NCBI RefSeq assembly: GCF_029887935.1
Contig: NZ_JARXRO010000009.1
Coordinates: 172,820-236,819 of the forward strand
Direction: 5' to 3'
DNA from: Luteimonas kalidii
GTDB taxonomy: Bacteria; Pseudomonadota; Gammaproteobacteria; Xanthomonadales; Xanthomonadaceae
DNA length: 64,000 nucleotides
The position numbers were made by a program, and so were the translations under genes. Positions within the stretch are counted from its first letter, which is position 1; the number at the start of each line of letters is the position of its first letter. The notes beneath the pieces were generated by a model. That model saw only the letters and a list, made by a program, of their open reading frames with translations, did no database searches and was not told the origin of the DNA. Positions 1 through 64,000 of the stretch are shown piece after piece.

Positions 1-22
1 GCCGCCGCCCGTCAGCGGCGGA

Positions 23-1246
23 TCACTCGGTCGGACCGGGCGATGCCGGCGGCGTGGACATCGCCACCTGCGGCGCCGCGGCCGGGGGCGTTTCCATCGC
101 CACCTCCTTCGGCGCCACCGGCATGCCCGGCATGAACACCTTCTGCACGCCGTTGACGATCACGCGGTCGCCGGGCTCCAGGCCCGACTGCACCACGCGC
201 AGGCCGTCGACCGCGCGCCCGAGCTGCACGTCGCGCCGCTGCGCGGTGTCGCCTTCGCCCAGCACGTAGACGTACTTGCGGTCCTGGTCGGTGAGCACCG
301 CCTTGTCGTCCACCAGCAGCGCATCGAACTCGGCGCTGCCCTCCAGCTGCACGCGCGCGAACAGCCCCGGCGTGAACAGCCGCTGCGGATTGCGCAGCAC
401 CGCGCGGGCGCGGATGGTGCCGGTGGCGGGATCGACCTGGTTGTCGATGAAATCCACGCTGCCCGCGTGCGGGTAGCCGTCCTCGCCGGCGAGGCCCACG
501 CGCACCGGATTCTCGGTGGTGGCGCGCTCGCCCTGCTGCGCAAGCCGGCTGTAGCGCAGCCAGGTCTGCTCGTCGGCCTCGAAGTGCACGTGCACCGGAT
601 CCTGCGAGACCACCGTGGTGAGCAGGGTGGCGTCGGCCTGGGCGAGGTTGCCGGTGGTGACCAGCGCGCGGCCGGCGCGGCCGTCGATGGGCGAGCGCAC
701 CTGGGTGAACTGCAGGTCCAGGCGTGCCGCGGCGACCGCGGCCTGCGCCGCGCGCACCGCGGCGTCACCCTGGGCGGTGGCGGCGTTGCGGGTCTCGAAC
801 TCCTCGCGCGAGATCGCGCGCGCCTCGACCAGCGCCTTGGCGCGGGTGTTCTGCGCGGCGGCCAGGCGGGCCTCGCTGCGCGCGCGCTCGAGCTCGGCCT
901 GGGCCTGGTCGAGCGCCGCGCGGTAGGGGCGCGGGTCGATCTCGAACAGCAGGTCGCCCTTGTCGACTTCCTCGCCCTCGTCGTAGGCCACGCGCAGCAC
1001 GTAGCCGCTCACGCGCGGGCGCAGTTCGACGGTCTCCACCGCGCTGATGCGTCCGGTGAAGTCGTCCCACTGCGTCACCGGCCTGGCGACCACTTCGGCG
1101 ACGCTCACCTCCGGCGGCGGCGGGGCGCCGTCGCCGGGGGCGGCTTCGCTGCTGCAGGCCACCGCGAGCGCGGCGGCGAGCAGCAGGGGGATCAGGCGAA
1201 CGGTGCGCACGGCACGCCCGGTGGAGAGATCAGCAATGTTCGTCAT
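23..1246 (-). CDS. RND efflux membrane fusion protein (SmeV/MexE-like)
   Basis: This 407-residue periplasmic adaptor would link an inner-membrane RND pump to an outer-membrane channel for drug export. The N-terminus is a lipoprotein-type signal with Cys31 after a hydrophobic stretch, so it is probably lipid-anchored. Next come the first lipoyl half (SGYVLRVAYDEGEEV), a helical hairpin rich in Ala, Glu and Arg, the second half (VRSPIDGRAG), and the beta-barrel and membrane-proximal domains ending in GLEPGDRVIVNGVQKV. I chose the ATG at 1246 because the longer frame only adds Arg/Pro-rich residues, and an AGGAAA lies just upstream. The gene overlaps the end of the SDR-like gene by 17 bp, so translation is probably coupled. 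The pump gene should lie beyond the left edge. Confidence 0.93.
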   Translation of the reverse strand: MTNIADLSTGRAVRTVRLIPLLLAAALAVACSSEAAPGDGAPPPPEVSVAEVVARPVTQWDDFTGRISAVETVELRPRVSGYVLRVAYDEGEEVDKGDLLFEIDPRPYRAALDQAQAELERARSEARLAAAQNTRAKALVEARAISREEFETRNAATAQGDAAVRAAQAAVAAARLDLQFTQVRSPIDGRAGRALVTTGNLAQADATLLTTVVSQDPVHVHFEADEQTWLRYSRLAQQGERATTENPVRVGLAGEDGYPHAGSVDFIDNQVDPATGTIRARAVLRNPQRLFTPGLFARVQLEGSAEFDALLVDDKAVLTDQDRKYVYVLGEGDTAQRRDVQLGRAVDGLRVVQSGLEPGDRVIVNGVQKVFMPGMPVAPKEVAMETPPAAAPQVAMSTPPASPGPTE

Positions 1247-2123
1247 GGAGGTTTCCTGGCGAAGTGGGGAAGGCGATGGCATCGAGCAGCGCGCGCGCGG
1301 CGTGCAGGTCGCGCGCGGGCAGCAGGCTGTCCGGGGTGGCGGTGCGCCCGCGCGCGGCGCCCGGGGACGACGATCGCGCACGCGGGGGGGCGGCGGCGAT
1401 GACCTCGGGGGTCAAGGTGGCGGTGTAGTCGACGATCGGCGACGGCCGTCCGCGGCGCGCCGCGTCGAGCATCGACAGCGCGCGGCGGCCCACCGCGAGC
1501 GCCTTGTCCGCTTCGGTCTGCGCGTCGCCGCCGGCACGGGCCGCGCCGACCGGCGCGTCCAGCGACAGCAGCTGGACGCGCTGGCCGTGGCGTGCGGCCT
1601 CGTCGTGCAGCACGCGCGCCATCATCCGCAGCGCCGCGGCGGCGATCGAACAATGGCCGTAGCCGGCCCAGGGGTAGCGGCTGCCCGGGCCGCCGACCAG
1701 CACGTAGCCGGCGGCAGCATCGCCGAGCAGCGGCAACAGGTGGCGTGCGGCGAACAGGTGCGGCAGCAGGTCCTGGTCCAGCGCGCGCTGCAGCACGTCG
1801 GCCGGTTCGTCCATCAGCCGCCCGCAGGGATGGCTGCCGGCCAGGCTGGCGACCACGCCGTCGAAGGAGCGGCCAAGCGCCCGCAGTTCGCGCGCGAGCG
1901 CGGCGGCATCGGCATCGCTGGCGATGGCGGCCGGCAGCGCGATCAGGTCGGCGCCGGGGTGGCGCTCGCGGATTCCGGCGCGGCCCGCGTCATCCAGGCC
2001 GACCGCCACCACCGGGCGTCCGGCCGCCACCGCGGCCTCGGCCACGCCGCGCCCGACCACCCCGTTCGCGCCCAGCACGACCAGGACGGGCGTCATTGTT
2101 CCGGAATCGATTATCCCGTTCAT
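1230..2123 (-). CDS. SDR-fold protein of the efflux operon (SmeU1-like)
   Basis: A 297-residue Rossmann-fold protein with the nucleotide-binding motif GANGVVGRG near the start. The place where a classical SDR has YxxxK reads YGHCS, so the catalytic lysine is replaced by serine and the protein may bind a dinucleotide without normal turnover. The ATG at 2123 has a good GGGAGG ribosome site; a second ATG at 2096 is possible. It shares a 4-bp ATGA overlap with the membrane-protein gene before it and overlaps the fusion-protein gene after it. In Stenotrophomonas the SmeU1VWU2X operon has SDR genes beside the pump genes; this order matches, so a role in efflux control or redox response is inferred. 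Confidence 0.85.
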   Translation of the reverse strand: MNGIIDSGTMTPVLVVLGANGVVGRGVAEAAVAAGRPVVAVGLDDAGRAGIRERHPGADLIALPAAIASDADAAALARELRALGRSFDGVVASLAGSHPCGRLMDEPADVLQRALDQDLLPHLFAARHLLPLLGDAAAGYVLVGGPGSRYPWAGYGHCSIAAAALRMMARVLHDEAARHGQRVQLLSLDAPVGAARAGGDAQTEADKALAVGRRALSMLDAARRGRPSPIVDYTATLTPEVIAAAPPRARSSSPGAARGRTATPDSLLPARDLHAARALLDAIAFPTSPGNLHDEHC

Positions 2124-2365
2124 GGGAAAGTCCCTCCCGAAATCGTGACCTCGGCGGCCCGGCGCGCGGCCTGGAACACCCGGTCGACCAGCCACAGCAG
2201 GCCCGGCAGGGCGGCGGCCGTGAGGCCCGCGGCGAGCAGCCAGGCCCATCCCTGCCCGACGGCAAGCCATTGATTCAGAACGAGCGCGGCCAGCGCGAGC
2301 ACGTCGGCGGCCAGCAGCAGCACGAGGCTGGCATAGGACAGGTGGCGGCGGGGGGCGGTGCGCAT
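2120..2365 (-). CDS. small two-helix membrane protein, first gene of efflux operon
   Basis: An 81-residue protein with two hydrophobic segments (about residues 9-27 and 34-55) separated by a short polar loop and followed by a basic amphipathic end. I do not recognise a named family. The start is the ATG at 2365, just inside a longer Arg-rich frame. Its stop overlaps the next start as ATGA, so it is translationally coupled to the SDR-like gene. It is the first gene of an operon diverging from the LysR gene at 2498. Confidence 0.7.
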   Translation of the reverse strand: MRTAPRRHLSYASLVLLLAADVLALAALVLNQWLAVGQGWAWLLAAGLTAAALPGLLWLVDRVFQAARRAAEVTISGGTFP

Positions 2366-2416
2366 GGTGGCGCTCCATCGGCGGGAACGGCGCCTAGATT
2401 GCGCCTGCAATCAGGA

Positions 2417-2437
2417 CTTGATTAGTCCCCAATCAAG
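2417..2437. promoter_or_regulatory. LysR-type operator, perfect inverted repeat
   Basis: CTTGATT and AATCAAG form a perfect 7-bp inverted repeat with a 7-bp spacer in the 132-bp gap between the LysR gene and the divergent efflux operon. This is the usual place for a LysR operator controlling both directions. Binding by the neighbouring LysR protein is inferred. Confidence 0.7.
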
Positions 2438-2497
2438 GGAATAATTGTCCAGCAGGTGGGCCAATCGCCTTTTCCCCCAATTCCCCCGGAGGCACGC

Positions 2498-3535
2498 ATG
2501 TCTCACGATCTCAACGACACCCTGATCTTCGTCAAGGTGGTCGAGCACGGCAGCTTCGTCGGTGCGGCGAAGTCGCTGCGCCTGCCCAAGACCACGGTCA
2601 GCCGCAAGGTGCAGGAGCTCGAGTCGCGCCTGGGCGCGCAGCTGCTGCACCGCACGACGCGCAAGCTCGGCCTCACCGAAGCCGGCAACGTCTATTACGA
2701 ACACTCGCAGCGCATCGCGCGCGACCTGAGCGAGGCCGAGAGCGCGGTCGGCCAGCTGCAGGCCGGCCCGCGCGGCTGGCTGCGCTTCACCGCGCCGTAC
2801 TCGATCGGCATCGACAAGATCGCGCCGCTGCTGGGCGAGTTCCACATGCGCCATCCGGAGGTGCGGGTGGAGATGATGCTGTCGAACGAACCGGTGGACC
2901 TGATCGCCGGCGAGATCGACGTCGCGCTGCGCCTCGGGCCGCTGCCCGATTCGAGCCTGGTCGCGCGCCGGCTCGGCAGCCTGCGCACCCAGGTGTTCGC
3001 CGGCGCCGCGTACATCGAGCGCTACGGCGAGCCGCTGCATCCGGACGAACTGCCCCACCACCGCACGCTGGCGATGCCCAAGCACCGCCACGGCAACGGC
3101 TACGCCTGGACCCTCGACGACGGCAACGGCGCGCAGCAGTTCCCGGTCAATCCAATCCTGGTGGCCAATGATCCGGCCGCGCTCAAGGGTGCCCTGCTGT
3201 GCGGCGAGGGCCTGGTGATCGGCGCCGACGTGATGGTCAAGCCGATGGTGGAACACGGCGTGGTCAAGCGCGTGCTGGCCGGCTGGACCGGCGGCGAATA
3301 CGAGTTCAACGCCGTGTTCCCGCGCGGCCACGGCCAGTCGCCCAAGGTGCGCGCGTTCGTCGACTTCCTGCTCGAACGCCTCAACCTGGAGATCGACTAC
3401 ATGGCCGCGCAGTGCCCGCTGATGGCGGCGCGTTGCACCGCCGAGGGCGGCGCGCACGAGGAGGCGAACGATCCAGCGCAGGCCGAGGACATCGCCGCCG
3501 GCAAGCGGATCCTGGAGACCGTCACCGCGGGCTGA
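2498..3535 (+). CDS. LysR-family regulator divergent from efflux operon (SmeRv-like)
   Basis: A 345-residue LysR protein. Residues about 5-63 are the winged helix-turn-helix (FVGAAKSLRLPKTTVSRKVQ, then LLHRTTRKLGLTEAG). The effector domain follows and there is a longer acidic tail after residue 305. The ATG at 2498 has a strong GGAGG at 2489-2493. It diverges from the SDR/fusion-protein operon with a perfect dyad between them, as SmeRv does beside SmeU1VWU2X in Stenotrophomonas. It probably senses a toxic small molecule and switches the pump on; the ligand cannot be read from the sequence. Confidence 0.93.
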   Translation: MSHDLNDTLIFVKVVEHGSFVGAAKSLRLPKTTVSRKVQELESRLGAQLLHRTTRKLGLTEAGNVYYEHSQRIARDLSEAESAVGQLQAGPRGWLRFTAPYSIGIDKIAPLLGEFHMRHPEVRVEMMLSNEPVDLIAGEIDVALRLGPLPDSSLVARRLGSLRTQVFAGAAYIERYGEPLHPDELPHHRTLAMPKHRHGNGYAWTLDDGNGAQQFPVNPILVANDPAALKGALLCGEGLVIGADVMVKPMVEHGVVKRVLAGWTGGEYEFNAVFPRGHGQSPKVRAFVDFLLERLNLEIDYMAAQCPLMAARCTAEGGAHEEANDPAQAEDIAAGKRILETVTAG

Positions 3536-3603
3536 GCCGGCCCCTGCATCCGGCGTCGGCGACCGATAGACTGGCGATCGCTCGCCAGGGGACGCTGCGC
3601 CGT

Positions 3604-4992
3604 ATGCAATCCATGCAGGAGGATGCTCCGCAAGCCACCGGTGCGCAGGCGCCGGCGACGCGTGTCGCGTTCGAACGCCTGCGCGAACGCACCGACGAAC
3701 TCGAGCTGATCGTCTCCGGCCTGCTCGCGTTCGCGCTGCTGACCGTACCGGGGCGCGTGTTCGATGCCTGGGCGGCGAACGCGGTGCACGTCGAGGGCGT
3801 GTTCCTGTACGCGCTTTGGTTCGGCTTCCTGGTGGTGTCCGGACTGAGCTACACCCTCGGCACCGCATTCGTCGTCCACCTTGCGATCCGCGGCTACTGG
3901 GTCGGGCTGATCGGGCTCAAGTCCACGTTTCCGGACGGCATCCGCTGGGACCGCGTACCGCTCATGGGGCCGGTATCGCGGGCCTTCTACCAGCGCCGGG
4001 TCGGTGATCTGGGGCAGGCGATCGACCGCGTCGACCGCGCTGCCTCGATCCTGTTCGCGATGACGATCCTGATTGCGCTGGCGATCGTGTGGGTGGGTGT
4101 GCTCGCGGTGGCCACGATCCTGCTCGGTGGCGCGATCGGCGCGCTGTTCGACGACAGCGCGCGAGTCACGAACCTGCTGCTGTTCGCGGGCTACGTGCTG
4201 TTCATCGTCGCCGGACTGGTGCCGGTCGTGCTCGAGAAGCTGATCGCTCGGCGGCAGGCGCGGGCCCAGGCCTCGCCGGTGCTCGAACGCATCGTGCGTG
4301 CGCTGTTGCGGGTCCTCGGCGTCCTGGTGCCGCAGCGGCTCATCATGCCGGTGCAGCTCACCCTGCAGAGCAATCTGCACGGGAACGGCTTCATCGTGGC
4401 GTACATGGTGGTGATCATGGCCACCAGCATCTTCGGCTCGCTCCAGATCGCCGGCTCGCTGCGGCTGGCGATGGTCGACCGCTACGACTTGGTGACCGGC
4501 GAGGCGGTCGAGCACGGCATGCTCACTGCGCACTACGAATCGCTGCGTTCGGAGCATGACGTGCTGTTGCGCTATCCGATGATTCCATCGGACCGGATCA
4601 GCGAGGCCCATCTGCGGCTGTTCATCCCGCACCAGCCGCAGCGTGACAACGCGCTGGCGCGTGAACGCTGCCGCGGGCTGGAACGTGGCCGCAACGCAGC
4701 CAGTGGCCCCGACGCCGCGCGCCTGGCGGTGACGTGCGTGGGTACCTTGTGGACCGCGACGCTCGACGGGCAGCCGGTCCCGCTCGACGGGTTCGTGCCG
4801 ATGGAACGGCGCGACCTGGGCTTGCGTGGGCTGGTCGGCTACCTCGACGTGTCCGGGCTCGCGCCCGGTCGGCACGACCTGCGCCTGCTCTGGAATGCCG
4901 AGGGCGGGGACTCGGGCAGGTTGCGGCGCCGCGAGTACTTCATCCCGTTCTGGTTCACCCCGGGCATGGAACTGCCCGCGACTGCCCGCTAG
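3604..4992 (+). CDS. conserved multi-pass membrane protein of unknown function
   Basis: A 462-residue protein with about six hydrophobic helices, at roughly residues 33-53, 62-82, 137-165, 178-200, 257-285 and a weaker one. The C-terminal third (from about residue 300) is soluble; it begins with a segment containing RYPMIPSDRI and ends in a beta-rich stretch (LAPGRHDLRLLWN). I do not recognise a family. It starts at the ATG at 3604, with another at 3613; I see no clear ribosome site to decide. It stands alone between the LysR gene and dbpA. Confidence 0.75.
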   Translation: MQSMQEDAPQATGAQAPATRVAFERLRERTDELELIVSGLLAFALLTVPGRVFDAWAANAVHVEGVFLYALWFGFLVVSGLSYTLGTAFVVHLAIRGYWVGLIGLKSTFPDGIRWDRVPLMGPVSRAFYQRRVGDLGQAIDRVDRAASILFAMTILIALAIVWVGVLAVATILLGGAIGALFDDSARVTNLLLFAGYVLFIVAGLVPVVLEKLIARRQARAQASPVLERIVRALLRVLGVLVPQRLIMPVQLTLQSNLHGNGFIVAYMVVIMATSIFGSLQIAGSLRLAMVDRYDLVTGEAVEHGMLTAHYESLRSEHDVLLRYPMIPSDRISEAHLRLFIPHQPQRDNALARERCRGLERGRNAASGPDAARLAVTCVGTLWTATLDGQPVPLDGFVPMERRDLGLRGLVGYLDVSGLAPGRHDLRLLWNAEGGDSGRLRRREYFIPFWFTPGMELPATAR

Positions 4993-5017
4993 CAGCGCGT
5001 CGGCGCCGGGATCCGGA

Positions 5018-5054
5018 CAGCCGCCGAAGGGGCGTGCGTTCGTCGACTTCCTGC
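5018..5054 (+). pseudogene. LysR 3'-end relic upstream of dbpA
   Basis: These 37 bases match 33 of 37 positions of the LysR gene at 3335-3371, the codons for the C-terminal segment KVRAFVDFLL. They sit in the 83-bp gap before dbpA with no LysR gene attached. I read this as the scar of a deleted or duplicated LysR gene. Confidence 0.5.
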
Positions 5055-5075
5055 GCGACCTGCGATCATGCGCGC

Positions 5076-6458
5076 ATGACCACGCCGCACGCCTTCGCGC
5101 AACTTCCGCTGTCGCCTGCGCTGCTGCAGGGGGTCGACGCACTCGGCTACACGGCGATGACGCCGGTCCAGGCGCAGGCGCTGCCCGCGATCCTCGACGG
5201 CCGCGACCTCATCGCCCAGGCGCCGACCGGCAGCGGCAAGACCGCCGCGTTCGGGCTCGGGCTGCTGCATCGGCTCGACGATTCGCGCCCGGGCACGCAG
5301 GCGCTGGTGCTGTGCCCCACGCGCGAACTCGCCGACCAGGTCGGCAAGCAGCTGCGCAGGCTGGCCGTTGGCATTCCCAACCTCAAGGTATCGATCCTAT
5401 GCGGCGGCATCCCGCTCGGCCCGCAGCTGGCCTCGCTGGTGCATCCGCCGCAGGTCGTGGTCGGCACCCCCGGGCGGATCCAGGAACTGGCGAAGAAGCA
5501 GGCGCTGCACCTGGGCGGCGTTCGCACGCTGGTGCTCGACGAGGCCGACCGGATGCTCGACATGGGATTCGAGGACGCGATCCGCGATATCGTCAGGCGC
5601 ACGCCGAAGGATCGCCAGGGCCTGCTGTTCTCGGCCACCTACCCCGACGCGATCCGCGCGCTGGGCAACGCGATGCTGCGCGATGCGCTGGAAGTGAGCA
5701 TCGACGGCGGCGCGCAGCCGGCCTCGATCGAGCAGCTGTTCTTCGAGGTCGAGCCCGCGCGCCGCGCGCCGCTGCTGGCCGCGTTGCTGTTGCGTTACCG
5801 GCCGGAATCGGCGGTGGTGTTCTGCAACACCCGCGCCGATACCGCCGAGGTGGTCGGTTCGCTCGACCACTACGGCTTCTCCGCGCTGGCCCTGCATGGC
5901 GACATGGAGCAGCGCGACCGCGACGAAGTGCTGGTGCGGTTCGCCAACCGCAGCTGCAGCGTGCTGGTCGCCAGCGACGTCGCCGCGCGCGGGCTCGACG
6001 TCGAGGACCTCTCCGCAGTAGTCAACTACGAGCTGCCCACCGACGCCGACACCTACCTGCACCGCATCGGCCGCACCGGCCGCGCCGGGCGCCCCGGCCT
6101 GGCGCTGAGCCTGTGCACGCCGCGCGAGCTGCCGCGCGCGACCGCGATCGAGGAACGCCAGGGCCGGCCGCTGCGCTGGGAGAAGCTGCAGCCGCTTGCG
6201 GGCAGGGCCGCGAACGTGCCGGCCGCCGCGATGGCCACGCTGCGCATCGATGCCGGCCGCAGCGACAAGCTGCGCCCCGGCGACATCGTCGGGGCGCTGA
6301 CCGGCGCGGCCGGCCTGCACAAGGACGCCATCGGACGGATCGACGTATTCGCGACGCGCAGCTACGTCGCCGTCGCACGCGCGCGGGCGGCAGAGGCCCT
6401 CGCGGGATTGCGCGAAGGCAGGATCAAGGGACGCAGGTTCCGCGTGGCGCGGCTGTAG
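5076..6458 (+). CDS. dbpA: ATP-dependent RNA helicase DbpA
   Basis: A 460-residue DEAD-box helicase that remodels 23S rRNA during 50S subunit assembly. The motifs appear in order: Q motif (GYTAMTPVQAQALP), Walker A (APTGSGKT), PTRELA, TPGR, DEAD, SAT, the helicase C core (VASDVAARGLDVEDL) and HRIGRTGRAG. After residue 380 comes the DbpA RNA-binding domain (LRPGDIVGALTGAAGL...GRIDVF), which binds hairpin 92 of 23S rRNA. Length matches E. coli DbpA (457). I took the ATG at 5076, just before MTTPHAF. No operon partner is evident. Confidence 0.96.
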   Translation: MTTPHAFAQLPLSPALLQGVDALGYTAMTPVQAQALPAILDGRDLIAQAPTGSGKTAAFGLGLLHRLDDSRPGTQALVLCPTRELADQVGKQLRRLAVGIPNLKVSILCGGIPLGPQLASLVHPPQVVVGTPGRIQELAKKQALHLGGVRTLVLDEADRMLDMGFEDAIRDIVRRTPKDRQGLLFSATYPDAIRALGNAMLRDALEVSIDGGAQPASIEQLFFEVEPARRAPLLAALLLRYRPESAVVFCNTRADTAEVVGSLDHYGFSALALHGDMEQRDRDEVLVRFANRSCSVLVASDVAARGLDVEDLSAVVNYELPTDADTYLHRIGRTGRAGRPGLALSLCTPRELPRATAIEERQGRPLRWEKLQPLAGRAANVPAAAMATLRIDAGRSDKLRPGDIVGALTGAAGLHKDAIGRIDVFATRSYVAVARARAAEALAGLREGRIKGRRFRVARL

Positions 6459-6634
6459 CGGCAGCCGCACGCGGCGAGCCAGTCGCGCTACGCGCACGCG
6501 GGTTCGAACAATGCCGGGGTGAACTCGCGCCGGCGATCCCGGGCAGCATCGAGCGCAAGGTGGACATCGCCGGCCAGTTCCCCCGCCAGTTCGACGATCG
6601 CATGGTGGCCGTGACGCAGCACCTCGCGGCGCCG

Positions 6635-7612
6635 TCAGGGCCGCAGCAGCACCTTGCCGCCGCGACCGGGGCGCTGGCTCGCGGCCATCGCCTGCGGCGC
6701 CTGGTCGAGCGGGACGACTGCGTCCACCGGCAGCCGCAGTTCGCCGCTGGCTGCGCGCTGCAGCAGTTCGCCCACCAGGCGGCGGCGCACGTCCGCGGGC
6801 AGTGCGCGGCCGGTGCGGCTGCCCCAGAACCCGCGCACCACCAGGTCGCGGAAGATCACCTCGCCCGACGGCACGTGCATCGGCTCGCCGCCCATCGCGC
6901 CGAAGCTCACCAGGGTGCCGCCGTCGCCGAGCAGGCCGACCAGGTCGGCGGTCGCCGCGCCGCCGACCGAATCGATCGCGACGCGCGCACGCGCCTTGCC
7001 GACCAGCGACCGGGCGCGCTCGCGCCAGTCGTCGCCGGTGCAGGCGATCGCGTCACCGACGCCGACCTCCGCGAGCTCATCCACGCCCGCTTCGCGCCGG
7101 ACCAGGCTGAGCACGCGCACGCCGCGTGCGGCGGCGAGCATCGCCAGCGCCTTGCCGACCGCGCCATTGGCCGCGTTCTGCACGATCCACTGCCCGGACT
7201 CGAGTTCGAGCGAGTCGAGCAGCATCAGCGCGCTCAGCGGCATCGCCACGAGCTGCGCGCCGACCGCATCGTCGACGGCGTCTGGCAGCGGCACCGCCAG
7301 CGCGGCCGGCGCGACGAAGTACTCGGCCCAGGTGCCGTGCGCGGCCGCGATGTTGACGCGCTGGCCCACGGCCAGGCCCTCCACGCCGGCGCCGAGCGCG
7401 TCGATCGTGCCGCAGGCCTCGCTGCCACCGATCGCCGGCAGGGTGGGCTTCCAGCCGTACTGGCCGCGGATGGTCCACAGGTCGTGGTTGTGGATCGGTG
7501 CCAGCGCCATGCGCACGCGGATCTCACCTGGGCCGGGCTCGGGCACGGGCGCGTCACCGGCGGCGACCACGTCCGCCGGTTCGCCGAAGGTGGCATGGAT
7601 GGCACTGCGCAT
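6635..7612 (-). CDS. zinc-type alcohol dehydrogenase/quinone oxidoreductase family protein
   Basis: A 325-residue MDR-superfamily oxidoreductase. It has the N-terminal GroES-like fold (PGPGEIRVRMALAPIHNHDLW) and a nucleotide-binding domain with the loop NAANGAVGKALAMLAAARGV. The residues that hold catalytic zinc in true alcohol dehydrogenases are not all present, so an NADPH-dependent quinone or enone reductase is more likely. The start at 7612 gives a normal family length. The longer upstream frame is shadow. It converges on dbpA across a 176-bp gap. Confidence 0.9.
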   Translation of the reverse strand: MRSAIHATFGEPADVVAAGDAPVPEPGPGEIRVRMALAPIHNHDLWTIRGQYGWKPTLPAIGGSEACGTIDALGAGVEGLAVGQRVNIAAAHGTWAEYFVAPAALAVPLPDAVDDAVGAQLVAMPLSALMLLDSLELESGQWIVQNAANGAVGKALAMLAAARGVRVLSLVRREAGVDELAEVGVGDAIACTGDDWRERARSLVGKARARVAIDSVGGAATADLVGLLGDGGTLVSFGAMGGEPMHVPSGEVIFRDLVVRGFWGSRTGRALPADVRRRLVGELLQRAASGELRLPVDAVVPLDQAPQAMAASQRPGRGGKVLLRP

Positions 7613-7811
7613 GGCGGGTCCCGGGGAGAGTGTCCGCGCCCACGCTAACGCATCCGCGGGTAGCCCGGTACGTCCCGCGCCGCCGCAAGCCTGGAACACG
7701 CCGATGCGGAACGGGCGCCATACGGGGATGGGTGCGTGCGGGACATGATCGACATGCCATGCACGTCGGGATTGGCATCCTGCGTGCTTCACCGCGAGGA
7801 ATCGGATACGG

Positions 7812-8978
7812 GTGCGCACCCTGGACTGGCCACAGCTGACCGCGATCGCCTGGCCGCTGGCGGTGGCGCTGGTGCTCGGCCTGATCGTGCGCCACGCGCT
7901 GCTGTACGTGGCCCGGCGGGCGCGCGCGAAGTCGCGCGATTCGCTGCCCGCGCGGGTGGTGCAGGTGATCGCGGTGCCCGCGGCGCTGGCGCTTCCGCTG
8001 TTGTTCCTGATCCTGGCAGTGGAGGCCACGCCGCTGTCCGCCGGGGCCATCGCGCAGGCCAGGCACTGGCTCGGCATCGGCGTGCTGCTGTGCGTGACCT
8101 GGCTGGCGGTACGCGCGGTGGGCGCGGTCGAGGCGCGGATCCTGCGCGAGCATCCGGTCGACATCGAGGACAACCTCGCCGCGCGCCGGGTCCAGACCCA
8201 GACCCGCGTCATCGCACGCGTAATCCAGGGCGCGATCGCGCTGATCGGCATCTCGCTGGCGCTGATGACCTTCCCTGCGATCCGCCAGGTCGGCGCCACC
8301 CTGCTGGCCTCGGCCGGCATCATCGGCCTGGTCGCGGGCATCGCCGCCAAGCCGGTGTTCGGCAACCTGATCGCCGGCCTGCAGATCGCGCTGGCGCAGC
8401 CGATCCGGCTCGACGACGTGGTGATCGTGGAAGGCGAATGGGGACGCATCGAGGAGATCACCGCGACCTACGTGGTGGTGCGGATCTGGGACGAGCGACG
8501 CATGGTGGTGCCGCTGCAGTGGTTCATCGAGCACCCGTTCCAGAACTGGACCCGCACCAGCGCCGAGCTGCTCGGCACCGCGTTCCTGTGGCTGGACTAC
8601 CGCACGCCCATGGCCGAGGTGCGCGCGCAATTGCAAAGGATCTGCGAGGAGGATCCGCGCTGGGACGGACGCGTGTGCGTGGCCCAGGTCACGGAAACCT
8701 CCGAGCAGACCGTGCAGGTGCGGCTGCTGGTGAGTTCCCGCAATTCCGGCGACCTGTTCGACCTGCGGTGCGTGGTGCGCGAGCGCATGATCGATTACCT
8801 GTCGCAGCATCACCCGCAGTCGTTGCCGCGACTGCGTGCGGACCTCTCGCGCGAGCCGGGGGCCGATGCGCCCGCCGCCGGCACGTCCCCGACACCGGCG
8901 CCCGTCCACGCCGACACGATGTCCCCCGGGGCCGAGGACGACGCCGGCCGCGACCCCGCGTCTGCCGCCCCGTCGTGA
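7812..8978 (+). CDS. MscS-family mechanosensitive channel
   Basis: A 388-residue inner-membrane channel of the small-conductance mechanosensitive type, which releases solutes on osmotic downshock. There are four or more membrane segments. The pore-lining helix contains ASAGIIGLVAGIAAKPVFGN and leads into the MscS beta domain (IRLDDVVIVEGEWGRIEEI). The last 50 residues are Pro/Ala/Asp-rich and probably disordered. The start is a GTG at 7812. An isolated gene; the SLC13 permease begins 55 bp downstream. Confidence 0.94.
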   Translation: MRTLDWPQLTAIAWPLAVALVLGLIVRHALLYVARRARAKSRDSLPARVVQVIAVPAALALPLLFLILAVEATPLSAGAIAQARHWLGIGVLLCVTWLAVRAVGAVEARILREHPVDIEDNLAARRVQTQTRVIARVIQGAIALIGISLALMTFPAIRQVGATLLASAGIIGLVAGIAAKPVFGNLIAGLQIALAQPIRLDDVVIVEGEWGRIEEITATYVVVRIWDERRMVVPLQWFIEHPFQNWTRTSAELLGTAFLWLDYRTPMAEVRAQLQRICEEDPRWDGRVCVAQVTETSEQTVQVRLLVSSRNSGDLFDLRCVVRERMIDYLSQHHPQSLPRLRADLSREPGADAPAAGTSPTPAPVHADTMSPGAEDDAGRDPASAAPS

Positions 8979-9033
8979 CGAGGCATTCGCACGCGCCCGC
9001 TACCCTGTCGGGTCTCCCGGACGCGGGCTCCGC

Positions 9034-11061
9034 ATGCAGACCGATCAGATCCTGATCATCGCCATCCTCGCGTCCACCGTGGCCGCCTTCCTGTGGGGCC
9101 GGTGGCGCCACGACCTGGTCGCCGGCGGCGCGCTGATGGCCTGTGTGCTGGCCGGGGTGGTGGCACCGGAACAGGCGTTCGCCGGTTTCGGGCATCCGGC
9201 GGTGATCACCGTGGCCTGCGTGCTGGTGCTCAGTCGCGGCCTGCAGACGTCCGGCGCGGTGGATGCGCTGGCGCGCGTGGCGTTGCCGGCCAAGGCCGGT
9301 CCGATGCTGTCGATCGCCGCGCTCACCGCGCTGGCGGCGGTGCTGTCGGGCTTCATGAACAATGTCGGCGCGCTGGCGCTGCTGATGCCGGTGGCGCTGC
9401 AGATCGCGCGCAAGCGCAAGCTCGCGCCGGGCCAGGTGCTGATGCCGCTGGCGTTCGGCTCGATCCTGGGCGGCATGACCACGCTGATCGGCACGCCGCC
9501 GAACCTCATCGTGTCCGGCTACCGCGCATCGACCGGCGAGGCGCCGTTCGCGATGTTCGATTTCAGCCCGGTCGGCGTGGCGGTCGCGGGCGCGGGCGTC
9601 CTGCTGATCGTGCTGGGGGGCTGGAAGCTGGTGCCGGTGCGGCGCGAGGCGGCGGCCGAGGGCTTCGATCCCGGCGCGTACCTGACCGAGGTGCGCGTGC
9701 CCGAAGGCGCGCGCGCGGTGGGCAGGACCCTGTCCGAGATCGAGCGCTCGCTCGACCAGCACGATGCGCAGGTGCTGGGCATCGTGCAGGCCGAATTCCG
9801 GGTGCACGCGCCGCATCCCTCGCGTGTGGTGCGGGCCGGCGACGTGCTGGTGATCGAGGCCGATGCCGAGGCGCTGTCCAACCTGCTCTCCGAGCTGGGG
9901 CTGAAACTGGAGGAGGACGTGCCGCCGCCCCAGGACAGGGACGACACCGACGACGCCGACAGCGACGCGCCCGGTGACGCGCGCGGGGACCATGGCGCGC
10001 ACGCGCGTGACGAAGGCCGGGCGCCTGCGCCGGTCACCGTCACCGATTCCACGACGCGCCTGCGGGAGCGCCGCGGCGGCGACGCGGAGGCGGACCGGTC
10101 GCGCGACGTCCGGAGGGCGTCGGCGGAAGACGCGAACGACGAGGACGACGGCGCCGGGGACGACGACGGCCCCAGGGCCCGCGACCCCGGGCGCACGCCG
10201 CATGAGGAGATCGTGCTGCAGGAAATCGTGGTGCTGCCCGGCTCCGGACTGTCGGGCCGCTCGGCGACCGAACTCGACCTGCGCACCCACCACGGCATCA
10301 ACGTGCTCGCGATCTCGCGCGCCGGCATCCGTTCGCGGCGGCGACTGCGTTCGCAGCGCTTCCAGGAAGGCGACCTGCTGCTGGTGCAGGGCACGCAGGC
10401 CGCGATCTCCGGCTTCGCCGCCCAGTTCGGCGCGGTCCCGCTGGCCGAACGTGCGCTGCGCATGCCCGACCGGCGCAAGGCGATCACCGCCAGCCTGGTG
10501 CTGGCGGCCGCGATCGCACTCACCGCGTTCGGCCTGCTGCCCGCGGCGGTGGCGTTCGCGCTCGGCGTGGTGGCCTCGATGGCGCTGCGCACGGTGCCGC
10601 CGCGCGAGGTGTACGAGGCGGTGGACTGGCCGGTGATCGTGCTGCTGGCGGCGCTGATCCCGGTGGCCGGCGCAATGGAATCCACCGGCACCGCCGACCT
10701 GCTGGCGCGCGGGCTGTTCGACTCGGTGGCCCAGGGCCACCCGGTGCTCGGCCTGGTGCTGGTGATGGTGGTGACCATGACCCTGTCGGACCTGATGAAC
10801 AACGCCGCCACCGCCGCGGTGATGTGCCCGATCGCGGTGGGGGCCGCCACCACGCTCGGGGTCGATCCCGATCCCTACCTGATGGCGGTGGCCATCGGCG
10901 CCTCGTGCGCGTTCCTGACCCCGATCGGGCATCAGAACAACACCCTGATCCTCGGGCCCGGCGGCTTCCGCTTCAGCGACTACTGGCGGCTCGGATTGCC
11001 GGTGCAGCTGGTGGTGCTGGTGGTGTCGATCCCGCTGCTGCTGCGCGTGTGGCCGCTGTAG
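9034..11061 (+). CDS. SLC13-family permease with two TrkA-C domains
   Basis: A 675-residue transporter of the SLC13/ArsB (ion transporter) superfamily, probably moving an anion such as sulfate or a dicarboxylate with sodium. Two membrane halves carry the typical LSGFMNNVGALALLMP and LSDLMNNAATAAVMCP loops, with TLIGTPPNLIVSGY and FLTPIGHQNN following. Two RCK_C (TrkA-C) domains sit between them, one before and one after an unusual charged insert (about residues 303-390, rich in Asp, Arg and Gly). The ATG at 9034 fits the first helix. The glycosyltransferase gene starts 11 bp after the stop, so the two are probably cotranscribed. Confidence 0.93.
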   Translation: MQTDQILIIAILASTVAAFLWGRWRHDLVAGGALMACVLAGVVAPEQAFAGFGHPAVITVACVLVLSRGLQTSGAVDALARVALPAKAGPMLSIAALTALAAVLSGFMNNVGALALLMPVALQIARKRKLAPGQVLMPLAFGSILGGMTTLIGTPPNLIVSGYRASTGEAPFAMFDFSPVGVAVAGAGVLLIVLGGWKLVPVRREAAAEGFDPGAYLTEVRVPEGARAVGRTLSEIERSLDQHDAQVLGIVQAEFRVHAPHPSRVVRAGDVLVIEADAEALSNLLSELGLKLEEDVPPPQDRDDTDDADSDAPGDARGDHGAHARDEGRAPAPVTVTDSTTRLRERRGGDAEADRSRDVRRASAEDANDEDDGAGDDDGPRARDPGRTPHEEIVLQEIVVLPGSGLSGRSATELDLRTHHGINVLAISRAGIRSRRRLRSQRFQEGDLLLVQGTQAAISGFAAQFGAVPLAERALRMPDRRKAITASLVLAAAIALTAFGLLPAAVAFALGVVASMALRTVPPREVYEAVDWPVIVLLAALIPVAGAMESTGTADLLARGLFDSVAQGHPVLGLVLVMVVTMTLSDLMNNAATAAVMCPIAVGAATTLGVDPDPYLMAVAIGASCAFLTPIGHQNNTLILGPGGFRFSDYWRLGLPVQLVVLVVSIPLLLRVWPL

Positions 11062-11071
11062 CGCGGGAACG

Positions 11072-12271
11072 ATGAGGATCCTGCTGCTCACCTACGGCAC
11101 CGAGGGCGATACCCGCCCGCTGGCCGCGCTCGGTCACGCGCTGCGACAGGCCGGGCACGAGGCGCGCCTGCTGGCCGACGCCTCCGCGCTCGGCAGCGCG
11201 CAGGCCCTCGGCCTGCCCTGCGACGCACTGGCCGGCGACATCCGCGGCGCGATTGCCGCCGAGGGCGCGATGCGCGCAATCACCCGCAACCTGTCGGCGC
11301 TCACGCGTCGCCACACGGGCGACTGGCTGGCGCAGGCGATCGACGCAGGGCGTGGCTGCGACGCGGTGGTGGTGTCCGGGCTGGCCGCGTTCGCCGGACT
11401 GTCGGCGGCCGAGGCGCTGGGCGTGCCGGCGATCGGCGCGATGCTGATCCCGATCTCGCCCACGGCCGCGTTTCCCTCGCCGTTCCTGCCGCTGGCGCCG
11501 CCGCGCGCGTTCAACGCCGCCAGCCACCGGCTGTTCGGCCAGCTCAGCTGGCGGCTGTTCCGCGGCGCGACCAACCGCGCGCGCCGCGCCGCGGGCCTGC
11601 CGCCGCGCAGGCGACTGTGGACCGACCATCCGATGCTCTACGGCATCTCGCCCTCGCTCGTGCCGCCTCCGGCCGACTGGCCCGGCAACGCCCACGTGTG
11701 CGGGCAGTGGATTCCGCCGCTTGCGGCAACTTACACCCCCGATGCGGACCTGCTCGCCTTCCTCGACGCCGGCGAGCCGCCGGTCTACGTCGGCTTCGGC
11801 AGCATGGCCGGATTCGACGATGCACGCCTGGTGGAGGCGGTGGTCGGCGCGGTCGGCGGCAGACGCGCGCTGTTCCATCCGGGCTGGAGCGGGATCGATG
11901 CCACGCGGCTGCCCGGCAACTTCCATCCGGTCGGACACGTGCCGCACGACTGGCTGCTGCCGCGCACCGCGCTGGCGATCCACCACGGCGGTTCCGGCAC
12001 CACCCACTCGGCGTGTCGCGCCGGCATCCCTTCGGTGATCGTGCCCTTCGCCGGCGACCAGTTCTTCTGGAACGCGCGCCTGCGCCAGGCCGGGGTGATG
12101 CGCCACGCGCTCAGGGGCGGCACGATCACCGCAGCGCGCCTGTCCGAGGCGATCGACTTCGCCCGCGGCGAGGGCGCGCGTCGGCACGCCGCCCTGCTCG
12201 GTGCGCGCATGCAGCGCGAGCACGGCTGCGAAGCTGCGGTCGCGCTGGTGGAGCGCTACGCCACGGCGTAG
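11072..12271 (+). CDS. GT-B glycosyltransferase, UDP-glucosyltransferase type (GT1/GT28)
   Basis: A 399-residue glycosyltransferase. The N-terminus ILLLTYGTEGDTRPLAALGH is the usual acceptor-domain start. The C-terminal domain has GFGSMAG and IHHGGSGTTHSACRAGIPSV, the sugar-nucleotide-binding signature of sterol, lipid and macrolide glucosyltransferases, followed by PFAGDQFFWNARL. It is a cytoplasmic or membrane-associated enzyme; the acceptor cannot be told from the sequence. It directly follows the SLC13 permease gene. Confidence 0.9.
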   Translation: MRILLLTYGTEGDTRPLAALGHALRQAGHEARLLADASALGSAQALGLPCDALAGDIRGAIAAEGAMRAITRNLSALTRRHTGDWLAQAIDAGRGCDAVVVSGLAAFAGLSAAEALGVPAIGAMLIPISPTAAFPSPFLPLAPPRAFNAASHRLFGQLSWRLFRGATNRARRAAGLPPRRRLWTDHPMLYGISPSLVPPPADWPGNAHVCGQWIPPLAATYTPDADLLAFLDAGEPPVYVGFGSMAGFDDARLVEAVVGAVGGRRALFHPGWSGIDATRLPGNFHPVGHVPHDWLLPRTALAIHHGGSGTTHSACRAGIPSVIVPFAGDQFFWNARLRQAGVMRHALRGGTITAARLSEAIDFARGEGARRHAALLGARMQREHGCEAAVALVERYATA

Positions 12272-12412
12272 GGCGGCCGCCGCCGCCGGACTGGACGCGT
12301 GCGCGGGATCCGCCCGTCGCCGCTGCAGCCGCAAGGCTGCGACCGCGACGGCCACTTCACCCGTGCGCGCCTATACCTGCGCGTCCATCCGCGACACGCC
12401 CAGGGCCACCGC

Positions 12413-12931
12413 ATGTCAGACCACCAGGCACCCGCCACCGTCGCCCACGTCGATCTCGCGCGCTACATGGGCACCTGGTACGAGATCGCGCGCCTGCCGA
12501 TGCGCTTCGAACCCGAAGACGCCACCGACATCTCGGCCCACTACGACATCTCGGCCCACTACGCGCTGCAGGACGACGGCAAGGTGGCGGTCCGCAACCG
12601 GATGCGCCGCAACGGCGAAGTCGAAGAGACGACCGGCGAAGCGGACGCGGTGGACGAGAGCGGCAGCCGGCTGGAAGTGAGCTTCCTGCCGCAGGGCCTG
12701 CGCTGGATTCCGTTCACGAAGGGAGACTACTGGATCCTCGCGCTGGCGCCGGACTACAGCGTGTCGCTGGTGGGCAGCCCGGACCGCAAGTACCTGTGGC
12801 TGCTGTCGCGCACGCCCACGCTCGACGCCACCACGCGCGATCACTACCTCGCGATCGCCCGCCAGCGCGGTTTCGACCTGGCGGCGCTGATCCACACGCC
12901 GCACACCGGCGCGCCGGCCCGGGCGGAGTGA
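12413..12931 (+). CDS. blc: lipocalin family protein (Blc-like)
   Basis: A 172-residue bacterial lipocalin. The first conserved region reads YMGTWYEIARLP and the strand near the end reads KYLWLLSRTPTLD, both typical of Blc, which binds fatty acids or lysophospholipids. Unlike E. coli Blc there is no signal peptide or lipobox from the ATG at 12413; the upstream in-frame residues are Arg-rich and not a signal either. An exact 18-bp tandem duplication duplicates DISAHY within strand B. Confidence 0.85.
   Translation: MSDHQAPATVAHVDLARYMGTWYEIARLPMRFEPEDATDISAHYDISAHYALQDDGKVAVRNRMRRNGEVEETTGEADAVDESGSRLEVSFLPQGLRWIPFTKGDYWILALAPDYSVSLVGSPDRKYLWLLSRTPTLDATTRDHYLAIARQRGFDLAALIHTPHTGAPARAE
12527..12562 (+). 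repeat. 18-bp exact tandem duplication inside lipocalin gene
   Basis: GACATCTCGGCCCACTAC occurs twice in tandem (12527-12544 and 12545-12562). It keeps the reading frame and repeats six residues. Confidence 0.95.
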
Positions 12932-12970
12932 CGGGCCGCGCGGCAGGCGGCTGCGTCGCCCGGGTGCGGG

Positions 12971-13579
12971 CTACGGAACGGGCGCCGGTGCCGCGGCCAC
13001 GGGCGTGTCCACGGACGGATCGGGCACCCGTTCCGGTTCCGGCTCCGTCGCGGGCACGCCGGGTGCCGCCGGCGTCGCGAGCAGCGCGTTGAGCAGGCCG
13101 ATGGTCTCGGCCGCGGACGCCTCCGAATAACCGCGCCGGATCGCCGCCAGGCGCCCGGCCTGGTCGAAGACGAACATGTGCGGCACCGACGCGACCCCGA
13201 ACGCTTCGGACAGCCCGCCATCCCGATCGTGGGTCCAGGTCACCGGCGACTTGCGCAATGCGTGACGGACGCTGCGGTACTCGGGGACGCCTTCCTTGAA
13301 GTTCACCACCACCACACGCAGGCGATCTGTACCGACCTCGGCCTGCAGGTGGTCCAGCAGGGCGAACTGGCGCCGGCAGTAGCCGCACCACGACGCCCAG
13401 AAACTCACCACCACCACCTTGCCGGCGTGCGCGCTCACGCGCACCTGTTCGCCTTCGGGCGTGGTTCCCAGCAGGTCGACCGGTGCCGGCTCGCCCACCC
13501 TGGGCGACGCGGGCACCACGCCCGCCATGCACGACACCAGCAGGCCGATGGCCAGCCGCAGCTTCCAGTCAACGCGCAT
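12971..13579 (-). CDS. periplasmic TlpA-like thioredoxin
   Basis: A 202-residue protein with an N-terminal signal peptide (about residues 1-25) and one thioredoxin domain of the TlpA/ResA type. The redox motif WCGYC gives Cys65 and Cys68, and the cis-proline segment reads SVPHMFVFD. The last 35 residues are rich in Pro, Ala and Glu. It probably reduces disulfides of exported or cytochrome-maturation proteins in the periplasm. It converges on the lipocalin gene. Confidence 0.9.
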   Translation of the reverse strand: MRVDWKLRLAIGLLVSCMAGVVPASPRVGEPAPVDLLGTTPEGEQVRVSAHAGKVVVVSFWASWCGYCRRQFALLDHLQAEVGTDRLRVVVVNFKEGVPEYRSVRHALRKSPVTWTHDRDGGLSEAFGVASVPHMFVFDQAGRLAAIRRGYSEASAAETIGLLNALLATPAAPGVPATEPEPERVPDPSVDTPVAAAPAPVP

Positions 13580-13651
13580 GTCCCCATCCCCCGCGCGGCC
13601 CCGGCGCGCCAGCGGACGATCCCTCCGCGCGCGCCGTCCGTCAAGCGCCGG

Positions 13652-14203
13652 CTACTCCGCCGGCTCCGGCGCGCCCATGCTTCCCTTGCTGTACATGCCC
13701 GAGCGGTCGAAGCAACAGGCGCGGCGCATGCCGGAGGCGAGCTTGTCGCAAGCGGTGGCGATGCGCTTCACCCGCGTCTCGGCCTTCTTGCCCGAGGTGA
13801 TCCAGTGGATCCAGTCGCGCCGTGCGACCGCGGTAATGTCCTTCCACGTCGCCAGTGCGTCCGGATGCGCGGCCAGCGCGCGGCGCAGGTCCGCCGGCAC
13901 CGTCGGCTCGGGCTCGCGCGCGACCGGCGCGACCTCCAGCTCGACCGTGTCGCCGGCCCCGACGGCCGCGGCCTCCCACAGCGTCCTGTCGACCTTGAGC
14001 CAGTGGCTGCCCGCGCCGTCCGGCTCCAGCGTGGCCTGGAACGGCTGGCGTTCGAACGTGCCCTCGACGGTGACCATGCTGCGGGTGGGCAGCTTCGCGC
14101 TGGCCGCGGCGGGCAGCACCAGGAACCGCCACGCCGCGCCTTTCGGCTGCGCCGGACGCTGCAACGTCGCCTTGAAGCGGATGCCGGCGGTGGCCTTGCC
14201 CAT
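13652..14203 (-). CDS. DUF1905/YdeI (OmdA)-domain protein
   Basis: A 183-residue protein with an N-terminal DUF1905 beta-barrel domain (about 5-95, GIRFKATLQRP to DTVELEVAPV) and a YdeI/OmdA helical domain (about 100-160, LRRALAAHPDALATWKDITAVARRDWIHWI). Members are linked with bacteriocin or peptide resistance, but the activity is unknown. The ATG at 14203 was preferred because the upstream frame is a Gly/Arg-rich extension. It is divergent from htpG. Confidence 0.87.
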   Translation of the reverse strand: MGKATAGIRFKATLQRPAQPKGAAWRFLVLPAAASAKLPTRSMVTVEGTFERQPFQATLEPDGAGSHWLKVDRTLWEAAAVGAGDTVELEVAPVAREPEPTVPADLRRALAAHPDALATWKDITAVARRDWIHWITSGKKAETRVKRIATACDKLASGMRRACCFDRSGMYSKGSMGAPEPAE

Positions 14204-14367
14204 GCGCGGACGATAGCACCGGCCTGCGGCGCTCCGGAACGCGTTCCGCGGCTGCCCGGCGAGGGCAACCGGGCCGGTTCCGCCTCCGCCTCCGGTCCAC
14301 CCGCGCTTGAAATCGCCGCCGCCGCACGCATATCCGCGGCCTGCCTGGCCATGCAAGGGAAGGGTCC

Positions 14368-16269
14368 ATGACCGACGCCACCGCCACCGAAACCCGCAAG
14401 TTCGAAGCCGAAGTCGCCCAGGTGCTGCACCTGGTCACGCATTCGCTGTACTCGCACAAGGAGATCTTCCTGCGCGAGCTGATCTCCAACGCCTCCGACG
14501 CCTGCGACAAGCTGCGCTTCGAGGCCATCGCCAGCCCAGGGCTGCTGTCGGGCGACGCCGAGCTGCACATCGACGTCAGCTGGGACACGGCCGCGCGCAC
14601 CATCACCATCCGCGATACCGGCATCGGCATGAGCCGCGACGAAGTGGTGGCCAACATCGGCAGCATCGCCAGCTCCGGCACCCGCCGTTTCCTCGAAACC
14701 CTGGGCAGCGAGCAGAAGGCGGACGCGCGGCTGATCGGCCAGTTCGGCGTGGGCTTCTACTCCGCATTCGTAGTCGCCGACCGCGTCACCGTGCTCACCC
14801 GCCGCGCCGGCGAGGCCCCGGAGACCGGAGTGAAGTGGGAGAGCGACGGCCGCGGCGAGTACACGCTCGAACCCGCCACGCTCGACCAGCGCGGCACCAC
14901 GGTCGTGCTGCACCTGAAGGAGGGCGAGGACGAGTTCCTCGATGGCTGGAAGCTGCGCGCGCTGGTGCGCAAGTACTCCGACCACGTCGCCTTCCCGATC
15001 CGGATGCCCAGGGAGGCGCCCGCACAGGAAGACGGCGACGAGGCCGAAGCCGACGCCGCGCCGGAGTGGGAGACCGCGAACGACGCCTCCGCCCTGTGGA
15101 CCCGGCCCAGGAGCGAGATCAGCGACGAGGAATACCAGAACTTCTACAAGTCGCTCGGCCACGACTTCAACGACGCCGCGGCCTGGTCGCACAACCGGGT
15201 CGAAGGCAGCCAGAGCTTCACCACCCTGCTGTACCTGCCTTCGCAGCCGCCGTTCGACCTGATGATGGGCGGGCGCGACGAGCGCAAGGGGCTCAAGCTC
15301 TACATCAAGCGCGTCTTCATCATGGACGCGGCCGAGGAGCTGCTGCCCCACTACCTGCGCTTCGTGCGCGGCGTGGTGGATGCCGACGACCTGCCGCTCA
15401 ACGTCAGCCGCGAACTGCTGCAGCACAACCGCCAGCTCGAGCGCATCAGGGGCGCCTGCGTCAAGCGCGTGCTGGACCTGATCGAGAAACTCTCGCGCGA
15501 CGAGCCGGAGACGTTCGCCGCCTTCATCAAGGCCTTCGGCAACACGCTCAAGGAAGGCATCGTCGAGGACGCCGGCAATCGCGAGCGGATCGCGAAGCTG
15601 TTGCGCTTCGCGTCCACCAGGGGCGAAGGCGAGGCGCAGACGGTGTCGCTGGACGACTACGTCGGCCGCATGGCCGAAGGCCAGGATGCGATCTGGTACG
15701 TCACCGCCGACGGCTACCGCGCCGCGGCCGGCAGTCCGCAGCTGGAGGCCTTCCGCGCCCGCGGCATCGAAGTGCTGCTGATGTCCGATCGCATCGACGA
15801 GTGGATGCTCGGCCACCTGCGCGAATACGCCGGCAAGCCGCTGCGCCACGTCGCCAAGGGCGAGCTGCCGCTGGACGAGGCGGAGAAGGCGACGCAGGCC
15901 GAGGCCGCGCAGGCGGCAGCGCCCCTGATCGAGCGCATCAAGGCGCTGCTCGGCGAGCGGGTCGAGGACGTGCGCGTGTCGGCGCGACTGACCGACTCGC
16001 CCGCCTGCCTGGCGCTGGCCGAGTACGAGATGGCGCCGCACCTGGCGCGCCTGCTGCGCGAGGCCGGCCAGGACGTGCCGGGCAGCAAGCCTGTGCTGGA
16101 AGTGAATCCGCGCCACCCGCTGCTGCAGAAGCTGCTCGGCGAGCACGACGACGCACGCGCCGGCGACCTCGCCCACCTGCTGCTGGAACAGGCCGAACTC
16201 GCGGCCGGCGCCCCGCTTGTCGATCCGGCCGCCTTCGTGCAGCGCATGAACCGGCTGCTGGCGGGGTGA
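14368..16269 (+). CDS. htpG: molecular chaperone HtpG (Hsp90)
   Basis: A 633-residue cytosolic Hsp90. The ATPase domain has the expected motifs: [34 protein letters not shown] and [13 protein letters not shown]. The middle and dimerisation domains follow to a normal end. A charged segment at about residues 213-235 separates the first two domains. The start is the ATG at 14368. It is monocistronic, with a perfect hairpin 13 bp after the stop. Confidence 0.98.
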
Positions 16270-16281
16270 GGAACGGCCGCT

Positions 16282-16300
16282 CGCACGGCACTGCCGTGCG
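16282..16300. terminator. hairpin after htpG
   Basis: CGCACGGC and GCCGTGCG form a perfect 8-bp stem around a 3-nt loop just after the htpG stop. There is no T run, so it may protect the 3' end or end transcription with Rho's help. Confidence 0.5.
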
Positions 16301-16304
16301 GTCC

Positions 16305-16337
16305 GTAGCCCGGATAAGGCCGCAGGCCGCATCCGGG
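16305..16337 (+). repeat. REP element, type B
   Basis: Begins GTAGCCCGGATAAGGCCGCA and ends CATCCGGG; the arms CCCGGAT and ATCCGGG pair. The same element recurs at several intergenic sites in this window. The rest of 16338-16666 holds no gene; a small palindrome (ATCCACG, loop CTTC, CGTGGAT) lies at 16465-16482. Confidence 0.85.
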
Positions 16338-16666
16338 ATGATCCGACGCATCCCACCATGCGCGCGCCTGTGGCGCGCCCCCATCCGCCTCCGGCACCTT
16401 CCACTCGTGAAGGGCGCAATGCCCCGCAAGCGGCGGAAGGAACACACCCGCGCTGAAGTCGAAGATCCACGCTTCCGTGGATGCGGGGACGAGAAGACTC
16501 GCGCCGGGAATGCGGAGCGCTACGGGCACGCATCGGGAAGCAGGGATGCATGCCCCCGGAGGCGGGACCACGACACTCCCGGCTGGCAGGCCGCCATGGC
16601 GTGCCGCTCACGGCCTGCGCGAACGCGGCGCGCTATCGTTGCCGGATCCACGCTCCGGAGACTCGC

Positions 16667-17287
16667 ATGGCCCTGACCGGTTCCTGCACACGCGCCGCAT
16701 TCGCCGCCCCCCTGATCGGGGCGTCCTGCGTGCTCGTCCTGCTGCTGGCCGCCTGCGAAGCGCGTACGCAGGCGGTCGCGCCGGCGGACTCCGGACGCGC
16801 GCTGGATCCGTCCGAGTCCCCACAGGCGTCCGCCCCCGCACAGACGCCATCGCCTGCATCGGCGCCTGCGCCGTCGCCCGAAGGCGTCTACGCCATGGCG
16901 GCGCCGCTGGTCTCGGAGCTGCGCGTTGTGGCGCTGCCCGGACGGCCCGGCGAGTACCGCATCGAGGTGCACGGCGGCGGCGATCCGCGCGACGGCGCCG
17001 GCGTGGGCGCGGATTGCCGGGCGGTGGCGGAGGGGCCGCTGGCGGGCGATCGCATCGATGCCGCGCTGCAGCCGTTCGACAGCGACCTGGGCGGGCTCGA
17101 GGCCGGCGACCTGGTGGACGGCCCACGCGTCGAACTGCAGCTGCAGGGGGACACCGCCCGTCTGCAGGGGGCATTCGCACACTGCGCGATGGCGACCGTG
17201 ATGGCCGGCAGCTACCGGCGCACCGCGACACCGTCGCTGTTCCTGGACTGCCCGCCGCTGCCGGCCGCCTGCTGGAACCGTGACTGA
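16667..17287 (+). CDS. putative lipoprotein of unknown function
   Basis: A 206-residue protein with a lipoprotein signal: a hydrophobic stretch ending LLLAAC, lipidated Cys30. A Pro/Ala/Ser linker (about 45-72) leads to a beta-rich domain with four further cysteines that could make disulfides. I recognise no family. The ATG at 16667 places the signal peptide correctly; the longer frame upstream is in REP-adjacent noncoding DNA. Confidence 0.75.
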   Translation: MALTGSCTRAAFAAPLIGASCVLVLLLAACEARTQAVAPADSGRALDPSESPQASAPAQTPSPASAPAPSPEGVYAMAAPLVSELRVVALPGRPGEYRIEVHGGGDPRDGAGVGADCRAVAEGPLAGDRIDAALQPFDSDLGGLEAGDLVDGPRVELQLQGDTARLQGAFAHCAMATVMAGSYRRTATPSLFLDCPPLPAACWNRD

Positions 17288-17373
17288 GCGCACGCGCACT
17301 GGGGTCGCCCCGAGGATGTGAGTGGCCGCGCGCTGCGCTATTGCTGTCCGTCCACGCGTGCGGAACACGAGCC

Positions 17374-18432
17374 ATGGACAGCAGCAACGGCGTCGGCGGT
17401 ACGGGCAGTCGCGATTCCGCATCCGACGTGCAGGGCCATACGCAGGCCACGTCGGCCGGTGCCACCTCGCGGGCCTTCGATGCCCTCGACGCGACCGCGT
17501 TCGACAATCCCGCCGCGCAGCGCGCGGTCGCCGACGCGATCGCGAGCGGCACGCCGATCGGCCTGTCCGGTCCGGTGTGCTATTCGATGCAGCCGGGGCA
17601 GACGCTGCAGGACGTGGCGACGGCGTTCGGCACCACCGTGCGCGAGCTCGCCATCGCCAACGACATCGCCAACCCCGAGACGGTGCAGCCCGGGCAGACC
17701 ATCAGCGTCGCGCCGCCGGTCGACAAGCCGGAGATCGGGTCGCTGTCGGCGCAGTACGAAACCGGGAACCGCGGACCGGGGACCGTGTCGACCGGCCGCG
17801 GCGACATCGGCGGGGTGTCCTACGGCAGCTACCAGCTGTCGACCGCGGCCGGGCGGCCGCAGGAATTCCTCGCCACGGAAGGGGCGCAGTGGGCCGCCGA
17901 CTTCGCGGGACTGCGCGCCGGCACGCCGGCCTTCACCCAGGCCTGGCGCGACGTGGCCGCGCGCGAACCCGCCGCCTTCCAGCAGGCGCAGCACGACTAC
18001 ATCGAACGCACGCACTACGACCCGCAGGCCGCGCGCGTGGAGCAACGCACCACGGTGGCCGGCGTGGATGGCGGCATCGCCACCGCGGGCGTGGACCTGG
18101 CGCAGCATTCGCGCGCGCTGCAGAACGTGGCCTGGTCGACTGCGGTACAGCATGGCCCGCGCAGCAACATCATTGCCGACGCGGTGCGCGAGGTGCGCGC
18201 GGCGGGCGTGCAGGACTGGGATGCGGGTTTCGATCGCGCGGTGATCGACGCGGTCTACGACGAGCGCGGGCGGGTCGATGCCAACGGCGAGCTGGCGCAT
18301 TTCAGCAGCAATTCCGCGGCCGTCCAGCGCGGCGTGGCCGACCGGTTCGTCGACGAACGTGCGGACGCCATCGCGGCGCTGGATGCAGAGGATCGCGCGC
18401 TCGACGTCGCCCTGGGCCGGACCGATCCATAG
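17374..18432 (+). CDS. LysM protein with lysozyme-like domain
   Basis: A 352-residue protein. Residues about 67-115 are a LysM peptidoglycan-binding domain (CYSMQPGQTLQDVATAFG to VQPGQTISVAPP). After it comes a segment resembling lysozyme-like domains of phage-tail and secretion-system proteins (QYETGNRGPGTVSTGRGD, GGVSYGSYQLS, YIERTHYDP), with a plausible catalytic glutamate in YETG. There is no signal peptide, so it would need a specialised secretion route, a phage-like particle or lysis to reach cell wall. The start at 17374 is preferred over 17341. A terminator follows. Confidence 0.75.
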   Translation: MDSSNGVGGTGSRDSASDVQGHTQATSAGATSRAFDALDATAFDNPAAQRAVADAIASGTPIGLSGPVCYSMQPGQTLQDVATAFGTTVRELAIANDIANPETVQPGQTISVAPPVDKPEIGSLSAQYETGNRGPGTVSTGRGDIGGVSYGSYQLSTAAGRPQEFLATEGAQWAADFAGLRAGTPAFTQAWRDVAAREPAAFQQAQHDYIERTHYDPQAARVEQRTTVAGVDGGIATAGVDLAQHSRALQNVAWSTAVQHGPRSNIIADAVREVRAAGVQDWDAGFDRAVIDAVYDERGRVDANGELAHFSSNSAAVQRGVADRFVDERADAIAALDAEDRALDVALGRTDP

Positions 18433-18496
18433 TCCGGATCGCGGGATCGCGGATCGCCGCATAGCATCCGCGCGCGGGAAGAGGCCAGGACGCAAG

Positions 18497-18522
18497 AAAG
18501 CCCCGGTTCGCACCGGGGCTTT
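18497..18522. terminator. bidirectional rho-independent terminator
   Basis: AAAGCCCCGG and CCGGGGCTTT pair perfectly around a 6-nt loop. The flanking A and T runs serve both the LysM gene and the convergent DUF2383 gene. Confidence 0.9.
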
Positions 18523-18570
18523 GATCAGTCACGCATCGGCATCTTCGGTCAGCTTGCCGGCTTCATCCGA

Positions 18571-19026
18571 TCAGCTCGCCGCCTTCATCGCGTGCTTGCG
18601 GTTGCGCATGATGTCGTGGCACTGGACCACCCGCGGCAGCAGGCGCTCGGCGGAGATGCGCGCCTCGGCAGGCGTGTCGTCGTCCGACACCGTTTCCTTG
18701 AACGCCTTGAGCAGACGGTCTTCCGATTCCTCGAGCTCGGCGACGTAGCCGTAGTTCGTGTCGCCCAGCGCGGCGCGCATCTTGCCGTACATCTGCTGCA
18801 TCGAACCCACCATGGTGCCGTGGTCGGCCGGATTGCCACCGGTCGCGGCCACGTCGGCGCTCAGGGCGGTGACGATCTCGCGCTTGTGGCCCGCCATCTG
18901 GTTGAACAGCGCAGCGAGCTCCGGATCCTTCACCTTGCCGGCCGCCTCGGTGTAGAACTCGCCGCCGTCGCGCGCGATTTCGATCAGGTCGTTGAGGCTG
19001 TGCTGGATCTTCTTTTCGGTACTCAT
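18571..19026 (-). CDS. DUF2383 ferritin-like four-helix-bundle protein
   Basis: A 151-residue all-helical protein of the DUF2383 (PA2169) family: MSTEKKIQHSLNDLIEIARDG, then GHKREIVTAL and paired C-terminal helices. Proteins of this family are often stress-induced and have a ferritin-like fold. The ATG at 19026 fits the family start. It ends at a shared terminator with the LysM gene. Confidence 0.85.
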   Translation of the reverse strand: MSTEKKIQHSLNDLIEIARDGGEFYTEAAGKVKDPELAALFNQMAGHKREIVTALSADVAATGGNPADHGTMVGSMQQMYGKMRAALGDTNYGYVAELEESEDRLLKAFKETVSDDDTPAEARISAERLLPRVVQCHDIMRNRKHAMKAAS

Positions 19027-19356
19027 CGTGTGGCTCCTCGAGATGTGATCCCCACTATCGGCCATCGGCGATCAATGCCGCGTGCAGTCCGCAGGCGGGA
19101 CTGAATCCAGCCTCAGCTTTGCCGCGTTGGCGTGAACGTTTTGAATCCGGGATGTCGAGGCTGATGCGGCCGCCGGGCGCGACGTCTCGTGGGTCATGCA
19201 GACAGTCGACGCGCGCTGGTCGGCTGCGCCGCATCACGCGCCTCCATCACGCGACCGATGCGCCGTGCCCGCGCATGTGCGAGCAAGGCGCCACGCATTC
19301 CGCCCTCGCGTCGCGCCTGCTGGCTGGCCGACGCGGAACACCCGCCTCGCGACACT
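19027..19356. other. gene-free gap
   Basis: 330 bp between the DUF2383 start and the end of the MerR-type gene. Short frames here do not look coding. It must hold the DUF2383 promoter, but I see no clear -35/-10 pair, repeat or RNA gene. Confidence 0.5.
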
Positions 19357-20274
19357 TCAGGACTGGAACGTGGCAGTCGGGCGCGCGCGCACGGTCGCGA
19401 AGCGGCGCTGGATCAGGCGCGCCAGGGCGGCTGGATCGGTGATGGCCTGGACGCGCTCGATCGCCAGCGCTTCGGCCAGGTAGCGCGCGTTGGCGCCGCC
19501 CAGCCAGACCGGGACGCCCGACGCGAGCGCGTCGTCGAGCAGGCGCAGCTGCGCCAGCGCAGCGGGCGCATGCCCCGGATCGATCGAACTGAGCGCCACC
19601 GCCGCAGCGCCGAGGCGCTCCGACACGCGCGCCAGTTCCACGGCGGGCAGTTCGGTGCCCAGATACAGCACCGGCGCCCCCGCATCGTGCGCGTACAGCG
19701 CCGCGCCCAGCAGGCCCAGTTCGTGCGGTTCGCCCGGCAGGGTGGCGAACAGCACCCGCGGCCGCTGTTCGCGCGGATGCTGGTTGAGCACCGACAGCAG
19801 GCGCGTGCGCAGCAGGCTGCTGACCAGGCGCTCCTGCGCGATCGCCAGCCGGCCGTCGGCCCAGCGCACGCCCACCTCGCGCAACAGCGGCATCACCACC
19901 CGCGCCACCAGTACCGAGGTAGGCAGGGTTGCGATCGCCACCGAGAGCTCGCGGTCGAACACGTCCACCCGGTAGTCGGCGATCGCATCGAGCATGCGCT
20001 CGGGCAGCACGTCCACACCGCCATAGCCGGCATGACGGCGTTCCTCGAGCATTCGATCGAGCGCCGCGTCGTCGAGACCGGCGAGGTCGCGGATCGGGTG
20101 GCCGCGATCGGTCAGCCGGTGCAGGCGGGTGAGGCGGTCGACCATCGCCGGGTCGTACAGCCGCCGCCCCTGTTCGTCGCGATGCGGCACCACGGCGCCG
20201 TGCCGGCGCTCCCAGGCGCGCAGGGTTTCGGGAGTGAGCCCGCTGAGTTCGGCGGCGGCCTTGACCGGGAACAT
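19357..20274 (-). CDS. MerR-family regulator with cobalamin-binding domain (CarH/LitR-like)
   Basis: A 305-residue regulator. Residues 1-70 are a MerR winged helix (FPVKAAAELSGLTPETLRAWERRHG). A helical four-helix segment (about 75-165) and a B12-binding Rossmann domain (about 170-290) follow. The lower-ligand motif GEPHELG gives His184. The upper-face motif is W138, nine residues, E148, then R149 where Thermus CarH has His142. Ala139 stands where CarH has His132, the residue that binds cobalt after photolysis. Spacing to His184 is the same as in CarH. It is thus a B12 binder that may not be a normal photoreceptor. It diverges from the fasciclin gene. Confidence 0.9.
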   Translation of the reverse strand: MFPVKAAAELSGLTPETLRAWERRHGAVVPHRDEQGRRLYDPAMVDRLTRLHRLTDRGHPIRDLAGLDDAALDRMLEERRHAGYGGVDVLPERMLDAIADYRVDVFDRELSVAIATLPTSVLVARVVMPLLREVGVRWADGRLAIAQERLVSSLLRTRLLSVLNQHPREQRPRVLFATLPGEPHELGLLGAALYAHDAGAPVLYLGTELPAVELARVSERLGAAAVALSSIDPGHAPAALAQLRLLDDALASGVPVWLGGANARYLAEALAIERVQAITDPAALARLIQRRFATVRARPTATFQS

Positions 20275-20283
20275 GTCAGGGAA

Positions 20284-20301
20284 TGTACAACCTACGTACA
20301 A
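20284..20301. promoter_or_regulatory. probable operator of the CarH-like regulator
   Basis: GTACAA is repeated at 20285-20290 and 20296-20301, an 11-bp period, and TGTAC/GTACA (20284-20288, 20296-20300) also form an inverted repeat. The site is 10 bp upstream of the regulator's ATG in the gap shared with the fasciclin gene. CarH-type proteins bind repeated sites on one helix face; assignment is inferred. Confidence 0.6.
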
Positions 20302-20371
20302 GGACTGATTGGACGACAGCATAACAGGGGCCGGCAGAGACTGGCGCCGCACCCTAAATCCGGAGTCACCC

Positions 20372-20911
20372 ATGTCCAAGTCATTCCATACGTCCCCTGG
20401 CCTGCGTCGCCTGGTCGCCGCGCTGGCGCTCGGCCTGTCCGCGCCGCTCGCGCTTGCCGCCCAGCCGGCGGCCACCGAGGCCGCCGCTCCCCAGGCGCAG
20501 GCCGATATCGTCGACACCGCCGTGGCCGCCGGGCAGTTCACTACCCTCGCCGCCGCGCTCCAGGCCGCCGGCCTGGTCGACACGCTCAAGGGCGCCGGTC
20601 CGTTTACGGTGTTCGCGCCCACCGACGAGGCGTTCGCGGCGCTGCCCGCGGGCACGGTGGAGAACCTGCTCAAGCCCGAGAACAAGGACCAGCTGGTCGC
20701 CATCCTCACCTACCACGTCGTCCCGGGCCGCTATCCGGCGTCCACCGTCGTCACGCTGGACGAAGCGACCACGGTGCAGGGCGGCAGCGTCGACATCGCC
20801 ACCGCCGGCAGTGGCGTAACGGTCGATGGCGCCAACGTCGTCACCGCGGACGTGGCCGCCAGCAACGGCGTGATCCATGTGATCGACAAGGTCCTGATGC
20901 CGGACGGCTGA
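20372..20911 (+). CDS. exported fasciclin-domain protein
   Basis: A 179-residue protein with a signal peptide (about residues 1-29, ending LALAAQPA) and one FAS1 domain. It has the usual FAS1 signatures [27 protein letters not shown] and [16 protein letters not shown]1 proteins act in surface adhesion. It diverges from the CarH-like gene and is followed after 53 bp by the DUF378 gene. The second FAS1 gene at 21510 is a clear paralogue ([16 protein letters not shown] is shared). Confidence 0.93.
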
Positions 20912-20964
20912 TCGGCCGGCACACGCGCACCCCACACCTACTCCCCGCACCCAGGAGACATTCC

Positions 20965-21192
20965 ATGAAAGCCCTCAACATCATCACCCTCGCACTCATC
21001 ATCGTCGGCGGCATCAACTGGGGCCTGGTCGGCGCCTTCCAGTTCGACCTCGTCGCCACGATCTTCGGCGGCCAGGACGCGCCGCTCGCCCGCGTCGTGT
21101 ACGTGCTGGTCGGCCTGTCGGCCCTGTGGCAGATCGTGCCGCTGATGCGCGCCGGCAGCGCCGGCGAAGTACGCGCCCAGGCCCACCGTTGA
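20965..21192 (+). CDS. DUF378 membrane protein
   Basis: A 75-residue inner-membrane protein of the YuzA/DUF378 family, with the hallmark IVGGINWGLVGAFQFDLVA between two helices (about 5-25 and 44-62). The ATG at 20965 has AGGAGA upstream. It lies between two fasciclin genes, probably in one transcript with the first. Confidence 0.92.
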   Translation: MKALNIITLALIIVGGINWGLVGAFQFDLVATIFGGQDAPLARVVYVLVGLSALWQIVPLMRAGSAGEVRAQAHR

Positions 21193-21509
21193 TTCCGCTG
21201 CGCGCCTGACGCCTGCGTTCACGGGCCGGACCGCGTACCGCGCGGCCCCCTGCCCGGGACCTTCGCACGCGGTTGGTGCACCGGGGTCGGAGTGGTCCTG
21301 TCCTTCACCGGACATGTCGCTTCGATCCCGGTTTTGTTCGCCGCGACGCGTCGATCGATATCGATCGCGCGCCGCGTTCCGGCCCACCACTACGCGGTGT
21401 CGTGTCGCACCAGTCGCGGCAGCACTGGAACGATCCTGCACCGCGCCATCTACGGGTAGCCGCGCAAGCGCCGCCTCCCTCTTTCCAGTGTCCAGAAGGA
21501 ACCGTCCCC
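21193..21509. other. intergenic region with 16-bp palindrome
   Basis: 317 bp without a gene. It contains a perfect 16-bp palindrome, CGATCGATATCGATCG, at 21352-21367, about 142 bp upstream of the second fasciclin gene. It may hold a separate promoter for that gene. Confidence 0.5.
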
Positions 21510-22148
21510 ATGAAGCTTCACGTCCTCACCCTTGCCCTGATGGGCGCCGTCGCGCTCAGCGCCTGCCAGAACGACACCGCCACCACCGACACCGCTGCGG
21601 CCGACGCCCAGACCGCGCCAATGACCGATGACGCCGCCGCTACCGACGCGGCCACCGCCCCGACCGACTATTCCGCGCAGGCGCCGGCGATGGATGCTGC
21701 GGCCAGCGGCGACATCGTCGATCTCGCCTCCGGTTCACCGGATCACAGCACCCTGGTCACTGCCGTACAGGCGGCCGGCCTGGTCGACACGCTCAAGGGC
21801 GCCGGACCGTTCACCGTGTTCGCGCCGACCAACGCCGCATTCGACAAGCTGCCCGCGGGCACCGTCGACGGCCTGCTCGAGCCGGCGGCGAAGGACGACC
21901 TCAGCGGCGTGCTGACCTACCACGTGGTGTCGGGCAACGTCGACGCCGCCGCGCTGACGCAGCAGATCGAGGCCGGCGGCGGCAGCGCCACGCTGACGAC
22001 CGTGCAGGGCGGCACGCTGACCGCCCGCGCCGACGGCGGCACCGTCACGCTCACCGACGCCAAGGGCAACACCTCCACCGTCACCACCGCGGATCTGCGC
22101 GGCAGCAATGGCGTGATCCACGTGATCGACACGGTGCTGATGCCGTAA
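21510..22148 (+). CDS. fasciclin-domain lipoprotein
   Basis: A 212-residue lipoprotein: the lipobox is LSAC with lipidated Cys19, followed by a low-complexity Ala/Thr/Asp linker (about 22-70). The FAS1 domain runs to the end ([39 protein letters not shown]). It would display FAS1 on the outer membrane. Compared with its paralogue at 20372 it gains a lipid anchor and an acidic linker. Three hairpins follow the stop. Confidence 0.93.
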   Translation: MKLHVLTLALMGAVALSACQNDTATTDTAAADAQTAPMTDDAAATDAATAPTDYSAQAPAMDAAASGDIVDLASGSPDHSTLVTAVQAAGLVDTLKGAGPFTVFAPTNAAFDKLPAGTVDGLLEPAAKDDLSGVLTYHVVSGNVDAAALTQQIEAGGGSATLTTVQGGTLTARADGGTVTLTDAKGNTSTVTTADLRGSNGVIHVIDTVLMP

Positions 22149-22170
22149 CGCGTTCATGCGGTGTCCTTGT

Positions 22171-22260
22171 CGGTGCCAGGCGGCACCGCGCCGGGCAGTA
22201 CCACGCGGACTCCTCGTCTGGTCCGCGTGTCCAGGGAGGCGGCTTCGGTCGCCTCCTTTC
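22171..22260 (+). terminator. three consecutive hairpins after fasciclin lipoprotein gene
   Basis: CGGTGCC/GGCACCG (22171-22188), CACGCGGAC/GTCCGCGTG (22202-22229) and GGAGGCG/CGCCTCC (22235-22256) are perfect stems in series. The last is followed by TTTC and is the likely rho-independent terminator. Confidence 0.75.
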
Positions 22261-22284
22261 TCGTGCCGGTCCCTCGTCCCTTGC

Positions 22285-22435
22285 GTAGCCCGGGTAAGCG
22301 AAGCGCACCCGGGGTTTGGGCACCCCACGCATCACCCTCACCATCATGGCGACGTTCTTCCCGGATGCGGCCTGCGGCCTTATCCGGGCTACACGCGACC
22401 GCCACGTAGCCCGGGTAAGCGAAGCGCACCCGGGG
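22285..22435. repeat. REP cluster: type A, inverted type B, type A
   Basis: Two type A elements (22285-22314 and 22406-22435) begin GTAGCCCGGGTAAGCGAAGC and end CACCCGGGG. Between them a type B element lies in the opposite orientation (22361-22392). The alternating orientation is that of a BIME-like mosaic. Confidence 0.88.
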
Positions 22436-22604
22436 TAGAGGACGCAACGTCTCCAATCATGGCGACGTCGTCCCGTAACCGACCTACAGCACTGCCCGGG
22501 TCGAGCGCGTCGCTGCAAGAAAGCGATGCCGCTGCGCCTTGCTTCACGATGCGTGGGCGGCGCTGCGGGTATGGTGGTTTGCGTACCCACATATGGTGTC
22601 CGCA

Positions 22605-22691
22605 ATGATCAAGTTCCTGGGCAAGAGCGCCTTCGTCATCTTCCTGATCGGCCTCGCCGTCGTGATCGGCCTGCTGATGCTGATCTTCTGA
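22605..22691 (+). CDS. small single-helix membrane peptide
   Basis: A 28-residue open frame: a short basic start (MIKFLGK) and one hydrophobic helix to the end (about residues 9-28, VIFLIGLAVVIGLL). An in-frame ATG at 22593 would add four residues. No strong ribosome site is seen. The shape is that of real bacterial small membrane proteins, but a family is not recognised. Confidence 0.45.
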   Translation: MIKFLGKSAFVIFLIGLAVVIGLLMLIF

Positions 22692-22795
22692 CCCGCGCTC
22701 GTGATGTACCGGCCACGGCGCCCGTGCCGGCCTGCTAGGCTGCGCCTGCGCGCCTCCGGACGGGGGCGCGACGCGACCCACGCCAGGACACTGCC

Positions 22796-23482
22796 ATGCA
22801 CGCACGCCTCGCATCCACGCTGGTCGCCGTGTTCCTCGCCATGAGCGCGATGGCCGCGGACGGGGTCGACACCGCATCCGTCGATATCGACCAGGACGGC
22901 CTCCGCTTCACGCGCGCGGCGAACGGTGCACAGGAGTTGCATACGCTCGAGGCCGGCCGGCTGGAACTGCGCAGTCCGGCGCGGCGCGACAATTTCCGGC
23001 ATCCTGACGGACAGCAGGTCACGCTCACCGCGCCGATGCTGCTGACGGAGATCGACAACACCCGCCCCTTCACCTTCACCGCGCGCGTGCGGCCGACATT
23101 GCACGAGACCTACGACGCCGGCACGCTGTACGTGTGGGCCAGCGGGACCTCGTGGCTGAAGATGGCGCTCGAGCGCGACGAACGCCGGCTCACCCGGATG
23201 GTCACCGTGCGCACGGAAGGCACCTCGGACGACAACAACCACGACGTCGTGACCGGTGACGCGGTCTACATGAAGATCTCCTCCGACGCGACGACGATCG
23301 GTTTCTACTACTCGCCCGACCGCCGGCAGTGGCAACTCGTGCGCCTGTACCGCAACGCGTATCCCGACCGGCTGTGGCTCGGGCTGAGCTCGCAGTCGCC
23401 GCTGGGCGAAGGCAATGCGACGGTGTTCGAGGATGTCGCGCTGGTCGATCGCGCGGTCTCCGACTTCCGCCTGGGCGAGTAG
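22796..23482 (+). CDS. exported DUF1349 (concanavalin-like) protein
   Basis: A 228-residue protein with a signal peptide (about residues 1-21, ending AMAAD). The rest is a DUF1349 beta-jelly-roll domain: TFTARVRPTLHETYDAGTLY, WLKMALERDE and IGFYYSPDRRQWQLVRLY. Such domains are related to glucanase-type lectin folds and may bind a carbohydrate; the enzyme activity is unknown. The ATG at 22796 is the only sensible start. Confidence 0.87.
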   Translation: MHARLASTLVAVFLAMSAMAADGVDTASVDIDQDGLRFTRAANGAQELHTLEAGRLELRSPARRDNFRHPDGQQVTLTAPMLLTEIDNTRPFTFTARVRPTLHETYDAGTLYVWASGTSWLKMALERDERRLTRMVTVRTEGTSDDNNHDVVTGDAVYMKISSDATTIGFYYSPDRRQWQLVRLYRNAYPDRLWLGLSSQSPLGEGNATVFEDVALVDRAVSDFRLGE

Positions 23483-23660
23483 CCGCCCGCGGAACATCGC
23501 GTGGTGCACGCTGGCCGGCGTGCGGCGCGCCGTCTCGACCGGACCCGCACCGCCCGGCGGTCGAGCGACCCGACGCGCCGCGATGCATGGCCGTCGCCCG
23601 CGCATTCGCGGCGGTGGAGGCGTTGACGCCACCCTGTCCCGCCGTACCGCAGACTGCGGG

Positions 23661-24884
23661 ATGCCCATGAGGACGCATCCCGCCATGGCCCTGCCTGTCC
23701 GCATCGCGACTGCCTTGCTGCTGGTGCTGGCGACCGTCGCGTGCACGCGGGAGCCGGACGTCGCAGGCGGCGACACCGATGCGGCGGCGAGCCGCGCACG
23801 CGCGACCGTGGGCGCGCGCGATGGATCGCTGCAGGCCTACTACGCGGCGCTGGTGGCCGAGCATGGCGAGGACATCGGCCTGTGTCCGCAGGCCGATTCG
23901 CCGCAGGCGGGGGCCTGCCCGGATGTCGACCTGCCCGGCGCCGCCCCCGCGCCGCGGCGCATCCTGCTGATGCTCGATGCCTCGGGTTCGATGGCCGGGC
24001 GGCTCGACGGCCGGCCCAAGCTGGCGATCGCGCAGGACGCCCTGCTCGCCTTCGCGTCGCGGCTGGAAGGCGACGTGCAGGTGGCGCTGCGCGTGTACGG
24101 GCACCGCGGCGGCAACCGCGAGCAGGACAAGCCCGGATCCTGCCGCGCCAGCGATCTGGTGCTGCCGTTCGCACCACGCGATCCCGCCGCGTTCGAAGCC
24201 GCCGTGCGCGCGTTCCGGCCGAGCGGGTTCACGCCGATCGCCGGCTCGCTGCAGGCCGCCGCGCGTGATTTCGGTCAGGGTGGTGCGACTGCGGAGGGCA
24301 ACGTGGTCTATCTCGTGTCCGACGGCATCGAGACCTGTGACGGCGACCCGGCCGCCGCGGCGCGCGCGCTGCGCACGTCGGACATCGGCGTGGTGGTGAA
24401 CGTGATCGGCTTCGACGTCGATGCCGCCGCCGAACGGCAGCTGCGCGAGGTGGCGAGCGCCGGCGGTGGCGAGTACCTGGCCGCGCGCGACCGCGACGCC
24501 CTGCTGCGCGTGTTCCAGCAGCGCCTGGCTGCGTTGAACGCGCGCTTCAACTGCCGCATCGGCACGGCGTCGAACGCGTTCAACCGCACCGTCGACACGC
24601 ATTCGGCACGCTTCAACTGCCTGGTGGACAAGGCCTCGCGCGAGTTCAACGCGATCGTCGCCGCGGCCTCGGACGACGCCAATGCCGGACGCGCCACGCC
24701 CGGACAGCGCCGGTACGCCATCGACCAGGCGCGTGCACGGCGCGCACGCATCGTCGAGCCGGCCCGCGCGGAACGCGACGCCGCCTTCGCCCGCGGACGC
24801 CAGGCGCGCGACCGGACCGTCGACGACGCACGCCGCGACCGCGACGACGCGCGCCGCGACGCGGAGGCCGAACGGCCCCGCTAG
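23661..24884 (+). CDS. VWA-domain lipoprotein with hendecad repeat
   Basis: A 407-residue envelope protein. The signal ends LATVAC with likely lipidated Cys28. The von Willebrand A domain (about 95-285) has the full metal site: DASGS, FTPIAGS and SDGIETCDGD. After it, the dipeptide FN recurs at residues 296, 307, 318 and 329, an exact 11-residue period that suggests a hendecad coiled coil, with two Cys in the repeats. The last 60 residues are very rich in Arg, Asp and Ala. Starts at 23661, 23667 or 23685 are possible. Role: probably metal-dependent protein binding in the periplasm. Confidence 0.85.
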   Translation: MPMRTHPAMALPVRIATALLLVLATVACTREPDVAGGDTDAAASRARATVGARDGSLQAYYAALVAEHGEDIGLCPQADSPQAGACPDVDLPGAAPAPRRILLMLDASGSMAGRLDGRPKLAIAQDALLAFASRLEGDVQVALRVYGHRGGNREQDKPGSCRASDLVLPFAPRDPAAFEAAVRAFRPSGFTPIAGSLQAAARDFGQGGATAEGNVVYLVSDGIETCDGDPAAAARALRTSDIGVVVNVIGFDVDAAAERQLREVASAGGGEYLAARDRDALLRVFQQRLAALNARFNCRIGTASNAFNRTVDTHSARFNCLVDKASREFNAIVAAASDDANAGRATPGQRRYAIDQARARRARIVEPARAERDAAFARGRQARDRTVDDARRDRDDARRDAEAERPR

Positions 24885-25085
24885 CGTCGGGCACCCCGCT
24901 GCGGTCCACGCTGCCGGGACCGGCCGGCCCGTCGCCGCTGCGATACAGCCGCCGACGGCCCGCATCGAAACGCCCGTGCATCCTCGGCCGCCACGCCGGC
25001 GCGCCGCGACGCGTTACGATGCGGCACCCCACGCCGTCCACTCCGTTCCCATGACGTCCCGCCCGCCCGCCGGCCCTCCGGCGGC

Positions 25086-25940
25086 ATGAGTCCGGCGCCG
25101 CCCCGCACCGGGGCCGACGCCGATCGCCGGATCGAACGCCTGCAGCCCTGGCTCGCCGCGCTGGGCAGCGCCCTGCTGCACGTGCTGTGCGTGCTGGTCG
25201 CGCTGCTGGCGCCGCCGATCACCATGACCTCGCCCGAAGGCGATCCGGCCGGCGGCAGTCCGGTGCAGGTCGAGTACATCGGCGACGGCACGCCCGTCCC
25301 CAGTCCCGCGCCCAGCGACACGCCGCCTTCGAGCGCGCCGTCCGAGGCGGCGCCCGCGGCCTCGCGCGTGCAGACCACGCCGGTACCGATCGCCGAGGAC
25401 CCGGTGCCGCCCACCGCGGACAGCGCATCCGACGCGCGCGTGCCGCCGCGTATTCCGCGTACCGCGCCGCGGCAGAGCGCACCGAGCCCCGCAGCCGCGC
25501 CGCCGCCCGCCAGCCGGCGTCGTGGCCACACCTGGGGCCAGCCGCCCGGCATGGCGGTGCAGGAATCCGCGCCGGTCAATGCCGGCCCCGCGCGTACGTC
25601 CGCGATCGACAGCGGCCGCAGCCGGGGCACCGCGTCCACATCCGAGCCGAGCCTGGAGGTCGCCGGCTACCAGGTGGTGTACGACACCCGCAGCGAGCGC
25701 CGCCTGCGCGAATGGCAGGCGCAGGGCATGACCGAGCTGTTCATCCCGCTACCGGGCACCCGCAACCTGATGGTCTGTCCGCTGGAAACCGCGCTCAAGC
25801 GCGAGTCGGGACCTTGTCGCCAGCTGCCGCCCGATTCGCCCGAACTCGACGCGATCGGCGACGCACGCGAGGTGATCAGCGTGCAGCAGGTGTACCGCCA
25901 GGGCGAGGTCGTCTGGCGCGGGCCGGGCGCCTACCGCTGA
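25086..25940 (+). CDS. TonB-like proline-rich membrane-anchored protein
   Basis: A 284-residue protein with a short cytoplasmic start, one membrane helix (about 21-43, AALGSALLHVLCVLVALLAPP) and a long Pro/Ala/Ser periplasmic stretch (about 65-185). A small C-terminal domain (from about 190, LEVAGYQVVYDTRSERRLRE) contains two Cys and an IPLPGTRNLMVCPLE segment. The plan resembles TonB, but the C-terminal domain is not a TonB domain I know. The function is not assigned. Confidence 0.7.
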   Translation: MSPAPPRTGADADRRIERLQPWLAALGSALLHVLCVLVALLAPPITMTSPEGDPAGGSPVQVEYIGDGTPVPSPAPSDTPPSSAPSEAAPAASRVQTTPVPIAEDPVPPTADSASDARVPPRIPRTAPRQSAPSPAAAPPPASRRRGHTWGQPPGMAVQESAPVNAGPARTSAIDSGRSRGTASTSEPSLEVAGYQVVYDTRSERRLREWQAQGMTELFIPLPGTRNLMVCPLETALKRESGPCRQLPPDSPELDAIGDAREVISVQQVYRQGEVVWRGPGAYR

Positions 25941-26016
25941 GTGTCCGCCGGTCCCGCGCGTGTCGGTCCTCCCGCGCGCGTCTCGTCCTCGCGGACGGGA
26001 TGACGCGGGTGCAGGA

Positions 26017-26565
26017 TCAGTCCTGGTCCTGCGGACGCGCCATGTCGCGGCTCCTCGTCTTCGCCTTCCAGGCTTCGTATTCGGCGCGGGTGATCGTGCC
26101 GTCGGGAGCGGTGTCGATGTCGTCGAAGCGTTCCAGCAGCTGCGAATGCGCCGACAGGTCGTTGCGGGTCACGCTGCCGTCGCCACGCGCGTTGAGTTCC
26201 GCATAGTCCGGCATCCGGTCGTTGCCGTAGTCGCGCACGGCCATGCCGGGCGGCTGGCCACGCTGCTCCGGGGCTCGGCTGGGCTGCACCTGCGGCTGGG
26301 CGGGCTGCAACAGCGGCCGCGCGGGCTGGTCGAGCGGGCGCGTGGGCCGATCCACCGGGCGCGTCGGCTGCACCACGGGGCGGGTGGGCGGATCCACCGG
26401 GCGCGCGGGCTGCGTCAGCGGTCGCGTGGGCTGGGTCAGGGCCGGGTTCGGCTGCGTCTCGGGCCGTCCCGTCGGCGGCGTGGTGGTGGGCTGCTGCGCG
26501 AACGCGGCGCCGGCCGCCATGGCGGCGGCGAGCGTGGTCGAGGCCAGGGTGTGGATGGTCTTCAT
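26017..26565 (-). CDS. exported proline-rich EF-hand protein
   Basis: A 182-residue secreted or periplasmic protein. A signal peptide (1-23, ending AFAQ) is followed by about nine imperfect six-residue repeats of the form QP(T/A)RP(L/V) (about 40-95), then two EF-hand-like loops, NARGDGSVTRNDL and DIDTAPDGTITRAEYE. It probably binds calcium. The repeat region is DNA-repetitive as well and may vary in length between strains. It converges on the TonB-like gene. Confidence 0.82.
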   Translation of the reverse strand: MKTIHTLASTTLAAAMAAGAAFAQQPTTTPPTGRPETQPNPALTQPTRPLTQPARPVDPPTRPVVQPTRPVDRPTRPLDQPARPLLQPAQPQVQPSRAPEQRGQPPGMAVRDYGNDRMPDYAELNARGDGSVTRNDLSAHSQLLERFDDIDTAPDGTITRAEYEAWKAKTRSRDMARPQDQD

Positions 26566-26821
26566 TCAAGTCTCCCTCCCGGGCGCAGCGGATGACCCGG
26601 AGGCGATGGATGGGCGGTCGGCCACCGGCCGGGATGGCGCGGTGCGATCCGAGAACACCACAGCCGGGCTTCGCGCCGTGTGCGCAAGCGCCTGCATCCG
26701 CCTCACGCGCCCTTACCAAGCCACGCAGTCCGCACTGCATGCCGCATTGCGCCGGGCCTGCGGGCCGGCTGAACAACGTGAACGCGATGCGCCATCGCCA
26801 GGACGACCGGTCGCATGCGCG

Positions 26822-27742
26822 CTAGACGAGTGAGATCGCCTCGCGTCTCTCCACCAGGAAGTCGATCAGCGCGCGCACCTTGCGCGGCATCTGCTCGCGC
26901 GAGGGCGCGTAGAGGTAGAACGCCGACAGCGGATGCGTCCAGTCGCGCAGCACGCGGACCAGGCGACCGTCGGCCAGCTCCGCCTGCACCGCGACATCGA
27001 CGATCTGCATCAGCCCGAGCCCCTGCGCCGCCGCGCGGACCATGCACTGGTCGTCGTTGGTGACCAGTCGCCCGGTCACCGCCTGGGTGAAGTGCCCGCC
27101 CTTGCGGCCCGGCGCGGTGAACTCCCAGTCGTGCAGCGCGCCGGTGCCGGCGAACCGGTAGTTGATGCAGTCGTGCGCGGCGAGGTCCGCGGGCGCCTTC
27201 GGCACGCCGTGGCGCGCGAGATACGCGGGCGCACCGACCACCGCCATCGACAATGCCGGACTGATCGGCACCGCCACCATGTGTTCGGCGAGGCTCTGCC
27301 CGAGGCGGATGCCGGCATCGCAGCCCTCGGCGATGATGTTCGACAGCGAATCGGACATCACCAGTTCCAGCGCGACCTTCGGATGGCGGTCGCGGAACTC
27401 GGCCAGGTGCGGCTCGATCAGCGCCCGCGCGGCCAGGCGCGAGGTATTCACGCGGACGAGGCCAGACGGCACATCCTGCGCTTCTCCCAGCGCCTGCACC
27501 GCCTGCTCGATGCCCGCCAGCGACGGCCGCAGCGTGTCGAACAGCGCCTGCCCCGCTTCGGTCAGCGACATGTGCCGGGTCGTGCGGTACAGCAGGCGCA
27601 CGCCCAGCTGGCGTTCCAGCGACTTGAGGCTCTGCGACAACGCTGCGCGCGACACGCCCATCTCCTCCGCGGCGCGGGTGAAGCTGCCATGGCGGGCGAC
27701 ATGCGCGAACCAGGCGAGCGACGGCAGCAGGGCGGGATCCAT
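26822..27742 (-). CDS. LysR-family transcriptional regulator
   Basis: A 306-residue LysR protein: helix-turn-helix at about residues 8-63 (FTRAAEEMGVSRAALSQSLKSLE, LLYRTTRHMSLTEAG), effector domain to the end (KVRALIDFLVERRE). It diverges from the aldo/keto reductase gene at 27915. The 172-bp gap holds an imperfect dyad CTTATC...GATTAAG at 27763-27786, a candidate operator. It likely controls the reductase and Gfo/Idh genes. Confidence 0.92.
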   Translation of the reverse strand: MDPALLPSLAWFAHVARHGSFTRAAEEMGVSRAALSQSLKSLERQLGVRLLYRTTRHMSLTEAGQALFDTLRPSLAGIEQAVQALGEAQDVPSGLVRVNTSRLAARALIEPHLAEFRDRHPKVALELVMSDSLSNIIAEGCDAGIRLGQSLAEHMVAVPISPALSMAVVGAPAYLARHGVPKAPADLAAHDCINYRFAGTGALHDWEFTAPGRKGGHFTQAVTGRLVTNDDQCMVRAAAQGLGLMQIVDVAVQAELADGRLVRVLRDWTHPLSAFYLYAPSREQMPRKVRALIDFLVERREAISLV

Positions 27743-27914
27743 CGCCAGATTGTAAACCTCCGCTTATCACTCATGTGCCGATTAAGGCCTTACTCCAGCT
27801 CAATCTGCGGCGTAGCGTGGATGGCGTGGTGATGGCGGCAGGCGCTGCCGGGATTCCCGGCGCCAACCGCACGTCGCGACATCCACAAAGGCTTCCTGGA
27901 GAAACGCCAAGCGC

Positions 27915-28922
27915 ATGCACCCCCTGGGCAACAGCGGACTGTTCGTCTCCGAACTCTGTTTCGGCGCGATGACCTTCGGCGGCAGCGACGGGATCTGGGG
28001 CCAGGTCGGCCAGCTCGGACAGGACGAGGCCGACGCCCTGGTGCGCTCGGCGCTGGATGCGGGCATCAACTTCTTCGACACCGCGAACGTGTATGCCGAC
28101 GGCCGCAGCGAGACCATGCTCGGCCGCGCGCTGCACAACCTCGGGGTGCCGCGGGACGACGTGGTGGTCGCCACCAAGGTCGCCGCGGCGATGGGCGAAG
28201 GGCCGAACCGGCGCGGCGGTTCGCGGCGCCACGTGCTGGCGCAGTGCCATGCCAGCCTGCAACGGCTCGGCCTGCAGCACATCGACCTGTACCAGGTCCA
28301 CGCCTTCGACCCGGCCACGCCGATCGAGGAGACCCTCGACGCGCTCGACGCGCTGGTGCGCGCCGGCGACGTGCGTTACCTCGGCCTGTCGAACTGGGCC
28401 GCCTAGCAGGTGATGAAGGCGCTCGGGATCGGTCGCGCCCGAAACCTGGCGCCGATCGTCTCGCTGCAGGCGTACTACTCGCTGGTCGGCCGCGACGCGG
28501 AACGCGAGCTGGTGCCGATGCTGGCATCCGAGCGCGTCGGGCTGATGGTCTGGAGCCCGCTGGCCGGTGGCTACCTGACCGGAAAATATTCCGGCGGCGA
28601 CGCCGCCGGCGGCAGGCTCGAGGAGCTCGATTTCCCGCCCATCGATCGCGTGCGCGGCGAACCCCTGATCGACGTGCTGCGCACCGTGGCGCAGCGCCAC
28701 GAGGCCACGCCGGGCCAGGTCGCCATCGCCTGGCTGCTGCACCAGCCGGTGGTGACCACGGTGCTGCTCGGCGCCAAGCGCGTCGAACAGCTGACCGACA
28801 ACGTGCGCGCCACGCAGCTGCGGCTGGACGACGACGAACTCGGGCAACTCGATGCCGCCAGCCGGTTGCCCGCCGAGTACCCGGGCTGGCTGCTGGCGCA
28901 GTCGGACGGCCGCCGCGCCTGA
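27915..28922 (+). pseudogene. aldo/keto reductase gene interrupted by one amber codon
   Basis: The frame encodes a normal 335-codon aldo/keto reductase (FFDTANVYADGRSETMLG with the catalytic Asp and Tyr, VVATKVAA with Lys, QVHAFD with His). A single TAG at 28404-28406 breaks it after SNWAA, where relatives have Trp; TGG to TAG is one base change. Downstream codons stay in frame to a normal end. Candidate explanations are a recent nonsense mutation, a sequencing error or a suppressed stop. An upstream LysR gene diverges and a Gfo/Idh gene follows 85 bp later. Confidence 0.85.
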
Positions 28923-29007
28923 AACGAATCGCAGCAGCGATGTCGAGGGCGTTTCCGTCGCCCGGCTCCGCGCCATCCCTCCCCCCCACCGAACCGGAGC
29001 AATCCAC

Positions 29008-30249
29008 GTGTCCACCCAACCACTACGCGTCGGCATCATCGGCGCCGATACCAGGGCAAGCTGGGCCGGGGCGTCCCACGTCCCCGCGATCCGGACGCAA
29101 CCGGGGCTCGCCCTCGCCGCGGTCGCCACGCGAAGCGCGCAAAGCGCCAGCGCCGCGGCCGAAGCGTTCGGCGCTTCGCGCTGGTACGCCGATCCCTATC
29201 GACTCATCGAAGACGACGGCATCGACATCGTCACCGTCGCGGTGAAAGTCCCCGCGCATCGCGAACTGGTGCTCGCCGCGCTGCGCGCCGGCAAGGCCGT
29301 GTACAGCGAATCGCCGCTCGGCGCCACGCTGGAGCAGACCGCCGAAATGGCGTCGGCCGCGCGAGGCCTGCATACCGCGATCGGTTTGCAGGGACGCATG
29401 AATCCGTCGGTGCGCCGCGCCGCAGAGCTCGTCGCGTCGGGCAGGCTCGGCAGGGTGATGTCGGCCAACGTGCGCGCGACCACCTTCGGCTACGGGCCGA
29501 CCTCGCCCGCCGCCTACGACTACTTCAACAAGGCCGCCTCCGGCGCCAGCTTCCTGACCATCACCACCGCCCACGTGCTGGACGTGGTCGAGGCGGTGCT
29601 CGGCGACATCACCGAGCTCGATGCGCGGACCGAACGGCTGTGGCCGGAGGTAGCACTGGTCGATACCGGCGGCACCTCGGTGCGCGAGATCGCCGACCAC
29701 GTCGACCTGGTCGCACGGACTGCGCTGGGTGCGTCGATGTCGGTGCAGGTGCTCGCCGGCGTCGAGTCCGATCCGCATTTCGTGATGGAGGTGCGCGGCT
29801 CGAAGGGGGTGCTGAAGCTGACCGGCAGCCACCTCGCTGGCGTGCAGGTGGGCGACCTGTCGTTGTCGGCGGGCGTGGACTTCGCCGCGCCGGACGCACC
29901 GGTCGCCTCAGGCGTCGGCCCCACCGCCGCGGCGTTCTGGAACGGCGCCGCCATCAACGTCGGCGAGGTCTACGCCAGCCTGGCGCGCGACCTGCGCGCC
30001 GGCAGCTTCGACACGCCCGGCTTCGCCCACGCGCTGCACAACCACCGCCTGGTCGCCGCGGTCGAGCGCGCCGCCGACTCCGGCCAGCGACAGCGCGACT
30101 TCGGCGCACCCGGATCCGAACGGGCTCACCTGCCAACCGGGGCACCGACGATCACGATCAGCGGAGAACGACATGCAACCGGGAAACGGGGACATTCGAC
30201 CGGCGCCGCAGGAGCCTCGGAGGCCAGGGGCGCGGAAAGTCGCCCGTAA
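29008..30249 (+). CDS. Gfo/Idh/MocA-family oxidoreductase
   Basis: A 413-residue NAD(P)-dependent oxidoreductase: Rossmann start VGIIGADTRASWAGASHVPAI, then the conserved YSESPLGATLEQT (EKP-like, here ESP) and a C-terminal alpha/beta domain. The EKP lysine that often takes part in catalysis is replaced by Ser. GTG at 29008 with GGAG eight bases before it sets the start. The last 50 residues (from about 365) do not look like the family and may be read-through, because the same 3' region was duplicated downstream. Substrate unknown. Confidence 0.85.
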   Translation: MSTQPLRVGIIGADTRASWAGASHVPAIRTQPGLALAAVATRSAQSASAAAEAFGASRWYADPYRLIEDDGIDIVTVAVKVPAHRELVLAALRAGKAVYSESPLGATLEQTAEMASAARGLHTAIGLQGRMNPSVRRAAELVASGRLGRVMSANVRATTFGYGPTSPAAYDYFNKAASGASFLTITTAHVLDVVEAVLGDITELDARTERLWPEVALVDTGGTSVREIADHVDLVARTALGASMSVQVLAGVESDPHFVMEVRGSKGVLKLTGSHLAGVQVGDLSLSAGVDFAAPDAPVASGVGPTAAAFWNGAAINVGEVYASLARDLRAGSFDTPGFAHALHNHRLVAAVERAADSGQRQRDFGAPGSERAHLPTGAPTITISGERHATGKRGHSTGAAGASEARGAESRP

Positions 30250-30354
30250 GCCTTGCTCGACGAGAGTGGATGCTCGCCGGAGGCGGACGGACGCACGCAG
30301 GCATGCAGGAACCACGAAACGCCATCGTCGCCGGTGGCGAGGTCCGAGCACGTC

Positions 30355-30555
30355 CCGCGCGACATCCACTGGCGTCTTCGACAGTCCCGGTCTTGTACAC
30401 GCGCTGCACGACCCATGCCTCGACGCAGCGTCCGGACGCACCCCCCGACTCGCGATCCAGCGTCCGCGCAACGTAGGCCAACCCGAAACCGAACAGCAGG
30501 TCCGCCTGCCACACCGGCCCTTGACGGCCACCCACCAAGGAGAACGACATGCACA
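30355..30555 (+). pseudogene. decayed copy of the Gfo/Idh gene 3' end
   Basis: The stretch encodes FDSPGLVHALH, matching FDTPGFAHALH of the intact gene at about 30007, and ends with GGAGAACGACATGCA, which also ends the homologous part of the first copy (30163-30177). Similarity is patchy in between, with small gaps. It occupies the gap before the SDR gene, whose start codon lies in the duplicated end. I read it as a tandem-duplication relic. Confidence 0.7.
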
Positions 30556-31424
30556 CCGATTCCCTGCAAGGACTCAGCCGACGCAATGTGATGCTGGGCG
30601 CGGTCACCGGCATGGCCGCCATGGCCGTGCCGGCGCTGGCCGCGACGCCATCGACGAGCCGATCGACCGGGCCCGCCGATGCCGCGCGCGACCTGCTCGG
30701 CAAGCGCGCCCTGGTGACGGGTGCCTCGCGCGGCATCGGCGCCGGCATCGCGCTGGCGCTCGCGGCTCGCGGCGCCGATGTCGCCATCACCTGGCTGCGA
30801 TCGGCCGACAGGGCCGCGGACGTGGTGCGCGGGATCGAACAGGCTGGCAGGCGCGCGCTGTCGATCCAGGCCGACAGCGGCGACCCTGCCGCGATCCGGC
30901 GCTCGGTCGCGGACACGGTGGCGGGACTCGGCGGCCTCGACATCCTGGTCAACAACGTCGGCATCTCGCGCTCGGGTCCACTGGTCGAGATGGAGCTGTC
31001 CGTGATCCAGGACGTGCTCGACGTCAACGCGCGCGCGGCGGTGCTGGCGGCGCAGGCCGCGATCCCGCACCTGCCGCGGGGCGGCCGCATCATCACCATC
31101 GGCTCGTGCCTGGGCGAACGCGTGCCGTACCCGGGCCTGACGATCTATTCGATGTCGAAGTCGGCACTGCTGGCCTTCAACCGCGGGTTGGCGCGCGAAC
31201 TGGGTCCGCAGGACATCACCGTCAACCTGATCCAGCCCGGTCCGATCGATACCGACCAGAATCCGGCGGATGGCGAGTGGGCGGAACCCAACACCCGACT
31301 GACCGCGCTCGGCCGCTACGGCCAGCCCGCCGACATCGCCGCCGCGGTGACCTTCCTCGCCAGTCCCGCCGCGCAGTTCATGACCGGATCGGTGGTCACG
31401 GTGGATGCCGGCTTCAACGCCTGA
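30549..31424 (+). CDS. Tat-exported short-chain dehydrogenase
   Basis: A 291-residue classical SDR with an N-terminal twin-arginine signal: S10-R11-R12-N-V-M-L, a hydrophobic run, and a cleavage-like end PALAA at about residue 32. The core has TGASRGIG, NNVG, the catalytic Ser in ITIGSCLG and YSMSK. A cofactor-dependent enzyme in the periplasm is unusual; Tat export of a folded, cofactor-loaded protein would explain it, as for Zymomonas glucose-fructose oxidoreductase. The start ATG is preceded by AAGGAGA. It follows the Gfo/Idh relic. Confidence 0.88.
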   Translation: MHTDSLQGLSRRNVMLGAVTGMAAMAVPALAATPSTSRSTGPADAARDLLGKRALVTGASRGIGAGIALALAARGADVAITWLRSADRAADVVRGIEQAGRRALSIQADSGDPAAIRRSVADTVAGLGGLDILVNNVGISRSGPLVEMELSVIQDVLDVNARAAVLAAQAAIPHLPRGGRIITIGSCLGERVPYPGLTIYSMSKSALLAFNRGLARELGPQDITVNLIQPGPIDTDQNPADGEWAEPNTRLTALGRYGQPADIAAAVTFLASPAAQFMTGSVVTVDAGFNA

Positions 31425-31466
31425 GGGCGCAGTGCCATGGCTGCGTGCCGGAGATGGCCGTCGATC

Positions 31467-31483
31467 CGTAAGAGGCCCGTAAG
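31467..31483 (+). promoter_or_regulatory. direct-repeat box CGTAAG-N5-CGTAAG
   Basis: Two exact CGTAAG hexamers spaced 11 bp apart, 54 bp upstream of the Atu4866-like gene. The same arrangement lies before the mipA/two-component operon and an SDR gene. OmpR-type regulators bind such repeats; assignment to the regulator at 33246 is inferred. Confidence 0.65.
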
Positions 31484-31537
31484 GCTGCGACGCCAAGACT
31501 GCAGCGACCGACCCGCCATCCCCCACGAGTCACCGAC

Positions 31538-31939
31538 ATGATGCGCAGCACGCCGATCACCAGCGCCGCCGGCAGGCCGACGGACCACCACGCAAGCGGT
31601 CACCTGCCGGACCGGCGATCCTCCACCGGGCCGACCGCTGCCGACGACGCCATCGCCGCCGGCAGCGTGGTCGGCACCTGGACCAACGACGACGGTTTCG
31701 TCCGCCTCGTGCTGTGCGCCGATGGCCGCTACGAGGAGGCGCGCGGCAGTCGGACGGGCGTGTATCGCGGCCGCTACGCACTGCGCGGCGCGCGCATCGA
31801 ATACCTCGACGACAGCGGGTTCTTCGCCTTCGGCGAGCTCATCGACGACAGCCTCCACCATGGCGGCATGGTGCTGCGTCGCGCCGCCGGGCATGCCGCG
31901 GGCGCTGACGACCCACCGCCGCGCGGAGAATCCGCATGA
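31538..31939 (+). CDS. Atu4866-domain protein
   Basis: A 133-residue protein. The first 40 residues are polar and low in structure; then comes an Atu4866 domain (VVGTWTNDDGFVRLVLCADGRYEEARG, GVYRGRYALRGARIEYLDDSGFFAFGE), a small streptavidin-like barrel of unknown function. The start at 31538 is not fixed by a clear ribosome site and may be further in. Its TGA overlaps the ATG of the decayed CPBP gene, as in an operon. Confidence 0.8.
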   Translation: MMRSTPITSAAGRPTDHHASGHLPDRRSSTGPTAADDAIAAGSVVGTWTNDDGFVRLVLCADGRYEEARGSRTGVYRGRYALRGARIEYLDDSGFFAFGELIDDSLHHGGMVLRRAAGHAAGADDPPPRGESA

Positions 31940-32386
31940 CCGGCGAGGCCGGCGCGAAACCGGCTTCGCGAGCGCCACGCTCATGAAGCCTCGCGCGATC
32001 GTGCATACGTGCTGCTGGCGCTGGGCGTGAGCCGGGCGCTGCAGATCGCCGCGATCGCGGTGTTCGGATCCGACAACCCTGCGGCGATGGCGGGGTTCCT
32101 CTGCGTGATGTGGTCGCCGACCGTGCTCGCGCTGGTGTACATCCGGCGGCACCCGATCGTGCGCGCACAGGTGCTGTGGCGGCTCGGCAGGCCCGCTTGG
32201 CTGCCGCTCGGCGTCGTGGTGCAGGCGGGCATCGGATTCGCGGTGGTCGCCATCCTGGTGGTGGCAGGGCTGGCGACGTCGGGCTGGTTCGATTTCAGCG
32301 CCAACGCGGTCGCGATCTCGGGCGGTCCGTGGCTGCTCGGGCAGGGCATGCAGGGCTGGCCGCGGGGTCCCGTAAGTCCCGCGTAA
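31936..32386 (+). pseudogene. decayed CPBP-type intramembrane protease gene
   Basis: The ATG at 31936 overlaps the previous stop and encodes 16 residues before a stop at about 31984. A shifted frame continues with membrane helices (VLLALGVSRALQIAAIAVFG, WSPTVLALVYIR, GGPWLLGQGMQGWP) typical of the N-terminal half of CPBP proteases. The catalytic half is missing; the frame ends at 32386. A frameshift plus a 3' deletion explains this. Confidence 0.65.
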
Positions 32387-32387
32387 G
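32371..32387 (+). promoter_or_regulatory. direct-repeat box CGTAAG-N5-CGTAAG
   Basis: Two exact hexamers 11 bp apart, about 45 bp upstream of the mipA-like gene that leads the two-component operon. This is a good place for autoregulation by the response regulator. Confidence 0.7.
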
Positions 32388-32432
32388 TCGCGGCGGCGAG
32401 CATGGTGGGCCCTCCCCCACAGGTTCCCGCCC

Positions 32433-33233
32433 ATGTTCCGAACAGTACTGTCGCTCGCCCTGCTCCTGCCCGCCGCGGTGTGCGCGCAGACGCCCACCGG
32501 CGCAAGGCCCGCCATCGCCGAAACCAGCGAAGACGATCGATGGATCCTGGGGCTGGGCGTCTCGGTGGTGGACAGCCCCTACGCCGGCGAAGGCACGCGG
32601 ACGCGGCCGCTGCCCTACGTGACCTATGAAGGCGAGCGGTTCTTCTGGCGCGCCGACACGCTGGGCGTCAACCTGCTGAGGACCGATCGCTTCGCGCTCG
32701 ACGCCATCGTGTCCGGGCGCCTCGACGGCGTGGACCGGGACGACCTGGGCCGCGCCGAGCTGGCAGCCAACGGCGTGGACATCGATCGACTGGTCGATCG
32801 CGACGACGGCGCGGATGCCGGACTCGCCGCAGGCTGGCGCTTCGGACGCAACACGCTGGCGCTGCGTGCGGTCGCCGACGTCACCGGGACCAGCGACGGG
32901 TACGAACTGGCCCTGGACTACACTCATCGCCTGAGCATCGGCAGGACGACGATCATTCCCGGCATCGGCGTGAGATGGCTCTCGGAGGACCTGGCCGATT
33001 ACTACTACGGCGTGCGGTCGACCGAAACCTTCAGCGGCGCTGCCTACCAGGCCGACTCCGCCCTCGTGCCGGCTGCGAGCGTCGTGTTCCAGCGTCCGCT
33101 GGTCGGCAAGTGGCGGATGATCGGCCGTTTGCAGTACCAGCACCTGCCGGACGAACTCACCGACAGCCCCTTGCTGGAACGCGATACGAGCGGGGTGGCG
33201 CATGCCTTCATCGCCGTGGCGCGCGGTTTCTGA
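32433..33233 (+). CDS. MipA/OmpV-family outer-membrane protein
   Basis: A 266-residue outer-membrane barrel with a signal peptide (1-18, ending VCAQ). The conserved segments are WILGLGVSVVDSPYAGEGTRTRPLPYVTYEG and the C-terminal AFIAVARGF, ending in Phe as barrel proteins do. It sits 12 bp before the response-regulator gene, so the three genes form an operon. MipA/OmpV genes often accompany QseBC/PmrAB-type systems. Confidence 0.92.
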   Translation: MFRTVLSLALLLPAAVCAQTPTGARPAIAETSEDDRWILGLGVSVVDSPYAGEGTRTRPLPYVTYEGERFFWRADTLGVNLLRTDRFALDAIVSGRLDGVDRDDLGRAELAANGVDIDRLVDRDDGADAGLAAGWRFGRNTLALRAVADVTGTSDGYELALDYTHRLSIGRTTIIPGIGVRWLSEDLADYYYGVRSTETFSGAAYQADSALVPAASVVFQRPLVGKWRMIGRLQYQHLPDELTDSPLLERDTSGVAHAFIAVARGF

Positions 33234-33245
33234 GCGGATAATGCG

Positions 33246-33932
33246 ATGAATCGAGTCGCCATCGTCGAGGACCACGCACGCATCGCCGGCCTGATCGCGC
33301 GCGGGCTGCTGTCGGCAGGCATCCCGTCCGACGTGTTCGGGACCGCGGAATCGGCATGGCGGCCGCTCAACGAACACGACTACGGCGCGTTGATCGTCGA
33401 CCGCGGCCTGCCCGGTGGCGACGGCCTCGACCTCGTGCGGCGGCTGCGGGCGGCAGGGCGGGCGATCCCGTGCCTGGTGCTGACCGCGCGCGATGCGCTG
33501 CGCGATCGCGTCGATGGCCTCGAGGCCGGGGCCGACGACTACCTGCCCAAGCCGTTCGCGATGGAAGAGCTGGTGGCGCGGGTGCGCGCGCTGCTCCGCC
33601 GCGCGCCATCGCTGCAGCCCAGCGAGATCGTCCTCGGGGACCTGCGCGTGGTGCCACAGGCCGGATGCCTGTGCTGCGGCGACGAAGTGGTGACGCTGTC
33701 GCCCGCGGAACTGCAGATCGTGGTGTGCCTGATGCAGGCCGAGGGACGCACCGTGCGACGCAGCAGCCTCGAGCAGGCGGCCTGGGGGCTCAGTGAAGCG
33801 GTGACGCCCAACGCGCTCGATGTCGCCATGCACCGCCTGCGGCGGAAACTGGCCGCGATCGGCTCCGACATGGTAATGGTCAACACCCGCGGGCATGGCT
33901 ACGCGCTGGGACGTCGCGATGCGGCCTCCTAG
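33246..33932 (+). CDS. OmpR-family response regulator (PmrA/QseB-like)
   Basis: A 228-residue regulator. The receiver domain has acidic residues E8/D9, phosphoacceptor D52 (VDRGLPGGDG) and K102 (LPKPF). The C-terminal winged helix (about 130-225) ends with LDVAMHRLRRKLAAIG and VNTRGHGYAL. It overlaps the kinase start by 14 bp. The nearby CGTAAG repeats resemble the CTTAA-type repeats of PmrA/QseB regulators in hexamer size and spacing, so it is the best candidate to bind them. Confidence 0.95.
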   Translation: MNRVAIVEDHARIAGLIARGLLSAGIPSDVFGTAESAWRPLNEHDYGALIVDRGLPGGDGLDLVRRLRAAGRAIPCLVLTARDALRDRVDGLEAGADDYLPKPFAMEELVARVRALLRRAPSLQPSEIVLGDLRVVPQAGCLCCGDEVVTLSPAELQIVVCLMQAEGRTVRRSSLEQAAWGLSEAVTPNALDVAMHRLRRKLAAIGSDMVMVNTRGHGYALGRRDAAS

Positions 33933-35274
33933 CCTGGTCGGACGGCTGCTGCTGTCCGCGCTGCTCGGCATGCTCGCCGCGGGTGTTGTGGCGATGGCGA
34001 TCTTCGCCGCGTTCGAGCATCTGCGCGGCACCGACTACGAGGTGCACAAGGAAAACCGCGACGACCTGACGGTCATCGAGCGGGAAATCCTCGCCGGCCA
34101 GTTCGACCCGCAGCAGATCGGCGGGACCTGGTTCGCCGGCGACTACGACGCGCTGCGGCGCGACACCGCCTTCCGCGTGCTGGATGCGACCGGCCGGGTC
34201 GTCGTCGACAGCCCGCCGGGACCCGCGCTCGAGGCGCTCGAACGGATGCCGCCCGGCGGCGACCGGGTGGAACTGCAGGGCGATGGCCCGCCGGTGGTGC
34301 TGCAGGTGGCCGAGCGGCGTGTGTCCGGCGACGACGGCGGCTACGTCATCCAGGTCGCGCGCAGCCACCGCATGGAACAGCGCCTGGCCGAACATGCGCG
34401 CAGCCTCTATCGCGATTCGGCGATCGTGGCCGCGCTCGGCGCGCTGGGCGTCTTCACGATCGTCATCTACCTCACGATCCGCCGCGCCGTTGGGCCGCTG
34501 CAGCAGGCCTCGGAACTGGCCGCGCGGATCAATCCGCGCACGGTGTCGGCGCGGCTGCGCACCGAGGGCATGCCGTCGGAGATGATTCCGCTGATCGATG
34601 CGCTGAACCTCGCGTTGCAGAGGCTCGAACACGGCCTGCGCGTGCAGCAGGATTTCCTGGCGACCGCCGCGCACGAGCTGAAGACGCCGCTGACCCTGTT
34701 GCGCGCGGAGATCGAGCTGGGCGAGGGCATGGACCGCGCCGCCATGCTGCACGACACCGAGCTGATGGGCCGGCAGGTCCACCAGCTGCTGCACCTGGCC
34801 GAGGTCAGCGAGGACCGCAACTACCGGTTCGCGCGCCTGTCGCTGTGGTCGCTCGCGCAGGAGGCGGGCGACTACATGAAGCGCGTGGCGGAGAAGGGCG
34901 GCGTGGTCCTGCAGATCGAGCGCCACGGGCGCGAAGCCCGGGTGGATGCGGATGCCGGCGCGGTCTTCGTGCTGCTCAAGAACCTGCTCGAGAACGCGAT
35001 CGGCCATACGCCGAAGGGCAACCGCGTGACCCTCGAGGTCTCACCTGCGGGTTTTGCCGTGGCCGACCAGGGCACGGGGATCGCGGCCGGCGATCGCGCG
35101 CATCTGTTCGAACGCTTCTGGCGGGCCTCCACCACCACCAGCGGCGCCGGACTTGGCCTGGCGATCGTGAGCGAGATCTGCCTCGCGCACCAGTGGACGG
35201 TGACGGCCGAGGTCGCCGACGGTGGTGGGGCCCGGTTCGTGGTCTCGATCCCCGAAGCGCAGGTGCATGCGTAA
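33919..35274 (+). CDS. sensor histidine kinase, EnvZ/QseC class
   Basis: A 451-residue inner-membrane kinase. TM1 is at about 10-33, a periplasmic domain of about 130 residues follows, and TM2 is at about 168-187 with a HAMP-like linker. The H box FLATAAHELKTPLTLLR gives His252. The ATPase domain has LLKNLLENAIGHT, ADQGTGIA and GAGLGLAIV. I chose the ATG at 33919 (MRPPS); 33895 is also in frame. It overlaps both neighbours, so it is coupled to the regulator and to the DUF2384 gene. Confidence 0.94.
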   Translation: MRPPSLVGRLLLSALLGMLAAGVVAMAIFAAFEHLRGTDYEVHKENRDDLTVIEREILAGQFDPQQIGGTWFAGDYDALRRDTAFRVLDATGRVVVDSPPGPALEALERMPPGGDRVELQGDGPPVVLQVAERRVSGDDGGYVIQVARSHRMEQRLAEHARSLYRDSAIVAALGALGVFTIVIYLTIRRAVGPLQQASELAARINPRTVSARLRTEGMPSEMIPLIDALNLALQRLEHGLRVQQDFLATAAHELKTPLTLLRAEIELGEGMDRAAMLHDTELMGRQVHQLLHLAEVSEDRNYRFARLSLWSLAQEAGDYMKRVAEKGGVVLQIERHGREARVDADAGAVFVLLKNLLENAIGHTPKGNRVTLEVSPAGFAVADQGTGIAAGDRAHLFERFWRASTTTSGAGLGLAIVSEICLAHQWTVTAEVADGGGARFVVSIPEAQVHA

Positions 35275-35546
35275 TGAGCCGCGAGGAGTTCGAACGCCGC
35301 GTGCTGTCGGCGGCGACGCGGGTGTGCGCCGATCGATCCGAGGCACGTCGGTGGTACCGCGAAGACCCCCTCGCGGCGCTCGACGGCAGGACGGCGGCCG
35401 ACCTGGTCGGGACGGGAAGCGGCGCGCGGGTACTCGACTTCCTGATCGACGTCCTGCGCCATGAAGCGATGCCCGATCCACCCGTAGCCCGGGTAAGCGA
35501 AGCGCACCCGGGGCATCGCCACCTCGCATCCACCCCGCCCCCGTGA
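35274..35546 (+). CDS. DUF2384 (MbcA/ParS-type antitoxin) domain protein, REP-tailed
   Basis: A 90-residue protein whose middle (about 25-60, ARRWYREDPLAALDGRTAADLV...ARVLDFLIDVLR) resembles the toxin-binding DUF2384 domain of MbcA/ParS/Xre antitoxins. No DNA-binding domain and no RES toxin gene are present next to it. Its ATG overlaps the kinase stop (TAATGA). The last 20 residues are encoded by a REP element, so the original C-terminus has probably been lost or extended. Function unknown; it may modulate the two-component system. Confidence 0.65.
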   Translation: MSREEFERRVLSAATRVCADRSEARRWYREDPLAALDGRTAADLVGTGSGARVLDFLIDVLRHEAMPDPPVARVSEAHPGHRHLASTPPP

Positions 35547-35825
35547 TCCCGGATGCGGCCTTCGGCCTTATCCGGTCTACGCCATGAAGCGATGCCCGAT
35601 CCACCCGTAGCCCGGGTAAGCGCAGCGCACCCGGGGAACCGCCACCTCGCATCCACCCCGCCCCGTGATCCCGGATGCGGCCTTCGGCCTTATCCGGGCT
35701 ACGCCATGAAGCGATGCCCGATCCACCCGTAGCCCGGGTAAGCGAAGCGCACCCGGGGAACCGCGACCTCGCATCGACCCCGCCCCCGTGATCCCGGATG
35801 CGGCCTTCGGCCTTATCCGGGCTAC
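35458..35825. repeat. three-copy tandem array of a ~122-bp unit with REP A and inverted REP B
   Basis: Each unit begins GCCATGAAGCGATGCCCGAT, carries a type A REP (35484-35513, 35607-35636, 35729-35758), a CGCCACCTCGCATCC-like spacer, and an inverted type B REP (35548-35580, 35670-35702, 35793-35825). The period is 123 and 122 bp. The first 26 bp of the unit are the 3' codons of the DUF2384 gene, so gene sequence has been copied along with the REP pair. This fills the gap up to the SDR gene. Confidence 0.93.
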
Positions 35826-35890
35826 GCGTCGCGAGCGCGCATCCCCGCCGCCGCAACCGGCGACCCGGGGATGCGCACCACCCGCGAGCC

Positions 35891-36646
35891 TCAGATTCCC
35901 TGTCCGCCCGACACTTCGATCCGCTGCGCGTTGACCCAGCGGTTCGACTCGCCCAGCAGCGACGCGATCATCGGGCCGATGTCGTCGGGCACGCCCGCGC
36001 GGCCCAGCGCGGTGGCGTCGGCGATCTGCGCGTTGACCTCGGCATTGTCGCGCACCACGCCGCCGCCGAAATCGGTCGCGATCGCGCCCGGCGCGACGGT
36101 GTTCACCGCGATGCCGCGCGCGCCGAGCTCCTTGGCCAGGTAGCGCGTGAACACCTCGACCGCACCCTTGGCCGTCGCGTACGCCGCGTAGCCGGGATAG
36201 GCGAAGCGGGTCAGCCCGCTGGACAGGTTGACGATGCGGCCGTCGTCGGCCAGCCGCGGCAGCAGCGCCTGGGTCAGGAAGAACACGCCCTTGACGTGCA
36301 CGTCGATCAGGCGGTCGAACTGTTCTTCCGTGGTCTCGTCGAACGGCGCCATGTGGCCATGGCCGGCGTTGTTGACCAGGTGGTCGAAACGGTCGCGTTG
36401 CCAGGTGTCGCGCAGCGCGTCGTCTAGCTTGCCTGCGAAGGCTTCGAACGTGGCGACCTCGCCGGTGTCGAGCGGCAGCGCGACGGCGCGACGGCCCAGC
36501 GCTTCGATCTCGGCCACCACGGCCGCGGCCTCCTCGGCCTGGCTGCGATAGGTGACGACGACATCGCCGCCGTTGCGGGCGACGGCCAGCGCGGTGCTGC
36601 GGCCGAGGCCGCGGCTGCCGCCGGTGATCAGGGTGATGGTGGTCAT
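35891..36646 (-). CDS. short-chain dehydrogenase/reductase
   Basis: A 251-residue classical SDR: TGGSRGLG, NNAGHGHMAP, catalytic Ser in IVNLSSG, then YAAYATAKGA for YxxxK. The C-terminal end AQRIEVSGGQGI is typical. The start at 36646 gives MTTITLITGG. Cytoplasmic; substrate unknown. It lies alone between the REP array and a lipoprotein gene on the same strand. Confidence 0.92.
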   Translation of the reverse strand: MTTITLITGGSRGLGRSTALAVARNGGDVVVTYRSQAEEAAAVVAEIEALGRRAVALPLDTGEVATFEAFAGKLDDALRDTWQRDRFDHLVNNAGHGHMAPFDETTEEQFDRLIDVHVKGVFFLTQALLPRLADDGRIVNLSSGLTRFAYPGYAAYATAKGAVEVFTRYLAKELGARGIAVNTVAPGAIATDFGGGVVRDNAEVNAQIADATALGRAGVPDDIGPMIASLLGESNRWVNAQRIEVSGGQGI

Positions 36647-36916
36647 GGGGGTCTCCAGGGAGGTTGGATGGAACAAGGGGGAAAGCGCCGCAGTCGTTCG
36701 GCGAGCAGGTGCGAAAGTGCGCGGCAACGCTGGAACGATGGTGCAAGGGACGAACCGGTCGGCCTCCAGGGCTTGTCCATGCCAGCCCGGAATCAGGGGT
36801 TGGCTGTGCCGTTGGCCGTTACCGTGGCCCCTGTTTCCAGCGCGGGACGCGTTGGCGAGGATTGCAGGGTCCGAAACGGTGCGACGTGCCGGCGTCGACG
36901 CGACCGCACAGGGCGT

Positions 36917-37261
36917 TCATCGCTTGCACTCGCGCCGGTCCGGATCGCGATCGCAGCGCTGCTTGCGCGCACGATCGGCCATGATCTGGGCGTCGCGGGC
37001 GATCTCGGTCGTCAGCCGGGTCTGCTCGAGGGACTCGCGTTGCTGCACGTCCCGTCGGCGCTGCTGCGTAAGCATGCACTCGCTGTAGGCAGGCGAGCCG
37101 TATTCCGCGCCGAAATCCGAGCAGGTGCCCGCATCCTGCTGCAGGTTTACCTGCCGTCGCTCGGCGGGGGAAACGCAGCCTGCAAGGCCGATGCACAGCA
37201 AGGCGAGAAATCCTGGCGAAATCGCGGAAAGACGGTGTTTCGGCAAGGCATGGTGTCGCAT
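36917..37261 (-). CDS. small lipoprotein of unknown function
   Basis: A 114-residue protein with a lipoprotein signal ending GLAGC (Cys29). The mature part is polar, Gln/Arg/Asp-rich, with several more Cys (two near the C-terminus) and predicted helices. The ATG at 37261 has GGAGAA upstream. It follows a 47-residue exported peptide gene. No family recognised. Confidence 0.75.
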   Translation of the reverse strand: MRHHALPKHRLSAISPGFLALLCIGLAGCVSPAERRQVNLQQDAGTCSDFGAEYGSPAYSECMLTQQRRRDVQQRESLEQTRLTTEIARDAQIMADRARKQRCDRDPDRRECKR

Positions 37262-37335
37262 TTCGTGTTCTCCGGTTGTGATCTGAAACGGGTGGGGCGA
37301 GCCGGTGCGACGGGTCCGCACGACGGCCCGGCGAC

Positions 37336-37479
37336 TCAATCGCGCGAGGTGACGATGGCGTCGATCTCCTCGCGCGGCACGCGCCGGGTGGAGGTGTGTG
37401 CGGCGGCGGGAAGGCTGGACAGTGCGGCGGCGAACAACAGTCCGACGGCGAGGGTTGGTGCGGCTGGGAGGGTGCGCAT
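37336..37479 (-). CDS. 47-residue exported peptide
   Basis: A signal peptide (about 1-28, LAVGLLFAAALSSLPAAAHT) leaves a mature part of roughly 20 residues with RRVPREEIDAIVTSRD. GGAG lies at a good distance before the ATG at 37479. It is on the same strand as the lipoprotein gene 74 bp on. The function is unknown. Confidence 0.6.
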   Translation of the reverse strand: MRTLPAAPTLAVGLLFAAALSSLPAAAHTSTRRVPREEIDAIVTSRD

Positions 37480-37573
37480 GGATGTCTTCTCCTCTGGTGC
37501 CGGTGCGGGGCGGCGTGTCCGCCGAGGCGATCGCGCAACACAGCGCCCTGCCCGCGTGGCGGGTGTAGCGGAC

Positions 37574-37607
37574 GTAGCCCGGTTAAGGCCATCGGCCGCA
37601 TCCGGGG
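37574..37607 (+). repeat. REP element, degenerate type B
   Basis: GTAGCCCGGTTAAGGCCATC followed by GGCCGCATCCGGGG; it differs from the consensus at a few bases. It stands between the 47-residue gene and the DUF1097 gene, in a 218-bp gap. Confidence 0.75.
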
Positions 37608-37697
37608 ACTCGGCGCAACACGTGACTGCGTTGCGCCCCGGATGCCCCTTGCCCATAGCGCGCGCAAGCCGTGGTGGTGGGGTGCAGCCGGCCGTCC

Positions 37698-38198
37698 TCA
37701 GGCCGGCTTCGCGGTCTGCGCGGTGAGCGCCGGCAGGCGATGCGCGATCCATCCGGCGGCCGATCCGATCGCGGTCGCGGCGAACAGATGCCCGAAGCTC
37801 GCGATGGTCGGCTCGAGGTGCGCGGCGAACCACGTCACCAGGCCGAGGAAGTAGGCCAGCAGGTTGTTCATCGCCGGCAGGCCACGCAGGCTCACCACCT
37901 GGAACGCGACCACGAACACCACCAGCGGCAGCGCGATGGCGGGCCCGGTCATCGCCGCCACGCGCGGCACGGCGAGCGAGGCCAGCAGGCCAATCGCCAG
38001 GCCCAGGCCCACGCAGCCCAGGTTCTCGAACGTGCTGCGGGTACTGAGGCCGCGGGTGTAGAACGCGATCCAGCCGACGAACATCGCCCAGACCGGCAAT
38101 CCGATCAAGAGGCTCAGCGCGGCGGCCACCGACGCGACGGCGGCGGCGATGAGGGTGGTGAGGAAGAACACGCGGTGGGAGGCTTGGGGAGGGCTCAT
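37698..38198 (-). CDS. DUF1097 membrane protein
   Basis: A 166-residue inner-membrane protein with about five helices. It has the DUF1097 (YcdZ-like) pattern: LLIGLPVWAMFVGWIAFYTRG, VPRVAAMTGPAIALPLVVFV and NNLLAYFLGLVTWFA. Function unknown, possibly transport. The ATG at 38198 is the natural start. It is followed on the same strand by nothing close, and preceded by an SDR gene. Confidence 0.85.
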   Translation of the reverse strand: MSPPQASHRVFFLTTLIAAAVASVAAALSLLIGLPVWAMFVGWIAFYTRGLSTRSTFENLGCVGLGLAIGLLASLAVPRVAAMTGPAIALPLVVFVVAFQVVSLRGLPAMNNLLAYFLGLVTWFAAHLEPTIASFGHLFAATAIGSAAGWIAHRLPALTAQTAKPA

Positions 38199-38288
38199 GG
38201 GTGTTGTCCTGGCTGGGGGGAAGCAAGGGGTTCGCGACGCGATCGAAGCGGCTGGCGATCGACTGGCATGCCGCGCGCTTCGCGGCGG

Positions 38289-39188
38289 TCACGCGGGGTC
38301 GGCGGGCCGGAGCAGGCTTTCCAGCCCGAGGTTGCGGTACATCTCGCGACGCACGCGGTCGCCCACGGCGTTGACCGCTTCGGCGCCGTCCTCGCTCGGA
38401 TCGACGTGCACGCGGAACGGGCGCCTGCCATGCGGCAGGTCGACCACGCGGGCGATCGCATCGGCGACGTCGGCGACATCGGCATCGGCCGGCTCCAGCG
38501 CCTTCAGCCGCTCGAGGATCTGGTTGGGCAGTCCCGCGTACGGTCCTTCGTCGTACTCGCGGGCACGGTCTGCATCGGCGGGCGTGCCCGCGTGCGCGAA
38601 GTGGTTGGTGCCCTGTGTATACGCACCCGGCAGCACGATGCTGGTCTCGATGCCCCAGCGCGAGAGCTCGGTCGAATACGACACGGCCACCGAATCCATC
38701 GCCGCCTTGGCGGCGAAGTACGGCGCGAGGTACGGCGGCGTGCCGCCGCGCGTGCTGCTCGATCCCACCCACACCAGCAGGCCGTTGCGCTGCGCGCGCA
38801 GGTGCGGCAGGGCCGCGCGGTTGACCCGCTGGGTGCCGACCACGTTGACTTCGTAGAGTTCGACGAACTGTTCCGGCGTGAACGCCTCGGTGGGGCCGAA
38901 CACCATGTGCCCGGCGTTGTGCACCAGCACGTCGAGGCGCCCGGCCTCGTCGAGGATGCGCTGCACGGCGGCGTCCGCGGAGTCCTGCGACAGCACGTCG
39001 AGTTCGACCGTGCGCAGGTCGACGCGCAGTTCCTGCGCATGGCGCGCGGCCGCGGCGGCCTGCGGCGCATTGCGACCGTCGATCTCGCGCATGCTCGCGT
39101 AGACGGTGTGGCCCGCGGCGGCCAGGCGGCGCGCGGTGAGGGCGCCGAATCCGGACGAGGCGCCGGTGACCAGGATGATCCTGCTCAT
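38289..39188 (-). CDS. short-chain dehydrogenase/reductase
   Basis: A 299-residue SDR: TGASSGFG, HNAGHMVFGP, Ser in WVGSSSTRGG and YFAAK for YxxxK. It has the longer C-terminal region of the retinol-dehydrogenase-like type (RVHVDPSEDG). It starts 17 bp after the next SDR gene's stop and is probably cotranscribed with it. Confidence 0.91.
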   Translation of the reverse strand: MSRIILVTGASSGFGALTARRLAAAGHTVYASMREIDGRNAPQAAAAARHAQELRVDLRTVELDVLSQDSADAAVQRILDEAGRLDVLVHNAGHMVFGPTEAFTPEQFVELYEVNVVGTQRVNRAALPHLRAQRNGLLVWVGSSSTRGGTPPYLAPYFAAKAAMDSVAVSYSTELSRWGIETSIVLPGAYTQGTNHFAHAGTPADADRAREYDEGPYAGLPNQILERLKALEPADADVADVADAIARVVDLPHGRRPFRVHVDPSEDGAEAVNAVGDRVRREMYRNLGLESLLRPADPA

Positions 39189-39204
39189 GTCATTGTCTCC
39201 CCTG

Positions 39205-39954
39205 TCAGACCATGCCGCCGTTGGCGCGCACGACCTGGCCGTTGATCCAGCTGCCCTGCGCGCTGGCGAGGAAGGACACGACGGACGCGATGTCGTCGGG
39301 CGTGCCGAGGCGCTCGAGCGGGTTCATCTTCGCCATGCGCTCGATCAGCTCGGGCGACTTGCCGTCGAGGAACAGGTCGGTGCCGGTCGGGCCCGGCGCG
39401 ACCGCGTTGACCGTGATCGAACGGCCGCGCAGTTCCTTCGACGCGATCGCGGTGAGCGTTTCCACCGCGGCCTTGGTCGCGGCGTAGGCGCCGTAGGTCT
39501 CGAGCTTCACGCCGATCACGCTGGTGGAGAGGTTGACGATGCGGCCGCCGTCGCGGAGGCGCTTCATCGCCTCGCGCAGGGCGTTGAAGCTGCCCTTGAG
39601 GTTGATCGCGACCATGCGGTCGAAGCTGTCGTCGTCGGTGTCGGCGATGGGCGCGAGGCGCATCACGCCGGCGTTGTTGACCAGCACGTCGATGCCGCCG
39701 AAGCGCGCCTCGGTGGCGTCGAACAGGCGCCGCACGGCGCCGGGATCGGCTACGTCGGCCTGCAGGGCGATGGCATCGCCACCGGCGTCGGCGATGCGCT
39801 CGACGACGCGTTCGGCATCGTCCCGGCGACCGGCGTAGTTCACGACCACGGCGTGGCCATCGGCGGCCAGGCGCTGCGCGATCGCGGCGCCGATGCCGCG
39901 CGAGCTGCCGGTGACGAGTGCGACCGGGCGGGGAGGCTTGGAGGTGTTGTCCAT
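39205..39954 (-). CDS. short-chain dehydrogenase/reductase
   Basis: A 249-residue classical SDR: TGSSRGIG, NNAGVMRLAP, Ser in IVNLSTSVIG, YAATK for YxxxK, and a normal end GQVVRANGGMV. The ATG at 39954 is preferred over a longer frame. It is divergent from the LysR gene at 40215 and has a CGTAAG-type direct repeat 155 bp upstream, so it may answer both the LysR and the two-component system. Confidence 0.93.
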   Translation of the reverse strand: MDNTSKPPRPVALVTGSSRGIGAAIAQRLAADGHAVVVNYAGRRDDAERVVERIADAGGDAIALQADVADPGAVRRLFDATEARFGGIDVLVNNAGVMRLAPIADTDDDSFDRMVAINLKGSFNALREAMKRLRDGGRIVNLSTSVIGVKLETYGAYAATKAAVETLTAIASKELRGRSITVNAVAPGPTGTDLFLDGKSPELIERMAKMNPLERLGTPDDIASVVSFLASAQGSWINGQVVRANGGMV

Positions 39955-40108
39955 GGGGGGGTCCTTGGGGGAGGAGGGCTCAAGCCGCCGGACCGGCCCC
40001 GGCGAGAACGGGACGTTCGGCTCCGGGCGGCTGTCTTGCGAGCGAGCGGGAGGCAGCTGTGCGGGGGAGGCTGCCGGCGGCGGTGATCGCAATCGTCGGC
40101 AGGGCCGA

Positions 40109-40125
40109 CTTACAGCGTGCTTACG
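40109..40125 (-). promoter_or_regulatory. direct-repeat box CGTAAG-N5-TGTAAG
   Basis: Read on the minus strand, toward the SDR gene, this is the third copy of the 11-bp-spaced CGTAAG repeat with one mismatch. Orientation relative to its gene is the same as in the other two. Confidence 0.6.
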
Positions 40126-40167
40126 GAGGTGCGGGTGGGGTGCGATCACCCTAGTCATTCACGGTAA

Positions 40168-40190
40168 CCGGATAATCCCCTATATTCCGG
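40168..40190. promoter_or_regulatory. LysR-type dyad between divergent SDR and LysR genes
   Basis: CCGGATAAT and ATATTCCGG form a 7-of-9 inverted repeat around a 5-bp spacer in AT-rich DNA just before the LysR start. A further CGGATTACCGG follows at 40201-40211. It is a likely operator of the LysR protein at 40215. Confidence 0.5.
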
Positions 40191-40214
40191 CAACACTATT
40201 CGGATTACCGGACA

Positions 40215-41099
40215 ATGGATCGCATCGACGCCATGCGCGTGTTCGCGCGGATCGTGGAGCGCCGCAGCTTCACCCGCGCGGCGGACGACCTCGGGCTGCC
40301 GCGGACCACGGTCACCGATGCGATCAAGGCGCTGGAGGCGCGCGTGGGCGTGCGCCTGCTGCAGCGGACCACGCGCCAGGTCACGCCCACGCTCGAGGGC
40401 GAGGCGTTCTACGGCCGCTGCCTGCGACTGATCGCCGACGTGGAGGATGCGGAAGGCGCCTTCCGCGACTCGCCGCCCGGCGGCCCGCTGCGCATCGAGG
40501 TGCACGGCACGCTGGCGCGCCACTTCCTGTTCCCGCGGCTGCCCGACTTCCTGTCGCGCTTCCCGGAGATCGAACTGGACGTGAGCGAGGGCGACCGCTA
40601 CGTCGACCTGGTGCGCGAAGGCGTGGACTGCGCGATCCGTGTAGGCGAACTGCGCGACAGCGACCTCGCCGCGCGACGGCTCACCGCACTCGCGGAAGCG
40701 ACCGCCGCATCCCCGGACTATTGCGCGCGCCACGGCACGCCCGACAGCATCGACGCGCTGCAGGCGGGACACCTGATGGTGGGCTTCCAGTCCACCTCCA
40801 CCGGCGGCCTGTTGCCACTGGAATTCCAGCATGAAGGACGCGTGCGCGAAGTCGCACTGCCCACGCGGGTGCGGGTGAGCGGCGCGGATTCGTACGTGGG
40901 CGCAGCGTTCGCCGGGTTCGGCCTCATCCAGGCGCCGCGCTACCACCTCGATACGTACTTCGCCTCGGGCCAGCTGGTCGCGTTGCTGGAGGCCTGTCCG
41001 CCCAAGCCCAGCCCGGTCAACATCGTCTATACCCGCACACGCCTGCCCTCGCCGCGGCTGCGCGCGTTCATCGACTGGGCGGCGCGCGAGTTGGCCTGA
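40215..41099 (+). CDS. LysR-family transcriptional regulator
   Basis: A 294-residue LysR protein: helix-turn-helix at about 5-62 (FTRAADDLGLPRTTVTDAIKALE, LLQRTTRQVTPTLEG), effector domain after. The C-terminus reads YTRTRLPSPRLRAFIDWAAREL; these last codons recur as a relic at 59304. It diverges from two SDR genes, which it probably regulates. Confidence 0.93.
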   Translation: MDRIDAMRVFARIVERRSFTRAADDLGLPRTTVTDAIKALEARVGVRLLQRTTRQVTPTLEGEAFYGRCLRLIADVEDAEGAFRDSPPGGPLRIEVHGTLARHFLFPRLPDFLSRFPEIELDVSEGDRYVDLVREGVDCAIRVGELRDSDLAARRLTALAEATAASPDYCARHGTPDSIDALQAGHLMVGFQSTSTGGLLPLEFQHEGRVREVALPTRVRVSGADSYVGAAFAGFGLIQAPRYHLDTYFASGQLVALLEACPPKPSPVNIVYTRTRLPSPRLRAFIDWAARELA

Positions 41100-41293
41100 G
41101 GCGGTCGAAGCCCGCGGCAGGAAATCGTGTGACGGTCGCGGCGGGAGACGGTGTACGAAGCCGGGCGCACCACGATTCCGTGCCTGGGCTCATGGCAAGC
41201 GGCACGCGACCTGCGGAGTCACGGGTTCCTGCGGGACGGAAGGTTGCGTCGGTCGCCCACGGGAATCGACCCGGGCCTCCGACCCCGCCCGCC

Positions 41294-41935
41294 TCACACC
41301 TCGAGGATCCCGCGCTTGAGTGCCAGCAGGACCGCGTGGGTCCGATCCTTCGCGCCCAGCTTGGCGAAGATGCTCTTCATGTGCGCCTTGACCGTGCCTT
41401 CGGTGACCTTCAGGCTCTCGGCGATCTCGCGGTTCGCGTTGCCGCGCGCGAGTTCCTTCAGCACCTCCACCTCGCGCGGCGACAGGCAGTCCTCGCCGGC
41501 ATGTTGCGCGAGTTCCATCGCGATCTCCGCGGGCACGACGCGCCGGCCGGCATGCACGGCGCGGATGGTGTCGCGCAGTTCCTTGCGCATCATGCCCTTG
41601 AGCATGAAACCCCGGGCGCCGCTCTTGAGCGCGCTCAAGGCCTGTGCGTCGCCACGATACGTGGTCAGCACCACGATGCGCGCATCGGGCCAATCGCCCA
41701 GGATCTCACGCAGCGCGTCCAGCCCGCCCATGCCGGGCATCTGCAGGTCCATCAGGGTCACGTCCGGACGATGGACACCGAACAGGTCGACGGCTTCGCG
41801 GCCGTTCATCGCCTCCGCGACCAGCTCCATGTCCGGCTGTTCGCTCAATGCTGCCTTGATGCCGTCCAGCAGCAGCGGATGGTCGTCGACCGCCATGACC
41901 CTGATGGTGCGCGGCGTCTCGTCAGGCTGCGTCAT
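41294..41935 (-). CDS. NarL/FixJ-family response regulator
   Basis: A 213-residue regulator: receiver with D17/D18, phosphoacceptor D63 (LMDLQMPGMGG), Lys in MLKGMMRKE, and a LuxR-type helix-turn-helix (LSPREVEVLKELARGNANREIAESLKVTEGTVKAHM). Its ATG overlaps the sensor kinase stop as ATGA. It is the cognate partner of that kinase. Confidence 0.95.
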   Translation of the reverse strand: MTQPDETPRTIRVMAVDDHPLLLDGIKAALSEQPDMELVAEAMNGREAVDLFGVHRPDVTLMDLQMPGMGGLDALREILGDWPDARIVVLTTYRGDAQALSALKSGARGFMLKGMMRKELRDTIRAVHAGRRVVPAEIAMELAQHAGEDCLSPREVEVLKELARGNANREIAESLKVTEGTVKAHMKSIFAKLGAKDRTHAVLLALKRGILEV

Positions 41936-44900
41936 TTCCGGTGCTCCCCGTCCAGGCTGCCGAGAATCCTGCGCCAGCCCCGGCGCCTGTCACCGGCGTT
42001 GCGATAGGCGACCCTGGCCGGGACATGCAGGTCGACCGTGGTGCCTGCACCGGGCTTGCTCGACAGGTGGATCTTTCCACGGATTTTCCCTGCGCGCTCG
42101 CGCATGCCTTTCAGGCCCCAGCGTCCCTTGCGGACGCTGGACAGGTCGAACCCGCAGCCGTCGTCGCTCACCCGGACCTCCAGCTGGCGCCGTCCGAACA
42201 CCGTGGTCACCGCGATGCGCGTGGCCCCTGCGTGCCGGAATGCGTTGGTCAGTGCCTCCGCGCCGATGCGGTAGGCCTCTTCCTGCACCAGTGGCTCCAG
42301 CGTGCGGATGTCGCCCTCGACATGCGCGCGGAAGCCCACTGCGTAGTCGCGCGACAGCTCGTTGCCGACCATGGCCAGCGCCTCCGGCAGGTTGAGGCTG
42401 ACCGTGGCGCGTAACTCGGACACCTTGTCGCGACCATCGGCCAGCACGCGATCGGCACGATCCAGCGCATCCTCCATCAGCTCCCTGGCCGGCTCGCCTT
42501 GCGGAATGCGCTCGGCAGCGGACTGGAACCTCAGCATCAGGCCCTGGACGCCCTGCAGGAACGTGTCATGCAGGTCGCGCGCGATGCGCTCGCGCTCGAG
42601 CAGGCGCGCCTCGCTCCGCCATTGCAGCTTGGTCCTGACCTGCCGCATGCGAAGCACGAACAGTAGCCAGAGCGCTGCGCCTGCTGCGGCAACGCACAGC
42701 GCCAGGAACGTGCGCGACTGGAGGAAGGTGGGCGGAACGACGAAATCAAGGACGGCCCCAGCTTCGTTCCAGAGGCCCGAGTCGTTCGCTGCGATCACAT
42801 GGAAGCGATACCTGCCTGGTGGAAGGCCGGTGAAAAAGGCCTCCCGCCGCGTGCCCACATCCTCCCAGCCCATCTCCGAACCTTCAAGGCGGTACCGGAA
42901 TTGCACCCGTTCCGGAATCGTGAAGCTCGGCGCCGTGTATGCGATCTGTATGACAAGCGGAGTAGTGGGAAGCCGCAGGATGGAGGTCCTCGGGCTCTCG
43001 AGGTCCGTGCGGTGGCCATCCACCGTGATGGACTTTAGGTAGACGTCTGGAACGACGGTGTTACGCGGTGGAGTTCGCGCCGCAAGCGATACCACGCCGT
43101 CGTTGGTCGAGAACCACAGGCGTCCGTCGGTACTTTCGACAGCGGTCGGCCACGGGCGGAGCGACGCGAACGCGCCCGGCATGCCGTCGAGGTGGTCGAA
43201 TAGCCGGAACTCCACCGGGTGTACGGGGTTCCCGGCAACCTTCCGCGCCTCAGCCGAGGGAATGTGTACCGCGCCCTCGCTCGTGTTCAGCCAGACGTCT
43301 CCCTGGGATCTCTCGACAATGCCGTTGACGCTACCGAACGCAAGCGGCGCGGCGCCGAGGACGTTGTGGAAACGTCGGCCGTCGAATCGAGCCAGTCCAT
43401 TCTCACCGCCTATCCAGGTGTGGCGGCCGCGCACCGCAAGCACTTGTATGGCACCGATCTTCAGACCGTCGGCAGCGTCGTACACGGTCACGCGGCCCTG
43501 GTCGACAACCGCGATCCGGCTGTCGACGTAGCCAAGCCACAGGCGCCCGGCTGCATCCATCGCCATCGCCGTCGCCGGCTCGCGCGGCAAGTCGGCCAGC
43601 CCGCCCCACAATGTCCAGAGATTGCCGACGACGCGGTAGACGCCCACCCGGACGATGGAAACCCATAGCGTGCCATCGCCCTGGCTGGCCATGGCCTGGA
43701 CGCTATCACCCCCACCGGTGTCCGCTCGCTGCCACTGGATCCATCGATCACCCTGTCGGTGGTAGATCGAACCGTTGGGTCCACCCACCCATAGAGTGCC
43801 GGCATGATCCAGATGCAGAACGCCGTAAGGCTCGTGTGGCGATTGCAGCGTCTCACGCGTTTTTCCATTCTGCAGTCGGTGCAACGTGCCTTCGTAGTCG
43901 CTGACCCAGACCGATCCGTCATCGGCGGCCGCGAGCGCCGTGCTACCGGATGCCGTGCGCTCCACCGCGATGCTCACGAACGCGGACGCGCGAAATCTGG
44001 TCAATCCTCCGCTGGAAGTTGCCCAGACATTGCCTTCGCGATCCTGCATCAACATGCCCGAGTACTCGCCAACCAAACGGGTCTGATCGGCATGGTCTTC
44101 GGCCTGTCCGGTGCCGGGGCGCGCTCCGACCCCCTCCCCCCAATGCGGAACACGCGTGACGCGGCTCCAATTGGAAACCCACAGGCTCGACTCCCGGTCA
44201 ACCAGGATCGAGGACACCGGCTCTCCGCTGTCGGACCCGTCGGGCCGCCATTCGAGCACCATCTTGCCGCCCGGCTCGGGAACCCGCAGTTCCGCCAGCC
44301 CGTGCGCGGTCCGCGCAAGCCAAAGGCGGCCATCCGGCGCCGGGACGAAGTAGGCATCCATTGGCTCCCGGAGCGCCAACTCGAACCTACGCTCACCGCT
44401 GCGCTGGAAGTAGAGTGAATCCGGTGCAAGGACCCATAGCGTTCCTGCAGGATCCAGCACCATGTCGACCACGGGCACCTGAGGGATGTTCCAGCCATCG
44501 TCCGCAGGCCTCCAGCGCCCACCCTCCAGCCAGAAGAGTCCTCGCGTCGTCCCGGCCCACATGCGGCCATCGGCGCCTTCGGCGAAAGCCGTTACCGAAT
44601 TGGGCGGAAGTCCATCGCTCGTGGAGTAGTTCCGGAGAGTTGAATCTTCGTCGATGAATGTCGCGCCTCCGAACTGGTAGCTGACCCATAGCCCGCCTTG
44701 CGGCCGCGCCCACATCCGGTGCACCCGGGCAGAAGGCAGCGGCGATCCACCGATCTGGTGGATACGTTCGAATTCGACACCATCGAAGCGGAACAGATGG
44801 CCGCTCGCCGCCAGCCAGATGTATCCACTGTCGGTCTGGACCAGTTGGATGATCCCGCTCGGCGCGCCGTTCTGGATTGTCCATTGGGTCCGGTGCAGCT

Positions 44901-45015
44901 GGGAGAGCGGGATATCGGGCGGCAGCGCGAATGCAGGCGCAAGGCAGGACAGCAGGAGCACCGGAACCATCGCAAGGCGTAGCACGTGCTCCGCGATCGT
45001 CACGAAACGGATCAC
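41932..45015 (-). CDS. beta-propeller (Reg_prop/Y_Y_Y) sensor histidine kinase
   Basis: A 1027-residue sensor. A signal peptide (1-31) leads to a large periplasmic region of repeated propeller blades (motifs such as IWLAASGHLFRFDG, LWFSTNDGV, TWIGGENGLARFDG), then a Y_Y_Y domain (about 690-765), one membrane helix (about 768-790), a HisKA_3 dimerisation domain with His816 (ARDLHDTFLQG) and an ATPase domain (N-box about 924, SDDGCGFD). It probably reads a periplasmic sugar or polymer. It overlaps the LuxR gene upstream and the NarL gene downstream. Confidence 0.95.
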   Translation of the reverse strand: MIRFVTIAEHVLRLAMVPVLLLSCLAPAFALPPDIPLSQLHRTQWTIQNGAPSGIIQLVQTDSGYIWLAASGHLFRFDGVEFERIHQIGGSPLPSARVHRMWARPQGGLWVSYQFGGATFIDEDSTLRNYSTSDGLPPNSVTAFAEGADGRMWAGTTRGLFWLEGGRWRPADDGWNIPQVPVVDMVLDPAGTLWVLAPDSLYFQRSGERRFELALREPMDAYFVPAPDGRLWLARTAHGLAELRVPEPGGKMVLEWRPDGSDSGEPVSSILVDRESSLWVSNWSRVTRVPHWGEGVGARPGTGQAEDHADQTRLVGEYSGMLMQDREGNVWATSSGGLTRFRASAFVSIAVERTASGSTALAAADDGSVWVSDYEGTLHRLQNGKTRETLQSPHEPYGVLHLDHAGTLWVGGPNGSIYHRQGDRWIQWQRADTGGGDSVQAMASQGDGTLWVSIVRVGVYRVVGNLWTLWGGLADLPREPATAMAMDAAGRLWLGYVDSRIAVVDQGRVTVYDAADGLKIGAIQVLAVRGRHTWIGGENGLARFDGRRFHNVLGAAPLAFGSVNGIVERSQGDVWLNTSEGAVHIPSAEARKVAGNPVHPVEFRLFDHLDGMPGAFASLRPWPTAVESTDGRLWFSTNDGVVSLAARTPPRNTVVPDVYLKSITVDGHRTDLESPRTSILRLPTTPLVIQIAYTAPSFTIPERVQFRYRLEGSEMGWEDVGTRREAFFTGLPPGRYRFHVIAANDSGLWNEAGAVLDFVVPPTFLQSRTFLALCVAAAGAALWLLFVLRMRQVRTKLQWRSEARLLERERIARDLHDTFLQGVQGLMLRFQSAAERIPQGEPARELMEDALDRADRVLADGRDKVSELRATVSLNLPEALAMVGNELSRDYAVGFRAHVEGDIRTLEPLVQEEAYRIGAEALTNAFRHAGATRIAVTTVFGRRQLEVRVSDDGCGFDLSSVRKGRWGLKGMRERAGKIRGKIHLSSKPGAGTTVDLHVPARVAYRNAGDRRRGWRRILGSLDGEHRK

Positions 45016-45548
45016 GCCGCACCGTCACCGACGCTTGGTGTGCGGCGGTGCGCTACACCCGTCCGCGTCGGCCCGTGTGCGTGTGGGCTGCGTGCGCCGA
45101 CGGCCGACACGCCCAGCACGTCGGCAATGCGCACCAGTTCGGCGAACGAGCGCGCACCCATCTTTTCCATGATGCGCCTGCGGTGGATCTGCAGCGTCGC
45201 TTCGCTGATGCCCATCGCCGATGCAGCCTGCTTGTTGAGCAGGCCATCGGTGATGAGCGGAAGCGCCTGGCGCTCGCGCGGTGTCAGGCCCCCGTAACGC
45301 TCCTGCGCGTCCGCGAACCGGGTTGCAGTCGCCAGCATCCACTCGCCGAATCGTTCTTCGATGCCCTCCAGGTCGGCGGCTCGCACCAGCACGCAGGGTG
45401 GATTGTCGCCGCCGCCCATAGCCACGAACTCCGGTCCCGGGTTCCCGACGGCAATCCCGGCGTCGGCATCGATCGCGGAAAGTCCGGCGGACTCCTGCCA
45501 ACGGCGCGCGTCGACCAGGACGAACAGCAGCGGGGAATGCTGGTTCAT
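45012..45548 (-). CDS. LuxR-family transcriptional regulator
   Basis: A 178-residue protein with a C-terminal LuxR helix-turn-helix (about 90-150, LTPRERQALPLITDGLLNKQAASAMGISEATLQIHRRRIMEKM). The N-terminal 85 residues do not form a recognisable receiver; no phosphoacceptor pattern is clear. The ATG at 45548 gives the start MNQHSPLLFVLVDARR. The stop overlaps the sensor kinase ATG by 4 bp, making a three-gene operon. Upstream is the TTACCC-N4-GGAGTA box. Confidence 0.85.
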   Translation of the reverse strand: MNQHSPLLFVLVDARRWQESAGLSAIDADAGIAVGNPGPEFVAMGGGDNPPCVLVRAADLEGIEERFGEWMLATATRFADAQERYGGLTPRERQALPLITDGLLNKQAASAMGISEATLQIHRRRIMEKMGARSFAELVRIADVLGVSAVGARSPHAHGPTRTGVAHRRTPSVGDGAA

Positions 45549-45628
45549 GGCGAGGCGTCCGAAACGTGACGCGCCCAAGTTAACGATCGCCCCAGCCGCC
45601 GACAATACTCCGTGGACGAGGCGCCCGG

Positions 45629-45645
45629 TTACCCTTTTGGAGTAA
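45629..45645. promoter_or_regulatory. shared box TTACCC-N4-GGAGTA, upstream of LuxR/sensor operon
   Basis: TTACCCTTTTGGAGTAA, 81 bp before the LuxR ATG. TGGAC lies 11 bp ahead (45613-45617), as at the second site. The motif is a partial dyad. It is a likely binding site of one of the two regulators of this operon. Confidence 0.6.
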
Positions 45646-45700
45646 CCGCCTCGCCTCCGGGAGATTCAAGAGGGGGCCGTCCCGGACTGAAGTCGTACGT

Positions 45701-46906
45701 CTATGTCCGGGTGCGATCCCACCTGACGCGCAGGCCACGCACCGTGCGGATCCCGAATCCGCCCTCGACCCTCACCGGATCGCCGTCCAGCGCCAGGTGC
45801 GGCAGCCGTCGCGCCAGCGCCGCCAGGGCTTCCTCGAGCTCGACCTTCGCCAGCGCCTCGCCCAGGCAGCGGTGTACGCCGCCGCCGAACACGGGATGGC
45901 GTCGTGGCGGATCGGCGCGCCTGATGTCGAGGCGATCGGGATCGGCGTAGAGCGCGGGATCGCGCAGCGCCGACAGCGTCGACAGGGACAGGATCCTTCC
46001 ACCCGGCAGCACCGTGCCATCGAGCACGATGTCCTCCAGGGTGACGCGCGGCACGGAGGCCACCGCGGGTTCGTAGCGCAGGCATTCGAGCACCGCGCCC
46101 GGCACGAGGCCGGGATCGCGGCAGACGGCGCGCCATTGTTCCGGGTGCTGCAGCAGCAGCGACGTCTGGATCGCCAGTGCGCTGCGCGTGGTGTCGCTGC
46201 CGGCCAGCAGGATGGTCATCAACTGCGCCACCTCTTCGGCGTGGGACAGCGTGCCGGACGCGTCGCAGGCCGCGACGAACGCGCTGATGAAGTCCTCGCG
46301 CGGATGCCGGCGCCGTTCCGCGACCAGGCTTTCGACATAGGCCTTGAGCTCGCCGGCCGCCTGCTGCATGGCCGGCACTTCGCCGCGGGCGAAGGTGGAA
46401 CTGAAAGCACGCGACAGGCTGTACACGCTCCGGGTGAAGCCGGGAATGTCGCTGTCCGGGATCCCCAGGATGCGGCAGATGACATGCGCGGGCAGCCAGC
46501 TCGCGAAGTCCTGGATGAAATCCATCGATCCAGCCCCCTGACACGCATCGATGAGGCCTTCCGCGATCGCGCGCACGTGCGGTCGCAACTCGTGGATGAA
46601 GCGCGACGCGAACGCCTGCACGAGCGGCAGGCGTCGCTGTCGATGCGCCATGCCATTGCTCAGGACCATCGTGTGCTGCAGGAACTCCAGCAGCGGTCCA
46701 TCGGTCACGCCCCTGACCTGCGCGATTTCGGTTTCCATCTGCCGCGTTCGCGGATCGGTGAACAGACGCTGCACGTCCCCGGCCCGGATGGCGACATAGA
46801 TGCCATCGTCGCGCATGAGCAGCGGCGTGACCGGTCGATAGCGACGGAAGATGTCGTGGGCGTTCGCATCGAGTTCCGCGCTTGTAAAGGTCAATGGCTG
46901 ATGCAT
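45701..46906 (-). CDS. cytochrome P450
   Basis: A 401-residue soluble bacterial P450. The I-helix has LLAGSDTTRSA (acid-alcohol pair), the K-helix ExxR is ECLRYEP, and the haem loop is FGGGVHRCLG with Cys347. No redox partner gene is next to it. The ATG at 46906 gives a normal length; the upstream frame is Arg-rich. It diverges from the hydrolase/GMC gene run. The substrate is unknown. Confidence 0.95.
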   Translation of the reverse strand: MHQPLTFTSAELDANAHDIFRRYRPVTPLLMRDDGIYVAIRAGDVQRLFTDPRTRQMETEIAQVRGVTDGPLLEFLQHTMVLSNGMAHRQRRLPLVQAFASRFIHELRPHVRAIAEGLIDACQGAGSMDFIQDFASWLPAHVICRILGIPDSDIPGFTRSVYSLSRAFSSTFARGEVPAMQQAAGELKAYVESLVAERRRHPREDFISAFVAACDASGTLSHAEEVAQLMTILLAGSDTTRSALAIQTSLLLQHPEQWRAVCRDPGLVPGAVLECLRYEPAVASVPRVTLEDIVLDGTVLPGGRILSLSTLSALRDPALYADPDRLDIRRADPPRRHPVFGGGVHRCLGEALAKVELEEALAALARRLPHLALDGDPVRVEGGFGIRTVRGLRVRWDRTRT

Positions 46907-47402
46907 TGGTGATCTCTGGGGGCAGGAAAGGGAAGTGCGGCCGTGTTGCGGCATGGCATTCGCGCGCCGCCTGCATTCCACGCGGCTGCATGTACGCGAA
47001 TCGGTCATCCGCATGCCGGCATGGGTCCGGTGGCGGCCCTTGCGGACCATCAGGCCGAACCGGGAGCGAAGCGAAATCTAACCGCGGGCGGCGCGACCGG
47101 CATTGCCCTGTGGACAGCCCGCGCGATTACCCGTTCGGAGTAGTGCGCGATACGTCATCCGGCGTGCCGTTCGTACGATGAATATCGAATACCGCTTGCC
47201 TGCCGTTTTCCACAGAATTCCCAGGCAAGGCAGGCATCGCCGACTTGCATCATCCGGAGACGGACAGGTCGGTTCGGCATCCGCGCTACGTTCGTCACCG
47301 CTTCAAGCGCGACGGGTTCGACAGCCGGACCGGCTCGAACTCCGCACCGTCCCGCTTCCGCTTCAATGCGCACGCGGGTCCACCACGACAGGAGCAGGCG
47401 CC
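46907..47402. other. divergent promoter region, P450 versus hydrolase run
   Basis: 496 bp without a gene. It holds the TTACCC box at 47127. No hairpin terminator or REP is seen. Confidence 0.6.
47127..47143. promoter_or_regulatory. shared box TTACCC-N4-GGAGTA between P450 and hydrolase genes
   Basis: TTACCCGTTCGGAGTAG matches the box before the LuxR/sensor operon at 14 of the first 16 positions; TGGAC again lies 11 bp ahead (47111-47115). It is in the intergenic region of the P450 (221 bp away) and the hydrolase (260 bp). Confidence 0.6.
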
Positions 47403-48233
47403 ATGGGCACGATCAAGGTCGAAGACGGCACCGAAATCTTCTACAAGGACTGGGGCACCGGGCAGCCGATCGTGTTCCATCACGGCTGGCCGTTGACCAG
47501 CGACGACTGGGACGCACAGCTGATGTTCTTCCTGGACAAGGGCTACCGCGTCATCGCGCACGACCGGCGCGGGCACGGACGTTCCAGCCAGACCATGGAC
47601 GGCAACGAGATGGACACCTACGCCGCGGATGTCGCGGCACTCGCCGCCCACCTGGAACTGAAGGACGCGGTCCACATCGGCCACTCGACCGGAGGCGGCG
47701 AGGTCGCGCGTTATGTCGCGCGCTACGGCAGCGGCGGCCGCGTCGCGAAGGCGGTGCTGATCGGCGCCGTTCCTCCGATCATGCTGAAGACGGAAGCGAA
47801 TCCCGGCGGATTGCCGCTGGAGGTGTTCGACGGGTTCCGCACTGCACTCCTCACCCGGCGCACCGGGTTCTTCCGGGAACTGCCGGAAGGACCGTTCTAC
47901 GGATTCAACCGGCCGGACGCCGAGGTGCTGCCGGGTGTCGCCGATAACTGGTGGCGACAGGGAATGATGGGCGGCATCAAGCCGTTGTACGACTGCATCA
48001 GGGCGTTCTCGGAAACCGACTTCACCGAGGATCTGAAGGCGATCGACGTTCCCACCCTGGTCATGCACGGCGACGACGACCAGATCGTTCCGATCGAGGA
48101 TTCCGCGTTGCTGGCGGTGGAGCTGCTGCGCCACGGCACGCTCAAGGTCTACGAAGGCTTCGGCCACGGCATGTGCACGATCAACGCCGACGTGATCAAC
48201 GCGGACCTGCTCGCCTTCGTGCGCTCGTCCTGA
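47403..48233 (+). CDS. alpha/beta hydrolase, cofactor-free haloperoxidase-like
   Basis: A 276-residue alpha/beta hydrolase. The nucleophile elbow is GHSTGG with Ser95; the acid is in [10 protein letters not shown] and the histidine in YEGFGHGM. The oxyanion segment is [11 protein letters not shown]. The family includes non-haem chloroperoxidases and perhydrolases that act on carboxylic acids and peroxide. No signal peptide, so cytoplasmic, unlike its paralogue at 53363. It begins a same-strand run of eight genes. Confidence 0.92.
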
Positions 48234-48383
48234 CCGCACCGTTGCACGCGCGTGCGTGGCGCACGGCTGGACAGCGCCGCGTCGCCAGCGCGGCGCCTTG
48301 CACGGCCGGCCGCGACGTCGACGCTTGCGACCTGCGAGCGCAGGGACGCACGCCTTCCACATCCATCCGTACCGGACCCCCGC

Positions 48384-49970
48384 ATGCCGATCATCTCCAC
48401 TCCCGTGCTTTCTCCCGGCGACACACCGCATCTGCAGCGCCACTACGACTTCATCGTCTGCGGCGCCGGGCCGGCCGGCAGTGCGCTCGCCGGTCGCCTG
48501 GCGGAGAACCCCGAGGTCCGCGTGCTGCTGATCGAAGCCGGTGGCGGCGACGACGTACCGGAAGTGCTCACGCCTGCGCAGTGGCCGCTCAATCTCGGCT
48601 CCGAGCGTGACTGGCAGTTCGTGGCCGAAGCGAACCCGCATCTGAACAACCGCGCGATTCCGCTCAACATGGGAAAAGTGGCCGGAGGCAGCTCCGGCAT
48701 CAACGTGATGGTGTGGTCGCGCGGCCACCAGGCGGACTGGGACCAGTTCGCCGAGGAGTCGGGCGACGACGGCTGGAGCTATCGCTCGGTGCTGGAGGTG
48801 TACCGGCGCATCGAGGACTGGCAGGGGCGGCCGGACCCGGAACGGCGCGGCAGCGGCGGGCCCGTCCACGTCGAGACCGCGCGCGACCCGCAGCCGGTGG
48901 CGACCGCCATGGTCGAGGCCGCGGCATCGATCGGCATGCCGATCTTCGACAGTCCCAATGGCGAGATGATGGAAGGCCGCGGCGGTGCCGCGCTGACCGA
49001 GCTGATCGTCAAGGACGGTCGCCGCTCCTCGATCTTCCGTGCCTACGTGTGGCCGCGGCGCCACCAGCCGAACCTCACCGTGCTGCTGCACGCGCAGGTG
49101 AGCCGCCTGCTGTTCGAAGGCAACGCGGTGGTCGGCGTGGAGGCCATCGTCGGCGGTCGTCGCGAAGCCTTCATGGCCGAGCGCGAGGTGGTGCTGTCGC
49201 TGGGCGCGATCAACACGCCCAGAGTGCTGATGCAGTCCGGCATCGGCCCGGAGGACGAGTTGCGCGCGCACGGCATCCATGTGCGCCGGCACCTGCCGGG
49301 GGTGGGACACAACCACCAGGACCACGTGGCGTTCGGCTGCCTCTTCGAATCCAGCGCGCCGGTCGAAGTGGGCCACGGCGGTTCGGAAGCCACGCTCTAC
49401 TGGAAGACGGATCCGTCGCTGGCGGCGCCGGACGTCTTCCACTGCCAGCTCGAGTTCCCGCTGGCCACGCCCGAAACCTCGCACATGGGCGTACCGGAAC
49501 ACGGCTGGATGGTGTTCGCGGGACTGTCCCACCCCAAGAGCCGGGGCTCGCTGCACCTGACCGGCGCGGGTCCGGACGACCCGGTCCGGATCCAGGCCAA
49601 CACGCTGTCCCATCCGGACGACGTCCGCGCCGCGCACGCCACCGTGGAGATCGCCAGGGAGATCGCGCACGCACCGGCCTTCGGCCGGCTGTTGAAACGC
49701 GAGGCGATGCCCGGCGCCCTGTCCGGGCCCGACATGGACCACTACCTGCGCAACGCGGCGATCACCTTCTGGCACCAGGCCTGCACCGCCCGGATGGGCC
49801 GTGACCCGCTGTCGGTGGTCGACGGCCGGCTGCGCGTGCACGGCATCGACCGACTGCGCATCGCCGACGCTTCGATCATGCCCAACGTTCCCAGCGGCAA
49901 CACCATGGCGCCGTGCGTGGTCATCGGCGAACGCGCGGCCGGGATCATCCAGGCGGCCCATCGCATCTGA
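48384..49970 (+). CDS. GMC-family FAD oxidoreductase
   Basis: A 528-residue flavoenzyme of the choline dehydrogenase/alcohol oxidase family. The FAD-binding motif is VCGAGPAGSALAGRL; GGSSGINVMVWSRGHQADWD and GAINTPRVLMQSGIGP are GMC signatures. Near the end, FWHQACTARMG and the NVPSGNTMAPCVVIGERAA segment place the active-site His and Asn. Cytoplasmic. The ATG at 48384 was chosen; the upstream frame is shadow. It lies 150 bp after the hydrolase. Confidence 0.95.
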   Translation: MPIISTPVLSPGDTPHLQRHYDFIVCGAGPAGSALAGRLAENPEVRVLLIEAGGGDDVPEVLTPAQWPLNLGSERDWQFVAEANPHLNNRAIPLNMGKVAGGSSGINVMVWSRGHQADWDQFAEESGDDGWSYRSVLEVYRRIEDWQGRPDPERRGSGGPVHVETARDPQPVATAMVEAAASIGMPIFDSPNGEMMEGRGGAALTELIVKDGRRSSIFRAYVWPRRHQPNLTVLLHAQVSRLLFEGNAVVGVEAIVGGRREAFMAEREVVLSLGAINTPRVLMQSGIGPEDELRAHGIHVRRHLPGVGHNHQDHVAFGCLFESSAPVEVGHGGSEATLYWKTDPSLAAPDVFHCQLEFPLATPETSHMGVPEHGWMVFAGLSHPKSRGSLHLTGAGPDDPVRIQANTLSHPDDVRAAHATVEIAREIAHAPAFGRLLKREAMPGALSGPDMDHYLRNAAITFWHQACTARMGRDPLSVVDGRLRVHGIDRLRIADASIMPNVPSGNTMAPCVVIGERAAGIIQAAHRI

Positions 49971-50002
49971 GCCGCTCCATCCGCCCACCCGAGGAGAAGC
50001 CC

Positions 50003-50800
50003 ATGCACATCGCACTCCCGTCACTGCTCGTGGCCACGCTGGCCATCGCCGCCTCCGGCACCGCCGGTGCCGCCACACCCACCGCACGCCTGCCGGCGGA
50101 CGCCGCGCGCAACGTCGTGCTGGTGCACGGCGCCTTCGCCGACGGATCCGGATGGCGCGCCGTGCACGACCTGCTGGTCGACCGCGGCTACCGCGTGACC
50201 ATCGTCCAGAATCCGCTCACCTCGCTGGCCGACGACGTCGCCGCCACCCGACGCGCGCTCGACCGCCAGGACGGACCGGCCATCCTCGTCGGCCATTCCT
50301 GGGGCGGCACCGTGATCACCGAAGCCGGCGTGCACGACAAAGTCGTCGGCCTGGTCTACGTGTCCGCGCTGGCGCCCGATGCCGGCGAAAGCACCGCCGA
50401 GCAGTACGCCGGTTTCGCCGCCACGCCGGAGTTCGTGATCGAGACCCAGGCCGACGGGTTCGGCTACCTGAGCCTGGCGAAGTTCAAGGCCGGCTTCGCC
50501 CACGATGCCAGCGATGCCGATGTCGCGTTCCTGGCGGCCTCGCAGGTGCCGATCGACATGGCGGTGTTCGCCACCCGCCTGCAGCACGCGGCCTGGCGCA
50601 GCCGGCCGAGCTGGGCGGTGATCGCCACCGAGGACAAGGCCTTCGACCAGGCGATGCTGCAGCACATGGCGCGTCGGATCGGGGCCGAGATCACGCCGGT
50701 CTCCGCGAGCCACGCCGTTTACGTGACCCGGCCGCAGGTCGTGGCCGACGTGATCGATCAGGCCGCGCGATCGGCGGCGTCGAAGGCGAAGGGAGATTGA
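50003..50800 (+). CDS. exported alpha/beta hydrolase
   Basis: A 265-residue hydrolase with a signal peptide (1-23, ending TAGAA). Motifs: LVHGAFADGSGW, nucleophile elbow VGHSWGG, and a C-terminal His in SASHAVYVT. It resembles periplasmic esterases annotated with EstC or chloroperoxidase. The ATG at 50003 is preceded by GAGGAG. The next gene starts 5 bp after its stop. Confidence 0.92.
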   Translation: MHIALPSLLVATLAIAASGTAGAATPTARLPADAARNVVLVHGAFADGSGWRAVHDLLVDRGYRVTIVQNPLTSLADDVAATRRALDRQDGPAILVGHSWGGTVITEAGVHDKVVGLVYVSALAPDAGESTAEQYAGFAATPEFVIETQADGFGYLSLAKFKAGFAHDASDADVAFLAASQVPIDMAVFATRLQHAAWRSRPSWAVIATEDKAFDQAMLQHMARRIGAEITPVSASHAVYVTRPQVVADVIDQAARSAASKAKGD

Positions 50801-50804
50801 TGCC

Positions 50805-51728
50805 GTGGCCAGTCGCGTTCGATGGCAGCTGCTCCATGCCACGGCGGCCGCGTCGGTTACCGCCTGTGCCGCGGTCTTCGCGCTGATCCCGCTCGTCGTC
50901 GGCACGGTGCCCGCTGCGCAGCCCGCGACGGCTTCCGGCAACGCGGCCACCGGAGTAGGCCTGCAGCTGGTGCGCAGTGCCACCGTGAGGATCGAGTACG
51001 CGGGCACCGTGTTCCTGGTCGATCCCATGCTCGCCGAGGCGGAGGCCTATCCGGGCATCGCGGGCACGCACGATGCCCACCTGCGCTACCCGCGCGTGGG
51101 TTTGCCGATGTCGCTGGAGCAGGCCATGGAAGCGGATGCCGTGGTGCTCACCCACCTGCACCCGGACCATTGGGACACGGTGGCGCGGGAGCGGCTGCCG
51201 AAGTCGATCCCCGTGTTCGTCCAGGACGAGGCGGACGCCCGCAGCGTGCGGGCGGATGGCTTCACCGACGTGCGCGTGTTCGACGACACGGTGTTCCGGG
51301 GCACGCGCCTGTACAGGACCGGGGGCCAGCACGGCACCGACACGCACATCCAGGCTGCGGGCGAAGCGCTCGGGAAGGTCTCCGGCGTGGTGTTCCAGCG
51401 CGACGGCTACAAGAGCGTCTATGTCGCGGGTGACACCACCTGGCACCCCGAGGTGGAGGCGGCGATCGCGCGGCACCGGCCGGACGTGATCGTGCTCAAC
51501 GCCGGCGACGCCCGCATCGCGGGCCTCGATGGATCGATCATCATGGGGCGCGACGACCTGGCGCGCGCGCGACGCGCGGCGCCCGACGCGGCCATCGTCG
51601 CCGTGCACCTGGAGGCGGTGAACCACGCCACGCAATCGCGCGACGACCTGCATCGTTACATCCGCTCGCAGGGCCTGGATGCGACTTGGACGCTGGTGCC
51701 GGAGGACGGTGATGCCTACCGCTTCTGA
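50805..51728 (+). CDS. MBL-fold metal-dependent hydrolase
   Basis: A 307-residue protein with an N-terminal membrane or signal helix (about 8-32) and a metallo-beta-lactamase fold of the UlaG/YtnP type. The metal motif is THLHPDHWD. Later metal ligands are in GGQHGTD, VAGDTTWHPE and AVHLEAVNHA. The likely start is GTG at 50805. Substrate unknown. It follows the exported hydrolase almost without gap. Confidence 0.88.
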   Translation: MASRVRWQLLHATAAASVTACAAVFALIPLVVGTVPAAQPATASGNAATGVGLQLVRSATVRIEYAGTVFLVDPMLAEAEAYPGIAGTHDAHLRYPRVGLPMSLEQAMEADAVVLTHLHPDHWDTVARERLPKSIPVFVQDEADARSVRADGFTDVRVFDDTVFRGTRLYRTGGQHGTDTHIQAAGEALGKVSGVVFQRDGYKSVYVAGDTTWHPEVEAAIARHRPDVIVLNAGDARIAGLDGSIIMGRDDLARARRAAPDAAIVAVHLEAVNHATQSRDDLHRYIRSQGLDATWTLVPEDGDAYRF

Positions 51729-51755
51729 CGACCGGCGACCGCACGGGGATGCCTC

Positions 51756-52715
51756 GTGACGTCGCATCGCGCACGCAGCGTCCAGGCCAGCGTGCACGCG
51801 GGCATTCGCTGGCGGCTGCTGCGGTCCGGCTTCGCGGTCGGCAGCTGGCTGCTTCCGACCGCGACCGTGCGCCGCGCGCACCGGCTGTTCGACACGCCGG
51901 CCGCCTCGTCGCGGACACGGGCCCAGGCCCATGCGCCGCCGCCCGGACTGCGCTTCCTGCCCTGGCAGGGCGAACGGCTGGCGCTGTATCGATGGGGAGA
52001 TCCGGATCGCGAGCCGACGGTGCTGCTGGTCCACGGCTGGTCCAGTTTCGGGCAGCGCTTCATGTCCTGGCTGCCGGCACTGCGGGCGGCAGGGTATGCC
52101 GTGGTCGCGTTCGACCACCGCGGGCACGGCCGCAGCAGCGGCCGTCGCAACGACCTGGCGGGATTCGTGGACGCGGTGTCGGCCGTGGAACGCCACCTTG
52201 CCGGCACGGGCGTTCGACACGACGACGCGCGCCCCGCACTGGCGGCCGTCATCGGCCACTCGCTTGGCGCCGCCGCGGTCGCCTTGGCCCTTTCGCGGGG
52301 GCTCCGCGCGCAACGGGTGGTGCTGGTCGCGCCACCGGCCGACCTGCGCGCGGCCAAGCAGCGGTTCGCCCGCCTGATCGGCCTGTCCGGCCGCCTGGTG
52401 CAGCCGTTGCTGCAGCAGTTCCACGACCGGACCGGCATCGACCCGCTCGGCCTGCAACCGCATCGCTACGCGCCGGCCCTGTCCACGCCGGCGCTGGTCA
52501 TCCACGACTGCACCGATGAGGAAGTGCCCTGGGGCGAGGGCGAGCAGTACGCGCGTTGCTGGCCCGGCGCGCGGTTGTTGAGCACGCAGGGCCTGGGCCA
52601 TCGCCGCATCCTCGACGCGCCGCAGGTCATCGAGGCCGCTGTCCGGTTCGTGGACGGCGGGGTCGTCGGCGATCGCGTGGTGTCGACGCCGAACCTGCCG
52701 GTCGGGCTGGTCTGA
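51756..52715 (+). CDS. alpha/beta hydrolase
   Basis: A 319-residue hydrolase. The first 60 residues include a hydrophobic stretch ([15 protein letters not shown]) that may anchor it. The core has [24 protein letters not shown] and nucleophile [12 protein letters not shown]; the late His is in [11 protein letters not shown] at 51756 is the start used. It is 27 bp after the MBL gene and likely in the same operon. Confidence 0.88.
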
Positions 52716-52890
52716 GGCCCGCGGGACAGGCTCCGGAGCGGCCAGGCGCCTGGCGATGGAAGAAGGGGTCGCAGACGGAAGCCTGGTCAACTTTTCAGGA
52801 CTGGACAGCACCAATCGTACGGGCCCGACACGCAGAGTACGCCTCACCGGACACGCCGCCCGGCCCACCCAATCCACAGGAACCACCGCC

Positions 52891-53319
52891 ATGTCCCTCG
52901 AGAAGATCCTCTACGCAGCCACGGCCACCGCCACCGGCGGTCGCGACGGGCGCGCCCAGTCCTCCGACCGCGTCCTCGACGTCGCCCTGTCCACCCCACG
53001 GGAGCTGGGTGGCCCGGGCGGCCCGGGCACCAATCCCGAGCAGCTGTTCGCCGCCGGCTACTCGGCCTGCTTCCTCGGCGCACTGAAGTACGTGGCCGGC
53101 AAGCGCAAGGTCGCGCTGCCGTCGACCACGACGGTCAGCGGCAAGGTCGGCATCGGTCCGGCGGCCGCCGGCTTCGGCCTCGAGGCCGCGCTGACCATCG
53201 CCGCCCCCGGCATCGACCGCGAGCTGTTGTCCGCGCTGGTGGAAGAGGCGCACGCCACCTGTCCCTACTCCAACGCCACGCGCGGAAACATCGACGTGAC
53301 GCTGGCCATCGCCGACTGA
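52891..53319 (+). CDS. organic hydroperoxide resistance protein (Ohr/OsmC)
   Basis: A 142-residue peroxidase that detoxifies organic hydroperoxides. The two redox cysteines are in [10 protein letters not shown] and [10 protein letters not shown], with the Arg/Glu network typical of Ohr. The ATG at 52891 gives [10 protein letters not shown], a standard family start. The preceding 135 bp of frame is noncoding. It lies between hydrolase genes, 43 bp before the second haloperoxidase-like gene. No OhrR is adjacent. Confidence 0.95.
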
Positions 53320-53362
53320 TCGGCCATTCCCGCGATCCACGCACCCATCCGGAGACCACGCC

Positions 53363-54313
53363 ATGAACACCATCACCCGCACCTTCGCTGCCAGCATGCT
53401 GGCCCTCGCCCTGCAGGCCGGCGTCGCCGCACAGGCCGCGCAACCGGCCGCCGCCGCGCAGGCCGCCACCGCCGTCGTCCAGGGCAATTACATCGTCACC
53501 CACGACAACGTCCGCCTCTACTACAAGGACTGGGGCCCCAAGGAGGGCCCGGTCGTCACCTTCAGCCACGGCTGGCCGCTGAACTCGGACAGCTGGGAAT
53601 CGCAGATGCTGTTCCTCGCCGACCAGGGGTATCGCGTAGTCGCGCACGACCGTCGCGGCCACGGCCGCTCCAGCCAGCCCTGGGACGGCAACGACATGGA
53701 CCACTACGCCGACGACCTGGCCGCGGTGATCAATGCGCTCGACCTGCGCGACGTCACCCTGGTCGGTTTCTCCACCGGCGGCGGCGAAGTCGCGCGCTAC
53801 ATCGGCCGCCACGGCACCGGGCGGGTGAAGAAGGCGGTGCTGGTGGGCGCGGTGCCGCCGATGATGCTCAAGACCGCCGGCAACCCCGACGGCCTGCCGA
53901 TCGGGAACTTCGACGGCCTGCGCAAAGGGTCGCTCGAGAACCGCTCGCAGCTCTACCTCGACATCGCCTCGGGCCCGTTCTTCGGCTACAACCGCCCCGG
54001 CGCGACGCCCAACCAGGCGCTGATCCAGTCGTTCTGGGTGCAGGGCATGCAGGCCGGGCACAAGAACACCTTCGATTCCATCGCGGCGTTCTCGGCCACC
54101 GACTTCCGCGAAGACCTTGCGAAGTTCGACGTGCCGACCCTGGTGGTCCACGGCGGCGACGACCAGATCGTGCCACCGGCGATGTCGGCCCGGCTGGTGC
54201 CGCGCCACGTCAAGCAGGCCAAGGTCATCGTCTACGAAGGCGGGCCGCACGGCATCACCGACACGCACAAGGACCGGCTCAACCGGGACCTGCTGGACTT
54301 CCTCAGGAACTGA
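53363..54313 (+). CDS. exported haloperoxidase-like alpha/beta hydrolase
   Basis: A 316-residue paralogue of the protein at 47403. It has a signal peptide (1-26) and an Ala/Gln-rich linker, then [36 protein letters not shown] and nucleophile GFSTGGGE (Ser137). The acid is in [10 protein letters not shown] and the His in GGPHGITD. The shared motifs with 47403 show duplication; this copy has gained export. A perfect 10-bp hairpin follows at 54331. Confidence 0.94.
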
Positions 54314-54330
54314 GCGGTCCGATTCGCCGT

Positions 54331-54358
54331 CCGGCCGCAGACGTCTGCCTGCGGCCGG
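54331..54358 (+). terminator. hairpin ending the hydrolase run
   Basis: CCGGCCGCAG and CTGCGGCCGG pair perfectly over 10 bp with an 8-nt loop, 18 bp after the stop. No T run. Confidence 0.65.
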
Positions 54359-54578
54359 ACTCGCTTCGCATCCCGGTGCTGTCGAGGTCGGCGAAACGTC
54401 CTGCGCAACGCAGCGATCGCTGGATTCGCAGCGGTCGCATCTTTCGCAGGTCGCGCTCCCGGGCAATCGTCCGCACTCCGGATGTCTTTGGCCTCCAGCG
54501 CCGGCATGGATCGGGGCGATCGCGCGCCCGGCCGTGCGCGGCCACGCAAATGCGTCCCTGAAGAACAGAAGTTCCCCA

Positions 54579-55151
54579 ATGCCCCGCTCCTCGATGCACA
54601 TCGGCGAAGCCTCCCGTCGCACCGGCCTGACCGCGCGAGCGATCCGACTCTACGAAGCCTCGGGCCTCATCGGCCCCGCGCAGCGCGGCGCCGGTGGCTA
54701 TCGCCGCTTCAGCGAGCAGGACCTGCGCACGCTCACGTTCGTGCATCGGGCGCGCCAACTCGGCTTCGATCTCGAGTCGATCCGCAGGTTGCTGGGGTTC
54801 TGGCGCATGGGCCCGCAGATGCGGTCCGACGTCACGAGGATGCTTGGAGAGCGGATCTCCGAACTCCGTCGTTGCGAGACCCGGATGCGGGAAAGGCGCG
54901 AGACCCTCGAATCGATGCTGGGAGACGCCGGGCACGAGGAGGCCGGATGCAGGCTGCTTGCGCTGCTGCTGGGCGACGACGCGGGCCACCATGTGGTCGC
55001 CGCGCCGTCGGCCATCGGGCAACCGGCATTCGGCCGGTGCGCGGATCGAGAACTCCGCCTCGATCCGCCGACGGTTCGCGTTCGCCCTAGCGAACCTCGA
55101 AACCGAGCATCAGGCGATCCACGTCGCCCAGGTTGTCGCCGTCCACGATGA
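54579..55151 (+). CDS. MerR-family regulator
   Basis: A MerR protein: residues 6-75 are a winged helix (HIGEASRRTGLTARAIRLYEASGLI, GYRRFSEQDLRTLTFVHRARQLGF). A coiled dimerisation helix follows (to about 120). The natural end would be near residue 135. The frame runs on to 190 residues and overlaps the convergent barrel gene by 65 bp, so a stop may have been lost. No metal-binding Cys cluster is seen. Start 54579, or 54594. Confidence 0.8.
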   Translation: MPRSSMHIGEASRRTGLTARAIRLYEASGLIGPAQRGAGGYRRFSEQDLRTLTFVHRARQLGFDLESIRRLLGFWRMGPQMRSDVTRMLGERISELRRCETRMRERRETLESMLGDAGHEEAGCRLLALLLGDDAGHHVVAAPSAIGQPAFGRCADRELRLDPPTVRVRPSEPRNRASGDPRRPGCRRPR

Positions 55152-55635
55152 AGCGTTCGTAGCTGAGGATGACGCCGGCCTTCTTGCCGAAATCGTAGCC
55201 GACGCCCAGCGAGTAGAACGGATCGGTTCCCATTTCCTTGAACGATGCCTCCAGGTTCTCGTACTCGTTCTGCCATCTGTGGACACCGACACGGGCCTGG
55301 CCGAAGAATCCGCTGCGACCGAAATCGAGCGTGCCGCCAAGGCCGAGCGAGAACGTCCGCGACTTCGCGTCGAGCGGGCCGCCGAGGCCCGGGACGGCCT
55401 GGTCCCAGCTGCCGAGGCGGTCGTAGTTGAGGTCGAGACTGTAGTGCTTCGCGAATCGCCAGCCGGTGCCGAGCGAGTAGGCCGTCTCGGTCCCGGTATC
55501 GGACTGCGAGTCGACTTCGGATGCGCCGGCGCCCACGCGCAGGTACAACAGGTCGTCGGCATATTGCTCGGCTGCGGTGGCCAGGCCGGGTGCGAGCAGG
55601 GACGCGAGGGCGGTTGCGAGAATCTTGTTGCGCAT
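55087..55635 (-). CDS. outer-membrane beta-barrel protein
   Basis: A 182-residue barrel with a signal peptide (1-22, LASLLAPGLATAAE). Alternating strands read DDLLYLRVGAGAS, YSLDLNYDRLG and FYSLGVGYDFGKKAGVILSYERF, and the end is LMLGFEVR. It is like the small eight-stranded OmpA/OmpW porin family. The ATG at 55635 was preferred. Its 3' end overlaps the MerR frame. Confidence 0.85.
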   Translation of the reverse strand: MRNKILATALASLLAPGLATAAEQYADDLLYLRVGAGASEVDSQSDTGTETAYSLGTGWRFAKHYSLDLNYDRLGSWDQAVPGLGGPLDAKSRTFSLGLGGTLDFGRSGFFGQARVGVHRWQNEYENLEASFKEMGTDPFYSLGVGYDFGKKAGVILSYERFIVDGDNLGDVDRLMLGFEVR

Positions 55636-56155
55636 TCTTGTTGTTTTCCGGATGTGCGAAGGGTTCACGCCGAAATGGCGTGTGGGCGGGACCCGCCGCG
55701 CGGAAAGATCGGGTCTGACGCGACGGCAAGGTCAACCGCCGCCGCCGGACGCGTTTAGCGACGCGACAGAATCGCGACGGAATGACATCTGCCGACACGT
55801 TGCCCCCGCGACGTTGCCGATGCCCGCGAGGCATGCCCGCCCATCCCCGTTGTGGCACGGACGCGTCGCCTCGATCTTCCCGCGACCATGGTCGGCCTCG
55901 GCCGCGGCCACCGCGATCGAACATGCGCGGGCAAGCGGTTCCTCTTCCGGCGTGCCGGTGCGAAGCGACAGCCGGCCATCAGACGCACCTTGCGGGAACA
56001 TGGGGTAAAGTCATCGCACGCCCCGGGACGGGCGGTCGGGCCGACGCTGCACGTCAGTCGCCAGTGGCCTGGCAGGCATCCTGTTCGGACCAGCCTCGCA
56101 CGATGGTGGGGACCTCGATCCCTCGTGCATGGCGCCGTCGATGGCGAAGGGCGAG
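55636..56155. other. gene-free gap before sensor kinase
   Basis: 520 bp between the barrel gene and the second sensor kinase, which diverge. Short frames here show no protein-like pattern. It must hold two promoters; I see no clear operator. Confidence 0.5.
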
Positions 56156-59100
56156 ATGGCAGCGATGAGTCGTCTGTCGACCATGTGGGTCCGCGTCACC
56201 CTTCAGTGGGTGGTCGCCTGCGCGTTGGCACTGCCCGCCGCGAAAACGCATGCGCTCGACCGCGAGCGCAGCCTCCACCAGTTGCACCACACCGCCTGGC
56301 GCGCGCGCGATGGCGCGCCGAGCCAGGTCTGGGCGCTGGCACAGACCGCCGACGGCTACCTCTGGATCGGTGCGGCGACCGGACTGTTCCGCTTCGACGG
56401 CGTCACGTTCGAACGCTATGTGCCGGCGGACGGAACGCCGTTGCCGTCGCCCTATGTCGTGTCCTTGCTGGCGACACCCGAAGGCGGACTGTGGATCGGC
56501 TTTCGCACCGGCGCGCTCGCGCTGCTCCAGGACGACGTGTTGCAGGTCTACACTCGCGAGGAGCAGCTGCCCCCTGACATGGTGCTCGACTTCGCGCGCG
56601 ACCACCACGGCACCCTCTGGGCCGGCACGAATGCGGGCCTGGCGCTGCGCGAGGGCGATCGCTGGCGAGTCGTGGGTGCGGCGCAGGGCTTTCCGGAGGG
56701 CGTACGTGCCCGGGTGCTTGGCGTCGACCGCGCGGGCACGTTGTGGGCCTCGAGCGTCGAGAAGCTGCTGTTCCTGCCGCGCGGTGAGCGCATCTTTCGC
56801 GACACGGGCGAGCGCGTCAACTATGCGGTTCAGATCGCCCAGGCCAGCGACGGTCGCCACTGGATCGCAGAAACACCGCGTTCGGTGCGGCCACTCGCGC
56901 TCGCGGACGACGCCCCCCTCGCCGAGGACGACGAGATCAGGCTGGGCTCGCAGTCGATCGTGTTCGACCGTGACGGCGGGCTGTGGATCACGACACTTGG
57001 CCGTGGCCTGCACCGGGTGAGGCATCCCGAGGCGCCGGGGGCCGCCGCCAGGGTAGAGGCGTTCACGCAGGCTGACGGCCTGACCTCGGACCAGATGATC
57101 GTCGCGTTTGAGGATCGCGAGGGAAATCTCTGGTTCGGGACCGACAAGGGCATCGACCGTTTCCGCCACGGCGGCGTCGTGCCAGTAGCTGTCCCCGCCG
57201 GGTATGGCACCTTCACCCTGATGGCTGGCGATGATGGGGAAATCTGGGCCGCCAGTGCTTCAGCCACTCCGCTGCTGCGCGTTCGCGGCGACGCCCTGAC
57301 CCCGCAACCCGGAGTCGGCAACATCCTGAGCGCCCACCGCGACGGCCATGGGGTGATCTGGTGGGGATCCTACAGTGGCATATGGCGCCAGGACGAGGAT
57401 CGCCTGACGCTGTCGGATCCGCCCGGCGATGTGCGTCCGGGCGACTGGGCACCGCGCACGCTGCACGGCGATGGCGACGGCGGACTGTGGGTAGACATCG
57501 TTGGCCACGGATTCGTGCATTTCCGCGACGGGCGTTGGCGAGGCGCCCCGGCGGACCACTTTCCCGCCGGCGCGCCCACCACCGCATTCAACGACGCGCA
57601 GGGTCGGGTCTGGATGGGCACGACGCCCGACCACCTGCATCGTATCGAGGGGAGGGACGCATACACCTACCCGCCCGGAACTGGCCCGCGCATCGGCCGT
57701 GTGACCGTGATCGGCGGACGAGGGCCACACCTGTGGTTCGGCGGTGAGCTTGGGCTGGCCTTGTTCCGCGGCGGGCGCTTCCATCCGGTCCTTGCCGCCG
57801 GCAGCGAGCCGATCGGCAGTATTTCCGGCCTGGTGGAAAGCACATCCGGAGACCTGTGGCTCAATGAGGCGCAAGGCGTCGTCCGCATTCCCGCCGCGGA
57901 GATCGGGCGCTTGCTCGCAGATCCCGCTCATGCCGTGCAGTACCGCCGTTTCGACTTTCTGGACGGCCTGCCCGGCGCGCCACAGATGAATCGCCCGAGC
58001 TTCACCGCAGTGGAGGCCAGCGACGGACGGCTGTGGTTCGCCACCGACAACGGCCTGGCCTGGATCGATCCGACTCGCCTGCACGGCAACCCGCTTCCGC
58101 CACCGGTGCGGCTGCGCGCAGTGGACGTGGACGGCCGCCATCTGCCGCCCGGACCGGCACTGCAACTCCCGGTCGACGCCCACCAGCTGCGCATCGCCTA
58201 CACCGCCTTGAGCCTGTCGATTCCCGAACGGGTGAAGTTCCGCTACCGGCTCGAAGGCGTCGAGGAAGACTGGCAGGACGCCGGCACCCGCCGCGAGGCG
58301 GTCTATACCAACCTGGGTCCCGGGCAGTACCGGTTCCACGTGCTCGCCGCCAACGAGGACGGCGTCTGGAACGAGGAAGGCGCCACGCTCGACTTCAGCA
58401 TCCCGCCGCCGTTCTACCGGACCGCCTGGTTCATAGCGCTGTGCATGGCCGTGGGCGCCGGACTGCTGTGGCTGCTGTACCGGTACCGGCTGCGGGTGAT
58501 GGAGACGCGCCTGCAGGCGCGCCTGGAAGAGCGACACCTGGAACGCGAGCGGATCGCGCGTGAACTGCACGACACGCTGCTGCAGGGCATCCAGGGCCTG
58601 ATCCTGCGCGTGCAGTCGGCGATGGAACGGTTCCCGGCGCACGAACCGGCCCGCTTGGCCATGGAACGCGCGCTCGAGCGGGCCGACGAGGTACTGGTGG
58701 AGGGCCGCGACCGCGTGCAGGGCCTGCGCGCCACCGCCGTGCCGGTGGACGACCTCGCGCACGCACTCGCCGAGGTTGGCGCCGGGCTCGGAGGCGATGC
58801 GATGCCAGCATTCCGCATCGTCGTCGAGGGGAAATCGAGAGCGCTCGACCCGCTGGTGCGCGACGAGGTCTTCGGCATCGCCCGCGAAGCGATCGTCAAT
58901 GCGTTCCACCACGCGGGCGCGCGGCAGATCGATGTCGAGCTCTGCCATGGCGAGGGACTGCGGCTCTGTATCCGCGACGATGGCTGCGGCATGGACCCGG
59001 AGATCCTCGCCGTCGGCTTCCGACCCGGCCACTGGGGCCTGTCTGGAATGCGCGAGCGCGCCACGCGGATCGGCGCCACGCTCGAGTTCCGGCGCGGCGC

Positions 59101-59239
59101 CGTCGCCGGTACCCAGGTCGAACTGCGCGTGCCCGGCAGGGTCGTCCGTGGCGGCCCGCACCGCACATGGTGGCGGCACTGGCTGCGGCGTTTTCTCTCG
59201 GGTGAGGCAGGTGACGAGCGCATTGACGGATCCGGTTGA
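56156..59239 (+). CDS. beta-propeller (Reg_prop/Y_Y_Y) sensor histidine kinase, orphan
   Basis: A roughly 1027-residue paralogue of the kinase at 41932. A signal peptide leads to propeller blades (LWIGAATGLFRFDG, LWFGTDKGIDRFRHG, LWFATDNGLAWID). A Y_Y_Y domain, one membrane helix and HisKA_3 follow, with His805 in ARELHDTLLQG, and an ATPase domain with RDDGCGMD. Starts at 56129, 56141, 56156 and 56165 are in frame; AAGGG before 56156 favours it. No regulator gene follows, so it may share the NarL protein at 41294. Confidence 0.94.
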   Translation: MAAMSRLSTMWVRVTLQWVVACALALPAAKTHALDRERSLHQLHHTAWRARDGAPSQVWALAQTADGYLWIGAATGLFRFDGVTFERYVPADGTPLPSPYVVSLLATPEGGLWIGFRTGALALLQDDVLQVYTREEQLPPDMVLDFARDHHGTLWAGTNAGLALREGDRWRVVGAAQGFPEGVRARVLGVDRAGTLWASSVEKLLFLPRGERIFRDTGERVNYAVQIAQASDGRHWIAETPRSVRPLALADDAPLAEDDEIRLGSQSIVFDRDGGLWITTLGRGLHRVRHPEAPGAAARVEAFTQADGLTSDQMIVAFEDREGNLWFGTDKGIDRFRHGGVVPVAVPAGYGTFTLMAGDDGEIWAASASATPLLRVRGDALTPQPGVGNILSAHRDGHGVIWWGSYSGIWRQDEDRLTLSDPPGDVRPGDWAPRTLHGDGDGGLWVDIVGHGFVHFRDGRWRGAPADHFPAGAPTTAFNDAQGRVWMGTTPDHLHRIEGRDAYTYPPGTGPRIGRVTVIGGRGPHLWFGGELGLALFRGGRFHPVLAAGSEPIGSISGLVESTSGDLWLNEAQGVVRIPAAEIGRLLADPAHAVQYRRFDFLDGLPGAPQMNRPSFTAVEASDGRLWFATDNGLAWIDPTRLHGNPLPPPVRLRAVDVDGRHLPPGPALQLPVDAHQLRIAYTALSLSIPERVKFRYRLEGVEEDWQDAGTRREAVYTNLGPGQYRFHVLAANEDGVWNEEGATLDFSIPPPFYRTAWFIALCMAVGAGLLWLLYRYRLRVMETRLQARLEERHLERERIARELHDTLLQGIQGLILRVQSAMERFPAHEPARLAMERALERADEVLVEGRDRVQGLRATAVPVDDLAHALAEVGAGLGGDAMPAFRIVVEGKSRALDPLVRDEVFGIAREAIVNAFHHAGARQIDVELCHGEGLRLCIRDDGCGMDPEILAVGFRPGHWGLSGMRERATRIGATLEFRRGAVAGTQVELRVPGRVVRGGPHRTWWRHWLRRFLSGEAGDERIDGSG

Positions 59240-59303
59240 TCGCTTCCTCCCTTCGCGTTTCCTGAACAATCGATGGAACGCTGGCGCAGGGCGCCGTCGA
59301 CAC

Positions 59304-59378
59304 GTCTATACGCCCACGCGCCTGCCGTCGCCGCGGCTGCGCGCCTTCATCGACTGGGCGGCGCGCGAGTTCGCCTGA
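59304..59378 (+). pseudogene. 75-bp LysR 3'-end relic
   Basis: 69 of 75 bases match the end of the LysR gene at 41025-41099, including the stop codon; the peptide is YTPTRLPSPRLRAFIDWAAR. The rest of the gene is missing. It stands between the sensor kinase and the aldo/keto reductase. Confidence 0.85.
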
Positions 59379-59498
59379 GGCGATCCGTCAGGGAGCCCGC
59401 CGCCCCGCGATGACATCGCCTGAAGGCCGGTTGCGGCATCGTGGCGGCATCGCGCGCGTGCCAGCGCCTCTTTCCACTCCCTGTCCGAGGATCCCCCC

Positions 59499-60509
59499 AT
59501 GTCCCTCAAGACCCTACTGCCGCAGCGCATCGGTTTCGGTACCGCGCCGCTGGGCAACATGTTCCGCGACATTCCCGAAGACGAAGCACGCGCCACGGTC
59601 GACGCCGCCTGGAACGACGGCATCCGCTACTTCGACACCGCGCCCCTCTACGGCGCCGGCCTGGCCGAACTGCGCCTGGGCGAGATGCTGGCCGCGCGCC
59701 CGCGCGACGAGTACGTCATCAGCACCAAGGTTGGCCGGCTGGTGCTGGACGAGACGGAAGAAGGCGTGCGCGACCAGGGCGAGAAGGGCGGCCTGTTCGA
59801 ACACGGCCGGCCCAACCGCGTGGTCAACGACTACTCGCACGACGCCACCCTGCGTTCGATCGACGACAGCCTCAAGCGCCTGCACACCGACCGCATCGAG
59901 ATCGCCTGGGTGCACGACGTGGCCCAGGATTTCTACGGCGACGAATGGATCGGCCAGTTCGAACGCGCCCGCACCGGCGCCTTCCGCGCGCTCGACCGGC
60001 TGCGCGACGAAGGCGTGATCCAGGCCTGGGGCCTGGGCGTGAACAAGGTGGAGGCGATCGAACTGCTGCTCGACCTGGACGAACCGCGCCCCGACGGCTT
60101 CCTGCTCGCCGGCCGCTACACCCTGCTCGACCACGACCTCGCCCTGCAGCGGGTGATGCCGAAAGTGGCCGAACGCGGGCTCGGCATCGTGGTGGGCGGC
60201 CCCTACAGCTCCGGCGTGCTGGTGGGCGGCCCGAACTTCGAATACGCGCCCGCGCCGCCGCACATCCTGGGCAAGGTGGCGCGGATCAAGGCGATCGCCG
60301 ACCGCTACGGCGTCAGCATGAAGGCGGCCGGGCTGCAGTTCGCGCTGGCCAACCCGGCGGTGGCAGCGGTGATCCCCGGCGCCAGCCGGCCCGACCGGAT
60401 CGCCGAGGACCGCGCCGCGCTCACCGAAACCGTGCCCGCGGATTTCTGGCGCGAGCTGCGCGAGGCCGGGCTGGTGGATCCGCGGGCGCCGCTGCCGGTC
60501 GACGACTGA
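59499..60509 (+). CDS. aldo/keto reductase
   Basis: A 336-residue intact aldo/keto reductase resembling D-threo-aldose 1-dehydrogenase/pyridoxal dehydrogenase. The catalytic residues are D and Y in YFDTAPLYGAGLAE, K in ISTKVGR and H in IAWVHDV; the phosphate-binding end is AAVIPGASRPDR. The ATG at 59499 is normal. The LysR relic before it suggests that a LysR gene once controlled it. Confidence 0.93.
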   Translation: MSLKTLLPQRIGFGTAPLGNMFRDIPEDEARATVDAAWNDGIRYFDTAPLYGAGLAELRLGEMLAARPRDEYVISTKVGRLVLDETEEGVRDQGEKGGLFEHGRPNRVVNDYSHDATLRSIDDSLKRLHTDRIEIAWVHDVAQDFYGDEWIGQFERARTGAFRALDRLRDEGVIQAWGLGVNKVEAIELLLDLDEPRPDGFLLAGRYTLLDHDLALQRVMPKVAERGLGIVVGGPYSSGVLVGGPNFEYAPAPPHILGKVARIKAIADRYGVSMKAAGLQFALANPAVAAVIPGASRPDRIAEDRAALTETVPADFWRELREAGLVDPRAPLPVDD

Positions 60510-60657
60510 CGACTTGACCGGCGTCCGCCGACGCGCCGGGTTCCAGGGTCGACGTGCGCGAACCGCACGATCTCCTCGGTGGCACGCCGCGATCCGCCGC
60601 CGAGGGCATTCCGGCGCGACGCCGGTTCGGCCCATGCGCGCAACGGCGTCGCACGGC

Positions 60658-60691
60658 GTAGCCCGGATAAGGCCGCAGGCCGCATCCGGGG
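60658..60691 (+). repeat. REP element, type B
   Basis: GTAGCCCGGATAAGGCCGCA then GGCCGCATCCGGGG, the consensus of type B. It lies in the 228-bp gap between the aldo/keto reductase gene and the convergent peptidase gene. Confidence 0.85.
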
Positions 60692-60737
60692 ATTGCGTCA
60701 GCCTGCGGCACACCAGCCTCGCAGGCCGCGCGTCGCG

Positions 60738-62879
60738 CTACGGCGCCCGAACCGGAGGCGGCTGGAATTCGGTCCGGCCGCCCTGCCACAGCGCGAACGC
60801 GTAGATGTCGGTCCACACCTCGTCGAGCTGGCTGCGGCTGGATCCCATGCCGTGACCGGCCTCGAAATCGATGCGCAGCAAGACCGGTTCGTCGCTCGCG
60901 GTGGCGGCGGCCAGGCGTGCGGCGTACTTGGCGCTGTGGAAGGTGGCCGCGCGCGGATCGTTGAGGCCGCTCACCACCAGCGTCGCCGGATAGTCCACGC
61001 CTTCGCGGATGTGCTGGTAGGGATCGAGATCGAACATGGTGCGGAACGTCTGCGCATCGGCGATCGGCCCGCCCCACTCCTCGATGTCGGCGTAGTTCTG
61101 CTCGGACACGTAGCGGATCGGATTCATGAAGCCGACGTTGGCGATCGCGCCGCTGAACAGGTCGGGCCGTTCGTTGATCGCGCCGCCCAGCATCACGCCG
61201 CCGGCCGAGGTGCCGAGCAGGGTCATCGTGGCGGATGATCCGATGCGATCGGCGACCAGCTTCTCCGCCACGTCGATCGCATCGCGCCAGGTGTTGGCCT
61301 TTGTCGCCGCCTTGCCAGCGTAGTGCCAGTCGCGGCCGAACTCGCCGCCGCCGCGCACGTTGGCCACCGCGTACACGCCGCCGCGATCGAGGAAGGCGAG
61401 CATGCGCGCGTTGAAGCGCGGCGAGGCGGGATAGCCGTACGAGCCGTAGGCCTCGAGCAGTACCGGCGTGCCGGCATCGGGCGAGGCGACTTTCTTCATG
61501 ACCAGCGTGTAGGGCACCTGCACGCCGTCGCGCGCGGTGGCCACGCTGCGGCGTGCGGCGTAGCCCGCGGTGTCGAACGGCGGCGCCGGCACCAGGGACA
61601 GGTCTTCCATGCGCCCACTGTCCAGGTCCAGGCGGTAGACGGTGAGCGGCGTGAACCAGCCGGTCATCGCCACCAGCACGTGGCCTGCTTGCGTGTCGCC
61701 GCGCAGCCACGACACCTGGCCTTCGAACGGCAGGGCGATGCGCGCGGGCGCCTGCCCTTCGGCAATCCGCCACAGGCCCGACACCGCGCCTTCCAGCGTG
61801 CGCACCAGCAGCCCGCCACGGGTGGGCAGGATCGACTCGATCACCGGATCTCCCGGCAGCGACAGCGCGCGCGCCTGCGCCAGGTCCGGCGCGCTAGCCG
61901 AGGTCTCCAGCACGCGGCCGCCGGACGCGCCACGCTTCGAGAGTAGGAACATGCGGTCGCCGTGCAGCACGGCATCCACCACCACGTCATCGAATCCGGC
62001 GAAGCGGGTCCACTCCGCCTGGCCGGTCATCGCCGCGTCGGCATCGGCGCGGTACATGGCCATCTCGCTGCGGCCGTCGCGCACGAACGCCAGCGCGGTA
62101 TCGCTGCCCGGATCGAACAGCACCGGCAGGAACTGGGTGGGCGCGGCCTCGATGCCGCCCTCGCCGCGGCGCGCCAGCACCACGTCGGTAGCGTCCGCGC
62201 CCAGCCGGTGCAGGCGCGGCTCGTTGCCGACGAAGTACCCGGGCGTGCCCGGCTCGCCCACGAACTTGAGATAGCTGAAGGCGCGGCCGTCCGCGGTCCA
62301 GCCCAGCGCCATCGCATGCGGGATCGCCGCGGGCAGCAGGGTCGCGCCGGCCACCTCCAGCACCCGCAGGGTGGAATGCTCGGTGCCGCGCTTCGACAAT
62401 GCCACCAGCACATGCATGCCGTCGGGTGCGGCCGACCAGGTGTCGAGTACCTGTTCGCCGTCGCCCTGCAGCTGGCTGGGATCGAGCAGCACGCGCACGC
62501 TGCCGTCGGCCTCGCGCACCATCAGCTTGGTGTCCTGCTCGCCGGCGGCGCGGATCTCGTGGAACACACGGCCGCCTGCCAGTTCGCTGCGGCCCACGCT
62601 GCTCAGTTCGCCCGAGCGCGCGGCCACGTCGGCCAGCAGCGAGGCCCGCCCCGGCAGCGCCGCGAACACCGACTGCGTATGCGCGCCCTGCGCCTTCAGC
62701 CACGGCAGCCAGTCCGGATCCTTGCCGCTCTCCATCCAGCGATAGGGGTCGGTGACCTGCGTGCCGTAGTAGTCGTCGACCACCGGCGCGACCTTCGCCA
62801 CGGGCGGCTGGGCGACGGACAGGCAGGGGGCCAGCAGGGCAAGCAGCCACAGGGGCCGCAGCGGGCGGAGGTGCGTCAT
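60738..62879 (-). CDS. prolyl oligopeptidase (S9A)
   Basis: A 713-residue exported serine peptidase that cleaves short peptides after proline. A signal peptide (1-23) precedes the typical VVDDYYGTQVTDPYRWMES. A seven-bladed propeller (about 75-420) gates the catalytic hydrolase domain. The nucleophile is in LLGTSAGG, the acid in SGLNDPR and the histidine in EAGHGMG. The ATG at 62879 was chosen because the upstream frame crosses a REP. Length fits the family. Confidence 0.95.
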   Translation of the reverse strand: MTHLRPLRPLWLLALLAPCLSVAQPPVAKVAPVVDDYYGTQVTDPYRWMESGKDPDWLPWLKAQGAHTQSVFAALPGRASLLADVAARSGELSSVGRSELAGGRVFHEIRAAGEQDTKLMVREADGSVRVLLDPSQLQGDGEQVLDTWSAAPDGMHVLVALSKRGTEHSTLRVLEVAGATLLPAAIPHAMALGWTADGRAFSYLKFVGEPGTPGYFVGNEPRLHRLGADATDVVLARRGEGGIEAAPTQFLPVLFDPGSDTALAFVRDGRSEMAMYRADADAAMTGQAEWTRFAGFDDVVVDAVLHGDRMFLLSKRGASGGRVLETSASAPDLAQARALSLPGDPVIESILPTRGGLLVRTLEGAVSGLWRIAEGQAPARIALPFEGQVSWLRGDTQAGHVLVAMTGWFTPLTVYRLDLDSGRMEDLSLVPAPPFDTAGYAARRSVATARDGVQVPYTLVMKKVASPDAGTPVLLEAYGSYGYPASPRFNARMLAFLDRGGVYAVANVRGGGEFGRDWHYAGKAATKANTWRDAIDVAEKLVADRIGSSATMTLLGTSAGGVMLGGAINERPDLFSGAIANVGFMNPIRYVSEQNYADIEEWGGPIADAQTFRTMFDLDPYQHIREGVDYPATLVVSGLNDPRAATFHSAKYAARLAAATASDEPVLLRIDFEAGHGMGSSRSQLDEVWTDIYAFALWQGGRTEFQPPPVRAP

Positions 62880-63024
62880 CGGGGATCTCCGGAACAGGAC
62901 GGCACGCGAGGTGCGGGGTGCTGGCGTCTTGAACGCGAAAAGCGCCGACGAACCGACAGGCGGACCCTTACGGCGCACCTGCCGGATGCGGCGACTTCGG
63001 GTTCCGGCCAGGCGCGCCCGTTCC

Positions 63025-63201
63025 GTAGCCCGGGTAAGCGAAGCGCACCCGGGTGCCGCTGCCACGCCACACAAAGAGCGCCACCGCTCCGGCAGAGCGG
63101 AGCGCCGCCGCCCGCAGAACGACGCGACCTTCGATCGTGCTTCGATCGTGCTCCGATGTCTCCGCCTCCCCGGATGCGGCCTGCGGCCTTATCCGGGCTA
63201 C
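63025..63201. repeat. REP pair: type A and inverted type B
   Basis: Type A at 63025-63053 and inverted type B at 63168-63201, 114 bp apart, in the 351-bp gap before the peptidase gene. No other feature seen there except a repeated TTCGATCGTG at 63130-63150. Confidence 0.85.
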
Positions 63202-63230
63202 GCGTCTGATCGCGCCAGGCCCCGGATCCG

Positions 63231-63662
63231 TCAGTCCAGCGTCTGTTCCAGCGATGCCAGCATCTTCGCCCAGGCCTTGCGGCTGCTGTCCTCGTACTCG
63301 CGCCAGGCCGGATCCATCTCGTCGGTGAGCGTGACCTCGCAGCCGCCGTCGACGGCGCGGAACTCCAGGGTGATGCGGTCCTCGTCCGGCGACACCGCGG
63401 GGATGCCGAAGGTGAACACCAGCCGGTGCGGGCGGTCGATCTCGAGATAGCGCCCGCAGTGCTCGACATCGCCGTCGGGGCGCCGGTCGGTCATCACGAA
63501 ACGGCCGCCCACGCGCGGGTCGATCTCGCAGCGCACCAGGGTGCCGGTGTCGGTGGAGAACATGAAGCGCGCCGTCGTCGCGGGGTCGAGCCAGGCATCG
63601 AACACGCGCTCGGGCGGATGCGCGTAGCGGTGGGTCACGCGGATCAGGATGGGCGTGGTCAT
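63231..63662 (-). CDS. SRPBCC/AHSA1 (activator of Hsp90-like) domain protein
   Basis: A 143-residue protein of the AHSA1/START-like superfamily (YAHPPERVFDAWLDPATTARFMF, VGGRFVMTDRRP). Members bind hydrophobic ligands in a deep cavity. It is 11 bp after the ArsR gene and in the same orientation; such ArsR-SRPBCC pairs are common. The ATG at 63662 was used. Confidence 0.92.
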   Translation of the reverse strand: MTTPILIRVTHRYAHPPERVFDAWLDPATTARFMFSTDTGTLVRCEIDPRVGGRFVMTDRRPDGDVEHCGRYLEIDRPHRLVFTFGIPAVSPDEDRITLEFRAVDGGCEVTLTDEMDPAWREYEDSSRKAWAKMLASLEQTLD

Positions 63663-63672
63663 GCGGACTCCT

Positions 63673-64000
63673 TCAGTCGGGGGTGGTGGCATCGAGGAGG
63701 TGCGCCAGCCGTTCCAGCCGGCCGCTCCATTGCTCGGTGCGCGTGCGCATCCACGCCGCCGCGTCCTCGATGGGTTTCGGATTGATGCGCAGCACGTGCT
63801 CGCGGCCGACCCGCCGGCGCCGCACCAGCCGCGCCCGCTCCAGGATGCGGATGTGCTTGGACACCGAATTGAGCGAGATCGCGAACGGCGCCGCCACCTC
63901 GGTCACCCGCGCCTCCCCGCGCGAGAGCCGCTCCAGGATCGCGCGCCGGGTGGGATCGGCGAAGGCGATCAGCACGTTGTCGCGGGCGTCGTGTTTCAAC
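63673..64000 (-). CDS. ArsR-family regulator, partial at right edge
   Basis: At least 108 residues of a winged-helix ArsR repressor: FADPTRRAILERLSRGEARVTEVAAPFAISLNSVSKHIRILERA. It lacks metal-binding Cys, as in the SRPBCC-linked type. A TTG at 63999 could start it, but the true start may lie beyond the window edge. It probably represses itself and the SRPBCC gene. Confidence 0.9.
   Translation of the reverse strand, partial: LKHDARDNVLIAFADPTRRAILERLSRGEARVTEVAAPFAISLNSVSKHIRILERARLVRRRRVGREHVLRINPKPIEDAAAWMRTRTEQWSGRLERLAHLLDATTPD

Follow-up and report, generated by a model that had tools for sequence, protein, structure and literature searches.

The PmrA box is built of CTTAAT half-sites, which on the other strand implies TTAAG. 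PmrA is described as an OmpR-family regulator acting on head-to-tail tandem half-sites (PMC4660055), and in Acinetobacter it is reported to upregulate pmrC (PMC12654582). BqsR of Pseudomonas aeruginosa is presented as an activator with the operator TTAAG-N6-TTAAG, one pentamer of which overlaps the -35 at a studied promoter (PMC4682146). The AdeRS system of Acinetobacter is reported to lie divergently to the RND efflux operon adeABC (PMC11892822) and to have a repeat of 11-bp period, AAGTGTGGAGNAAGTGTGGAG (PMC10052836). MipA/OmpV proteins are described under two-component control in the ParRS-mipBA system of P. aeruginosa, as a proposed polymyxin co-sensor (PMC10936184), and in the regulon of BesRS, an envelope-stress two-component system of Burkholderia thailandensis (PMC9426598). 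In this work we analysed a stretch of 64,000 nucleotides from Luteimonas kalidii (assembly GCF_029887935.1, contig NZ_JARXRO010000009.1; hereafter the window), in which a preliminary description had noted CGTAAG-N5-CGTAAG direct repeats before several genes. Comparison across genomes suggests that the repeat is very probably the operator of an adjacent response regulator, through which this regulator would autoregulate its own mipA-regulator-kinase operon and activate neighbouring redox units from the -35 region.

All three repeats were found where they had been located: at 31467..31483 (+) before an Atu4866-family gene, at 32371..32387 (+) before mipA and the two-component genes, and at 40109..40125 (-) before an SDR unit, the first two exact and the third with one mismatch in the hexamer form. 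All are oriented towards the gene that follows, which confirms the common orientation as well. They read (C)GTAAG-aggccC-GTAAG (core from 31468), (C)GTAAG-tcccgC-GTAAG (core from 32372, 45 bp 5' of the mipA start) and GTAAG-cacgct-GTAAG. Because the copy at 40109 deviates only in the opening base of its second hexamer, the core shared by the three, exact in each, is GTAAG-N6-GTAAG (the box). The 11-bp repeat is thus retained, and the hexamer CGTAAG is replaced as half-site by the pentamer GTAAG, since the base preceding GTAAG varies. A fourth, weaker box with one mismatch, GAAAG-tcgccc-GTAAG, lies at 30235..30250 (+) before the SDR gene at 30549. With up to one mismatch the core has four matches in the window against a shuffle mean of 0.13, and four or more in 0 of 100 shuffles; less impressively, the hexamer form with up to two mismatches has four against a mean of 1.18, with four or more in 3 of 100. 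The flanks of the copies look unrelated by eye, which argues against one recent duplication. If a small ORF at 32009-32386, which has no Pfam match, is real, the box copy at 32372 is not purely intergenic, since it overlaps the stop of that ORF; the 30235 copy covers the end of an open frame terminating at 30249.

The box at 32371 precedes mipA (32433..33233, +; Pfam PF06629, 1.2e-44), which encodes a MipA/OmpV outer-membrane protein and is the first gene of the operon. It is followed by the gene for an OmpR-family response regulator that probably reads the box (33246..33932, +; Pfam Response_reg and Trans_reg_C), and that for a sensor histidine kinase (33895..35274, +; Pfam HisKA and HATPase_c). 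The response regulator joins a receiver domain (PF00072) to a Trans_reg_C winged helix (PF00486), and tandem half-sites with a period of 10-11 bp lie upstream of the regulated gene, both as in the OmpR/PhoB family. Its closest solved structure by sequence is PmrA/BasR, and the recognition helix, VTPNALDVAxHRLRRKL, is strongly conserved among the regulators. It scores 162.1 bits with the NCBIfam model for PmrA (NF007928, cut-off 330) and 149.4 with that for QseB (NF007663, cut-off 345); the best among the models listed, TctD (NF012023), gives 167.5, far below its cut-off of 337. MipA had been called a porin and the Atu4866 gene product a stress protein; membership of an outer-membrane protein family holds for MipA, and neither label found support here.

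The other likely targets are the Atu4866-family gene itself (31538..31939, +; PF11512, 3.4e-29), an SDR gene whose product has, by eye, a twin-arginine-like leader (30549..31424, +; adh_short_C2, 9.6e-60) and a second SDR gene on the other strand (39205..39957, -; adh_short_C2, 5.8e-62). The latter is followed after 16 bp by another SDR gene (38289..39188, -; adh_short, 3.8e-37), likely in the same operon, and then by a gene for a DUF1097 membrane protein (37698..38198, -; PF06496, 8.3e-20), possibly in the same operon. With its box where it is, the 39957 SDR gene would have a leader some 130 nt long, and a divergent LysR gene adjoining this box may be the main regulator there.

In the genome-wide scan that had been proposed as a check, the 3.96-Mb genome (3,959,197 bases) contained three exact copies of the core, all three within the window. 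With up to one mismatch it has nine matches, below the 53 of a control read backwards, and the hexamer form has four against 11; likewise, in 52 Luteimonas genomes the backwards control has about 81 matches against 36 exact box sites. The backwards word is evidently commoner than the box, so raw genome-wide abundance was rejected as evidence, which resides instead in clustering, exact spacing and conservation.

The kinase, scored as present when matched at E 1e-40 or better, was found in 14 of the 52 Luteimonas genomes, our own included. The box lies 5' of the orthologous regulator in all 14, whereas it occurs in four of the 38 genomes without the kinase (Fisher p 1.7e-9). There are 30 exact sites in the former set and six in the latter. 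In the 14 kinase-bearing genomes, the ten spacings N7-N16 together give 14 matches, or 0.1 per genome and spacing, against 2.1 for N6. An unbiased count of pentamer pairs 5' of the regulator ranks GTAAG-N6 first, in 14 of 14 (the next pair reaches 5). Where mipA follows, the box stands 45-51 bp before it. In one genome (G014) no mipA was found within the regulator operon; a mipA elsewhere in the genome carries a box 45 bp before its start. In five others (G005, G029, G033, G066 and G075) tblastn at E 1e-10 found no mipA in the fetched stretch, and the regulator comes directly after the box.

Outside the genus we used the best 46 loci (L098-L143) of at least 80, the other 34 (E 4e-32 or weaker) being left out; one of the 46 (L117) was excluded for want of a regulator match, so that 45 named loci remained. 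These are not independent, as they include several each from Rheinheimera, Halomonas, Kosakonia and Delftia, and two of them, L098 and L108, duplicate genomes of the Luteimonas set (G023 and G029) and are counted in both. The exact box lies 5' of the orthologous regulator in 36 of the 45. GTAAG-N6 is also first in the unbiased pentamer-pair count, in 36 (the next unrelated pair in six), and GTAAG pairs at other spacings from 0 to 16 were found on the operon strand in none of the 45 upstream regions. Among the nine loci without an exact box, three (L105, L133 and L135) show the box at its place with one mismatch, three from Pseudoalteromonas have a diverged regulator, and three (L128, L131 and L134) have no box, although their regulators keep most of the recognition helix. 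A tblastn search of 72,556 plasmids with the regulator at E 1e-40 gave only nine records. Stretches of about 10 kb were taken from eight of them (H4, from the same species as H3, was left out) and examined later than the named loci; all eight carry the box, and three have no annotated gene in the roughly 10 kb viewed. At E 1e-70 across the class, the family was found only in our genome out of 274, so either it is patchy or this threshold is too strict. The Luteimonas, named and plasmid loci (14/14 against 4/38, 36/45 and 8/8) support the proposal of the preliminary description that one OmpR-type regulator, encoded at 33246, acts through the repeat.

The box copies in the window are followed by -10-like hexamers, each matching TATAAT at only three of six positions: AAGACT at 31495..31500 (+), 11 bp downstream of the Atu4866 box; GACGAT at 40092..40097 (-) and GAGAGT at 30262..30267 (+), also at this usual distance; and GAGCAT at 32398..32403 (+), 10 bp past the mipA box and so 1 bp closer than usual. 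Searched genome-wide, the core with A or T allowed at its second base plus the -10-like element has three matches, all at this locus (30235, 31468 and 40109, the mipA copy falling outside the pattern), against none for the backwards control. At the plasmid loci a TATAAT-like element is also best placed 11 bp past the box, where the match averages 3.62 of 6 positions compared with 1.37 for all offsets taken together. The Luteimonas operons by themselves give a weak signal (2.0 of 6). In this profile L098 and L108 were left out, giving 34 named sites, and the six exact sites of kinase-lacking genomes served only as a control. An alignment of 43 upstream regions was hand-picked from known boxes, the window's four included, so that its box columns are constant by construction except for the 30235 copy and only the -10 columns are informative; its p values assume base frequencies of 0.2 and 0.18.

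Activation rather than repression, like binding and operon membership, is what we infer from these sequences. Two regulator monomers would bind head-to-tail, one per pentamer. Because the box ends 10-11 bp before the TATAAT-like element, it would lie in the -35 region, where the regulator probably activates by replacing, or helping, a weak -35. The kinase would phosphorylate the regulator, which would turn on its own operon in a positive feedback and also activate the SDR gene at 30549, the Atu4866 gene at 31538 and the SDR-SDR-DUF1097 unit (39957-37698), so that the box probably makes the operon and a few neighbouring enzyme genes respond together. Envelope damage or cationic compounds are the probable signal, since in relatives the box, in part with one or two mismatches, stands before genes for PAP2, EptA-like proteins and parts of efflux systems. 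In these relatives a box with one or two mismatches precedes a unit in which the EptA-like gene comes second, after the PAP2 gene, and boxes, some of them imperfect, also lie at efflux genes. OEP, HlyD or ACR_tran genes adjoin the regulator in five relatives scanned (L112, L109, L106, L124 and L111), and no efflux gene was found beside the regulator in the window.

The box might be an operator for the mipA operon only, the copies at the Atu4866 gene and the two SDR units being chance or decayed and without effect. Indeed, no unit but the regulator operon was found to have a box in all 14 kinase-bearing genomes, and no exact box was identified at the Atu4866 or 39957 SDR gene outside L. kalidii; these two links are specific to this genome so far, their comparative support being limited to the distance to the -10-like element. 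However, at the rate of other spacings about 0.1 exact sites would be expected per genome, yet two extra ones lie within 8 kb of the system, and both, together with the 30235 copy, have a rightly placed -10-like element and are the sole such matches in the genome. Moreover, a second Luteimonas genome (G001) has an exact box before an 81% identical orthologue of the SDR gene at 30549. We consider this restricted reading unlikely.

Even less probable is that another OmpR-family regulator of the cell reads the box, the adjacent system being just one of its targets. Related boxes are common among such regulators, as with PmrA and BqsR, which are described as recognizing similar tandem repeats (PMC4660055, PMC4682146), and a regulator cannot be assigned from sequence alone; this reading is nevertheless at odds with the co-occurrence of box and kinase in Luteimonas, with the joint occurrence of box and regulator in other genera and on plasmids, and with the conserved recognition helix. 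That the box is no operator at all, but a shared promoter-proximal or RNA-level sequence or a transposed repeat element, seems hardly credible: a 123-bp tandem repeat nearby shows that repeats occur here, but the box is only 16 bp long, with unrelated-looking flanks and a fixed spacing, and keeps a near-constant distance to the -10-like element and, in Luteimonas, one of 45-51 bp to mipA.

Compared with the described systems, the kinship with PmrA/QseB boxes that had been suggested stands for the 11-bp direct-repeat geometry and for the closest structure, and fails for the half-site, GTAAG here against the TTAAG implied by CTTAAT. The likeness to PmrA otherwise extends from the family and the tandem half-sites to the recognition helix, in which two of the DNA-contacting residues reported for PmrA, Val192 and His195, have counterparts in V193 and H196, and a third, Asn188, is matched by N189 in 49 of 58 regulators (PMC4660055; L104, with a frame of fewer than 150 residues, was left out of the residue counts, and L132 is cut short). 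In contrast, Asn196 and Thr187 of PmrA correspond to Arg197 and Pro188. The imperfect boxes before PAP2-EptA-like units also recall the reported upregulation of pmrC by PmrA (PMC12654582). BqsR is similar in its pentamer pair with identical 6-bp gap and orientation (PMC4682146), and differs in that each pentamer starts with T instead of G, the unbiased count giving GTAAG, and in that the operon partner here is mipA. The AdeRS repeat AAGTGTGGAGNAAGTGTGGAG contains the AAG of the pentamer (PMC10052836). Some Luteimonas boxes read GTAAGTGTCCAGTAAG, a further likeness. The 25 best NCBIfam models listed for the regulator include none for AdeR. We know of no mipA gene within an adeRS operon. In the ParRS system, mipA is described in a separate operon with mipB (PMC10936184). 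The cis region reported for BesRS, TGCGGCCACAAATTTGCACGCA, is unlike the box (PMC9426598), and the CTCCAT repeats of the DzrR box are different from it. A relation to plasmid regulators beside colistin-resistance genes was dropped on the nine plasmid records and the stretches of eight viewed; QseBC-like regulators are reportedly plasmid-borne beside mobile genes of this kind.

In the literature searched we found no description of a GTAAG-N6-GTAAG operator specificity. Since the operator is short, exact and strongly conserved, sequence alone lets one read the regulon of this apparently undescribed two-component family in many bacteria. The operator ties MipA, a protein of unsettled role, to envelope genes, among them those for EptA-like transferases and efflux pumps, and suggests that one switch was rewired to local redox genes in Luteimonas. 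We tentatively propose, as a possibility somewhat short of an even chance, an unnamed family of PmrA-like two-component systems on chromosomes and plasmids of beta- and gammaproteobacteria, with an operator code of their own (GTAAG-N6-GTAAG) that goes with the helix VTPNALDVAxHRLRRKL, in which MipA would be an autoregulated co-sensor and lineages would plug in different neighbours (PAP2, EptA-like enzymes, efflux, redox enzymes) by acquiring the box. In conclusion, the system is of a known kind, and its operator specificity is apparently new.

In this analysis we confirmed the three CGTAAG-N5-CGTAAG repeats of the preliminary description, each of which lies ahead of a gene and is oriented towards the gene named for it. 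In this hexamer form the copy at 40109 carries one mismatch, whereas the pentamer form GTAAG-N6-GTAAG, hereafter the box, is exact at all three sites. One mismatch separates a fourth copy, GAAAG-tcgccc-GTAAG (30235), from the box; it is found upstream of an SDR gene (30549–31424). Pfam matches identify this SDR, the Atu4866 gene (31538–31939), mipA (32433–33233), the receiver and winged-helix regulator (33246–33932), the histidine kinase (33895–35274), a LysR regulator (40215) and, besides other SDRs, one at 39957–39205. The 39957 SDR is followed, in its own orientation, by a second SDR and then a DUF1097 gene, and the three likely form one operon. At up to one mismatch, the pentamer form was counted four times in the window against a mean of 0.13 in shuffles, none of 100 reaching four. 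The exact box occurs three times in the whole 3.96-Mb genome, every time inside the window, with about 0.1 exact sites expected per genome as estimated from other spacings; when one mismatch is allowed there are nine places, four of them in the window. At that stringency the motif word read backwards is commoner genome-wide than the box (53 versus 9), and because of this the argument was made independent of raw counts. It is comparison between genomes that supports both the reading of the repeats as operators and the proposal that the OmpR-type regulator at 33246 governs a local regulon.

Among 52 Luteimonas genomes, own included, 14 have the kinase (match at E 1e-40 or better), and in all 14 the 1.3 kb upstream of the regulator contains an exact box. 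Exact sites number 30 in these 14 genomes versus six, spread over four genomes, in the 38 without the kinase (box presence against kinase presence, Fisher p 1.7e-9), and the ten spacings N7–N16 together give 14 sites in the kinase-bearing genomes. A tblastn search placed mipA between box and regulator in 8 of these 14 genomes (G000, the window's own genome, G001, G015, G036, G064, G032, G031 and G023), its start codon being 45–47 bp from the box end, except in G023 (51 bp). In G014 no mipA was found in the operon; a mipA elsewhere in the genome has the box 45 bp ahead of its start. In the other five mipA was not found nearby, and the box directly precedes the regulator. The G001 orthologue of the 30549 SDR (81% identity) is also preceded by an exact box. 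Two further Luteimonas loci (L088 4234–4260 in G033 and L089 4972–4998 in G066) carry a triple repeat, GTCAG-N6-GTAAG-N6-GTAAG, of 11-bp period, about 90–100 bp ahead of a gene that in L088 encodes an FHA-GGDEF protein and so may point to cyclic-di-GMP signalling. G016, a genome without the kinase, has three GTAAG pentamers spaced by 11 bp (L094 5530–5556), which perhaps serve a different regulator of this class.

From the wider search, the best 46 of the best 80 named loci were analysed; 45 of them have the regulator, two of these being Luteimonas genomes also present in the genus count. An exact box lies on the operon strand, at most 1.3 kb upstream of the regulator, in 36 of the 45, including loci of Stenotrophomonas, Rhizobacter, Pseudomonas, Halomonas, Kosakonia, Trabulsiella, Delftia, Roseateles and Rheinheimera, and no GTAAG pair at any other spacing from 0 to 16 was found on that strand in the 45 regions. 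As a guard against circularity, all repeated pentamers were counted at all spacings of 0–16: GTAAG-N6 came top both in Luteimonas (14/14, runner-up 5) and in the named loci (36/45, best unrelated pair 6). Nine loci are devoid of the exact box; three (L105, L133, L135) have a one-mismatch copy in place, and in three Pseudoalteromonas loci the regulator is only 37% identical and its helix is changed, while L128, L131 and L134 show neither an in-place one-mismatch copy nor such divergence. A plasmid protein search run after the motif was fixed gave nine records, of which eight were fetched; all eight have an exact box upstream, placed 48–53 bp ahead of the MipA/OmpV gene in the five annotated loci. 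In a Paraburkholderia plasmid (L184) the mipA-regulator-kinase cluster has a second response regulator inserted, and Tn3- and IS110-family transposase genes flank it within 5 kb, for which reason the module may be mobile. In Pantoea and Eleftheria plasmids (L179, L182) LysR genes with aldo/keto reductase or SDR genes are found no more than about 3.5 kb away from the operon, surroundings recalling those of the window's operon.

Other features were noticed in the window. An aldo-keto reductase gene (27915–28922, forward strand) is split by an in-frame TAG stop (28404–28406); both halves match PF00248, and the second has a relative in G001 (86% identical). The end of a Gfo/Idh oxidoreductase gene (30001–30075, forward) has a second copy 370 bp downstream (30371–30445, 71% identical), which sits behind the 30235 box but ahead of the SDR and resembles the remnant of a duplicated gene end. 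A small forward ORF (32009–32386), without Pfam match, resembles by eye the first part of a membrane protein, and its stop codon is overlapped by the predicted mipA operator, as though the mipA operon had become attached to a truncated gene. Immediately 3' of the kinase, another (35274–35546, forward), weakly matching the Xre/MbcA/ParS antitoxin C-terminal domain (6.7e-06), runs into a 123-bp unit repeated three times in tandem (96% matching, 35457–35827), ahead of the next SDR. A second two-component pair (41294–45015, reverse), a 1027-aa propeller sensor kinase and a LuxR-type regulator, adjoins the LysR gene.

When 43 upstream regions are aligned on the box, position 28, counted from its start, is an A in 32 of them and position 32 is a T in 32, which fits a -10 hexamer 11 bp beyond the second pentamer. 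The mean match to TATAAT peaks exactly 11 bp after the box in the eight plasmid loci (3.62 of 6 versus 1.37 over all offsets) and also in 34 named loci (2.97 versus 1.40); for 14 Luteimonas boxes outside the window the peak is weaker and divided between 10 and 11 bp (2.0 versus 0.98), and the six boxes of genomes without the kinase show none at 10–11 bp. In the window the hexamer stands at 11 bp for three boxes and at 10 bp for the mipA box, each matching TATAAT at 3/6. A genome-wide search for GWAAG-N6-GWAAG-N12-A-N3-T returned exactly three matches, the boxes at 30235, 31468 and 40109, and its control returned none; we consider this the strongest evidence that the copies not preceding mipA are real promoters of the same class. 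Paired opposite boxes 45–56 bp apart (L042 6795/6851, L106 2160/2205, L124 2194/2240), the second of the form GTAAG-N6-GAAAG, suggest divergent promoters controlled by one regulator.

The genes facing such copies bear on the role of the system. In Luteimonas G033 (L042) the divergent one-mismatch copy (6851) faces a PAP2 gene (7037–7933), with an EptA-type transferase gene (7963–9702) 29 bp further on; a further PAP2 gene lies behind an exact copy (9865). Homologues of both genes are present in the G005, G029, G066 and G075 stretches, the divergent copies there having at least one mismatch, and a one-mismatch copy precedes a PAP2 gene in Variovorax (L178). Pseudomonas (L112), Halomonas (L124), Rheinheimera (L106) and Caldimonas (L109) each have, 44–46 bp from the first copy, a second one on the opposite strand; it has one mismatch and is directed at efflux components. 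MipA has been proposed to act with ParRS as co-sensor of polymyxin in Pseudomonas aeruginosa (PMC10936184), and the regulon of the envelope-stress system BesRS includes a MipA/OmpV gene (PMC9426598). Because of these candidate target genes and of MipA in both systems, a role in envelope or cationic stress is our best guess, which we favour by a little.

PmrA/BasR is the closest solved relative of the regulator by sequence; the regulator scores far under the curated cut-offs for TctD, PmrA and QseB and is therefore none of these three. A published GTAAG-N6-GTAAG operator was not found among the literature matches listed, mostly outside subscription journals. In PmrA, PMC4660055 reports base-specific contacts for Asn188 and Asn196 and hydrophobic contacts for Thr187, Val192 and His195, which correspond in a HMMER alignment to N189, R197, P188, V193 and H196 here. 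Among 59 aligned regulators (the window protein and two genomes counted twice), these positions are occupied in 58: Arg197 and Val193 in 58, His196 in 56, Pro188 in 55 and Asn189 in 49. Replacement of Asn196 by Arg and of Thr187 by Pro might explain why the half-site is GTAAG instead of TTAAG; however, the same residues occur in some regulators for which no box was found. Finally, the geometry would put the box in the -35 region, a likeness to a BqsR promoter in which one pentamer overlaps the -35 (PMC4682146).
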